Source of the DNA: Syntrophorhabdaceae bacterium
Lineage (GTDB): Bacteria > Desulfobacterota > Syntrophorhabdia > Syntrophorhabdales > Syntrophorhabdaceae
Assembly (NCBI GenBank): GCA_028713955.1
Contig: JAQTNJ010000006.1
Location: 311-42,835, forward strand
Direction: 5' to 3'
DNA: 42,525 bases
Shown here: positions 1 through 42,525 of the stretch, one piece after another
Numbering within the stretch: the stretch's first letter is position 1
Layout: each line of letters opens with the position of its first letter
Notes under the pieces: generated by a model
The model's input: only the letters and a program-made list of their open reading frames with translations
What the model was told of the DNA's origin: nothing
The model's database searches: none
Position numbers and translations under genes: made by a program

Positions 1-155
1 TGGGCAGCATCGGTCATAGCGATAGTGGAGCCCGTTCCGTTGAAATGATAACTGTAGACCTGATTGGATGGGGTGACCATGGCGAGGAGGCCCGCCCCGT
101 GGATGTAGTATCTGGTAATCTCGTTATCCCCATCGGCCTCTGCCATGAGGTTGCC
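1..155. repeat. direct repeat copy A of RHS core (partner at 1203-1357)
   Basis: The first 128 bases are identical to the sequence starting at 1203, and the rest up to 155 differs at about three positions. The offset is 1202 bp. The copy may continue beyond the left edge. Confidence 0.95.
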
Positions 156-203
156 GGATAAGCATCCATGTTCTATTTGCTCGCCATCGGAGTATGTTAA
201 CAT
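1..203 (-). pseudogene. orphan RHS C-terminal core fragment (runs off left edge)
   Basis: Read on the minus strand from an ATG at 201-203, this open frame quickly enters YD-repeat sequence nearly identical to the large RHS gene. Bases 1-155 match 1203-1357 with about three mismatches, and similarity stops abruptly at 156. The first 15 or so residues are unrelated to RHS and no Shine-Dalgarno sequence precedes the ATG. This is the usual form of a displaced RHS tip: a short stretch of core followed by an alternative C-terminal toxin, which here would lie outside the window. It follows the intact RHS gene and its small downstream gene in the same direction. Recombination through the 155-bp repeat could swap toxin ends. 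It may be untranslated, and the tip itself cannot be seen. Confidence 0.75.
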
Positions 204-239
204 TTCAGTAACATGTTTTTCCCTTTTCATATTAATTGT

Positions 240-524
240 CTACTCAAGGTTCTTGCCGCACTGAGTGCACCTTTTGGGTATCCAGGCAGTCCAAATCCAG
301 ACCGTTGTACCGAATATAGTAAAAGGGTTATACAAAGCCCTCTTACCACATTGTGGACACTTCAAAGAAATAGTGTAGAGTCCAATAATGAGCATCAGAA
401 AGAGCAATGGGATAATGAAATGATTCGATACGTAAACAATTCCAAGTCCTAATGCCAATCCGTTTACGAACCACAGAAAAAGTGCGATATGAAATTTTGT
501 TCTAAGTGTATAGTTTGGCCTCAC
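240..524 (-). CDS. small two-TM protein with paired zinc-ribbon motifs, possible RHS immunity protein
   Basis: The 94-residue product starts with GTG at 522-524, which overlaps the TGA stop of the RHS gene by 4 bp (GTGA), implying translational coupling. Two hydrophobic segments lie at about residues 12-31 and 35-53. They are followed by CPQCGK and CTQCGK, two CxxC knuckles about 30 residues apart that look like a zinc ribbon. Its position directly behind a polymorphic-toxin C-terminus is where cognate immunity genes usually sit, and a membrane location would suit a toxin acting at the envelope. No immunity family is recognised, so the role is inferred from position only. Confidence 0.6.
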   Translation of the reverse strand: MRPNYTLRTKFHIALFLWFVNGLALGLGIVYVSNHFIIPLLFLMLIIGLYTISLKCPQCGKRALYNPFTIFGTTVWIWTAWIPKRCTQCGKNLE

Positions 525-3500
525 TTGCTATAACCTCGAGATTGTGCAGATGTAGAAGTTGGAGAAAAAATGTCTCTGGCCGTAATGTGCCCAGTGTATG
601 GAAAAGAAACGGAAACGCCCGCGGGGGTGGCTGCTGGTCCGATACCTACTGTCCCTCCCATGATGGTTCCCGTTTTAGGATCAACAAAAACAGTTAGGCT
701 CAAAGGGCCAATGGTCAGATTGAAATTAGATGTCAGGCCTCTAACATTTTCTATGCCACCCCGTACGATGCCTATAAATGCATCTGCCGATACATTGATG
801 CCTCCAGCCACCCCAGCCGATCCAAGGACGCCTACATCAGCTTTTTGGCCGAAGAGACCAGGATTTACAACAATACCTCCGCTTATGTCAAAACCCGTGG
901 GGGCAGTAACGCTTGCTCCACCACCAAACAAGATATTGAAGAGACCCTTCGGATCAACTCGGTTCACCGGATTATTCCCCGCATACCCATAGAGGTTCAC
1001 ATCCCCTCCATCAAATCCTATAGGATCTTCACTTATGAACCTCCCCACCTGGGGATCGTAGTAGCGTGCCCTCATGTAGTAGAACCCGTTGGGTTCCGTC
1101 ATGACGCCGTATTGCCCTACGAAGGTAAAGGGGTTGGATACTGTCTCCGATTGATTAATGATGTTCCCGAAGGGATCGTAGCGGTACTGGTTGATTACTG
1201 CCTGGGCAGCATCGGTCATAGCGATAGTGGAGCCCGTTCCGTTGAAATGATAACTGTAGACCTGATTGGATGGGGTGACCATGGCGAGGAGGCCCGCCCC
1301 GTGGATGTAGTATCTGGTAATCTCGTTATTCCCGTCGGCCTCTGCTATGAGGTTGCCTTGTGCGTCGTACATGTAGCGGGTGGTTACGCTGTCGCGTATG
1401 GCCTCAAGCCTGTTGCCCCTCCCGTCGTAAGAGAAGGAGGATGACGAACCGATCGCGGTGAGCCTGTGCTCGTAGTCGAAGGTATAGGCGGAGCCGTATC
1501 CCGTTGCGATCTGTCCTTCATCATCATAGGTGAAGCTATCTCCTCCCGAGGAGAGGAGCCTGTTCTTCTGGAGGTTGTAGGTAGAGATGCTGCTTCCCAT
1601 GCCGGGGAGGGTCTGGTCCGGTTCGGTCTGGATGATGCCTGTCCTGTTGCCCGCTCCGTCCAAGGTGAAGGAGTAGGAGGCGATGACCGCCTGATCGGAC
1701 TTCCGATTCACGAGGGAGGTCAGTCGGTTTGCGTTGTCATAGGTGTACGTGACGGTTGACCCGTTGAAGTGGGTGAAGCCCGTCATGCGGCCTGCTTCAT
1801 CATATGAATAGGTGACGGTGGGGTTCGGGGTGATCCAGCCGATCGTCACCGTGGAGAGGCGGTTCAATGCGTCATAGGTGTAGTATACCGTCTTGTTGCC
1901 GGGGTAGGTGAGTTCCGAGAGGTTGCCCGCCTCGTCGTATGTATAGCCGATCACAAAGGAGTGCGGGTCGGTCATGGAGGCGAGACGGCCCGCTGCATCG
2001 TAAGAATAGCCTGTGGACCCGATCAGGTCCGTCATGGAGGCAACCTGGTCGAGCTGGTTGTAGGTGAAGGAGACCGTGGACGAATCGGGATAGGTAACAA
2101 TGCCGATCTTGTCGGTGGGGGTATAAGCATAGGAGATGGTATGGTTCCTGCGGTCGGTCTTCGCGGTGAGTCTCCCCGCATTGTCGTAGGCGAAGGTGGT
2201 CTGCTTCGAGAGGGGATCGGTAATACTGAGGAGGAGGCCCCGCTTGTCATAGGTGAAACTTGTGGGCCAGTCGAGCTGGTTTTTAAGCTCCGTCATCCTT
2301 CCGATGGTGTCGTAGGTGTAGGTTATTGCGGGATGGGAAGCTGTGTAAGTTGTGGCAGGATTCCCGTAGGCGTCATAGGTGAAGGTCGAGGTGATGCTCC
2401 TTCCGTCGGTTGCGGTGTTTCTGAACCCGTTCGTATAATATGTGGCGCTGTTCGTTATGGTAACGCCCTGGGAGGGATAGACCGAGGTGGAAAGCAGGTG
2501 GTTATGACTGTTGTACGCAAAACTGGTCGTGTGAGACAGGGGGTCGGTGGTGTCGGTCAGGCGGTAAGGGGCTGACGACTCGTAGGTGTTGTTCGTCTGG
2601 TAGGAGAGTGCATCCGTGATCCGCGTCAGGTTGTGGTTGCCGTCATAGAGGTAGTCCGTAGTATGCGCTCTCGGGTCGGTTATAGACACAGTGTGGTCCT
2701 GCCCGTCGAATACCTTGGATATGAGATTCCCGAGGGCATCTTTCCTGGCGTACTCCCTGCCCTTCTGGTCGTAGTAGTAGGTGATCCTGTTCCCGTCCGG
2801 GTCTTCCTCGGAGTTGATGAAGCCGGAGAAGTAGAAATTATAGACCGCATTGGTGCCGCTCTGGCGGGGAACGGTCTGGGTCGTGACCTTCCCGAGGGCA
2901 TCATAGGCATTGGTAGCCATGGTAACGTTGAGGGGGTTCCTGAGTCCTGTCATCCTGTGGTTTGTCGGGTCGGCATAGAGGTAGGACCATGCCTTGCCCT
3001 CAGGATCAGTATAGCTTGTCAGGTTGTTGTTCGCGTCGTAGCCGTACGACACGGACCGGGCAGGCGAACTGGAATCGGTGACCGAGTTGATCCTCCCCGA
3101 TGAGGAACTGAACGTCAGGGTCCTGCTGAAGGCGTCGGTGACCGTGGAGAGGACGGTATCCGGGCTCGTGCCGGTATAGGTGAACGTTATGGTGTTCCCG
3201 TCTATGTCGACGATCTGGGAGACCTTGTTGTCAGAGTTGAAGTTGACCTGCGTACCCATCCGTTCCAGGAGACTATACGTCCCGTTCCCGTTCTTGACGA
3301 GGTTCGTGGTGATGCCCGGCGGAGGGGCATAGGTGCCGTCAGGCAGCTTGATGTATTCCATGACCTTGCTGCCGATATTTACCGTGACCGCATTGTCGAT
3401 CACCTGGTCTATCGCCCACTTGGAGGCGAGGGATGCCGTCATCCATGCCTCGATGGTATCCAGGTTTTTAAGAATATCAAGACAGGTATAAAGGGCCGCG

Positions 3501-6500
3501 ATCATGCCCGCTGCATCGACGGGCTGGCGTACCCCGAGGACCGGCTCCCCATGGCTCGTGGGGTTCACGTATATATCGTAGTTGTGGGTCCAGCCGTATC
3601 CGAGGCTCCTCTTCGAGAGGTTGAGATTGCTGTTGTAGGAACGGGCGAAAGCGAGGCCAAGGGGCGCCCCGCCGCCAAGGGCGAGATCAGTCCTGTCATA
3701 CAGGTAAGCGCCGCTCGCCATATCAACGGGCTCGTTGGACACAGACGGGGTTGCTTGGGTAAGTTGCAGACCTATGGTATCGGGGATTGGGATTGAGATA
3801 AAATTCAGCAAAGATATATTGGCCACCACAAGCGGGTCTACGTATCCCATAATTGAACTGAATCCCCCATAGTAGTTGCCTCCAATGATCATACCCATAT
3901 ATCCTTCAGAAGCAGAAAAATATTTTGAGATGTAGCCTTTTCCCCTCCACTGGTTCAAGACAAGTTGCCCGTTATCGGGGAGGATAAGTATTTTACCGGC
4001 GTTTACCTGGGCCTGAAAATCATCGAGTTCGGCTGTAGTATAGTTTTGCAATTGGGGGCGGACCACGGTGCTGTAATTCGAGCTCGTTGCATAGAAGACC
4101 TTTCTCCCCGTCGCATTTGCGACTTGGAAGAGGCTCATGGTCGATGCTGCGGTCGAACCCATCATTTGAGCAAGTATACCATGTTCCAGGGCGCTGAGCA
4201 CAAGCCCGTGGTTTTTAAAATGGGCAATAGAATCTTCGGTGACAGAGTGTTTTGAAGAGTAACTGGTTCTCTGGGCCTTCACGTCTATGTAATATCCCTG
4301 CTCCTGCGCCATTACGCCGACAGCGTGGTGCGTAACGGCTACAACATCTGATAAGGCTGAGAGCATATTCCGCACCATTGCCGTTTCCTTGAGCCAGGTC
4401 TGGCCCATGATGTTGAGGGTCTCCCCGAGGACCGGCTCCGAAGTATCGGACAGTCCCTGCGCCCTGTATATCTCAAGCTGTTGCTGCCGCTTCTGCAGTA
4501 GTTTGTTCGATACCCCTCCGAAGTTATAGGCAATAGCGTAGCTCCTGCCGCCCTTGACTGTCCAATCAATATTGTAGTCGTCAGCATAATTGCCCTGATC
4601 GTAAGCATAGGGATGATCTATTGAAATATGAAGATGATTGACAGCATCGAGTGTGGTCGCGCGGGCGCTCGATGCCAGTGGCGAACCGCCATCCTGGCGA
4701 AGCTCCGCGTAGTAATTACTGCCGGCTTGGCTGTACGTGAGAGTAATGCGGGAACCGCCAAGCTCAGAGGCTTTAAAGGTGTGGCTGAAGTCCATAGCCG
4801 TATTGTCCTGATTCCAATGCTCTGCAATGATCGTAGTCGTGTACTCTTCAGGAACCGTATCCTGCCAGGACTCTATCTCGTAATACATAAAAAATGATGG
4901 TTCTGTTTGATATGCTGTCAGATTTGTCCGGATGATATTCCTTCCACCGATAATCTCGGTGACTTCTTTATTCGGGTACTGGCTCCTGATGGTAGTGACC
5001 AGGTTGGTAGCATAGGCGGTTAGTTGGTTTCTGATGTTTGTCTCGTTCATGTTCTGGGCATAATCACCGGTCACTGTAGCACCCGATGTGGCGCCTGTCA
5101 TTACAGTACTCCGGCTGTACCCCATGGCCTGGCCGATATCGATCTTTGTAGCATAGCTATATGTTTTGTAAGCAGGATCGAAGGCATAGGTCGTCCCGTT
5201 TATCGTTGCCTTCACCCATACGCGGCCCAGCCAGGTTGATCCATTCCATAAAGGCTGATCAAGAGGAATTCCTCCCAGCGCCAATGTATTGCCTACCGCA
5301 GAATCCGTCGAATCCACTCCCAGCCAGTTGGAAAGGTCCGCCCCCCACATCCATGCCGCCCCGTATACATACCAGGCTGTGTACCCGCTTGCCCTCAGGA
5401 GGGCGATCATCAAGGATGCCTGATCGCAATCGTTACCGCTGCCGTCGAGGTAGGTAAGCGTTGCCCCTTTCAGGGAGCCGAAATAGGGAACGTAGTCGAT
5501 ATTGTTGTGGACGTAGTCATAGATGAGTTTTGGATCATAATGAAGCGCGCGGGCAAGCGCCTGGATCTCCGGGGTGACGTCTTCGACCCCCGAGGACATA
5601 AGCCTTAAGGGGGCAGATGCCTTTTTGGCTGCGATGGCTGCCCGTTTTGCGGCATAATATGCCCGGGCATCCTCAATACTTACTGGTTGCGCAATGGTCA
5701 TACGCCAGCCCGGTCCTGCTACTTTGCTTTCTTGCACCAATGAATCTGTCTGTTTCGTAAGATCCGTTCCCTCTTTTGTCTGGACGGAGGATGTTCCCGA
5801 TGTTTTTTGAGTCGTGTTCGCTGACTGGGAAGACAGGTAGGAACTGAGATTGGCTCCCAAGGTAATACTGAAGGAGGTTAAAGATGAGCCGTCCTGCGAA
5901 CCTGAAACAGTTCCGGTGGGAGACATAAAGTTCCTCGATGTGGTAAGGCCGCCTATGGAGATATTGCCGTTTTCGTCGATGGTGATCGAAGTAACCCTGT
6001 CTTCTCCTGGGCCTCCCAGTAATGAAGAGGAGATCATGCTGAGCAGGTCTGCGTCGAGCTTTGATACAAAAATATCCCCGTTACCTCCGTAGGCGGTATT
6101 ATACACATCCCCTGCAACGGGGAAGTCCGGAGACATTGTGCTGCCTGCAACATAGACATTCCCTGTGTCGTCAACGGCAACGACACTCGCCTGATCCATG
6201 CTGGTGCCGCCGAGGGTCATGAGGGACGTGAGAGTATTGTCGAGTTTTGCAATGAAAGCGTCGGTATTCCCCTCATATCCGGTTGAGGTAAAATTCAAAG
6301 AGGCTGTACTGCCGGCGATGTAGATACTGCCGCCGTTATCGACCTCCACGGCAGGAAGATCCCCGTCAGCGGCATTATACATCGAGAACAGAGACGGGAC
6401 AATGATGAGCTCTTTTGTTGTATCGTATTGTCCCACCTTGAACCCGTACCCATCGCTGAATATCTCGTAGACTGCATCAACATACCTGAGCTCACCGTTC

Positions 6501-7183
6501 ACCTGCTGGTATGCGAGAGGCTTTGAAAATGTGGCAACCCCTGCCTCCGTCTCAATAGCGAGTTCCCCGCTTGCAGTGACAGAGAGTTTTTGCGTACCTT
6601 CTATCCGGATGCTCACGTCCCCGATGCTTGCCTGAGGTTGAACTACGAAAAACTTATTGAGTCCTCCTCCATAAGCCACCAGTTCCAGACTTATGCCATT
6701 GGATATGTCGCCGAAGACTAACCAATCGTATGAGGGGATGCCGCCGGTCCACATTGAAGGGATGTTCCCTATAATCTCAGCGGCCTTCACCGTTGACTTC
6801 TGTCCGCCATTACCAAGAAACGAAGTGACGCCGTTGAAAACCTCGCTGAGCGTAAGTACCCGTACACCATCGCCATCTTTTTTCCGGGAGATGGAGTAGA
6901 GAATCTTCCCGTCCCCAGTGATAAAGAATCCGGCGCCAAATACCCTAGTGTAGTACTTCACATTCCAGTCGCCCAACTGGCCAGTGTTCTCTAGGAAGGG
7001 AACCCGTACCGAATAGAATGCATTAAGGATCTTTTCTTTTGTCTCCTGGGTGAACGTGGCGCTGTGAACCGGTAAACATGCACACAACATGATAATGAAT
7101 GCAGCAACGATTGTGGTCAGAGATCCGAAGTTCTTAAGAAACCCTGCAAAACCGTGTAAACGGTTTGAACCTGTGTGATCCAT
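521..7183 (-). CDS. secreted RHS/YD-repeat protein with SBBP, transglutaminase-like and polymorphic C-terminal regions
   Basis: The product is 2220 residues, and ATG at 7181-7183 follows a good GAAGGAG site. A signal peptide occupies about residues 1-41, ending in VHSA. Residues 273-421 hold SBBP beta-propeller repeats. A transglutaminase-like domain follows (about 540-680) with Cys586 in DCDQASL and Asp669 in FDPAY, but Arg654 stands where the HxW histidine is expected. An RHS N-terminal motif (VDMASGAYLYDRTDL) lies near 1150, and YD repeats run from about 1330 to 1990. The RHS core ends in RFISEDPIGF and DPKGL near 2081. The last 139 residues (524-940) form a Gly-rich variable tip of unknown activity. 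The architecture fits a surface or secreted polymorphic toxin of Gram-negative bacteria. The small gene behind it may give immunity. Confidence 0.9.
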   Translation of the reverse strand: MDHTGSNRLHGFAGFLKNFGSLTTIVAAFIIMLCACLPVHSATFTQETKEKILNAFYSVRVPFLENTGQLGDWNVKYYTRVFGAGFFITGDGKILYSISRKKDGDGVRVLTLSEVFNGVTSFLGNGGQKSTVKAAEIIGNIPSMWTGGIPSYDWLVFGDISNGISLELVAYGGGLNKFFVVQPQASIGDVSIRIEGTQKLSVTASGELAIETEAGVATFSKPLAYQQVNGELRYVDAVYEIFSDGYGFKVGQYDTTKELIIVPSLFSMYNAADGDLPAVEVDNGGSIYIAGSTASLNFTSTGYEGNTDAFIAKLDNTLTSLMTLGGTSMDQASVVAVDDTGNVYVAGSTMSPDFPVAGDVYNTAYGGNGDIFVSKLDADLLSMISSSLLGGPGEDRVTSITIDENGNISIGGLTTSRNFMSPTGTVSGSQDGSSLTSFSITLGANLSSYLSSQSANTTQKTSGTSSVQTKEGTDLTKQTDSLVQESKVAGPGWRMTIAQPVSIEDARAYYAAKRAAIAAKKASAPLRLMSSGVEDVTPEIQALARALHYDPKLIYDYVHNNIDYVPYFGSLKGATLTYLDGSGNDCDQASLMIALLRASGYTAWYVYGAAWMWGADLSNWLGVDSTDSAVGNTLALGGIPLDQPLWNGSTWLGRVWVKATINGTTYAFDPAYKTYSYATKIDIGQAMGYSRSTVMTGATSGATVTGDYAQNMNETNIRNQLTAYATNLVTTIRSQYPNKEVTEIIGGRNIIRTNLTAYQTEPSFFMYYEIESWQDTVPEEYTTTIIAEHWNQDNTAMDFSHTFKASELGGSRITLTYSQAGSNYYAELRQDGGSPLASSARATTLDAVNHLHISIDHPYAYDQGNYADDYNIDWTVKGGRSYAIAYNFGGVSNKLLQKRQQQLEIYRAQGLSDTSEPVLGETLNIMGQTWLKETAMVRNMLSALSDVVAVTHHAVGVMAQEQGYYIDVKAQRTSYSSKHSVTEDSIAHFKNHGLVLSALEHGILAQMMGSTAASTMSLFQVANATGRKVFYATSSNYSTVVRPQLQNYTTAELDDFQAQVNAGKILILPDNGQLVLNQWRGKGYISKYFSASEGYMGMIIGGNYYGGFSSIMGYVDPLVVANISLLNFISIPIPDTIGLQLTQATPSVSNEPVDMASGAYLYDRTDLALGGGAPLGLAFARSYNSNLNLSKRSLGYGWTHNYDIYVNPTSHGEPVLGVRQPVDAAGMIAALYTCLDILKNLDTIEAWMTASLASKWAIDQVIDNAVTVNIGSKVMEYIKLPDGTYAPPPGITTNLVKNGNGTYSLLERMGTQVNFNSDNKVSQIVDIDGNTITFTYTGTSPDTVLSTVTDAFSRTLTFSSSSGRINSVTDSSSPARSVSYGYDANNNLTSYTDPEGKAWSYLYADPTNHRMTGLRNPLNVTMATNAYDALGKVTTQTVPRQSGTNAVYNFYFSGFINSEEDPDGNRITYYYDQKGREYARKDALGNLISKVFDGQDHTVSITDPRAHTTDYLYDGNHNLTRITDALSYQTNNTYESSAPYRLTDTTDPLSHTTSFAYNSHNHLLSTSVYPSQGVTITNSATYYTNGFRNTATDGRSITSTFTYDAYGNPATTYTASHPAITYTYDTIGRMTELKNQLDWPTSFTYDKRGLLLSITDPLSKQTTFAYDNAGRLTAKTDRRNHTISYAYTPTDKIGIVTYPDSSTVSFTYNQLDQVASMTDLIGSTGYSYDAAGRLASMTDPHSFVIGYTYDEAGNLSELTYPGNKTVYYTYDALNRLSTVTIGWITPNPTVTYSYDEAGRMTGFTHFNGSTVTYTYDNANRLTSLVNRKSDQAVIASYSFTLDGAGNRTGIIQTEPDQTLPGMGSSISTYNLQKNRLLSSGGDSFTYDDEGQIATGYGSAYTFDYEHRLTAIGSSSSFSYDGRGNRLEAIRDSVTTRYMYDAQGNLIAEADGNNEITRYYIHGAGLLAMVTPSNQVYSYHFNGTGSTIAMTDAAQAVINQYRYDPFGNIINQSETVSNPFTFVGQYGVMTEPNGFYYMRARYYDPQVGRFISEDPIGFDGGDVNLYGYAGNNPVNRVDPKGLFNILFGGGASVTAPTGFDISGGIVVNPGLFGQKADVGVLGSAGVAGGINVSADAFIGIVRGGIENVRGLTSNFNLTIGPLSLTVFVDPKTGTIMGGTVGIGPAATPAGVSVSFPYTGHITARDIFSPTSTSAQSRGYSK
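524..940 (-). other. variable C-terminal tip of the RHS protein
   Basis: This codes the 139 residues after the conserved DPKGL motif that ends RHS cores. It is Gly/Ala/Val-rich (GVLGSAGVAGGINVSADAF) and beta-strand-like, and resembles no nuclease or deaminase tip that I recognise. By position it is the toxin or effector module. It could instead be a membrane-active or barrel-like segment. Confidence 0.6.
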
Positions 7184-7448
7184 GTCATGCTCCTTCGGGT
7201 TGGAATGACATGGGGAGTACGCACGAAGCTCAGGTGCTGACGATCAAGGCTTACTGTTCACCGGGATTTTTTATGGTGCCCCCACTAACAACAGATTTTG
7301 TTGTTGGAATATCTTCTTTGTATCAAAGGGAAGAATATTTTGTCAAGGGAAATATCGTTCCGGAATGTAGATGGGTATAGACAATAAGGGTACTATATAA
7401 GTTATTATATATTTCGCAAGTCTATTCAGTGTATTGTCATTATAAGGA
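7184..7448. other. RHS upstream region between the array end and the RHS start codon
   Basis: The region is AT-rich and holds no convincing gene. An imperfect hairpin lies at about 7288-7307 (AACAAC and GTTGTT arms). Its left end carries the RHS ribosome binding site (7189-7195 on the minus strand). The last attC of the cassette array ends at 7449, so this marks the array boundary. Confidence 0.6.
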
Positions 7449-7511
7449 CGACAACAAACTTACCGGGAGTGACCCGATAGGGGCACGATCCGGTTCATGC
7501 GGTTGTTATGA
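7449..7511 (-). other. attC site, cassette of the GNAT gene (last in array)
   Basis: The 63-bp site has plus-strand boxes CGACAAC (7449-7455) and GTTATGA (7505-7511). Between them are imperfect inverted arms built on ACCGGGAGTG and CGATCCGGTTCATG. The TAA stop of the acetyltransferase gene lies inside the outer box, as is common in integron cassettes. Confidence 0.8.
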
Positions 7512-7931
7512 GCTGTACTCCATCAAGATTTCAATATGCCCAGTGTGTTGGTCAACTCTTTCCATCACGGGGTTGAATCCACATTTCCTATAAAACTGAA
7601 TGCCTTTCTCATTTTTACGATACACGGTGAGATTCAATTTTCTTCTCAGCGATTTTGCTTTATTCATCAACTGTTGCCCGATGCCTTTACCCTGGGCATC
7701 AGGGGACACGAACATTGCCGCCAAGGTATCTGTCTGGAGCGAGAAAAAGCCCTTAACGGTTCCGTTCTCTGAAAAGACATAAGTGTCGGAGTCTGGAATA
7801 TATGTTTCACGCATATCATCAACTCTTAATTCCCAAAACTCCTTTCCAACAAAGCCATGTGCGCCGATTGAGGCTTCCAGCCAAATATTCAAGACATCAT
7901 TCATGTCCGATGATTCAAAAGCACGTATCAT
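7506..7931 (-). CDS. GNAT-family N-acetyltransferase (integron cassette)
   Basis: The product is 141 residues from ATG at 7929-7931, which has a GAGGA site seven bases upstream; a TTG twelve bases earlier is a weaker start. The acetyl-CoA binding loop is visible as SPDAQGKGIGQQLM (Q-x-x-G-x-G), followed by the typical YRKNEKGIQFYRKCGF end. GNAT enzymes move an acetyl group from acetyl-CoA to an amine, such as an antibiotic, a small metabolite or a protein. The substrate cannot be told from sequence. The length is normal for a single-domain enzyme. GNATs are frequent integron cargo. Confidence 0.88.
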   Translation of the reverse strand: MIRAFESSDMNDVLNIWLEASIGAHGFVGKEFWELRVDDMRETYIPDSDTYVFSENGTVKGFFSLQTDTLAAMFVSPDAQGKGIGQQLMNKAKSLRRKLNLTVYRKNEKGIQFYRKCGFNPVMERVDQHTGHIEILMEYSS

Positions 7932-7949
7932 GTTAGTCCTCAAGACTCA

Positions 7950-8060
7950 TAAAACCAAAATCAGCGGCCCGCCCAAGGTGGCCCAGACTATGTATCACAG
8001 CTACTTACTCCCAAACCGCTACCTGACCGGCGCGTCCGCTGTATTTTGCTTGTTGGGTAA
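7950..8060 (-). other. long, degenerate attC site, cassette of the deaminase gene
   Basis: On the minus strand the site begins with TACCCAAC (8053-8060), followed by CAGCGGACGCGCC. Matching arms GGGCGGGCCGCTG occur near 7960-7975, before a poor terminal box (GTTTTAT). At about 110 bp it is longer than its neighbours but has the same layout. Confidence 0.55.
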
Positions 8061-8078
8061 TACCCATTCTTCCGTCTT

Positions 8079-8735
8079 TTATTTGTCGATGGGGGTAATC
8101 CTGTCCCCATGTTGCAAGGTTTTTACTATTCCAAGCTCTTCTAAATTCTTGAGAATAGAAGACTGAGATGAATCTTGCGGCCAAAGGTAAAAAACCTTTA
8201 TGCCCTCCTCTTCCAAAACAGGGCCAATCCACTCAAGCGGTTTGCCGGTTTCTTGATAAAGCTTTTCGCAGGGAATGCTCTTGTCCTCAACACCGGTCAC
8301 TTTTGAGAAGGTTTTATAGGACACTCCGTATACCACTCTTGCAATATCCCTATACCACATCGCTGAACAGCATAACATACATGGGGCAGTGCTGACGTAC
8401 ATAGTGCTTTCTCGCAATACTTCAGGGGGAATCTCACGTCTGGCCTTTATCATAAGATTGATTTCCGCGTGGCCGTAAACATTACTATCTGCATGAACCG
8501 TGTTTTCAGCAGTCAAGATAGCTTTGTTTTGATAGACAAGCAGAGCACCAAAAGGATGATTCCCCTTTTTTCCCGCACTAATTGCCAACTCAAAGGCTTG
8601 TCGGATGAAAGGCTCATGGCCTGTTGGACTCCTCGTTTCTTTTCCATATGAAATGATATAATCCCCGGCGCTGACAGGCAAAGCGGTCGGGGACAGAACA
8701 AATACCAGTAGAACAATCAAGAAGATTATTTTCAT
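8079..8735 (-). CDS. exported cytidine/guanine deaminase-like protein (integron cassette)
   Basis: The product is about 218 residues; ATG at 8733-8735 is preferred over an in-frame GTG just before it. The zinc-binding deaminase signature is complete: HAE near residue 89-91 and PCMLC near 118-122, with HPFGALLVYQNKAI upstream as in nucleoside deaminases of the TadA/guanine-deaminase type. The first 24 or so residues form a clear signal peptide (hydrophobic run, then PVSAGD). That is unusual because these enzymes normally act on cytosolic nucleosides or tRNA. An exported version might scavenge nucleosides or act as a toxin. The C-terminal 60 residues are not recognised. The gene is followed by its attC. 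Confidence 0.82.
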   Translation of the reverse strand: MKIIFLIVLLVFVLSPTALPVSAGDYIISYGKETRSPTGHEPFIRQAFELAISAGKKGNHPFGALLVYQNKAILTAENTVHADSNVYGHAEINLMIKARREIPPEVLRESTMYVSTAPCMLCCSAMWYRDIARVVYGVSYKTFSKVTGVEDKSIPCEKLYQETGKPLEWIGPVLEEEGIKVFYLWPQDSSQSSILKNLEELGIVKTLQHGDRITPIDK

Positions 8736-8794
8736 CACGCTAAATTATCCTTTCAGACTCATTTTTTTCCGCTGAGCAGCACTTCGTATTGACC

Positions 8795-8860
8795 GCCCAA
8801 CATGATGATAACCGGCGTGGCGCGCTTTTTTGCCACGTCTGGTTCACCTACTGGTTATCT
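8795..8860 (-). other. attC site, cassette of the DUF2971 gene
   Basis: The plus-strand boxes are GCCCAAC (8795-8801) and GTTATCT (8854-8860). Strong arms GGCGTGGCG and GCCACGTC flank a T-rich loop. It closely resembles the attC at 14995-15060. Confidence 0.8.
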
Positions 8861-8896
8861 GTCTCCTTGAAATCGCAACTCCAGCGGCCCCCCTGT

Positions 8897-9676
8897 CTAC
8901 TTGAAGATGCCAACGCCGAAAGAAGTATCCTTTAGAGCGATCTTAACGGGAAAACCGTTTTCCCAGAAGATGAAACTTACCGGGATTCCTTTTTCTTTTC
9001 CCCAGACGAAGAGCATCCTCTGATAGAACCTGCTTACCTTATGACCCAAAATTATTTCTTGTAGTGAACCAGCTATATCAATGAAAATGTCGTCTTGCAC
9101 ACGACTATAGATGCAGTAGCGGTATTCTTTCTCTTCCCTCCAATCGCGCATCTTTGTATGCAAAAACAGTCTTCGCTTATCGTATAGGTAATCAGTGACC
9201 CTTTTGGAATCAACGTTCCCATCGGCTGGCACCAAAGCTGTGAGATCTCGGCAAGCGGCGGACAGCTCATCCTCTTTTTCTTGAAGATCGTAGTGTACAA
9301 TAGATCGGCACTTCCTTGACTGGTATACTTGCAGTGCTTCAAAGGTGCGATCAAACTTGTTCTTGTCAAGAATAAGACAACATCCCCTATGATTGTCAGC
9401 GTATTGCGCCCACATCCTGGGCCTTTTGTAGAAATAATCAATTGTATCTGACATGCTAAAACACAATAACCTGAAGGGCTTTCTCAGCTCGCCGTCGTCG
9501 AAAAATATACTGCTGTCCCCGGTAACATTATCGGAAATACGTATCTCAAATTCCGGGTCTGTGTTCTCGAATGGGTCGTTGGTTCGGCCAAACAGACCGA
9601 ACCTCAGTTCTCTCTTTTGAAGGATACCTTCCAAGCCAAATAGGCTGGTGTAATGTCCCAATAGTCTCTTTGTCAT
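8897..9676 (-). CDS. DUF2971 family protein (integron cassette)
   Basis: The 259-residue product has the hallmarks of DUF2971: HYTS near the N-terminus (residue 8), RTNDPFE near 31-37, MWAQYADNHRGCCLIL near 90-105, and a late WREEKEYRY segment. The family is widespread in defence islands and integrons but has no firm biochemical role. The conserved His, Asn-Asp-Pro-Phe-Glu and Tyr positions suggest an enzyme, possibly ADP-ribosyltransferase-like, though that is inference. The start ATG lies at 9674-9676, just after the preceding attC. It forms a single-gene cassette. Confidence 0.85.
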   Translation of the reverse strand: MTKRLLGHYTSLFGLEGILQKRELRFGLFGRTNDPFENTDPEFEIRISDNVTGDSSIFFDDGELRKPFRLLCFSMSDTIDYFYKRPRMWAQYADNHRGCCLILDKNKFDRTFEALQVYQSRKCRSIVHYDLQEKEDELSAACRDLTALVPADGNVDSKRVTDYLYDKRRLFLHTKMRDWREEKEYRYCIYSRVQDDIFIDIAGSLQEIILGHKVSRFYQRMLFVWGKEKGIPVSFIFWENGFPVKIALKDTSFGVGIFK

Positions 9677-9700
9677 TTATGTGTTTTGGTCCCCATCCTC

Positions 9701-9766
9701 AGATAACACACGCATAACCCGGAGTGGCCCGACAGGGACACGATCGGATTCATGCTGTCGTTAGGC
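9701..9766 (-). other. attC site, cassette of the HEPN gene at 9761-10756
   Basis: The plus-strand boxes are AGATAAC (9701-9707) and GTTAGGC (9760-9766), enclosing arms CCCGGAGTGGCCC and GGGACACGATCGG. The TAA stop of the HEPN gene falls inside GTTAGGC read on the minus strand. Confidence 0.8.
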
Positions 9767-10756
9767 GGCAGGTTGTAGGACAGGTAAACCCACTCTCTGC
9801 CTCAAGACATCTAAGAGCGTGCGTCGTGCGATCCCCGCAGCCTTGTCGAGAGCTTTGCGCGGAAGGCTGCCGTCATGCACCAGGGCACTCCGCTGATCGT
9901 ATGCCCATACCGCCTCGCGAGCGCGCTGACGGCACTCTTCATAAGGGAGATTGTCGAGTGCGTCCAGCACTAAACGACGTATCCGCGATCTGAGTGACGT
10001 CTCGCGACGAAATACGACTTCCCTCCTGAGCGACTCGATCGCGTGCCATTCGTCGGTGTCAACGTCATGGCTACTCTCCTCGTGAACGAGCGTCGCATTG
10101 AACGCGTCGAGGAGACGTAAAGCGATCGGATGCTTCTGCTGCGGTTCTGTCAGGACCTCGAGTGCGATAATGTAGGTGAGGAATCGAGATCGACCCGAAA
10201 CCTCTCGGTGCGAATCCGAGAGGAGCTGAACTGCGGTACGGAGACGCTCGTCGAGATAAAGTTTCTCGGCCTGTGCCGTGCTCAGTGCTTGCACAAACGG
10301 AGCGCCAAACAACGCATACGATTCTGAGACGGTAGCGCGAGCGTCCCCCATGCCGACTAAACAATAATTCTTGCCAGTTGGAATCACGCAGGGGTGACCG
10401 CCATCGCCGAGCGCATGCAGAGGTTCGGTCGGCTCTGGCATGCCGAATGACTTGGCGACGTTCGCGGCAGCTTGTAATGGATCTGCAGGGAATGTAAGGT
10501 GGCTCCAAGTCATCTCAGCCGTGAAGCCGGTGCCGCGCGTTATGGCTGCCCAAGCGAGTGCCCCCCACACACGCGGAAGAAACGTTTCCGCGTCCTCGTG
10601 AGTGGGGAAAGGGCCAATTCGTAGGATAGCCTCAGGGGGTGACCAGGTGAGGCGGACAGTCAGCTCACCACACTGGAAAGCCACCCCGCCTTCAACGTCG
10701 CTGAAGGGGTGCGTCGGGCGAAACGGGAATCTCAGTTCGTAGCCGTCTTGCCTCAC
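9761..10756 (-). CDS. ApeA-like HEPN-domain protein (integron cassette)
   Basis: The product is 331 residues from GTG at 10754-10756, preceded by AGAAGG. The open frame extends further upstream only by running into the inserted IS1182 element, so the GTG start inside the cassette is preferred. The C-terminal half resembles an Apea-type HEPN domain: RSRFLTYIIALEVLTE, then RREVVFRRETSLRSRIRRLV, then RSALVHDG, which holds the R-x4-H motif (about Arg289, His294) used by HEPN ribonucleases. ApeA relatives are anti-phage abortive-infection proteins. The gene is visibly more GC-rich than its neighbours, in keeping with independent acquisition of cassettes. RNase activity is inferred from the motif. 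Confidence 0.78.
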   Translation of the reverse strand: MRQDGYELRFPFRPTHPFSDVEGGVAFQCGELTVRLTWSPPEAILRIGPFPTHEDAETFLPRVWGALAWAAITRGTGFTAEMTWSHLTFPADPLQAAANVAKSFGMPEPTEPLHALGDGGHPCVIPTGKNYCLVGMGDARATVSESYALFGAPFVQALSTAQAEKLYLDERLRTAVQLLSDSHREVSGRSRFLTYIIALEVLTEPQQKHPIALRLLDAFNATLVHEESSHDVDTDEWHAIESLRREVVFRRETSLRSRIRRLVLDALDNLPYEECRQRAREAVWAYDQRSALVHDGSLPRKALDKAAGIARRTLLDVLRQRVGLPVLQPAA

Positions 10757-10786
10757 TCGATCACCTTCTGCAATTGGCTGCCTAAC

Positions 10787-12586
10787 GAGCCTGTAGAAAA
10801 ACCCCTTTTTCAAAATGTTCCTCCCCTGTGTTTCCTCATCCGCTGCCTTCGGTCAGGCCGAAGGCGTTCTCTCTCGACCTGTCTCATTACTTCATTTCAG
10901 CAATGAGCACCTCTCCGCTACGGTATTCCGTTTTCTTTGTCTGCCCTTCATGTTTCCTTTTCCTCTTATGCATACCCGTATCCATACCGGTGCACCTTGA
11001 GGAGATTGTGGACCGTACAGTAGAGAAGCCACTGGATGTTCACCTTCTTCTTCCCTCTGATGGTGAATCTATCAAGTCCTAGGGTAGAGCAGATGTTCGC
11101 AAATACCGGCTCTACGGTGACGATCCTTCTGTTATAGATGAGACGACCCGATAACGAGTCGATCTTCTTTTTCATCCTTTCGGCGAAGCTCTTCAATCTT
11201 CCCTCAAAGAAGTAGACCTGTCGTGTCTTCGTACGGTCGGGGTATCTGAGACATTTACTGCGGAGATCACAGAAGGGGCAGTCGGTATCGCGCCCCCTGA
11301 ACTTGACGGCTCTGTTCCCTTTGACCGTCACGCTGCTTCCATTGGGGCGCAGATGTTTGCCGGCAGGACAGGTACAGGTCTTCTTATCCTCGCTTAACGT
11401 GAAGAAGCGGGTGGTGAAGGCAGTGGTGGCGGTTCCGTAGCAGGCGGCATACTCTTTCCTGAAGCGTTCCTTATAGCGGTCTCTTTGGGAGAAGCGGGGA
11501 TCCCTTTTCCTCATCCGGTTGTCTGCGACGTAGGCGTCTATGCCCTCCCGGTCGAGCATCTCCATGTTCTTTTCGGAGTGGAAGCCTGAGTCTGCGGTCA
11601 GGGTGGTTTTCTCGAATATGTTGGCATCGCCGATGGCGGTGAAGTTCTCCTTAGCGCCTTCTATCATGGGTTGAAGCAGGGCCTGTTCCTGGGGTGCGCC
11701 ATAGGCTCCGGCATGGACGATAATCTGGTGCTTTGCGTCTACTACGGCAAGACCGTCACAGCCCTGAACTATACCGTGGGAAGTCTTCATCTTTGCGCTT
11801 TCGTTGTCGGTGATGTTGCTCTTTATGGGCGTGCCTCTTTGACCGGGCCTGTCGTCGTTCTCAGCAAGGAAGGTTCGGATCTTCTTTATGTTCTCCGTGA
11901 GGGTGGTTATGTACTTCTCTTCCTGGGGAGGGAGGTTCTTCTCGTCCGTCTCCTTGTGGCGGGTCATGATCTGCCTTAACGCCTCTTCCATCTTCCCTTT
12001 CTTTTTCTGAAGCTCCGCTTTGGTTCCGCTCCATTCCTTCGAGGCGTTCGAGGGAAGCTTGACGCCGTCTACAGCAAACATCTCCTTGCCGATGAGGTTC
12101 ATCTGATCACAGATAAGGAGGACTTCACAAAAGAGCTTCACAATCTCTGCATCGAGGGTAGAGATAAAATCGGCGATGGTGGTGAAGTGGGGATGGGTGT
12201 CACAGGAAAGGGCCATGAAGATAATGTTCTCTCTGCAACACTGCTCAATCTTCCTGCTTGAGGTGATGCCCCGGGAGTAGGCATAGAGGACGATCTTTAA
12301 AAGAACGGCAGGATCATAAGCAGGGGCCCCGGTTTCATCATTCACGTAGCGGGTATCGAAGGCAGAGAGATCGAGTTCGTGGTCGATGAGGTAATTGAGG
12401 GTATACTCGAAGGTGCCCGGGAGGATCTGTTTGTCGAAGGAGATGGGAATGAACTTACCCTGGTGGTAGTTGTACTCCTTATATCGTGCCATCCATTCCC
12501 CCCTTGATATCAGGCTTTTCGCATCATTTTCTTTAAAGAAATACTACCATGATCGGAGGTATTTTTGGAGCTTTTTCTACAGGCTC
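10787..12586 (-). mobile_element. IS1182-family insertion sequence, 1800 bp
   Basis: The ends are the 15-bp inverted repeats GAGCCTGTAGAAAAA (10787-10801, and its complement ending at 12586). The element is flanked by AAC at 10784-10786 and 12587-12589, read as a 3-bp target duplication. It holds one full-length transposase gene. The insertion interrupts the outer box of an attC and should hinder that cassette's excision. Confidence 0.85.
10966..12492 (-). CDS. IS1182-family transposase
   Basis: The product is 508 residues from ATG at 12490-12492 after AAGGGGGG. The N-terminus (YNYHQGKFIPISFDKQILPG, then AYDPAVLLKIVLYAYSRGI) is typical of the DUF772-type domain of IS1182/IS5-like transposases. 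The centre holds acidic residues of a DDE core (FAVDGVKLPSNASKEW and LTADSGFHSEKN). The C-terminal part has a cysteine cluster (CTCPAGKHLRPNG, CPFCDLRSKC) and a helical LIYNRRIVTVEPVFANIC segment usual for the catalytic Glu region. No frameshift is seen, so the element may be active. Confidence 0.92.
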   Translation of the reverse strand: MARYKEYNYHQGKFIPISFDKQILPGTFEYTLNYLIDHELDLSAFDTRYVNDETGAPAYDPAVLLKIVLYAYSRGITSSRKIEQCCRENIIFMALSCDTHPHFTTIADFISTLDAEIVKLFCEVLLICDQMNLIGKEMFAVDGVKLPSNASKEWSGTKAELQKKKGKMEEALRQIMTRHKETDEKNLPPQEEKYITTLTENIKKIRTFLAENDDRPGQRGTPIKSNITDNESAKMKTSHGIVQGCDGLAVVDAKHQIIVHAGAYGAPQEQALLQPMIEGAKENFTAIGDANIFEKTTLTADSGFHSEKNMEMLDREGIDAYVADNRMRKRDPRFSQRDRYKERFRKEYAACYGTATTAFTTRFFTLSEDKKTCTCPAGKHLRPNGSSVTVKGNRAVKFRGRDTDCPFCDLRSKCLRYPDRTKTRQVYFFEGRLKSFAERMKKKIDSLSGRLIYNRRIVTVEPVFANICSTLGLDRFTIRGKKKVNIQWLLYCTVHNLLKVHRYGYGYA

Positions 12587-12696
12587 AACGCAAAGCTAAG
12601 CCGGAGCGTAAGCGATCGGCTCCAACGTCTGGTTGGGCACTTTTCCTATTATGTTCGGCGCAAGGTACACCGGCCCCTTCTTCACAAAGACTATAC

Positions 12697-13356
12697 TCAT
12701 CTCCTTCTTTGAATGGCGAGATCAACCATTTCCTCTGGTTGAATTGGCGCGTCTTTTACGCCAAGCCATTCAAATAGCATTTTTGCGCAATCCTGTTTTA
12801 TCAAAACGAATATTCGGTGCATGCCTTCATAGGAAACGTGAACTGGCTGATCGACAACGAGCATATCGCTTAGTTTCTTCAAGTCCTTCTGTTTTTCGGA
12901 ACGTATAATGCCCTTTGAATGGAGAATCACATTTCTTAGGATGCGCAGGTCACCCATTATGTCTGACCGTATTTCCTGTAATTCAACACCCTTTGAGGCC
13001 GCCAAACGCGGCCTAATCTCTTCTTCCCAAAACGTGAATAGAAACACTATGACTGCTTGTGAGTGTTGCTGTTCGTTAGAACCCCCTTGAGAATTGGCAG
13101 CTATATAGTCAGTTGCACGAATTATGCGGTTGTGGATCACGTCTGGTTGTGTTGGATCTTCATAGCTGGCATAAACAACCACACGTTGTCCACTGTTATC
13201 AATACGAGAATCTATGGGCCGACTGATTCGGTGAACTTGTCGTTCAATACGCGTGTGGTGTCCTGCAAACCCTGCAAGGGCATCCATGTAAACACCAACT
13301 TGGCGATTCACGAAGTCTATGTATTCACGAATTATGTCGTCGAAGACTTCACTCAC
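12697..13356 (-). CDS. HEPN-like protein of unknown function (integron cassette)
   Basis: The product is 219 residues. The GTG start at 13354-13356 has a GAGAGGA site at normal spacing. The middle reads FWEEEIRPRLAASKGVELQEI, then DLRILRNVILHSKGI. This contains an R-x4-H motif (Arg141 to His146) within a helical region, as in HEPN ribonucleases, and the FWEE-x-IRPRLA lead-in is common in small HEPN proteins. The N-terminal 80 residues are not recognised. Cassette context and the HEPN motif suggest a defence or toxin-like RNase. The gene's attC was split by the IS1182 element. HEPN assignment rests on motif and helix pattern only. Confidence 0.6.
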   Translation of the reverse strand: MSEVFDDIIREYIDFVNRQVGVYMDALAGFAGHHTRIERQVHRISRPIDSRIDNSGQRVVVYASYEDPTQPDVIHNRIIRATDYIAANSQGGSNEQQHSQAVIVFLFTFWEEEIRPRLAASKGVELQEIRSDIMGDLRILRNVILHSKGIIRSEKQKDLKKLSDMLVVDQPVHVSYEGMHRIFVLIKQDCAKMLFEWLGVKDAPIQPEEMVDLAIQRRR

Positions 13357-13411
13357 GGTTTTCCTCTCGAGTGCTTCGTGCTATTTTGTTGTTAAAGGCC
13401 CATCCGGTGCC

Positions 13412-14119
13412 CTATCCTACACCCTGTAGGCCCCTTCTGAGGGCTGCCTTTTGCTCCTTCGCATAGTCCGCATCCACAGCTTTCAGCAGAAGAAGTTCAT
13501 CGTATGTAGCGTCGAACATTTTCAGCAAGTCGTTTCCAGGTCCCATTGGATTGAGGACGCCTCTGTAGATGTGATACTGACCAGATTCCAGCAAATCTCC
13601 AGCGATGTTTCCTATTTGGCTGTAGACCCATTCACGAGGGGTCCGGCCACCGCTTTCTCGAATCATACTAATCAGTGCTTCAGGATTTGAACTAACAGAT
13701 TTCTCGATCATGTGTCTGACCATCTTAAATGCCTCGGTCTGAAATCTATGCCCTGCTTCATCAAGTGCGCTTAATGCCTCCTTTACCTCTTGGGGGACAG
13801 TGGTCTGTTCATTACCCTCAGACAATGAGACTTTTTCTCGCGCTAACCAACGTTCTAACTCGACGAAGTCCTTGAAAGGGGTAGAATGGACTGGCTTTAG
13901 TAAGAAAACCTGCCCCCTTGCGTGAGAAATGCGTACTTCTATTCCGTCGCGCCCCAAGCAGACGTCTTTAAAACCTTCTTCGCTGTTCATTCGTCCAATC
14001 ACGTTCCAGTTCATATTGGCTGCTTGCCGACCTAATGTGTGTGCAGGATGCGTGTATGCTCGCCATAGAAATCTGAGAACAAGAAAAATGGCAACGGCAC
14101 CCAATATCCAGAATATCAT
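13412..14119 (-). CDS. membrane-anchored protein of unknown function (integron cassette)
   Basis: The product is 235 residues from ATG preceded by AAGGAG. One N-terminal transmembrane helix covers about residues 2-20 (FWILGAVAIFLVLRFLW). The remainder is soluble and mostly helical, with no recognised motif. No clear attC lies between its stop (13412) and the next gene (13356). Either its attC is degenerate or it shares a cassette with the HEPN-like gene. Confidence 0.6.
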   Translation of the reverse strand: MIFWILGAVAIFLVLRFLWRAYTHPAHTLGRQAANMNWNVIGRMNSEEGFKDVCLGRDGIEVRISHARGQVFLLKPVHSTPFKDFVELERWLAREKVSLSEGNEQTTVPQEVKEALSALDEAGHRFQTEAFKMVRHMIEKSVSSNPEALISMIRESGGRTPREWVYSQIGNIAGDLLESGQYHIYRGVLNPMGPGNDLLKMFDATYDELLLLKAVDADYAKEQKAALRRGLQGVG

Positions 14120-14142
14120 GGCTATGTCTCCTTATTTTTAAT

Positions 14143-14204
14143 GCCCAACAAAAAGCTCACCGACGCGGGGTTCCTTCCGCGTTCGGTGCAGCGGCTGGTT
14201 CGGT
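14143..14204 (-). other. attC site overlapping the end of the gene at 14157-14969
   Basis: The plus-strand boxes are GCCCAAC (14143-14149) and GTTCGGT (14198-14204), with arms CACCGACGCGG and CCGCGTTCGGTG making a strong hairpin. The 3' end of the upstream gene is translated through most of it. Confidence 0.75.
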
Positions 14205-14969
14205 CACTTTTATCTGGGTTTGTTGTGCCCTGTCAGGGATTTGTAACGTATATCCCATAACTATCAGCGCAGCCAGCACAGCAACAGCGAAAACGATAAA
14301 TCCCCTTATGCTAAATCCATAGCGACGTTGCACTGAGGTCTTTCGTTCCTTTTCAATCTCTTCAGGAATATCCAATGACGCAGTTCCTATTTGAGGAAAG
14401 TAACCGATGAGGAATACAACTCCAGCTATAAGAAACAGCACGGGCGGAATAAGGGCGAGAAGCCCGACCTGAAAAGTCGGGACGTATTTCTCGGGCAGAA
14501 TGAACTTCAGGAGAGCCAGGTAAATAGGTATAGCACTCATTGATGTCCCAATCATAAACTTACAAAACTCACGTCCGACGCCAATAGACTCGATCAACAT
14601 CGACTTGCCAGCCGCATAGATAGCCTGATTGGTTGGTGAAACTAAAGTAACATCTTCAGTGGGTATGATGGAGTCTGTCCTGTCCTCAAGTTTAGGAGTC
14701 TCTCTGTCATTTCCAGCCTCCTCTGCTATGTCGATGACTTTCACATCTTTGATTCTATTTGAGGAAGTATCTTGAAGATAGAATGTGCCCTGGTACTGCT
14801 CGTGCTTTACTGGACAAACAAAAAGGCGCGTAACTTTTACGGTACGGGGCTGCTCAGGCGTGTCAAACGAACCCATCCATTTCATCAAAATGGTACGCTC
14901 TACCTCAAGTTTATAGTAATGTGTTGCTCGGCAATGCGGGCAGTTTCTTATACTTACTATCTCTGCCAT
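14157..14969 (-). CDS. multi-pass membrane protein with N-terminal zinc-ribbon-like motif (integron cassette)
   Basis: The product is 270 residues; the ATG is preceded by GGAGGTGAT, a near-perfect ribosome site. The N-terminus has CPHC at residues 9-12 and a single Cys near 51, perhaps an incomplete zinc knuckle. Hydrophobic stretches lie at roughly residues 141-156, 164-190 and 223-242. The last 15 or so residues (AAAPNAEGTPRR) are encoded by the attC itself, so the reading frame runs through the recombination site to a TGA at 14157. No family is recognised. Membrane cassettes of this type may be envelope or defence effectors, but that is a guess. Confidence 0.6.
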   Translation of the reverse strand: MAEIVSIRNCPHCRATHYYKLEVERTILMKWMGSFDTPEQPRTVKVTRLFVCPVKHEQYQGTFYLQDTSSNRIKDVKVIDIAEEAGNDRETPKLEDRTDSIIPTEDVTLVSPTNQAIYAAGKSMLIESIGVGREFCKFMIGTSMSAIPIYLALLKFILPEKYVPTFQVGLLALIPPVLFLIAGVVFLIGYFPQIGTASLDIPEEIEKERKTSVQRRYGFSIRGFIVFAVAVLAALIVMGYTLQIPDRAQQTQIKVTEPAAAPNAEGTPRR

Positions 14970-14994
14970 GGATCACCTCCATCGAGTTTATTAG

Positions 14995-15060
14995 ACCGAA
15001 CGCCATGGTCACCGGCGTGGCGTGCTGTTTTGCCACGTCCGGTGCACCTATTTGTTGGGC
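14995..15060 (-). other. attC site, cassette of the gene at 15111-15776
   Basis: The plus-strand boxes are ACCGAAC (14995-15001) and GTTGGGC (15054-15060). Arms CACCGGCGTGGCG and GCCACGTCCGGTG flank a TGCTGTTT loop. It is close kin of the site at 8795-8860. Confidence 0.85.
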
Positions 15061-15110
15061 AGTTTTGTTAAACACGCGTCGGTGGCCGGTTACTTACGTT
15101 CCGCTCCAGA

Positions 15111-15776
15111 TCAGTTGGGATTCCATTTCATCTCAAAACCTCTTTTCCCGCCAGGACTCTTGAAAGTACCTGATCGTATACCGATTCCAAGTCGAACTTC
15201 CTCAAACCCCACAGACTCAACTAAGACTTTATAGTCGTAATCAGGTCGGATTACCGAGGCAGAGTAGCCAGGCGTAAGTATGACGGGTTGAATACCCATG
15301 CCCTTAAGGCTACCATCACTATATAACGGTTTGGGATACTCCACCATCACGGACACGCAGGGCTGCTTCCCCTTCGCCTTATCTTGCTCGTACGTGTACA
15401 CTTTTGACACATCCGCGATGAAGCAATCATCAAATAGGCAGCTTTTGAGCTTTGCGCCATTGGTCTTGTTAACAAGAAAACTACGGTATATCCAAACATC
15501 CGGCCCGTAATCGGCCGGCACCTGATTCTTTGTTCTAAGCTCCTTGACTAATGCCTCAGCCCTTATGCGGTCTGTTTCTGAAATTTCGAGTTTCTTGGTA
15601 ACCGATTCCAATTCACGGCGCAAATCAGAGATAGCCTTCTCCTTTTGTTCGAGTGCGAAACTCCTCGGGGAAACCTGAACGTTGCTGCTTATCGCCCATA
15701 CTATACTTGCAGTGGCAACAATAACCGATAGGATGAAAGCTAAAGGATGGTTTTCTATTTTCTGTTTAATGTTCAT
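15111..15776 (-). CDS. single-TM coiled-coil protein of unknown function (integron cassette)
   Basis: The product is 221 residues. An N-terminal transmembrane helix covers about residues 11-30 (PLAFILSVIVATASIVWAI). It is followed by a coiled coil at about 40-82, rich in Glu, Lys and Leu, and a C-terminal soluble domain with several beta-like stretches. No recognised motif is present. The start ATG lies 17 bp after the first base of the adjoining attC core box, giving a very short leader. The topology suggests a membrane-tethered, oligomeric periplasmic or cytosolic domain. Confidence 0.6.
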   Translation of the reverse strand: MNIKQKIENHPLAFILSVIVATASIVWAISSNVQVSPRSFALEQKEKAISDLRRELESVTKKLEISETDRIRAEALVKELRTKNQVPADYGPDVWIYRSFLVNKTNGAKLKSCLFDDCFIADVSKVYTYEQDKAKGKQPCVSVMVEYPKPLYSDGSLKGMGIQPVILTPGYSASVIRPDYDYKVLVESVGFEEVRLGIGIRSGTFKSPGGKRGFEMKWNPN

Positions 15777-15787
15777 TCTTTATCTCT

Positions 15788-15850
15788 GCCCAACAAAGGC
15801 GTCAGCGGGAGCCGGGTTTATTGGCGATCCGCTGCACGCGCTCGTTAGCT
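15788..15850 (-). other. attC site overlapping the end of the gene at 15802-16755
   Basis: The plus-strand boxes are GCCCAAC (15788-15794) and GTTAGCT (15844-15850), with arms GCGTCAGCGGGAGCC and GGCGATCCGCTGCACGC. The upstream gene's stop lies inside it. Confidence 0.85.
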
Positions 15851-16755
15851 CTTTGCCTTTGCAGTATTCTGTTCTTTCTTCTCAATTGGTAGTTGCTTAT
15901 CCTGGTCATTATTGGCCCACCAACATGATAAACGAACCAGTTATAATAACGTGCTTCAATGACGGTTTTGTAATCTCGCTCGTAAGCTTCGTTCCTCCAA
16001 GTCTCGATGTCGTGGACGACGATGTCTTTACAGTCTAAAAGGGCCTCGCCAACCTGATTGTTCAGATATTCCTCCAAGGCTTCCTTGGAAGCCAAAGACT
16101 CTTTCGTAAGACGAAATCTCTTGAACTTCTTGATTTCGTAATCTCGGGGGTAGATGGGCACAACTTCCTCTTTTCCCTTGTCCATCTTGAACTCAACGAT
16201 GTATTTTGCATTTATTCCGTAAGACTTTCCCTTGTAGATGGAACGCACGGGTCGTATTACGGCTGTCATGTGGTTCCTAAAAAAATCAATAACTGGATCC
16301 CAGAACTCGATTCTCGAACTTATGACATATTTTCCATCCGAAGTAGAAAGAACAATCGTTTTCTTGACCTTCTTGTTACTGAAGAGCCTATTAATATCGA
16401 TCCTATCCAAGTTTATTCCGTAGAAATCGATAGGATCGTATTCCTTTTTGTATGCCTCGAATGGTTTCAGTATCAGCGGCTTATCTTCGAAATCCTCGAT
16501 TTCAACAAAGTAATTGTGTCCAAGCCTCAAGTATACTTTGAAAACGACAACTGCCCGATCTTTCAGATTCTCCAATGTTATACTAGTAATGTATTGATCT
16601 TCGCATGCCTGGCTGGCCGAGCAAAACCCGTATGATCCCCTTATGTTAGCACCAGACTTCAGAAGATATGTCTTTGCAGTATATACCAGCGCAATGACTG
16701 AAATAATCATTGCAACGATAGAAACTGCTAAGGACGTTAATGATTCTATTGTCAT
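15802..16755 (-). CDS. N-terminally membrane-anchored protein of unknown function (integron cassette)
   Basis: The product is 317 residues. One transmembrane helix covers about residues 7-27 (TSLAVSIVAMIISVIALVYT). The rest is a soluble, beta-rich then helical region with no recognised motif. Its C-terminal tail (RANERVQRIANKPGSR) is encoded by the attC, read through the core box to a TGA at 15802. The ATG overlaps the stop of a four-codon open frame that has a better AAGGAG site, so initiation may be coupled. It may be an effector-type cassette protein, but function is unknown. Confidence 0.6.
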   Translation of the reverse strand: MTIESLTSLAVSIVAMIISVIALVYTAKTYLLKSGANIRGSYGFCSASQACEDQYITSITLENLKDRAVVVFKVYLRLGHNYFVEIEDFEDKPLILKPFEAYKKEYDPIDFYGINLDRIDINRLFSNKKVKKTIVLSTSDGKYVISSRIEFWDPVIDFFRNHMTAVIRPVRSIYKGKSYGINAKYIVEFKMDKGKEEVVPIYPRDYEIKKFKRFRLTKESLASKEALEEYLNNQVGEALLDCKDIVVHDIETWRNEAYERDYKTVIEARYYNWFVYHVGGPIMTRISNYQLRRKNRILQRQRANERVQRIANKPGSR

Positions 16756-16783
16756 ACTGGAATCATCTGTCTCCTTTACATGG

Positions 16784-16847
16784 AGCTAACGTGGGCATAA
16801 GCGGGAAGCCCGTTTTTTGGGCGATCCGCTTCATGCCGTTGTTAGCC
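16784..16847 (-). other. attC site, cassette of the CD-NTase/SLATT pair
   Basis: The plus-strand boxes are AGCTAAC (16784-16790) and GTTAGCC (16841-16847). Arms GGCATAAGCGG and CCGCTTCATGCC are separated by a GGGAAGCCCGTTTTTTGGGCGAT region. This is one of the most canonical sites in the array. Confidence 0.88.
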
Positions 16848-17423
16848 TTTCTTTAGTGCTTTCGGAAGGAATGCATCTATTTCCTCATCAGAGAAAGTCA
16901 TGTCCTCAAGTTGCTTTAGGGCTTCCTGCGCTTTTTTGTATGCTTGATAGGTCGTGCTTGGGGCTCCTGAGTAGACCGAATGGAGTTCTTGAAGCAGATC
17001 ATCCCGCTCCTTCTGCAAAGCTTCAATTGGCTTTTCCCCCATCCGTAAGTCAGTTATGAGGGAAAGATACTTCTCCCGAATAATCCACAGGTCGGCACCA
17101 GCTTGCCGGTGCTTCTGGGAAAGCTCACCCATGTCGTAATTCTTTGTATATGCATTAAGAACGAGTAATGCCGTTGATACAAGAACACCGGTCAACGCCC
17201 CGATTTTTCCAGCGCCGAACACGGCGGCAATAAAACCACCCGCCGTAAGCGCCGAGAGGATGATTTGCCATAGCTTGATCCGAGAAAGCCGTGAAAGAAG
17301 GATGTCAGCACATTTCTCGTGCGTTTTGTGTGAATACACAACACGACCGAAGCACTCACGTAGCTGCCCCTCAAGAATCGACCGAGAATCAGCGGTGTCG
17401 TTAGTCTGGGAATGTGGTGCCAA
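16842..17423 (-). CDS. SLATT-domain two-TM effector, partner of the CD-NTase
   Basis: The product is about 193 residues from TTG at 17421-17423, which overlaps the last 23 bp of the nucleotidyltransferase gene. Longer in-frame starts would shadow that gene and are less likely. Two adjacent transmembrane segments (IILSALTAGGFIAAVFGAG, then ALTGVLVSTALLVLNAY) follow an amphipathic HKTHEKCADILLSRLSRIK stretch and precede a helical coiled C-terminus. That is the SLATT layout. SLATT proteins are predicted to form membrane pores when triggered by nucleotide signals from a partnered CD-NTase (SMODS). The overlap with such a gene supports this. The membrane-damage role is inferred from the family. 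Confidence 0.78.
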   Translation of the reverse strand: MAPHSQTNDTADSRSILEGQLRECFGRVVYSHKTHEKCADILLSRLSRIKLWQIILSALTAGGFIAAVFGAGKIGALTGVLVSTALLVLNAYTKNYDMGELSQKHRQAGADLWIIREKYLSLITDLRMGEKPIEALQKERDDLLQELHSVYSGAPSTTYQAYKKAQEALKQLEDMTFSDEEIDAFLPKALKKG

Positions 17424-18282
17424 AGATATCCCTCCATTTCTGTTTCGCTGACCATTCCTGCTTTGGAATAGCCGTTTCATGGGCAATTGCCTCCTTCGCG
17501 ATGTTATAGCAGCGTTTAGCCTTATACTGGAAGAGTCCCTTCCCATAGACGTATTGACCGCTTCCTGGGGCCTTCCAATACTCCTGTTCTGAATTCTGCT
17601 CAGACATCCATTTGAAGAAGTCCCGAGACATGTAATCGTAGTAGAAGTACGACTTGTCTTTATGCTCCCACCCGTCGATGAACTGGTAAGCGAGTGTATC
17701 AATCAGCAGGCCCCCGATAGGAACATCCAATTTACGTTTCCAAGCCCTCGCCATCCGGCATAGGGAAACAAGATTCTTATTGCACGTCGTATTACGGTCT
17801 TTAATTGCTTGGATTTCTGGTTTTGGGTTTGTTACCTGCCAGCTACCACCATTGTTTGCGTTTGGAAAGGTGAAGCTATCATTCTTGTTGACGAACGCGG
17901 GAACAACTTCGAACGCAATCCCATCAGTGAATGGAACCACAATTACTTGGCCGTCTGCACGAATGCTTGTCGTCGAGTATGTCTTCTCGATGGATTTTTT
18001 GACGGCCTGTAACAGAGCGGATTGACCGTTCCCGTTGTAGTTGTTGTACTTCTCGTATTCGGAGTATGGCAACTGAAAAATCATGTCCAAGTCACTGAAC
18101 CCCTGAATGGCAGTATTTCTGCCGTACGAACCGACATACAAACTGTGTGAAGTGTCGGATGCTGTGTTCCAGAAGTCGGTGTTTAGACGTTTGGTTATGT
18201 TTTTGTAACGCTGAGAAATCGTGCCGCCGTCCTGAATTTGAATGTTGGAGCAAAAGGTACTGAACCAGTCTCCGAGTCCCAT
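17401..18282 (-). CDS. CD-NTase (SMODS) second-messenger synthase, CBASS-like
   Basis: The product is 293 residues; ATG is preceded by GGAGGA. The polymerase-beta fold signature is clear: GSYGRNTAIQ near 51-60, then GFSDLDMIF with Asp64 and Asp66, and a third acidic position in FEVVPAF (Glu125). The early ISQRYKNITKRLN helix and the later NKNLVSLCRMARAWK helix fit SMODS-type CD-NTases, which make cyclic oligonucleotides after phage infection. A Glu in place of the third Asp should still allow metal binding. The overlapping SLATT gene is the likely effector, making a minimal two-gene CBASS-like system in one integron cassette. The nucleotide product is unknown. Confidence 0.88.
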   Translation of the reverse strand: MGLGDWFSTFCSNIQIQDGGTISQRYKNITKRLNTDFWNTASDTSHSLYVGSYGRNTAIQGFSDLDMIFQLPYSEYEKYNNYNGNGQSALLQAVKKSIEKTYSTTSIRADGQVIVVPFTDGIAFEVVPAFVNKNDSFTFPNANNGGSWQVTNPKPEIQAIKDRNTTCNKNLVSLCRMARAWKRKLDVPIGGLLIDTLAYQFIDGWEHKDKSYFYYDYMSRDFFKWMSEQNSEQEYWKAPGSGQYVYGKGLFQYKAKRCYNIAKEAIAHETAIPKQEWSAKQKWRDIFGTTFPD

Positions 18283-18295
18283 ATCATTCCTCCAT

Positions 18296-18352
18296 GGCTA
18301 ACAACAGGATGAGCCACGACTGTAAGGAGTTGGCTCCATCCATTTGTTATAT
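18296..18352 (-). other. attC site, cassette of the gene at 18347-19075
   Basis: The plus-strand boxes are GGCTAAC (18296-18302) and GTTATAT (18346-18352). Arms GATGAGCCA and TGGCTCCATC flank a short loop. The upstream gene's TAA is inside the outer box. Confidence 0.82.
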
Positions 18353-19075
18353 GCTGTTTTTTTCATGCTCTTCTATCCTTATGATGTATCTCGGGTCGAG
18401 AGCTTGCCCTCGTAAGTCGATAGAATAGCCGTCGAAGAGATCGCGCGCATCGTCTTCAGGGTCTAAGAAATTGAAATAGGCAAGAAACAAACAGAACGTA
18501 AAGTAGTCTCTTTCAAGAAGGAACGAGTACGGTATTACACAGTGGATTATCAAGGGGACCGACTTGGCGGGGTCGACACCAATATGCTGACCAACGCAGC
18601 CCAACAGGATCTCTGGGCCATTGAGACAGAAGTGATTGTCCGGCTTCTTGGCACATTTGTAGCTCAGCAGGAAAAATGGACCCGGGCTCCTCTCAAATCT
18701 GTGTTCTCGTATTCTCGTTTCCCGCGCTGATTGGCTGGTATCGATGCCCAGTCTAACCGTTTCTTCGGACAAAGGAAGAATGCCTTTTTCCAGAAACACC
18801 CGTTTATCACTGTGACGTGTGCAATGATATCCCATGAACCTCGTGTCGTTTCCGATACATCTTTGATCCCATTCTTTTAGGAACTCGTCTGATGTACACC
18901 CGAGAAGACATGACATGGCGGCCACCATGTCGGTGTGTATATTCCAGAAGCCAGACGAGTCGGTTTCTCCCGCAGCCTTCAAGCGCATATAAATCTCTTC
19001 TGGATCAAACCAGTCTTTAGTAATGAGTTCTATCGCAGCTTGAACGGACTCTCGGTTGTCAATGTCTATGATCAT
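18347..19075 (-). CDS. hypothetical protein, possibly ADP-ribosyltransferase-like (integron cassette)
   Basis: The product is 242 residues from ATG, eight bases after the core box of the next attC. No family is recognised with confidence. The stretch GYHCTRHSDKRVFLEKGILP (about 82-101) resembles the HxT-type opening of some ADP-ribosyltransferase-like and DUF2971-like folds, and two later FF/FL-rich segments look like core strands. The N-terminus is acidic and helical. Cassette context suggests a defence or accessory role. The ART idea is weak. Confidence 0.6.
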   Translation of the reverse strand: MIIDIDNRESVQAAIELITKDWFDPEEIYMRLKAAGETDSSGFWNIHTDMVAAMSCLLGCTSDEFLKEWDQRCIGNDTRFMGYHCTRHSDKRVFLEKGILPLSEETVRLGIDTSQSARETRIREHRFERSPGPFFLLSYKCAKKPDNHFCLNGPEILLGCVGQHIGVDPAKSVPLIIHCVIPYSFLLERDYFTFCLFLAYFNFLDPEDDARDLFDGYSIDLRGQALDPRYIIRIEEHEKNSI

Positions 19076-19083
19076 CTTCTCTC

Positions 19084-19146
19084 ATATAACGATTAGCTCA
19101 GCCCGACCCGGTTTTATCGGGGATGGGCTGCAGCGACTTGTTGAAC
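19084..19146 (-). other. attC site next to the IS91-type element
   Basis: The plus-strand boxes are ATATAAC (19084-19090) and GTTGAAC (19140-19146). Arms AGCTCAGCCC and GGGCTGCAGCG surround CGACCCGG/TCGGGG. It is the 3' attC of whatever cassette the IS91-type element now occupies. Confidence 0.82.
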
Positions 19147-20587
19147 TCTCTTTCATTATATCCCTTTATCTCTTCTATGGAAAATATATTCGATATCATC
19201 GGTGAGAGAATCAGATCGGCGGGGCGTACAGGCGTGCATTTTAGAGGTCTTCATTATCTTCGCCGTTATTTTTGTGATCTGATATGGGAGTATGGCGGGT
19301 CGAGAGACAATGTTTCTCCAGGTGAGGACACATAGGGACATAATTTTCCCCCCGTTGTTCATGGTTGTAATGTGGTGATCAGGCTGCACTCTGGATCGCC
19401 TCTTTATTCGTAAAGTGGGGAATCCTGGGAATGTCCATACGTTGTATCAGCCTGGAGCCGCATACAGGACACCTTTCAGGATGGTCATATGTTTTTTTCT
19501 CACAGTAGTTTTGCCAGTCTATGACGTTTGGCTCACTGACTGCTTCCTGGCCGAACAGGTTCCGGCAGCAGTTTAATTCATCTTTTGCCGTGGGCGCATA
19601 TAGCCCGTAATAACGAACTATCTTTGAATAAGGGCAGGGAACATGAAGAAGATATCTTTGTATGAATTGGGTTACTGTAAGCACAATCTTCTCCCGCTTG
19701 GACCTGTCGGAATTCTTATAGGCAAAGGCAACATTTTTTTCATTGAACGAGACGATTCGTCTGTTCGACATGGCGCCGCCTCTGATATACCGGGACAGAT
19801 AAACAAGTATGCCCTGTCCGTGGTCGTATCGTTCCCTTATATGGACATTCCATTTTGTCCTGCCAAGTTTGTTCTTCAGGTTCTTCCATTGCCGTATCGT
19901 CATGGCATCGGGAAGGATTATCAGTCCTCTTTGAACGGCGGCATCCATGCGGGCGAGGAACTTTCCCCGGAATACAGCCATGACTGCTTTGACAGGCAGG
20001 AGATATCCCTTCTGTTTTGTGCTCATCCGCCGGTCACCGGCAAGACCTCCTTCTGTTATGAGGCAATGAATGTGAGGATGGAGGATCATCGTCTGACTCC
20101 ACGTGTGCAGTGTTGCAATAATGCCGGGTTTGCCCCCGATGTGCTTTTTGTCGAGAAAGAACTCATAGAGCGTATCTCTGATGCAGGTAAAAAGAAGATT
20201 TGTCATGGACTTTACGTTCAAAAGCCACAGTTCATTCAGTTCATGGGGGAGAGTGAAGATCATATGGTAATGACCGCAGGCGAGGAGTCTTTCTTTCTGC
20301 CTCTCAAGCCATTGCTCTATCCGGATCCAGTTGCATTGAGGACAGAATCTATGTCTGCATGAGTTGTACCACTGCCTGTGATAATGTCCTTCGGGACATA
20401 CCTGCATATGACCGCCAAGTTCTGCGGTTCGGCATTTCATAATAGCCTGTGCTGCTTTGCGGACATGGAAAGGGAGCTTATGGTTCCGCTCATAACCGTC
20501 AAATGCCCTTTTCATTATCGTTTGTACTGTCACTGACCCATAATTATGATGATACATGTAATTGTATGATATTATTCCATTTATTTA
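19147..20587 (-). mobile_element. IS91-family element lying between two attC sites
   Basis: This unit contains one IS91-type transposase gene plus about 230 bp of non-coding DNA downstream of it (19147-19378), in which no gene is visible. Both sides abut GTTGAAC/GTTCAAC boxes. IS91-family elements are known to insert beside GAAC or CAAG, so the GTTC bordering the transposase 3' side fits. No target duplication is expected. Exact ends are uncertain; it may have inserted into a cassette whose gene is lost, or may move as a cassette. Confidence 0.6.
19379..20557 (-). CDS. IS91-family (HUH, rolling-circle) transposase
   Basis: The product is 392 residues. An N-terminal zinc-binding domain shows CPEGHYH, then CRHRFCPQCNWIR (about 75-83). 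The HUH metal site is LHPHIHCLIT near 157-166, and a candidate catalytic tyrosine lies in YLSRYIRGG near 255. A second cysteine pair, CPVCGSR, lies near the C-terminus. These enzymes cut one strand and replicate by a rolling-circle mechanism from the element's origin. The length is near the family norm and no frameshift is seen. It is inserted within the cassette array in the same orientation as the cassette genes. Confidence 0.92.
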   Translation of the reverse strand: MYHHNYGSVTVQTIMKRAFDGYERNHKLPFHVRKAAQAIMKCRTAELGGHMQVCPEGHYHRQWYNSCRHRFCPQCNWIRIEQWLERQKERLLACGHYHMIFTLPHELNELWLLNVKSMTNLLFTCIRDTLYEFFLDKKHIGGKPGIIATLHTWSQTMILHPHIHCLITEGGLAGDRRMSTKQKGYLLPVKAVMAVFRGKFLARMDAAVQRGLIILPDAMTIRQWKNLKNKLGRTKWNVHIRERYDHGQGILVYLSRYIRGGAMSNRRIVSFNEKNVAFAYKNSDRSKREKIVLTVTQFIQRYLLHVPCPYSKIVRYYGLYAPTAKDELNCCRNLFGQEAVSEPNVIDWQNYCEKKTYDHPERCPVCGSRLIQRMDIPRIPHFTNKEAIQSAA

Positions 20588-20653
20588 GTTCAACGCAAAG
20601 GTAAGCGGGAGTAACCCGACAGGGCTACGATCCGCTTCACCGCCTTGGTAGGC
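20588..20653 (-). other. attC site, cassette of the Hsp70-substrate-domain fusion gene
   Basis: The plus-strand boxes are GTTCAAC (20588-20594) and GGTAGGC (20647-20653), the latter a one-base variant of GTTAGGC. Arms AAGGTAAGCGGGAGTAACCCG and GGCTACGATCCGCTTCACC are similar to the sites at 7449 and 9701. Confidence 0.78.
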
Positions 20654-20670
20654 AGCCTTGAATTCAAACA

Positions 20671-21945
20671 TCACGGAACAGAACTCATGACCTGACGGAT
20701 GGTCCTAACGAGCTTATCCTCAAGCTCCTTCATCCCCCTTGGTGTAAACTCATAGACGAGGCATCTCAACGATTTCAAGTCAAATGGAACATCGTCCATT
20801 GATTGAGTGATGAGTATTACTTCTTTTCCTAAAGCGTGAGAAAGCCCGACTTCATAAAATACATTAGGGTTCTTACCTGTCAGGTCGGCCACAATAAACC
20901 TAGTACGGTTCAATTTTTCCCAAATATCATAAGTTATTAGATTTGTCCCAAATATCTCATCTGCTCTCTGGCAGGATACTCCTTCTGATTCAACGAGTGG
21001 CTTGATGTGGTCCGTATAAATCGGATCCATCGCCTTCAAAAAGGGCATAAGAACAAAACAGAGATTGGGGTCGGGTGTGAAGTTGCAGCCGCCAAATATC
21101 TTTCCTATATCATGTCTAAGAGGGCCTACCGATGGACTGCCTTCCGCAGCCGCTCGTTGTGTGGGTTTTTGCTTTGATGATTCGGAAGGCGTTTCGTAAC
21201 TGCGTCTGGATGTTTGTGGACGCCTTTTTGTTTGCGTTTCGAAAACGTCGCCGAAAATATCTCCGAAGTTTCCGAAATCAAAAGGGTTGGAACTTGTAAG
21301 GACATTCTTCAGCTTACTAGATTGAGCTCGGATTTGATCCAAATTGTTGCTTTGCAACGCAAGGCCAAGGTCTGCCACTGCCTGATCTATTGCCTTGCAA
21401 TCGTATATCTTGATCTTATCTTTATCTCTCAGAATTCCTTCAGCTTGGTGGATGAGATTCTGTGCTTCATTGTGCTGTTCTTTGATCCTTAGCGCGACTT
21501 GATCTTCGTCTCTACTTCTTTCAGCGTCTTGCAGTATCTCTTTGATCAGTTTTTCATCTAAATTTATGGAGGTCTGGTCGGCATGGATGGATATTCTTCG
21601 CATGGATTGCTGTTCTATTGCCTCGCCTTCGATTGAGATATCCTGCGCTACTTCTATGCTTAAGGTTATTTGGGGCTGGCCTTTTGGGCCGCCAGGTAGG
21701 TCGGTGAGGTGTAGCCGTGATATTTCCAAATTCTTCTGGGCAATGGGCCGCTCACCGATATATATTTTGATTTCAACACTCTTTTGGTCATCCTCCGCGG
21801 TTGTGAAGATTTGGTGTCTCTTTGCTGGTAAAGGCGTGCCCCGCAAAACCACAGGAGTGAAGATACCCCCAACTGTCTCGATCCCAATCGATAGTGGAAG
21901 AATCTTGAATTTCCTTCTCTCTTCACTTTCTTCTTTATCAACCAT
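20671..21945 (-). CDS. fusion of Hsp70 substrate-binding domain, DnaJ-like G/F segment and NDT/TIR-like domain (integron cassette)
   Basis: The product is 424 residues. Residues 13-125 match the DnaK substrate-binding beta domain (LPLSIGIETVGG, IFTTAEDDQKSVEI, GQPQITLSIEV), and 126-235 match its helical lid (LDEKLIKEILQDAERSRDED). No ATPase domain is present. A linker follows with FGNFGDIFGDVF, like the G/F region with DIF motif of DnaJ proteins. From about 292 a nucleoside-deoxyribosyltransferase/TIR-like domain begins: FVLMPF, RADEIFG, VADLTGKNPNVFYEVGLSHA (Glu365) and VPFDLKSLRCLVYE. That domain is common in NAD- or nucleotide-cleaving defence effectors. A sensing-by-chaperone role is inferred. 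The cassette holds this single gene. Confidence 0.85.
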   Translation of the reverse strand: MVDKEESEERRKFKILPLSIGIETVGGIFTPVVLRGTPLPAKRHQIFTTAEDDQKSVEIKIYIGERPIAQKNLEISRLHLTDLPGGPKGQPQITLSIEVAQDISIEGEAIEQQSMRRISIHADQTSINLDEKLIKEILQDAERSRDEDQVALRIKEQHNEAQNLIHQAEGILRDKDKIKIYDCKAIDQAVADLGLALQSNNLDQIRAQSSKLKNVLTSSNPFDFGNFGDIFGDVFETQTKRRPQTSRRSYETPSESSKQKPTQRAAAEGSPSVGPLRHDIGKIFGGCNFTPDPNLCFVLMPFLKAMDPIYTDHIKPLVESEGVSCQRADEIFGTNLITYDIWEKLNRTRFIVADLTGKNPNVFYEVGLSHALGKEVILITQSMDDVPFDLKSLRCLVYEFTPRGMKELEDKLVRTIRQVMSSVP

Positions 21946-22001
21946 ACCAAAGAACCTTTTACCTTATCACCGAGGTATCTATCAATCCGTCATCATTTGG
22001 T

Positions 22002-22069
22002 GCCTACCACGGGCGTCACCGGGAGGCAAGCGCCGTTTCTTGCCGATCCGGTGCACGCACTCGTTATCG
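22002..22069 (-). other. attC site, cassette of the HNH gene
   Basis: The plus-strand boxes are GCCTACC (22002-22008, a one-base variant of GCCTAAC) and GTTATCG (22063-22069). Arms GGGCGTCACCGG and CCGGTGCACGC enclose GGCAAGCGCCGTTTCTTGCC. The HNH gene's TAA lies in the outer box. Confidence 0.82.
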
Positions 22070-23224
22070 CTGTTCCTTTTCCGGTGTCAATTGCACACTT
22101 GACAAGAACATGAACGGCTTATCCGGTCCACTCCGCGTGAGTAGCAGTGCAGACCCGGCACCGTAGGTTCCTTCAGTGGCATATTCGTATTCCCCGATTA
22201 GCAAGTCTTCTACGCCGTCCCCGTCCATATCCGCGCGCATGATTTCATTTAGGACGAGACCCATATAGTCGAACTCCAGGCGCAAAGACAGAGGGGACCG
22301 CTCGATTATTCTCACCCTCCCAGTCTCGATTAAGTCTTTCATGGTAACACCTTGGTTCTTCAGCTTCAAAAGTTCTTCGCTGCCCTCTTCTGAAAGCGAT
22401 GGCAGGATTGTAATTGGCAGAATATCGACGTTAGCGATCCCATCGGAAAGGTAGCTGACATTAGGAACTCTGGCCTGGGCCAGACAGGTGACTATGGCGT
22501 AGACCCTTCGAAAGAATGCCTCTTCCTTCATGTCATAGGTGCTGCAAGTGAAAAAACCGTCCTCGACCGCCTCCGCCCATTCTCGACAAGACACGACCGA
22601 GATCTTTTCTGTCTTTTCTCCTGCGTCGCGTATCATTTCGAGTTGCTCCAAACCATGAGGTCGTGGCAAGATCGGTCGTTCATACAGCAAATCAATGTCC
22701 GACGAGGAAAAGAAGCCTTTTAGCCGCTCATCACGAAATGGCAAGGATTCGACGATCTCGAATATGTTTCGTCCCTTTGAGTAGCTGGCAAGGAGTACCG
22801 TCATTTGGCCAGGACTCAGAAGTCCTGCGTCAAGCGCCGTCTGAACGAGCACGGTAACGTTGTCTTGCTCCATTTGCCTCTTTATTCCCGCTTTTATCCT
22901 CTCGGCCTTGAGAGCTTTCGCTTCGGCTATTGATAAAAAATGGAGCGCTCTGTTCTTGGGCAAGACCTTTCCAAGTTTCTGAAGATTACAGTGCCGATGC
23001 GACGGGATAAGATTGGTGAGGCTATCTACCTCAAATGCCCGTGGCAACCCATATTCTTCCTTCAGCCGCTCCAATTTCTCCTTCTGTTCCAGAAGACTAT
23101 GAGGAATTATGTGATCCACGTCTAAATCAGAAAACTTTACTAGCTCGGTACAATAAACACATCGTTTATCATGCGCTCGCCAGATGGCGGCCCTGAGCGA
23201 AGTTGGCATTGGTTTACGAGGCAT
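22064..23224 (-). CDS. HNH endonuclease with C-terminal calcium-binding-like repeat (first cassette)
   Basis: The product is 386 residues. An N-terminal HNH domain shows CVYC (22-25), DVDHIIPHS (35-43) and LTNLIPSHRHCN (69-80), with zinc knuckle and catalytic His positions in order. The middle is unrecognised. Near the end, DMDGDGVEDLL (332-342) looks like an EF-hand or FG-GAP type calcium loop, unusual on a bacterial HNH nuclease. It may sense calcium or merely stabilise the fold. As the cassette nearest the candidate attI and promoter, it should be the most recently captured and best expressed. HNH nucleases act on DNA, and anti-phage or plasmid-interference activity is plausible but unproven. 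Confidence 0.82.
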   Translation of the reverse strand: MPRKPMPTSLRAAIWRAHDKRCVYCTELVKFSDLDVDHIIPHSLLEQKEKLERLKEEYGLPRAFEVDSLTNLIPSHRHCNLQKLGKVLPKNRALHFLSIAEAKALKAERIKAGIKRQMEQDNVTVLVQTALDAGLLSPGQMTVLLASYSKGRNIFEIVESLPFRDERLKGFFSSSDIDLLYERPILPRPHGLEQLEMIRDAGEKTEKISVVSCREWAEAVEDGFFTCSTYDMKEEAFFRRVYAIVTCLAQARVPNVSYLSDGIANVDILPITILPSLSEEGSEELLKLKNQGVTMKDLIETGRVRIIERSPLSLRLEFDYMGLVLNEIMRADMDGDGVEDLLIGEYEYATEGTYGAGSALLLTRSGPDKPFMFLSSVQLTPEKEQR

Positions 23225-23244
23225 TAGTCAATGTCCTGTTCTAT

Positions 23245-23251
23245 CGATAAC
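23245..23251 (-). other. candidate attI core box (integron insertion point)
   Basis: On the minus strand this reads GTTATCG, matching the outer box of the adjacent attC at 22063. It lies 21 bp upstream of the first cassette start and is followed on the other side by AT-rich DNA without cassette features. The integrase remnant diverges from here. It is the best candidate for the attI junction. Confidence 0.55.
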
Positions 23252-23281
23252 AATAAATATACCAACTTGTTATTTACAATT

Positions 23282-23308
23282 ATTATACCAGTGTTCGATA
23301 AAAGGCAA
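23282..23308 (-). promoter_or_regulatory. candidate cassette promoter (Pc)
   Basis: On the minus strand, TTGCCT (23303-23308) is followed after 15 bases by TATAAT (23282-23287), preceded by TGG, an extended -10. The short spacer is compensated by the extended element. It points into the cassette array, 58 bp before the HNH start codon. Confidence 0.5.
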
Positions 23309-23409
23309 TATAAAAATAACTATCAAATATTTAAGCATTATTCTTGCTGGGACTATCTATCTAAATGGTTTTTATTGATATTACGGACTAAAAAGGAATA
23401 TACTCTTTT

Positions 23410-23640
23410 ATGGAAAAGAGTGAAGGAACGGCAAGGGAACCACTTTTGCCTGAATTCCAGGAGTTCCTGCGGGTTAACAGGCTTGCCCCTGAGAACCACA
23501 TACCCTATCTCGCCTTATAGATAAGCAGGTTCCTTGCCTTTTTAAATAAGAGCGAGAGCAGGGACGCCGCTTTCGTTACTGTTGATTTCATAGATACGCT
23601 AAGGGCCGATAAGAACATCACTGACTGGCAGGTGCGTCCC
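23410..23640 (+). pseudogene. truncated integron integrase (intI) remnant
   Basis: From ATG at 23410 the frame reads a tyrosine-recombinase N-terminal SAM-like domain: EFQEFLRVNRLAPENHIPYL, then ISRFLAFLNKSES, FIDTLRADKNITDWQVR. That last pattern (W-Q-V/I-R near the end of the first domain) is typical of integron-type integrases. A TAG at codon 37 (23518-23520) breaks the frame, and similarity ends at about 23636, with no catalytic domain found downstream. It diverges from the cassette array with the candidate attI between, the normal integron layout. The array is therefore probably not mobilised by its own integrase unless one is supplied in trans. Confidence 0.7.
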
Positions 23641-25090
23641 ATTGAAGACAAATCCTCATGGCCATGCTCGCTATGGCGCCCTCCACGAAGCTCATTGCAT
23701 GAACTGGCGTTCATTTCATGAAGCTCGTTCCGGGCTTCTTAGCTTCGCAGATTTATCAGTACCACTGCTTCAGCGCCGGTTCAGCTTTTACCTTGTCCAG
23801 CAGCGTCGGACTCCAAAAGCTTTCACCGCCGCATTCCATCAGGATCTTCCACGACGGACGTGTCACGGAGATCCCGTGCAAACCCCAAGGGCAAACCTCA
23901 AAGGTAAAACCTCAAAGGCAAACCTCAGGTTATCAAGCCCGCAAGGGGCCTCATGCCGGATAGGGGGAATGACCTCATGACGGGTGATTTTTTTCCCTTC
24001 ACCGGCGTATGGGCACAGCTATGGCACTGCATCGGGGTGAATCTCTGTCGTTAGTTGCGCCACGAACTCGTCAGGTGAGCTTTACCTCCACTGCCTCTGA
24101 AATAAGACATTCCACCGTGGACCGAGGAATGTTAGCAGGGATGCCGGGACTGGGCATCCAAGACATGCAGGGCCTTGTAAATCCCTGTAATGACGCTGGA
24201 TAGGAGGCACTACCCTGCCTTACAGGAACCACTGCATGTCGGGTGTGGAACAATAAATTCGTCGATCTACTAAGACTGTCTCTACTATAGTATTACCATC
24301 TTTTTCTGAAGATTGAGGGAGTGACGCGCAGATTTTTCAGGCGTGTCACTTTCCGTATGGAGGAACCCGCCATTCTACCGGTAGAGCAAATAAATACCCT
24401 TTCTATATGGCATGATCTTTTTTCCCCGGAGGCAATACCTATGGCAGAGCCTCCTTTTTGGTATCCCCGGACTACGGGGTTGCCCGTCCGGTAAAGCCCA
24501 TCTGCGGGGTAAAACAATGAGAGCCCGGCAAGCCTTTTCGCGGCTGTAGACTCCTTGAGTCACCGCGACCAGAAAGCGGCCCCCTTCTCTTTGGGAGTCC
24601 GGGGCTGCAACAGCCGCGCCAATATTTTCTTAAATTGCCCATGAAGGACAGAAAGAGCGAAGGGCAGGGGTGTCCGCAGGGCAAAAAGCATCCGTTTCCG
24701 CGTGATAACGCATACCAAGCGCACTGGCCGTTTTCCCTTTTCCCAGGGATTGTGTGGGGAAACCAGGGGAGATCGTGGGGATCTATGGGGAAACATGCTG
24801 AAAAACGTTTTTTTTACTTGTTTCTGCTCTTCCATGTGTCAGGCGCTAAAGCCCTTACTTGACTTTCCGTGCCTGTATGTATCGTTTCTTTGCACGTAAA
24901 ATTACATGTGTCACGCGTTATACTGCCCCAACTTAACATTATTTGCATTTTGTTGACTATTTTTGTTTTGCCTTGTCAAGGAAGTAATACCTGTTTAGTG
25001 AAAAAGGCGCGAATCGACCTGCAAGGATGCTCTTAAAGGGCAAAAAAGCCCTATTTAGGGGTAAAAACGCCCCATGTAAGGGCAGGGTTT
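23641..25090. other. long region without a recognisable gene
   Basis: About 1.45 kb lies between the integrase remnant and the segregation genes, and no frame in it has convincing coding features. A run of short repeats built on CAAACCTCAAAGG lies at about 23889-23930. A hairpin-rich GC stretch occurs at 24480-24620, and the repeated TGGGGAAAC at 24754-24800 could be iterons. It may contain decayed integrase DNA, a replication origin or unknown RNA; none can be shown. Confidence 0.5.
25000..25083 (+). repeat. candidate parC iterons upstream of the ParR-like gene
   Basis: Imperfect repeats of about 21 bp built on AAAAANGCCC...AGGG occur in tandem, clearest at 25042-25061 and 25062-25083. Arrays of this kind directly before a ParR gene often form the centromere bound by ParR and the promoter controlling the operon. 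The match is by eye and imperfect. Confidence 0.45.
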
Positions 25091-25135
25091 GTGAAGGATG
25101 GTTTTAAAATACTCTTTTCAGGAGGGAAACAGGCA

Positions 25136-25399
25136 ATGAAGAATATGACAAAGGACAAAAAAGGAGGCGGCCCAAAAGGCGGGGCCGGAAAAAACAGGAA
25201 GGCATACCGGTTTACGCTCGACGCGCGTCACCACAGCGGGCTTATTGAATTTCTTGAAGCCGTTCCGAAAGCACTGAGGGGCGGGTACTGCATCGAGGCG
25301 CTGAAGCTCCTCCAGGAGCGGATGAGTGTAGCATCTGTAAAAGAAGAAAAACCCCGGAACGGGGCATCGGCAGCGGTCGCTTTTAAAAAATCTATTTAA
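25136..25399 (+). CDS. ParR-like DNA-binding partner of ParM-type segregation
   Basis: The product is 87 residues from ATG with AGGAGGG upstream. After a Lys/Gly-rich start, the core reads YRFTLDARHHSGLIEFLEAVPKALRGGYCIEALKLLQE. The pattern of a beta strand followed by two helices matches the ribbon-helix-helix domain of ParR proteins, which bind centromere repeats and the tip of ParM filaments. The actin-like gene follows 12 bp later in the same operon. Here the ParR-like gene comes first, the reverse of the R1 plasmid order. Confidence 0.65.
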   Translation: MKNMTKDKKGGGPKGGAGKNRKAYRFTLDARHHSGLIEFLEAVPKALRGGYCIEALKLLQERMSVASVKEEKPRNGASAAVAFKKSI

Positions 25400-25411
25400 G
25401 GAGGCAAAAAG

Positions 25412-26347
25412 ATGGTAGCAGGCATCGACATAGGGTACGGGTACACAAAGATGGTGTACCGCAACTGGATCAAAAGCAACGTTCACGTCTTCCCTTCAGT
25501 GGTGAGCAGATACATACCCGCGAGGTCGTTCAACGAGACCTTTGAGATTATCCGGGTGAATGACAGACCTTATCTTGTAGGGTATGAAACCGTAACAAGC
25601 TCAAGGGTAGGACCCAGCTTCGTGGGCACCGACGAGTATTTTGCGATTATCGGTCATTGCCTGTCGAAGGTAGAGGTAGAGGCTGATATAAAGACCATTG
25701 TGCTTGGTCTCCCCCCGCAGGTATTCAGCGGGGAAAGGGTGCAGCTTCTCAAGAACAGCATACGGCAACTGGATATCAGGTGCGAAGACGGCAGAAGAAT
25801 TTCCGTTCCTTCCGAGGTGCAATTTGTTCCTCAGGGCGCAGGGATACTTTTTGCATATCTGAGCGAGAACGGATCACCGGAGGAAATCGAAACAACAACA
25901 GTTGTTGTGGACATCGGCTACCACACAATGGACGTCGTGCTCTTCGCTGAGGGCAAGTACAGAGGCGACATGTCAAAGTCCTATCCGCATGGTGTCAGTG
26001 AACTCTACGATATGGTAAGGGATGCCTACACCAGGAAATACTTCATCTTCCTTTCCCCCGACAGGGACGGTCTGGTGGAACATCTCCTGAAGGACGGCAG
26101 CATAACGCACATGGGGGAGAAACGGGTCATTGACACACAAAGCATACTTGACGACTTCTTCACGGGTAGGATCATGACTGTCCTAGATAAGTATATGTCC
26201 ACCGTGGAAAGGAATGGGTACAGGGTGGAGAGGATTATCCTCGGAGGCGGAGGCGCGTCCTATATAGGCAAAGCAGCAGGGGCGAACGTAGTCGTTGAAC
26301 CTCAGACCGCAAACGCCAGGGGATTCCTCATATATGGTTTGAATTAA
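25412..26347 (+). CDS. ParM/StbA-like actin-family plasmid segregation protein
   Basis: The product is 311 residues with AAGGAGG at good spacing. Actin-fold phosphate loops are visible: DIGYGYTKM (6-14), VVVDIGYHTMDVV (168-180) and the adenosine motif ILGGGGASYIG (277-287). The protein lacks Hsp70-type domains and has the size of ParM or Alp-type actins, which polymerise with ATP and push plasmid copies apart. The operon with a small ribbon-helix-helix gene supports this. It implies that the region is, or recently was, an independently maintained plasmid or ICE. Confidence 0.85.
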   Translation: MVAGIDIGYGYTKMVYRNWIKSNVHVFPSVVSRYIPARSFNETFEIIRVNDRPYLVGYETVTSSRVGPSFVGTDEYFAIIGHCLSKVEVEADIKTIVLGLPPQVFSGERVQLLKNSIRQLDIRCEDGRRISVPSEVQFVPQGAGILFAYLSENGSPEEIETTTVVVDIGYHTMDVVLFAEGKYRGDMSKSYPHGVSELYDMVRDAYTRKYFIFLSPDRDGLVEHLLKDGSITHMGEKRVIDTQSILDDFFTGRIMTVLDKYMSTVERNGYRVERIILGGGGASYIGKAAGANVVVEPQTANARGFLIYGLN

Positions 26348-26377
26348 GGAAGCCAAAGAGCAAGGAAGCCAAAGAGC
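26346..26377 (+). repeat. 16-bp tandem duplication after parM
   Basis: AAGGAAGCCAAAGAGC occurs twice in a row (26346-26361 and 26362-26377), starting at the parM stop codon. It may be a slippage product; function unknown. Confidence 0.8.
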
Positions 26378-26384
26378 AAGGAAA

Positions 26385-26403
26385 GGGGGGCTTTATGCCC
26401 CCC
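26385..26403 (+). terminator. hairpin terminator of the parRM operon
   Basis: GGGGGGC (26385-26391), loop TTTAT and GCCCCCC (26397-26403) form a stable hairpin just downstream of parM. The following T-run is weak (ATCTAATG), so it may be a factor-assisted or convergent terminator shared with the minus-strand gene beyond. Confidence 0.5.
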
Positions 26404-26433
26404 ATCTAATGAGACTCAGTTTTTTTGTGATGT

Positions 26434-26877
26434 TCACGGCCGGCAGAAGTCCCCTGAAGGGACGGGTCTTGCAATCCCGTGAACGGCAAGGGGGAGAAAG
26501 TACATCCATGCGTTCTTCGCGATTCCGCATTCCGCGCTTCCGCATTCCGAGATTCCGTATTCCGTGCTTCCGTATTCGAGGACGACAGGGACTTCCCGGC
26601 GCATATAGACATACGGATGACCTTCAAAGTGATCCACCGCCTCCAGAGTAACTTTATCGACGCTATATACCTCTCCTGACACTGCAACAAGCTGTGTTCC
26701 GTTGTACGTCGCGTATGGTACGCCGTGCGGCAGCACATACAGACCGTACTTTTCCCGAGTCTTCGCATTGCCGAGGAAACGGGCATCTTTCAGAAGGCCA
26801 TGGTTTGCCTGACCCTTCCTCAACGTGCCATAGACAAACAGTGTGTGTGATGTATCCGCAGCCATTCCTGCTTTCAT
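26434..26877 (-). CDS. gamma-glutamylcyclotransferase-like (GGCT/AIG2) protein
   Basis: The product is 147 residues from ATG with AAGGAGG upstream. The motif LFVYGTLRKGQANH (13-26) and later LEAVDHFEGHP are typical of the GGCT/AIG2 fold, which releases 5-oxoproline from gamma-glutamyl groups. A 30-bp tandem duplication (about 26518-26580) inserts an EYGSTEYGIS/ECGSAECGIA repeat near residues 106-128, after the conserved core. This may extend a loop without affecting activity. It is transcribed opposite to parRM. A role in conjugation is not evident. Confidence 0.8.
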   Translation of the reverse strand: MKAGMAADTSHTLFVYGTLRKGQANHGLLKDARFLGNAKTREKYGLYVLPHGVPYATYNGTQLVAVSGEVYSVDKVTLEAVDHFEGHPYVYMRREVPVVLEYGSTEYGISECGSAECGIAKNAWMYFLPLAVHGIARPVPSGDFCRP

Positions 26878-26955
26878 AATTACCTCCTTCGATTTTTTCT
26901 ACCGCTGATTACTTATAAGGACAATCCCGCGCTTGGCGCCTGCTTCGTACATGGG

Positions 26956-27750
26956 TTACCCCCTGGCTGCTTTTTGTTTCCACGAATGAGGGTTACGGTA
27001 TGCCGGAGCGTCCGCTGCGGGTGGCTCCCCTAAGGGCGCTTCATCATGGGCTTCACTGAACGGTGTTTCTTCTTGCGGTTTTTCTTCTTGCAGTGTTTTT
27101 TCTTGCAGTGTCTCAATGATGACGGGAGTCTTCCCTTCAGGGATTTCCCTCCCGCAGAACCGGCATATCCTTGCCTTCTTCAGGATGATCTCCGCGCAGA
27201 ACGGACACTCCCTGGTTTCCCTGACCTCTCCGGCGGTGTCGGCCCCGGTCCTGTGACCCTCCGCCTGCGCCGGCTGCACCTTCAGGTTTTCCCTCTCCCT
27301 GATGATGGCATCACGCAAGGCTTCCGGTTTTTCCACGAAGTCTATCCAGGACTCCCCTTCAAGTGCGGCGGTCTGTATCTGGACCCTCCCATATCCCATG
27401 AGCCTGCCTGACAAGGTCTGCACGACGTCGATGTTGTTGATCTTCTCAAGGGGGCTTTCCTTTGCCTTGTGGGTTACGACCCCCGATTCGTCTATGACCC
27501 TCTGGTTGGTTACCGCCCAGATGTCGTATTTCCTGTCCAGCCAGACGTAGATGAGATACAGGGCGCAGATTATTATGCCGCAGAGACCCACCTTGTGCAG
27601 GGTCTCTTTCAGTCCGAGCAGATTGTATTTGCTCAGGTTCTGCAAGACAAAGATCATACAGGCCGTTGCGATAAAGGGTTTCGAGAGGACAATCCAGTGT
27701 TTTCTGACCTCTATGATGAGCTTTTCTCCTTCCTTGAGTTGTGTACGCAT
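26956..27750 (-). CDS. bacterial PH-domain membrane protein with zinc-ribbon tail
   Basis: The product is 264 residues with AAGGAGG upstream. Two transmembrane segments lie at about residues 25-42 and 49-68. A bacterial PH domain follows (YDIWAVTNQRVIDESGVVTH, then INNIDVVQTLSGRLMGYGRV). The tail carries a zinc ribbon CPFC...CRFCGREI (about 180-200) and a low-complexity end containing EKTLQEEKPQEE. Such proteins are often linked to secretion or conjugation loci. The role here is unknown, though its place near tra genes is suggestive. Confidence 0.75.
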   Translation of the reverse strand: MRTQLKEGEKLIIEVRKHWIVLSKPFIATACMIFVLQNLSKYNLLGLKETLHKVGLCGIIICALYLIYVWLDRKYDIWAVTNQRVIDESGVVTHKAKESPLEKINNIDVVQTLSGRLMGYGRVQIQTAALEGESWIDFVEKPEALRDAIIRERENLKVQPAQAEGHRTGADTAGEVRETRECPFCAEIILKKARICRFCGREIPEGKTPVIIETLQEKTLQEEKPQEETPFSEAHDEAPLGEPPAADAPAYRNPHSWKQKAARG

Positions 27751-28081
27751 CGCAGACCTCCTTTTTTGATTCGGTTCTTTAAGGGTATTAATTTTTCCCC
27801 TTCAAAAAGAATCTTTAAAGATCTTCAGAGAAAATCTTCAGACCCAACTCAAGAGTAAACAAATTGGTCACAAGGGATAAACTATTTAGTAGTAAATCAC
27901 CCGGATAACATGTCCTGTGGCCGGTTGAAAAAAGTTACAAAATATGGTAATATAAATTATAGGGATGGCAGACCATAAAGCTCAAAACAGTCAAGCAGGG
28001 AAACAGAACAATCAAACAAACGGCCGGAATGCGGCAAGCAGCTTTGAAGGCCGCAAGACCATAAATAAAAAGGAGGCAGGA
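27751..28081. other. divergent intergenic region between the PH-domain and PIN genes
   Basis: It holds no gene that I would call. The PIN frame is open upstream to 27965, but the better start is downstream. The ATCTTCAGA motif is repeated near 27815-27845. Promoters for both divergent genes must lie here, but none is unambiguous by eye. Confidence 0.5.
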
Positions 28082-28813
28082 ATGGCGTTTGGCAGCAAGG
28101 TATTTGGCAGCAAGAAGGCGTATGTATTCGACACGTCGGCGCTCATGGAATACCCCCAGGTGCTCAGAGTTGTAAAAAGACACAGAATCATTCTTCCCCG
28201 CATCGTAATGACCGAGCTTGACGGTTTGAAGAACAACGAGAGACAGGATGTCGCGGCGAGAGCGCGGTTGGTGTCGCGCTACCTTGAAAAATACGGAAAG
28301 AACGTTGCAATCGCAACCGATAGGCAGATGGACCGTCTTCAGGTGCTTAACAGCGCAGGGGACAACATGGTCATAGGCACTGCCACGTGGATGAAAAGAC
28401 AGGGTATCGACACCACCCTGGTCACTGCGGACAGGAATATGAAGATAGTGGCGAGGGCGTGCGGGATAATGAACCGCATCCCGAGGCCCTGGTATCGCCA
28501 GCCTGCTCTGTACTGGAGCATAATTGCGATCCCGTTCATAGCATTGGGATTTCTCGTGGCGAATGCTGTAAGCCACATCTGGACTATCAACGGTTTCTTG
28601 ACCAAAGAAACTGAGCCTTATGTGGGGATTGGTTCTGCGTTGGCCCTCCCCACGGTCTTCGTCGTAGGGCTTGTGATGAACTGGGTGTGCGATGTTCTGC
28701 CCAATGAGGCTACTGAAGACGTCAAGACAGACGATAAGATGCTGAACAACATGATGTTCAACCCGGTGTTTAATGAGTTCGACATCAACGTCTGGCACGG
28801 CAAAAAGAGTTAA
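28082..28813 (+). CDS. PIN-domain protein with two C-terminal TM segments (PhoH-N type)
   Basis: The product is 243 residues from ATG at 28082, chosen because AAAGGAGG precedes it at ideal spacing; the frame is open to 27965 but lacks a site there. The N-terminal PIN domain resembles that of PhoH-like ATPases: YVFDTSALMEYPQ, RIVMTELDGLKNN, GDNMVIGTA, VTADRNMK, supplying the acidic cluster that binds metal for RNA cleavage. Two transmembrane helices follow (ALYWSIIAIPFIALGFLVA, then VGIGSALALPTVFVVGLVM), so the domain would be membrane-tethered. It converges on the tra operon. RNase activity is inferred. Confidence 0.8.
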   Translation: MAFGSKVFGSKKAYVFDTSALMEYPQVLRVVKRHRIILPRIVMTELDGLKNNERQDVAARARLVSRYLEKYGKNVAIATDRQMDRLQVLNSAGDNMVIGTATWMKRQGIDTTLVTADRNMKIVARACGIMNRIPRPWYRQPALYWSIIAIPFIALGFLVANAVSHIWTINGFLTKETEPYVGIGSALALPTVFVVGLVMNWVCDVLPNEATEDVKTDDKMLNNMMFNPVFNEFDINVWHGKKS

Positions 28814-28826
28814 CTTCAGAAACTTG

Positions 28827-29231
28827 TCAGGAGAGTTTCTCCTCCGGGCGCGAGGTTTCCAGCGGCTGCTGCCGGCTGCCCTCCTGGCGCTGCTGAATTT
28901 TATTGTATCTGTATATGGCTCTTCCTTCCAACAGGAGATCCCTGGAGATTTCAAACGTCCTGCTGGCTGGTTTTTCAATATAATTTTCGCTGAACGTGTA
29001 TACTGTCAATTCTCTGTTGTCTATCAAATAGTCGAGCAATTCATCAGGCAGCGGGATGATTATGTTGTTCTCAGGCTTTTCCCGGTTTTCTATTATCACG
29101 GCGAGCCCGTCGTCCGCCAGGTTAACGAGCGTGTCATCCGGTGTGATGTTTTCAAGCCAGTCGGCGTAGTTTTTGTCCACCATACAGATCAACCCGCCCT
29201 TGACAAAAAGGGCTTTCAACGCGTATGTCAT
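28827..29231 (-). CDS. hypothetical protein, last gene of the traH-traG operon
   Basis: The product is 134 residues from ATG at 29229-29231, preceded by AAAGGAGG; a start further upstream lacks such a site. It reads as a small, acidic, mostly soluble protein with no recognised motif (DDTLVNLADDGLAVIIENRE). It starts 46 bp after the traG stop and ends 13 bp from the convergent PIN gene. Co-transcription with traH-traG is likely. It might be an exclusion or regulatory accessory of transfer, but nothing in the sequence shows this. Confidence 0.65.
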   Translation of the reverse strand: MTYALKALFVKGGLICMVDKNYADWLENITPDDTLVNLADDGLAVIIENREKPENNIIIPLPDELLDYLIDNRELTVYTFSENYIEKPASRTFEISRDLLLEGRAIYRYNKIQQRQEGSRQQPLETSRPEEKLS

Positions 29232-29277
29232 GTTCGCCTCCTTTGAGCGTTTTTTCGTATCAGTCGTTTGCATTCAG

Positions 29278-32200
29278 TTATCCTGTCGGACCAGGCTTTA
29301 CGGTCTTTACCCCGCCTGTTCCGTATTCTGCCGGCGCCGGCTGATCCTGCCCATCCCGTGGTTCACCTTTTTTGTCCTGATGCGATGTCCCACGGACATA
29401 GAGCGAGTCCTCGCTGTATTCAGGGTAGGGGGAGCCGCCCGTTGAGGAACTGCTTCCACGTGTTTCCTGTGGAACATATGTGATGTGCGGAGGGGCTGTT
29501 CCCCTTGATGCCGCCGGACCTGTTTTAAGGGAACCCGTACCCGCCCTTTGGGGATCTCTCTGAAAAGCTGATGAGTCTTTTTGCTGCGCTGGCATATCTT
29601 TTTGCGTGCCTGTGGTATGAACGGCCTGCGTTGGCTGCTTCTGTTCGCTTTGCGGTTGGGCTGCTACCGCCGATTTTCTTTGTGGAGCTTCCTTCACTGG
29701 TTCTTTCACCGGTTCCTGTTGTGTGATTCTTTCCTTTGCCGGGGTGTTAGGTCTTTCATCAGGGAGATTGTTCCTGTTGTTTGGTATCGCTGCTACGGGG
29801 TTTTCCTGTGCCGTATGTATAACCTCCTGCAAGGGTGAGCTTTTAACTGATCCTTCCAGGTCGGAGTCTTTCTGTTCCTTCTGCCTGATAATCGGTTTCT
29901 CTGCCGATGGTTCTCTATGAGGAATACCGGTCTTGTCGTTTGGTGCTTCCGCCACAGGTTCTTCCTGCTGGATATCAGGTTCATCGTTTGGAACATTGCC
30001 CCTGTCGCTAGGCATTTCTATTTCAGGTCTTTCCTCTACGGGTCTTTCCCATAAGGGTTCTTCCCGCAAGGGTTCCCCGACAAGAGGAACATTGCCTGCA
30101 ACATAGTCACTGCCGACTGATACACCCGCAACATGGCTTTCCTGCATACCTGGTTTTCCGTTCAATGGTTTTGCATGGGTAGTATCAGTTGGCTCAGGCT
30201 GCTCCTGTTCATCCTGCGGCTTGGCTGCTGTTATGGTGTTTGCTTCGACCTGCATAAAAGGCTCTTGCGTCGTACTGGCCTTGCTGTCTCCCCATGCAGG
30301 TGTTATTACAGGCTCTTCTGCTTGTGCCTGCGCAGGCCCCTCCTGCATGAGGGATGCTTCACGGACAACCGGTCTCACGGGCTTATCCGCATAACTGTCA
30401 GGCGACAGGTCTTTTACTTTATCTGCATGATTGTTTACCTTATCTGTCTTGTCCACAGATCTACCCGCAGGTTTGTCCGCAGGGACGGATTTGTCCGTAA
30501 GAACGGATTTGTCCGCAGGAGTCGCACCGGATGCTGTATCGGCATTGCCGTTACCTGCTTCGTTACCTGCTTCGTTACCTGCTTTGTTACCTGCTTCGCT
30601 ACCTGCTTTGCTTCCTGCTTCGCTTCCTGCTTCGCTACCTGCTTTGCTTCCTGTTCCTGTAAAAGGAACGTGCATTTGGCCCGCTGCCAGGGACGATGTC
30701 ATAAGGAGATTCATGTTCCGGTCAGTACCAGGTACGCCCGTTGCGGGCTTGTGTCCCGTCTCAGGCAGTATCCCCGAGCGGACAGCGCCGGGCTTGCCGT
30801 CTGCGGGTGCAAGTGGTTTGTTTACGTTTGGGCCGCTGCCTGCGGGAATACTACCTCCTGACGGAGATCCGCCTCTTACGCCGCTTCCTGCGGGAATACC
30901 GCTTCCTAACGGAGAATTGCCTAACGGCTGTGTGACGGAAGGCTGTGTGCCGGAAGGCATAGGGCCAGAGGGTTTATCGCCTAATGGCTGGTTCCCTGAA
31001 GGTTTGTTGCCCATTGGCTGGTTGCCCATTGGTTTATCGTTATTCAGCCAGCCGGATCGCCTGGTCACATAATCCGGCTGTCCCGCCGGCATGTTCGACG
31101 CAGATCCTCTTGTCCCCTGAGAAGTGATTACCCCGCTGGGAGCAGCCGGAGGCGAAGGGGCATCGCCACCTGGCGGTGTACCGCCGCCGCCCTTGCCCTT
31201 GAAGAGAGGCGCCGGTCCGGCACCGGACGGGATATCGGAGCGCTGATACAGCGTGCGGTCAAGTTTTTGCAGGGCGGGATACTGGTTTTTCAAGGCCCTT
31301 GTCGCCCCTATTGCCTTCCCTGCTGTTCCTATGAGTTTATCTGCTCCTTCCGCGCCATATAGCGTCGCCCTTTTCCAGTCAGCAATGTTACTCAAGTCTT
31401 TTTCGTCTTCTATCAGAGCCAGCCCCTGCGAGTAGGTCATCCTCGCCTCGGAGTCATGAAGGAATTTTGTCCTGTGGAAATGCGCAAAGTCCTGCCCGGA
31501 CTTCCCTTCCGTATGGAGCACCTCCCCGTGCGGGGAGAGGGTCATTCTCGAAGCGTAGTTGCCTTTCTGTATATCCTGGGTGCTCAGCGCCTTGAAGCTG
31601 TACACGTGGCCGCGATGATCTCCGCTTCCTTCCGAGTGCATGACACCGTACTGCCTGTTGCCGTTTTCATCCGTGTAGGAGGTATACACGCGCTTGTCGT
31701 GGATGTTCGACGCCTGGGATGCTATCACCTTGCCTGTGGACGGATTGATGTGGCGCACCCCATAGAACAGTGTCTCCTTTCCTGTCTTGGGGTCTGTATC
31801 CTTGAATATGCCTGTCTCCGTATGTTCGTTATAGGTTGTCTTCTGTACCCCTTCTTTTACAAATGTTCCATCCTGCCTGCTTGTTCCCCTCTCGATGTTC
31901 GTAAAGATGATCCCCGAGCCTTTCTCCGCCATCGTATCCATGATCCTGGCGGAGTTGTCGCGGTCTATCTGTTCAGGAAGGTTTCCCTGCACCCTTCCAT
32001 AGAAGGTCCTGTTGCCCTGCCGCATGTCGCCGGTGAACGTTATCTGCCCGCCGTGGGTTTCCACCTGTGTACCCTTGCCGGCGACCAGCTTCCCACCTGA
32101 AGACGCGCCGAGGACCGTCCCTTCCTTCACGAGTCCGCGCATACGGGTGTCAATGATGTTGCCCTCCTTGCTTGCCGTCTGTTCCAGATCAAACGTGCCT

Positions 32201-34584
32201 GCTTTTGAATCAACGGCGGTTTTAGAGGTGATCACTCCGCCATCGAATTTCTCAAGCGTCTTCCCGTCCTGCGACCTCGCTGTGTACTGAACGATGTTCC
32301 CGGCGCCATCGCGTCTCAGCGATACCAGCCATCCGTCGTCGATCCCCGAGCCCTTTATGCCGGACCTGCCGAGCATCTTCCTTACGCCACCCGAATCGGC
32401 AAGAGGGCCGATCTCGTTCATCTCCCCCATTTTCTTCGCAACGGAATACTCCAGCATGTTCGCCTGTCCTGAAAGCCCCATGTTGCGCATCTCGGTGACA
32501 AGACTGCCCGCAGACAGGTCCGCCCTCGTCTCGGCGGTCTTCACCGCGGCCTTAGTCAGACCCTCAGGCGTGTCTGTGTCGTATCCGTGCTCTTTTCCCA
32601 CCGCCTTCGCGGTTTTCAGGAATTCGGCCGCATCGGAGGCGCCCCTCGACCCCATCATGGTAATGAATTTATCAATTCCTCCGGCCTGGCCTGCTGCGCC
32701 CACGGTGCGTTCGATATTCCCCAGGGTCTGCACGCCTTCCATTCTTCCCACATGGGAGGCGTTCTCCACTCCGCCCAGCGCTTGTATCGAGGAATAGTTC
32801 CTTTCCATCCCGAACCGGCCCGTTTCGGCGGTCATCTTCTGGAATCCCCCGAAACCGTGCTCCCCCACCAGTCCTGCATCCCTTTGCGTGTATCCCTTGC
32901 GGGCCGATGCGGCTATTCCCGACCTCAGCCGGTAGCCGAAGCTGCCTGCATTGGCAAACGACGCCTGGGACGTCTCCAGGGCGTTCAGCGTCTGCGCCCC
33001 TGCCTCAGGTTTCACGGCGACGGCCCCCGCACCGGACGCGGCAGCCGATACCCCGCCCGTGACATGCCCCGCCATCATAGCCAGGGCGTGGCCGCCGAAC
33101 CGTATAATCATGCCCGTCAGGATAGTCGCAAGCATAAGCCCCGACCACCTCATGCCGGCGAAGACCGCGAGCGTCTTCATCGAGGCGGTTGCGAAGCCGT
33201 TCACCGCCATCATGCCGAGGTTGTTGTTCGCGACCTCGTAGTAAGCCTTTTTCGCATAGTCCACGGCGAACTGGTGCACCACCGCGTCGGTGACTCCCCA
33301 CGAGGTGAGCCAGACGAAGCTCCCCGCGACGAGGGTCAATACCTTGTTCCCGATAGGGGTGGGGACCAGAAGGACGTAAAAGGGTATGAGCCCGAGCATC
33401 ACCGCGGTGAGCACAGCCCTCAGGATGGGAACGTATTCGTTGGCCATCATGCCGCCCGCAAGCCACGACGTGCCCGTGTCCCTCGACGCAATGAGGCCCG
33501 CCACGGTGTCGGGGCTTGCGGATATCACGACGTCGTTGATGGCCTCGGTGATCGCGACCTGCCTCTCGATGCTGGTTACGTCGTAGGCCGCCCCCCAGAG
33601 GTAGCTTGCGGTGTTTGTCATTATCTCTTGGCAGCGGGTGTATTCCGAGGGGATCGTGGGGTCGAACCCGATGTTCGCACACGCCGCTTTGGTGGCGTTC
33701 TCAAAGGTCGCCTGCTGGTTCAGTTCCGCTGATATGGCCGTCCATGCCGCCGTGCAGGAGACGGTCTGGCCTTCCGGCGCGGCATCGGAGTGGTAGACCG
33801 TGAATATGGACGGGTTCTGGGCCTGTTCAAACAGCGGCAGGTAGTCCGTATTGTTCATGATGTCGTTGACGGTGAGGGCCGTCCCTGGCCTCTGGCGTTC
33901 AAAAAACACGCAGTCGTGTATGTAGTTTTTGAGGTTGTTCGTGAGGTTCCTGTTGGCGAGCGCAACGCCGCGCGTCCCCAGGTTGTAGAACATGTCGAAC
34001 CCTATGCCCCCCGCATGGTCCTGGTAGCTCATGGGGTCCCCCGCCGTGGAGACGATGTCCACAAGCCCCCTCTCCACCTTGTTGAGGATCCCCGAGAGGA
34101 CCACGATCCCTTCCGGGACGCCGCCTACCGCCTGGTACCGGTTCTTCACGGGGTCATAGAGGTGTATCGTCCCTTTCGGCACTATAAGGGCGAGGAATAT
34201 GACAACCCCTATGCCTACGGGCAAGGCCCAGGCGAAGGGGGAATACCTCGTGCCGCCTGCGGCCCTCGCCATGGCGGCTATGCCGCCGAAGAGGATGCCC
34301 AGCACCACCACCGAGAAGAACAGGGTCTTGTACCCGTTGTCCCCGAATATGAGCGCCACCTTCTGGAACGCGCCGAGGACCGCATCGAACCCGTTGTACA
34401 CGTAGTATTCCTGTTCGGAGGCGTCTGCCGGCAGGGGCAGCGAGAAGAGGGATACCGCCAGGACGGCTGCGATCAGGATGGCCTTCAGGATGCCCTTCCT
34501 GTTGATAACGCTTCTCCGCCTTATGCTTTTATGCTCTATGCTTTCCTGCTTTAAGCTTTTTCGCTTTATGCTTCTGTCATTCAT
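29278..34584 (-). CDS. traG: TraG-like mating-pair stabilisation protein with very long repetitive C-terminus
   Basis: The product is 1768 residues, about twice the F-plasmid TraG. ATG at 34582-34584 has AGAGGGA upstream. After a basic N-region and signal-like helix (about 32-55), the N-terminal 500 residues match the TraG-N membrane domain of F-type conjugation systems, with several transmembrane segments (for example LKTLFF-type, then GVVIFLALIVP, AVMLGLIPFYVLLVP, MLATILTGMIIRFGG). The C-terminal half is low complexity: Gly/Pro/Asn/Ser-rich and Glu/Pro-rich runs, with a four-residue GSEA/GNEA repeat. TraG stabilises mating pairs and contacts the recipient. It lies 27 bp behind traH. Confidence 0.88.
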   Translation of the reverse strand: MNDRSIKRKSLKQESIEHKSIRRRSVINRKGILKAILIAAVLAVSLFSLPLPADASEQEYYVYNGFDAVLGAFQKVALIFGDNGYKTLFFSVVVLGILFGGIAAMARAAGGTRYSPFAWALPVGIGVVIFLALIVPKGTIHLYDPVKNRYQAVGGVPEGIVVLSGILNKVERGLVDIVSTAGDPMSYQDHAGGIGFDMFYNLGTRGVALANRNLTNNLKNYIHDCVFFERQRPGTALTVNDIMNNTDYLPLFEQAQNPSIFTVYHSDAAPEGQTVSCTAAWTAISAELNQQATFENATKAACANIGFDPTIPSEYTRCQEIMTNTASYLWGAAYDVTSIERQVAITEAINDVVISASPDTVAGLIASRDTGTSWLAGGMMANEYVPILRAVLTAVMLGLIPFYVLLVPTPIGNKVLTLVAGSFVWLTSWGVTDAVVHQFAVDYAKKAYYEVANNNLGMMAVNGFATASMKTLAVFAGMRWSGLMLATILTGMIIRFGGHALAMMAGHVTGGVSAAASGAGAVAVKPEAGAQTLNALETSQASFANAGSFGYRLRSGIAASARKGYTQRDAGLVGEHGFGGFQKMTAETGRFGMERNYSSIQALGGVENASHVGRMEGVQTLGNIERTVGAAGQAGGIDKFITMMGSRGASDAAEFLKTAKAVGKEHGYDTDTPEGLTKAAVKTAETRADLSAGSLVTEMRNMGLSGQANMLEYSVAKKMGEMNEIGPLADSGGVRKMLGRSGIKGSGIDDGWLVSLRRDGAGNIVQYTARSQDGKTLEKFDGGVITSKTAVDSKAGTFDLEQTASKEGNIIDTRMRGLVKEGTVLGASSGGKLVAGKGTQVETHGGQITFTGDMRQGNRTFYGRVQGNLPEQIDRDNSARIMDTMAEKGSGIIFTNIERGTSRQDGTFVKEGVQKTTYNEHTETGIFKDTDPKTGKETLFYGVRHINPSTGKVIASQASNIHDKRVYTSYTDENGNRQYGVMHSEGSGDHRGHVYSFKALSTQDIQKGNYASRMTLSPHGEVLHTEGKSGQDFAHFHRTKFLHDSEARMTYSQGLALIEDEKDLSNIADWKRATLYGAEGADKLIGTAGKAIGATRALKNQYPALQKLDRTLYQRSDIPSGAGPAPLFKGKGGGGTPPGGDAPSPPAAPSGVITSQGTRGSASNMPAGQPDYVTRRSGWLNNDKPMGNQPMGNKPSGNQPLGDKPSGPMPSGTQPSVTQPLGNSPLGSGIPAGSGVRGGSPSGGSIPAGSGPNVNKPLAPADGKPGAVRSGILPETGHKPATGVPGTDRNMNLLMTSSLAAGQMHVPFTGTGSKAGSEAGSEAGSKAGSEAGNKAGNEAGNEAGNGNADTASGATPADKSVLTDKSVPADKPAGRSVDKTDKVNNHADKVKDLSPDSYADKPVRPVVREASLMQEGPAQAQAEEPVITPAWGDSKASTTQEPFMQVEANTITAAKPQDEQEQPEPTDTTHAKPLNGKPGMQESHVAGVSVGSDYVAGNVPLVGEPLREEPLWERPVEERPEIEMPSDRGNVPNDEPDIQQEEPVAEAPNDKTGIPHREPSAEKPIIRQKEQKDSDLEGSVKSSPLQEVIHTAQENPVAAIPNNRNNLPDERPNTPAKERITQQEPVKEPVKEAPQRKSAVAAQPQSEQKQPTQAVHTTGTQKDMPAQQKDSSAFQRDPQRAGTGSLKTGPAASRGTAPPHITYVPQETRGSSSSTGGSPYPEYSEDSLYVRGTSHQDKKGEPRDGQDQPAPAEYGTGGVKTVKPGPTG
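30555..30657 (-). repeat. 12-bp tandem repeat inside traG
   Basis: About nine near-identical copies of a unit like GCTTCGTTACCT (plus strand) code GSEA, GSKA or GNEA four-residue repeats. Such arrays change length easily by slippage, so the protein may vary in length between relatives without frameshift. Confidence 0.85.
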
Positions 34585-34611
34585 ATCTTCCCTCTGACCG
34601 CGATGATCTCC

Positions 34612-36036
34612 CTATTTCCCCAGCGCCTTCCTTGCGATTCCCGGAGAAAACGCACCCGAGAGCTTCCTGTAGGCGATCTTCTCGAAGTTTTCATGGAACC
34701 TCCCCATCTCCTTGATCGTCACATTCTCGCTGAGCGCCCTGCTGTAGTCGCTCTTGAGCAGCGCAGCGTACCTGAACATGTACTCCATCCCCCTTTGGGA
34801 AAACGCATCGGCTGCGACGGTAAGCAGGTCGGGTTTGCATCCCGACAGTTCCTTGCCGCCCTGCCTGTCCACTATCACCTTTACCCTGCGGAAAAGGCCC
34901 GCGACCCTGCCTGTTATGTCGGAGAATATCTGGTACGCGTACCCGCGTGCGGAGATATCCTTCAGTTCCGTGTATGCCGAGCCAAGCTGGTTTGTCACGA
35001 TGGCGGTTTTCAGCGTGCTGTAGACGGGGGCAGGGAGGTGGCGTATGAATTCTTCTTCGCCGGCGGTCAGGGCGCCCTTCGCCTCTATCTTGTTCGCTAT
35101 GCCCTCCACCATGGCGCCCGCCCACTGGAAGATATTCCTTTTCTCATCGGTTATCAGACTGCACTCCCCGTGGGGGTCCGTCCTTTTGTAGACGTTGCCC
35201 GTGTAAAGCTGGTTCAGTGAGGAGAGGTCGTTCTGCTCGCAGGGGGGAATGGACTTCCAGTTGCCGTCCCCGTTCGTGACGGTGTAGATCGCGTCCCCGA
35301 ACATGCCCCTGAGCATCGCTATCGTGTCGCCGGTGAGGTTGCTGCCCTCCGCGGCTATCTGGAGTATGCTTTTTGCCGGGTCCGCGAGCCTGAGAAGCTC
35401 GGATGGGCATTCCGCTATCATGCTTGCCGTCGGCGTTATCGGCTGGTTGTTCGTGGACGTCCATATCTCGCTTACCTTGTGGGGCAGGTCATGGAGGCCC
35501 TTGAGGATGTTGTATCCTTTGTCGGCCTCGGCCTTTATGCTCGGGTCGGTGGAGACGCCGCTTAAGATCTTGGCGGCGATTGTTTTCCCGGCCTGGCAGT
35601 CGTTAAGCTGGATCGAGTTCAAGGCGTTGGCGATCTCTTCAAGGCTCTTTATGGTGTTCGAGCACTGGGGGCACAGCGTGTTCAGCGCCATGTCGAAGGC
35701 GGCGGCGGGGGCCGCGGTCATTATCCTCTGGAGCTTCTGGACGAGGTACTCGAAGTTGAGGAAGCTGAAGCCCCCCATGAAGGCGTCTATGCCTCCGCAG
35801 CCGAACTTCAGCCTGGGAGGCTCGAAGGTGACAGGGTAGTCGTTCTGCACGGGCCAGCGCGCTGAAAAAGACCCTCCCGTGTAGTACCCTCTCTTCTGGC
35901 CCTCGAAGTAGCCCGCGTCGGTCTCCGTCTTCTGGGTGATCCAGTCATCGACGAAGCCGGCATTGCTGAGGCAGGGAGCAAGGCAGAAGAGGACAAGGGG
36001 CAAAACAATGGCTGTTCTTGATATGACGTTCTTCAC
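34612..36036 (-). CDS. traH: TraH-like conjugative pilus assembly protein
   Basis: The product is 474 residues from GTG at 36034-36036, eight bases after GGAGG; another GTG nine bases earlier overlaps that site. A signal peptide ends near residue 26 (CLAPCLSNAG). The mature N-terminus (FVDDWITQKTETDAGYFEGQ, then GGSFSARWP) is typical of TraH, which supports pilus extension and retraction in the outer-membrane complex of F-type systems. Paired cysteines (CPQC) fit a periplasmic, disulfide-bonded protein. traG follows in the same operon. Other F-type genes are not in the window. Confidence 0.9.
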   Translation of the reverse strand: MKNVISRTAIVLPLVLFCLAPCLSNAGFVDDWITQKTETDAGYFEGQKRGYYTGGSFSARWPVQNDYPVTFEPPRLKFGCGGIDAFMGGFSFLNFEYLVQKLQRIMTAAPAAAFDMALNTLCPQCSNTIKSLEEIANALNSIQLNDCQAGKTIAAKILSGVSTDPSIKAEADKGYNILKGLHDLPHKVSEIWTSTNNQPITPTASMIAECPSELLRLADPAKSILQIAAEGSNLTGDTIAMLRGMFGDAIYTVTNGDGNWKSIPPCEQNDLSSLNQLYTGNVYKRTDPHGECSLITDEKRNIFQWAGAMVEGIANKIEAKGALTAGEEEFIRHLPAPVYSTLKTAIVTNQLGSAYTELKDISARGYAYQIFSDITGRVAGLFRRVKVIVDRQGGKELSGCKPDLLTVAADAFSQRGMEYMFRYAALLKSDYSRALSENVTIKEMGRFHENFEKIAYRKLSGAFSPGIARKALGK

Positions 36037-36168
36037 GGCAGGCACCTCCGGACGGGATTTATGTCTCTACGTATATTACTTATTGGTATTACTTCCGGAG
36101 GGCGGCGGTGAGGTGTTAGGCAAAGAAATCCTCTACTTAAATACGGCGCTGTATAGTTTGCCGTCGCG

Positions 36169-36249
36169 ATAACATGTCGATATCATCGACACGAGAAAAT
36201 AACATGTCGATAAAATACAGTTTGCTGGACACGTATTGAGAACGTGTCC
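36169..36249. repeat. cluster of direct and inverted repeats, operator- or oriT-like
   Basis: The cluster holds two exact 14-bp direct copies 30 bp apart, a 17-bp palindrome with 7-bp arms, and a hairpin with 8-bp arms and 7-bp loop, all within 81 bp. They lie 130-215 bp upstream of the traH start, a typical place for a regulatory protein site or nick region. Confidence 0.75.
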
Positions 36250-36351
36250 ATGACGTGGACGCGTGCCCTTGGAAAGCTTAGCTTTTTTCCTCTAACGCCT
36301 CACGCCTTACGAGTGTTCTGCCATGAGCCGGTTTATCCCTCGTTCCTCTGC

Positions 36352-36367
36352 CACCCTGTTGTCAGTC
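36352..36367 (+). repeat. direct repeat flanking the decayed PIN module (left copy)
   Basis: CACCCTGTTGTCAGTC is identical at 37215-37230, 863 bp away, with CTGCTTG following in both. The two copies bracket the toxin-antitoxin remnant. Confidence 0.85.
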
Positions 36368-36489
36368 TTCCCTGCTTGCCGTTTCCTAAAAAGATTGTAT
36401 TTTTCTTGTCGTGGAGTTAAAATCCAATATAGCAAAAAAGATATTTTGATGTAGAATAACTACAGATAGACCTTAAGGGGTGATAAAAA

Positions 36490-36675
36490 ATCAAAGGTGT
36501 CGCCAAAAAGATTGACCCTGAAGATTATATCCTGTCAATCCTTTCTCCCGAGGATAGACTTGACGCAGCTTTCAAGGTTGCAGGAGAGGCATTCAAAAGA
36601 TCAAGGTTAACAATCAGGGATATTGATAATGCGGTAAAAATAGTGAGGAGAAAGGCATACGCAAAGAAGAAATAG
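36490..36675 (+). pseudogene. antitoxin-like gene lacking a standard start codon
   Basis: An open frame of 61 residues ends at TAG 36673-36675: DPEDYILSILSPEDRLDAAF, then VAGEAFKRSRLTIRDIDNAV and a Lys-rich tail. A ribosome site (AAGGGG) sits nine bases before the codon where a start is expected, but that codon is ATC (36490-36492), not ATG. The helical, basic-ended shape and the PIN gene directly behind suggest an antitoxin of a PIN-type pair. It is either decayed or started at a non-standard codon. Confidence 0.5.
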
Positions 36676-37082
36676 GGTAGTCATCGATACCAGCATCTTA
36701 ATCTCTGCATTTATTTTCAGGGGGGGTCCCGGAACAGGCAATAAAAAAGGCATTTTCAGAAGCAGATATATATTTATCGCCCGCACTTCTTCGGGAGTAT
36801 CGCGATACACCCCTCGAATTATTTCGTAAAGGAAAAATCGATCAACTTGGGTTCAAGGCGTTGATTGCAGGGATCGCGGCCCTTGTAACAAAAGCGAAGC
36901 TCATTGCCCCGCAGAAGAAGTTCGTCATTTGTAGAGACCCGGCAGATAATATGGTTCTCGATTGCTGCTATGCGGCAAAGGCGGATATTCTCATAACCGG
37001 CGACAAAGATCTCCTCGACATAAGGGACCTGCCCTTTGCATTGAGAATATTGAGACCACGCGACTTTATAAAAGCCGGATAA
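36674..37082 (+). pseudogene. PIN-domain toxin broken by frameshift in a G tract
   Basis: Two frames joined across a run of seven Gs (about 36720-36726) give a full PIN domain: VVIDTSILISAFIFRG before the run, then VPEQAIKKAFSEADIYLSPA after it, and ADILITGDKDLLDI with the late acidic residues. One G fewer would restore the frame. There is also no ATG, GTG or TTG at its beginning; a single base missing from an expected ATGA overlap would explain this. The second half alone (from 36861) is an open frame. It could be true decay, phase variation or an assembly error. Confidence 0.65.
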
Positions 37083-37523
37083 AAGTTCCTACTATTTTTA
37101 TCTCCTTGCCCCTTTTGCCTCGTACCCCGCTCCTCGGTCCTCCCGCCTTTAGTTTCTCCGGTGCCAACTTTGAACGTTGAACATAGAACGTTGAACGGCC
37201 GTTGCCATGTCTGACACCCTGTTGTCAGTCCTGCTTGGTATAATAGCTTTTGATCATTGCTGACCGCTGTAAGCTGAAAAAATTATTTGTATTTTTCATT
37301 TCATAGATATAGAATGGTTTTAAGGGGTTAAAACGGTTCCTCTGGTTCATTGAGTTTCTCTTGTCTCTTTTGTTGTGACCAGACAGACCGGAAAAACCAG
37401 ATGAACCGATTAACTCTTCGCTGATTTTTAGTAGGGTTTAATGGATTTATTGCATTTTTTGAGTTTCTCATTATTTTTGCAGTTGCTATAAGACATGAGC
37501 CGCTTTGGTAAAGGAATGACTAC
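37083..37523. other. intergenic region with short repeats before the glycosylase gene
   Basis: No gene is visible. GAACGTTGAAC occurs twice (37172-37182, 37186-37196), 14 bp apart. The repeat CACCCTGTTGTCAGTC lies at 37215-37230. The region is AT-rich after 37250 and should hold the promoter of the next operon. Confidence 0.55.
37215..37230 (+). repeat. direct repeat flanking the decayed PIN module (right copy)
   Basis: This is identical to 36352-36367. Together the copies may mark the ends of an inserted or recombined segment. Confidence 0.85.
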
Positions 37524-38057
37524 TTGCAACGGAGAACAATTCGCATACCAAGTAAAATAAAATCTTTAAAGCCTATCATCGCTGGGAATGCTAAAATATT
37601 GATACTTGGCACCATGCCTAGTGAAATTGCGTTACAAAAAGGACAGTATTACGCAAATCCCAGGAATCAATTTTGGAAGATTCTTTACGATGTATTCGGA
37701 AAGAAAATAGAAGACCGCTACGAAAACAGAATTAAATTTATTAAAAAACATTGTATAGCACTTTGGGACATACTGAAATCTTGTGACAGAGAGGGCAGTA
37801 CTGATTCTAAAATTAAAAATGCGATCCCAAACAACTGCAAAGTATTGTACAAAAAAGGCCCAAACATAAAATCAATTATTTTTAACGGAAAAAAATCTCA
37901 AACGTTATTCGATAAGCATTGCGAAAGATGTGAAAACCTTCAATATCATCGTTTGCCATCCACAAGTTCAGCCAACACTCGATTAACGTATGAAGAAAAA
38001 CTGGAACGATGGATGATTATTAAGCAACTCACTTGCAAGCGAGAAAAGAGATCATGA
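37524..38057 (+). CDS. uracil/hypoxanthine-DNA glycosylase family protein (MUG/UDG type)
   Basis: The product is 177 residues from TTG at 37524, preceded by AAAGGA at suitable spacing. Conserved motifs are visible: LILGTMPSEIAL and YYANPRNQFWK (about 26-53), and the late LPSTSSANTR. This is the pattern of the hypoxanthine-DNA glycosylase branch of the UDG superfamily, which removes deaminated bases. The gene is more AT-rich than its neighbour. Its TGA stop overlaps the ATG of the helicase gene (ATGA), so the two are translationally coupled and probably work together, either in DNA repair or in attack on modified phage DNA. Confidence 0.82.
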   Translation: MQRRTIRIPSKIKSLKPIIAGNAKILILGTMPSEIALQKGQYYANPRNQFWKILYDVFGKKIEDRYENRIKFIKKHCIALWDILKSCDREGSTDSKIKNAIPNNCKVLYKKGPNIKSIIFNGKKSQTLFDKHCERCENLQYHRLPSTSSANTRLTYEEKLERWMIIKQLTCKREKRS

Positions 38058-41000
38058 AGGACGATAGAGCCCTTTCAGTGGGACAAATAATTGTAGGTCC
38101 GTTTTTCAATGAACAAATGCGGATCGAGACGGTCTCTTGTGACGGTTCCGGCAGATGGACGCTCGGGCTTGTCGGGAAAGACTCGGAACGTTTCAGGAGG
38201 GTTACCCTTACGGAGAACGAGCTTGCATCGATCACGATTATCCAGCAGGGTTTTACGTACGATGGTGATGGGGAGTTGCTTCGTCTTGGCCTCCAGGCAT
38301 ATTCCCTTGGCATCGCCTATGAGTTTGATCCATACTTCGGGCTTTCGATCTCCAGGGTTGACCCCCTTCCGCACCAGCTCGAAGCAGTCTACGATTTCCT
38401 TCTCAAACTTGCCCGCGTCCGTTTCCTCCTCGCCGATGATGCAGGAGCAGGCAAGACCATCATGGCCGGGCTTCTTATCCGTGAGCTGAAGCTGAGGGGC
38501 CTTGCCGAGAGGATCATCATCGTCTGTCCTGCGAATCTTGCCTTCCAATGGCAAAGAGAGCTGAAAGAGAAGTTTGATGAACAATTTGTCGTCATGAGGG
38601 GACAGGACATCCGGGACCAGTTCGGCATGAACCAGTGGATGGAACAGAAACGCGTTATAACCTCCCTTGATCTCGCGAAGAGGACAGAGATACTGCCCGG
38701 CCTCCGTCAGGTGCCCTGGGACCTTGCGATCGTCGATGAGGCGCACCGCATGTCGGCATCAGATGAGACCCATAAAACCGCGCGATACCGCTTAGGGGAA
38801 CTGCTCCGTGATACCTCTGACCACATCCTCTTGCTTACCGCCACGCCGCACAAAGGCGACCCCATTAACTTCAGCCTTTTCCTTCAGCTCCTTGACGAAG
38901 ATGCCTATGCCGACGTGAGATCGATCCGCGAAGCAATGGAGCGCCGCCGTGCCCCGTTTTATCTCCGGCGTACAAAAGAGGCAATGGTATATTTTCCGGA
39001 GCCTCAACCGGACGGCTCATGGATCGCAGAGAAGATATTTACGAAGCGTATCCCTCACACGGTGGATTTTGCGATAGACGGATTGGAGTTCGATCTTTAC
39101 CGCGACATCACCCGTTTCGTAAAGCAACAGAGCGCAAAGGCCGCCGCAAGAGGAGAAGACCCCAGGGCCCGTGCGATCGGTTTTCTCATGTCCCTCTACC
39201 AGAGACGGCTTGCCTCAAGCACCTATGCAATGAGGCACTCCCTTGAGAACCGCATACGTCGCCTCGAAGAAGGTCTGAAAAGGGCGCAGGAGTTGATCAA
39301 ACAAGCACCTCCGGATCTTCCCACCGAAGAAGAACTTGAGGAAATGGAGGAGGCGGAACGGGACCGTCTCGAGCAGATCCTTGAGGCGATAACGCTCGCT
39401 GGCAACGAGGAACAGGTCAGGGAAGAGATCGACGAGCTGAAAGCCCTTGCGCGACAGGCAAAAGAGGTAGAGGAATCAGGTACAGAGTCAAAGCTGTCCA
39501 GACTAAAGGACCTTCTTCAGAGCGAAGGGTTTTATGACGACAAAGAGAAGAGGCTCCTGATCTTCACGGAATTCAAGGATACGCTTGAATATCTCGTAAA
39601 CTGTATTACCTCTCTTGGATTCCGTGTAGGGTTCATCCACGGCGGGATGAAATCTGGATCGCGCAACGACCCCGGCACGCGCCTCTTCGTGGAGCAGCAG
39701 TTCAAAGATGGCGACATACAGGTGCTTGTTGCTACAGAGGCGGCAGGCGAAGGCATAAACCTTCAGTGCTGCAACATCCTTTTTAATTACGACATACCCT
39801 GGAACCCGAACCGCCTTGAGCAGCGGATGGGCCGTATACACAGGTACGGGCAACGGAAGAACTGCCTCATCTTCAATTTTGTGGCGACGAATACCATCGA
39901 GGGGAGGGTCCTTCAGCGCCTTCTCGAAAAGCTACAGGAGATTCGCGACGCCCTTGACGATGATGCAGTCTTTAATGTTGTGGGCGAGATACTTCCCTCC
40001 GCCCGGATCGAAGGGGTTCTCCGTGAATACTATGCGGGACAGCTTGGCGATGCCGACCTCGAGGAACGGCTATTGAAGAATGTGAACGAACAGCAGTTCC
40101 GTGAGATATGCAGGAACGCCCTTGAGGGGCTTGCCACAAAGAAGCTGAACCTCGCGATGCTCATCGAAAGGCGCGCGAAGGCCCAGGAGAGGCGCGTTGT
40201 GCCGGAGACCATCGCTCGTTTCATGAAAGAGGCCGCAAAACACGCTCACCTGAGTATTAAAGAGGTCCCGCGTCTGCCCCATACCTTTGAGCCCGGCAGG
40301 ACACCCCATACCCTTAAACAGTATGAGGGCAGGGAAGACTGGAAGCTCCCATCACTTGCAAACAAATATCCTAAATGCTCAACGGACCGGACTATTGCAG
40401 AAGAACACAACCTCGAATGGATCACCCCCGGACATCCCCTGTTCGAGGCGCTGCGGCATCATGCCGGCGAGACAGCAATGGAATCGATCAACGCAGGTGC
40501 GTGCTTCTATTCTCTCCAGCATGACGAACCCGCAAGGATCGATTTTTACCGTGCCCGAGTGGTCGATGGTCTTGGTCAGGCGATCCACGAACGATTATTC
40601 GCCGTTGAGATCGGAGAGAACAGGGAACCCATCTTGAGGGGGCCTGATATGCTTGGGAATCTGATCCCTGCAAAGGTCACAGAGACCGTACCCCCCGTTG
40701 CAGCGTTCCCGGAGGTCTATGACTGGGTGAATGAGAACGCGTTCACGCCCTTCCTTGAAGAGGTGCGCAACGAGCGGGTTGCCGAGATCGACAGAATAGC
40801 AGAGCATATAGAGATTTCTCTCACAGAGCTCATCCAAAAGGCGGATGAAGAGATCGGCAATGCAGCCATGGAGATCGAACGGAAAGCCCAGGGAGCTGAA
40901 GGCCGTTTTGCAATGGCGGAGGAGCGGCACGCCAGGCTCCTGGCAAGGAGAGAAAAACGTCGGGATGAATTACAGCGCCAGCGATCCCTCACGCTTCAGG

Positions 41001-41488
41001 CATTAGAGAGGATCACGAGCATCGTCATTCTTTCTCATCCGCAGAAGGAAGCTCCTGATGTACGCAGCCTGAGACCCGACCCTGAGACAGAGGCGACGGC
41101 AATGCGTGTAGTGATGGAACATGAGGGTAACCTTGGCCGCCAGGTCTTTGATGTCCACGAGAAGAACCTCGGCTATGATATAACAAGCCTCGACATCAAT
41201 TCCGGTGAGCTCCGCCTGATTGAGGTCAAAGGAATCGGGGGTTCGACGGGAAGCGTTTTGCTTACACCAAATGAGCGCCGCGTTGCCGAAGACCGCAGGG
41301 ACTGCTATTGGCTCTATGTTGTCACTGACTGCAAGAATGAACCAAAGCTCCAGGAGCCAATAAAAGACCCGGCACGACTTGAATGGCACGAGGTCGTTAA
41401 AGTAGCCCATTACACGCTTTCGGTAAATGCTTTAACCCAGCCTATGAAAGTTCATGAACCCGCAAATCCTTATGGGGGAAATTCGTGA
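38054..41488 (+). CDS. SNF2-type helicase with DUF3883-like C-terminus (DrmD-like)
   Basis: The product is 1144 residues from ATG at 38054. Walker A is ADDAGAGKT (127-135) and the DEAH box is IVDEAHRMSA (226-235). The second RecA-like half shows LIFTEFKDTLEYL, EAAGEGINLQ and QRMGRIHRYGQ. Coiled coils lie on either side of position 900. The C-terminus ends in LIEVKGIGGSTGSVLLTPNE and WLYVV, a DUF3883-type nuclease-fold domain. This architecture is shared by the DISARM helicase DrmD and relatives, which act in anti-phage defence. No other DISARM gene is visible here, though the right edge is cut. The overlap with the glycosylase gene is unusual. Confidence 0.85.
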   Translation: MKDDRALSVGQIIVGPFFNEQMRIETVSCDGSGRWTLGLVGKDSERFRRVTLTENELASITIIQQGFTYDGDGELLRLGLQAYSLGIAYEFDPYFGLSISRVDPLPHQLEAVYDFLLKLARVRFLLADDAGAGKTIMAGLLIRELKLRGLAERIIIVCPANLAFQWQRELKEKFDEQFVVMRGQDIRDQFGMNQWMEQKRVITSLDLAKRTEILPGLRQVPWDLAIVDEAHRMSASDETHKTARYRLGELLRDTSDHILLLTATPHKGDPINFSLFLQLLDEDAYADVRSIREAMERRRAPFYLRRTKEAMVYFPEPQPDGSWIAEKIFTKRIPHTVDFAIDGLEFDLYRDITRFVKQQSAKAAARGEDPRARAIGFLMSLYQRRLASSTYAMRHSLENRIRRLEEGLKRAQELIKQAPPDLPTEEELEEMEEAERDRLEQILEAITLAGNEEQVREEIDELKALARQAKEVEESGTESKLSRLKDLLQSEGFYDDKEKRLLIFTEFKDTLEYLVNCITSLGFRVGFIHGGMKSGSRNDPGTRLFVEQQFKDGDIQVLVATEAAGEGINLQCCNILFNYDIPWNPNRLEQRMGRIHRYGQRKNCLIFNFVATNTIEGRVLQRLLEKLQEIRDALDDDAVFNVVGEILPSARIEGVLREYYAGQLGDADLEERLLKNVNEQQFREICRNALEGLATKKLNLAMLIERRAKAQERRVVPETIARFMKEAAKHAHLSIKEVPRLPHTFEPGRTPHTLKQYEGREDWKLPSLANKYPKCSTDRTIAEEHNLEWITPGHPLFEALRHHAGETAMESINAGACFYSLQHDEPARIDFYRARVVDGLGQAIHERLFAVEIGENREPILRGPDMLGNLIPAKVTETVPPVAAFPEVYDWVNENAFTPFLEEVRNERVAEIDRIAEHIEISLTELIQKADEEIGNAAMEIERKAQGAEGRFAMAEERHARLLARREKRRDELQRQRSLTLQALERITSIVILSHPQKEAPDVRSLRPDPETEATAMRVVMEHEGNLGRQVFDVHEKNLGYDITSLDINSGELRLIEVKGIGGSTGSVLLTPNERRVAEDRRDCYWLYVVTDCKNEPKLQEPIKDPARLEWHEVVKVAHYTLSVNALTQPMKVHEPANPYGGNS

Positions 41489-41500
41489 GAAAAATTTCTA

Positions 41501-41529
41501 TTGACTCGGCAAATATGAGGGACTATAAT
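41501..41529 (+). promoter_or_regulatory. strong sigma-70-type promoter
   Basis: TTGACT (41501-41506), a 17-bp spacer and TATAAT (41524-41529) form a near-consensus promoter 13 bp after the helicase stop. It drives the NYN gene and the hairpin leader before it. Confidence 0.85.
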
Positions 41530-41535
41530 ATCACT

Positions 41536-41603
41536 AAGTTTGAATTAAGTATCTGCTCCCCGTTCGACACGCCGAAAGGACTCGAGCGGGGTTATTTATT
41601 TTA
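41536..41603 (+). ncRNA. candidate short leader RNA or small RNA ending in a terminator-like hairpin
   Basis: A transcript from the promoter at 41501 would start near 41536. The hairpin CCCCGTTCGA (41558-41567) pairs with TCGAGCGGGG (41582-41591), ten pairs including one G-T, with a 14-base loop, followed by TTATTTATTTT. It could end a roughly 65-nt RNA or act as an attenuator. The NYN start codon comes directly after. Confidence 0.45.
41558..41603 (+). terminator. hairpin with U-rich tail before the NYN gene
   Basis: The hairpin has 10-bp arms, then T-rich DNA (41592-41602). It looks like an intrinsic terminator or attenuator, although T residues are interrupted by two As. It may separate the helicase operon and leader from the NYN gene. 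Confidence 0.5.
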
Positions 41604-41612
41604 GGGGGGATG

Positions 41613-42242
41613 ATGCCGTTACAACCAAGTGTTCTTCGAACTATTTCGTTTATTGATGGCCAAAATCTTTTTTATGCTGTCAAAGAGGCATTTGGTTATT
41701 CTTTTCCAAATTATGACCCGCTTCTCTTGTCAAAAGCCGTTTGTAATCAATTAAACTGCACCTTACATGATGTCTACTTTTACACCGGCGTCCCGGATCC
41801 CCAAGATGACGCATTTTGGAATCATTTCTGGGCTGCTAAGCTCGCGCAAATGGGACGTACAGGGGTAAAGGTATATTCCAGGCCATTAAGATACCGAAAC
41901 CAGACGGTGCGCCTATCGGACAGGTCTCCCTATACATTTCTTGTTGGCCAGGAAAAGGGCGTAGACGTTAGACTGGCACTTGACGTTGTGAGACTGGCTC
42001 GGAAAAATCTCTATGACATATGCGTAATATTTAGTCAGGATCAGGACTTAACGGAAGCCGTGGATGAAGTTAAACGGATAGCAGCCGAAACTGACAGATG
42101 GATTAAGGTCATATGCGCCTTTCCATACAGCCCTGCATCTAAGAATAAACGGGGGATTGATAAAACAGACTGGGTAAAGATAAATCGAACCGCATACGAC
42201 CAGTGTATTGATAGGAGAGATTATCGACCGAAAACAGCTTGA
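41613..42242 (+). CDS. NYN-domain (PIN-like) RNase protein
   Basis: The product is 209 residues if started at the second of two adjacent ATGs (41613), the better spaced from the GGGGGG site. Motifs of the NYN nuclease fold are visible: SFIDGQNLFY near residues 11-20, KGVDVRLALDVVRLA, then VIFSQDQDLTEAVDEV. These supply the acidic residues that bind metal in NYN/LabA-like RNases. Such proteins often accompany restriction or defence genes. It lies 125 bp beyond the helicase gene with its own promoter and leader hairpin. Confidence 0.85.
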   Translation: MPLQPSVLRTISFIDGQNLFYAVKEAFGYSFPNYDPLLLSKAVCNQLNCTLHDVYFYTGVPDPQDDAFWNHFWAAKLAQMGRTGVKVYSRPLRYRNQTVRLSDRSPYTFLVGQEKGVDVRLALDVVRLARKNLYDICVIFSQDQDLTEAVDEVKRIAAETDRWIKVICAFPYSPASKNKRGIDKTDWVKINRTAYDQCIDRRDYRPKTA

Positions 42243-42336
42243 AAGCTGTTAGAAAAAGAGAGTAATAACGTTAGAGGAAGGTAAACAAGAAAGTAACGAT
42301 TACAGAAGACTAATTCCAACTTGAGTAGGAATAGCA

Positions 42337-42420
42337 ATGCCGTGGGATGACAATTTACTACCTGAGCAAAGAATAGCCGCCGCTCACAGTGGAAATCACC
42401 CTCTGTGCCAATATAAGTGA
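42337..42420 (+). pseudogene. short remnant resembling a UvrD-type helicase N-terminus
   Basis: An ATG at 42337 opens 27 codons reading MPWDDNLLPEQRIAAAHSGN and a few more before TGA. The NLLPEQRIAAAHSG pattern is like the start of UvrD/Rep-type helicases (the Q motif region), where a Walker A would follow, but the frame stops first. A degraded helicase gene is plausible; the piece is too short for certainty. Confidence 0.35.
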
Positions 42421-42471
42421 GACACTTTCTACCCAATAGTTTAGACTCTAAGGGCGGGAAGGAGAAAGCAA

Positions 42472-42525
42472 ATGAAAGATAAAGATTCAATGACAGCAGA
42501 ACTCAGGAAATCAGATATCAGAGCA
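42472..42525 (+). CDS. start of a gene cut by the right edge
   Basis: The ATG at 42472 has AAGGAG seven or so bases upstream, and 18 codons (MKDKDSMTAELRKSDIRA) are seen. The sequence is too short to assign a family. If the cluster is DISARM-like, a methylase could be expected here, but nothing seen supports that. Confidence 0.5.
   Translation, partial: MKDKDSMTAELRKSDIRA

Follow-up and report, generated by a model that had tools for sequence, protein, structure and literature searches.

The locus analyzed here raises the question of whether a cassette array that has lost its neighboring integrase is a frozen relic or is served by an integrase from elsewhere. In the usual picture, an integron consists of one integrase, one attI site, and one array. 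The DNA examined is a stretch of 42,525 nucleotides from a Syntrophorhabdaceae bacterium (contig JAQTNJ010000006.1, assembly GCA_028713955.1), hereafter the window. A first-pass annotation, made from the sequence alone, had proposed a dead divergent integrase with a TAG at codon 37 and no catalytic half, together with a candidate attI and an array either frozen or dependent on an integrase encoded elsewhere in the cell.

The integrase gene is reduced to the extension of a long IntI

The integrase relic occupies the following position.

23410..23640, plus strand: intI pseudogene of 77 codons, homologous to the N-terminal extension found in long integron integrases

The reading frame starts with an ATG at 23410 and is interrupted by a TAG at 23518-23520 (codon 37). 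Read through this stop, it gives 77 residues ending in ...ITDWQVRP, and homology to IntI breaks off abruptly at approximately 23637-23649. A protein search with this joined frame, as suggested with the annotation, retrieved long IntI proteins, the remnant aligning with residues 1-85 or so of proteins of about 435 residues (best identity 43-46%, E about 1e-16 to 1e-18). The read-through frame and this homology bear out the dead divergent integrase. Relatives of the remnant are encoded at 11 loci in public genomes (37-55% identity), several of them in Nitrospirae or Omnitrophota MAGs; the nearest full-length relative found is a 439-aa protein from G024, a genome of the same family but another genus (43% identity over 76 residues, E = 8e-18).

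All six relatives tested against the TIGR02249 model are integron integrases (346-429 bits, cut-off 265), and in these six the match begins only at residue 114-136, approximately. This indicates, at the level of alignment, that the surviving piece corresponds to the added N-terminal part of long IntI proteins, located upstream of the TIGR02249 domain, and not to the SAM-like core-binding domain, and that the integrase domain is wholly gone. The "integrase-like N-terminal domain" of the annotation is thus IntI-derived, as proposed, but is not a core-binding domain. In the rest of the window we found no other convincing IntI piece, no catalytic half or catalytic integrase domain, and, on the right-hand side of the remnant, no intact intI; the DNA to the right of the break (23600-24560) has no match elsewhere in the same genome. 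It is extremely improbable that the fragment comes from a phage or Xer-type recombinase instead of IntI: nothing was found in favor of such an origin, since the absence of any Pfam or NCBIfam match for the 77-aa fragment is expected for an extension falling outside those models, whereas all six tested homologs exceed the curated TIGR02249 cut-off, none pointing to a phage-type recombinase, and attC sites adjoin the fragment.

An attI leader adjoins an array of twelve attC sites

Between the remnant and the array lies a leader with a divergent pair of promoter-like sites, composed of the following elements.

23245..23409, minus strand: attI leader of about 165 bp, from cassette 1 to the intI start codon; a dispersed repeat in the genus, its attI designated by CAAGTTGGTATATT
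23361..23409, plus strand: leader block A, former integrase promoter and palindrome-like GATATTAC element; intI-less copies conserve the block too
23375-23404, plus strand: promoter-like TTGATA-18-TATACT in block A, former integrase promoter
23282..23290, minus strand: extended -10 TGGTATAAT, candidate cassette promoter Pc, a consensus match only, with the -10 region conserved in other leaders
23249..23269, minus strand: attI core-proximal motif CAAGTTGGTATATTTATTGTT, 21 bp, common to seven leaders in this genome; one occurrence in the window, expected 0.00
23245..23251, minus strand: attI/cassette-1 junction core GTTATCG, exact complement of the attC1 R'' box (CGATAAC)

The array itself comprises 12 attC sites, all on the minus strand, found with a covariance model built from window attC sites, 11 of the 12 having gone into the model, so that this count is partly by construction. 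The model recovered about 22 further attC sites on three other contigs (C52, C54, and C98). Strict RYYYAAC...GTTRRRY pairing had recovered almost no attC site because the cores are variable. The sites, listed on the basis of the covariance model and the core test described below, are as follows.

attC1, 22002..22069, minus strand
attC2, 20588..20653, minus strand; cassette with the unusual core GGTAGGC and a matching R'' box of its own
attC3, 19084..19146, minus strand
attC4, 18296..18352, minus strand
attC5, 16784..16847, minus strand
attC6, 15788..15850, minus strand
attC7, 14995..15060, minus strand
attC8, 14143..14204, minus strand
attC9, 12583..12638, minus strand
attC10, 9701..9766, minus strand
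attC11, 8795..8860, minus strand
attC12, 7446..7511, minus strand; end of the array

In the cassette cycle, the half that an attC lacks is supplied by the opening bases of the same cassette, and the core at the start of a cassette must therefore complement the R'' box at its end, which provides an independent test. Across six arrays, 31 of 41 cassettes obey this rule exactly, compared to a mean of 2.1 and a maximum of 9 in 20,000 shuffles, as do 10 of the 12 cassettes of the window. At the attI junctions of four contigs, namely C6 (the window contig), C52, C54, and C98, all seven core positions match. The GTTATCG box that the annotation had placed between remnant and array is present at 23251-23245, and its exact complementarity to the attC1 R'' box indicates, from base pairing, that the box is no chance occurrence but the actual attI/cassette-1 junction; the extended -10 likewise lies where it was predicted. 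More generally, complementarity of attC boxes offers a simple sequence-only test of an attI junction.

The leader contains promoter-like and palindrome-like elements (ATACCAAGTTGGTAT in some copies), as would be expected of a promoter or operator repeat unrelated to attI and placed by arrays only incidentally. We rejected this reading, which is very unlikely, on the core test and on relatives with intact intI: the adjacent core and the R'' box of the first attC are exactly complementary in C6, C52, C54, C98, and C16, as well as in G006 (C47, C137, and C258), G014 (C124), and G024 (C71), and an end very similar to the leader end TATTAAnTGTT is found between gene and array in relatives with an intact long intI of the same type.

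The window thus shows an attI adjoining the first cassette and an attC array in one orientation with cassette genes, as in a complete integron, but not a functional intI with integrase domain and IntI-specific insertion (TAG at codon 37, domain absent). With at least two attC sites and no functional intI nearby, it corresponds to a CALIN, a cluster of attC sites lacking integron integrase (IntegronFinder, PMC9024848).

Integrase-less leaders are dispersed in the genus

Allowing up to two mismatches, the 21-bp end motif occurs seven times in this genome and ten times in the congener G006, compared to none in either genome for the reversed control. For most of the copies in this genome, homology extends over the full length of about 160 bp. 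The seven loci are on C6, C52, C54, C98, C16, C48, and C110; behind the leader, the core/R'' match is exact on the first five and close but not exact on C48, and no attC was found on C110. In an alignment of 15 full leader copies, conservation begins exactly at the column of the intI start codon, with 0.3-0.5 bits to its left. The two most conserved blocks are the former integrase promoter (1.2-1.7 bits) and the candidate cassette promoter region with the attI end (1.1-1.7 bits). An IntI remnant accompanies the leader only at the window copy and at one G005 copy, and none of the seven leaders of this genome or the approximately ten of G006 has a working intI. Neither the leader motif in viral contigs nor the leader DNA in plasmid records gave a match.

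Several related repeats were also observed. In the C258 array of G006 (L131), three attI leaders lie at 11919, 9591, and 7153 on the minus strand, one of them full and two shortened, to 34 and 47 bp of homology. Five genomes of another family, f32 (L171 = G344:C55 and L172-L175), each carry one copy of the 21-bp attI motif, which in one of the five adjoins a C-terminal IntI part. Separately, an intergenic repeat of about 100 bp (L088, about 12630-12770) is present in more than 30 copies in this genome and in many in congeners.

No intact integrase was found in the genome or its congeners

In this genome (371 contigs, 96% complete), no protein reaches the TIGR02249 cut-off for IntI, and a long IntI query retrieved only the window remnant and generic Y-recombinases. 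One of these, on C271, was considered as the missing IntI and rejected, as it scores 67.9 bits against the cut-off of 265 with a match split between model positions 181 and 242. The second intact intI that the annotation proposed to look for was hence not found, and there is none in the six to seven congeneric genomes either (92-99% complete). Intact IntI is present elsewhere in the family. Relics also occur: G003:C36:11298-11558 encodes 87 residues from the C-terminal part of an IntI, with 76% identity to the G024 integrase and no full gene, and the IntI piece of G005 is shortened by internal losses. The source of IntI is either lost, unassembled, or located on a mobile element.

Cassettes have moved between loci and species

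Five of the seven leaders are at loci where a congener also has a leader, with shared flanks, the comparison being restricted to the loci retrieved.

C52 and G004
C54 and G005
C98 and G001
C48 and G006:C92
C110 and G006:C170

Pairwise identities are those of blastn segments, and the genomes compared are drafts and MAGs. The arrays differ between species. Between C48 and G006:C92, the sequence to the left of the leader is also homologous, the integrase-less junction being shared, which argues, by homology, that the C48 leader was already without intI before the split from the G006 species. No other pair shows a junction that lacked its integrase before the species diverged, and the recent cassette movements were observed not here but at other loci.

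Few cassettes are common to relatives in a DNA search with the whole array. One shared segment lies in the window and a second copy of it in another array of the same genome.

13259..14155, minus strand: cassette segment 99.0% identical to a segment of the C52 array, with homology starting from the GTTGGGC core

This duplicate could reflect strain mixing in the draft assembly of 371 contigs. A second pair links a C54 cassette to G006:C258 at 95.8% identity, compared to 84-90% for the backbone; the cassette follows a shortened attI leader in G006:C258 and an attC in C54. A third, older pair connects window positions 8801-8109 to G006 at 80.5%. In all three, the homologous segment starts on the GTT core or no more than a few bases away, which we read as the signature of IntI-type recombination. 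Given its higher identity than the backbone and its start at a core, the second pair points to a recombination after divergence, recent relative to that of the species. Of the two alternatives left by the annotation, the frozen array is disfavored by this core-starting sharing at 99% and 95.8%, and dependence on an integrase elsewhere is the better supported.

A 298-bp stretch is 94% identical between an integrase-less array of G003 (L141, 5241-5538) and the G024:C31 array (L095, 8318-8022), which adjoins an intact long intI in the other genus. This identity suggests cassette flow, as far as sequence comparison can indicate.

Cassette cargo and surroundings

One cassette of the window carries a CBASS-like defence pair as a single unit.

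16842..18282, minus strand: cassette with SMODS nucleotide cyclase (17401-18282) and SLATT_4/2TM effector (16842-17702)

Another cassette protein (20671-21945, minus strand) combines an Hsp70-like part with a C-terminal stretch matching the PADLOC model of a TIR effector (E 4e-11). An IS91-type (Y2) transposase gene (19379-20557, minus strand) is carried within a cassette with an exact match between start core and attC R'' box (GTTGAAC), as though the gene were itself traveling as a cassette. An IS1182-like DDE transposase is also found in the array (10966-12492, minus strand); across this interval the core test fails (5/7 at attC10), consistent with disruption. Directly past the far end of the array, a gene at 521-7183 (minus strand) encodes a 2220-aa RHS-repeat protein. 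The region to the right of the dead intI encodes TraG- and TraH-like conjugation proteins as well as a ParM-like actin, and the window array therefore probably lies on a conjugative element.

A degraded integron likely served in trans

We consider it likely that the window contains a degraded integron which has kept its attI leader and array, is one of seven integrase-less leader loci of the genome, and has been served in trans. The local long-type integrase was destroyed by the stop codon and by the loss of everything past codon 76 or so, with retention of the attI, the leader with its candidate cassette promoter and former integrase promoter, and the array of 12 attC sites. An IntI encoded at an ancestral locus or on a mobile element would have performed cassette insertion and exchange at the leaders in trans, and that locus or element would since have decayed or be missing from the assembly. 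Judging from the shared integrase-less junction at C48/G006:C92 and from later cassette movement, the latter seen at other loci, an IntI that has since been lost, or that escaped assembly, probably acted on this site in trans. The leaders may have been kept for continued expression of the first cassettes and for possible reuse should an IntI enter the cell, and the promoter block putatively for a role beyond the transcription of intI.

An ordinary degraded integron, i.e. a CALIN with a pseudogene, whose intI copies decayed recently and independently and whose arrays are frozen relics, is quite possible but falls short of probable. IntI relics in both G005 and G003 agree with such decay, and at most loci intI may indeed have been lost species by species after the last cassette movements. 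Nevertheless, intI was already missing from the C48/G006:C92 junction when the species split, several shared loci have leaders that all lack an intact intI, a cassette moved after the split (95.8% against the 84-90% backbone), and the former promoter block is still conserved.

A less probable possibility, which we hold only tentatively, is that the cell has an intact integrase on a plasmid, a conjugative element, or in a contig gap missing from the draft assembly. The genome is in 371 contigs and 96% complete, the TraG/TraH conjugation genes adjoining the array imply that mobile DNA is present, and an intact intI could reside on an unassembled or unbinned element. Against this, congeneric genomes at 92-99% completeness have no intact IntI, and the leader motif is absent from viral contigs and plasmid records. 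Plain decay and an incomplete assembly both overlap with service in trans, and the confidences expressed here do not sum to one.

Beyond service in trans at single loci, we speculate that the integrons of the genus might form a distributed system, in which many integrase-less chromosomal attI-promoter leaders, each with its own array, use a rare or transient IntI in trans. Under this scheme, the former integrase-promoter block would serve a separate function, for example accessory IntI binding or control of the cassette promoter. If attI leaders are maintained at many loci and go on exchanging cassettes without a neighboring integrase, integrase-less arrays are not mere dead ends, and tools scoring only intI and attC overlook a layer.

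Comparison with known integrons

CALINs have been proposed to be degraded integrons and, in the passages of PMC12444791 cited here, are said to be mobilisable in trans. The window resembles them in its attC array without a functional intI and differs in retaining a recognizable attI leader and an intI remnant next to the array, and in that one genome holds several arrays, each with its own attI. Clade 15 of Nemergut et al. 2008 comprises long IntI proteins with about 120 extra residues acquired by gene fusion, and the same study reports nearly one third of intI genes to be pseudogenes (PMC2426708). The window fragment is an N-terminal extension of a similar size class, with full-length relatives of about 400-460 aa; only the extension survives here, and the likeness rests on its size and on its being the added part.

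Recurrent loss of intI and several integrase-less arrays per genome are shared with the integrons of Xanthomonas and Shewanella, which have lost intI and left dispersed CALINs; the passages cited (PMC12444791, PMC9229058) describe those arrays as attC clusters and mention no repeated attI leaders like those seen here. The shortened attI copies in the G006:C258 array recall the delta-attI gene cassettes of mobile integrons (PMC12901181), but occur in a non-clinical genus without intact intI. Although degraded integrons and dispersed CALINs have been amply described, limited phrase searches of the literature returned no paper on attI leaders that recur without an integrase; these would be the new part.
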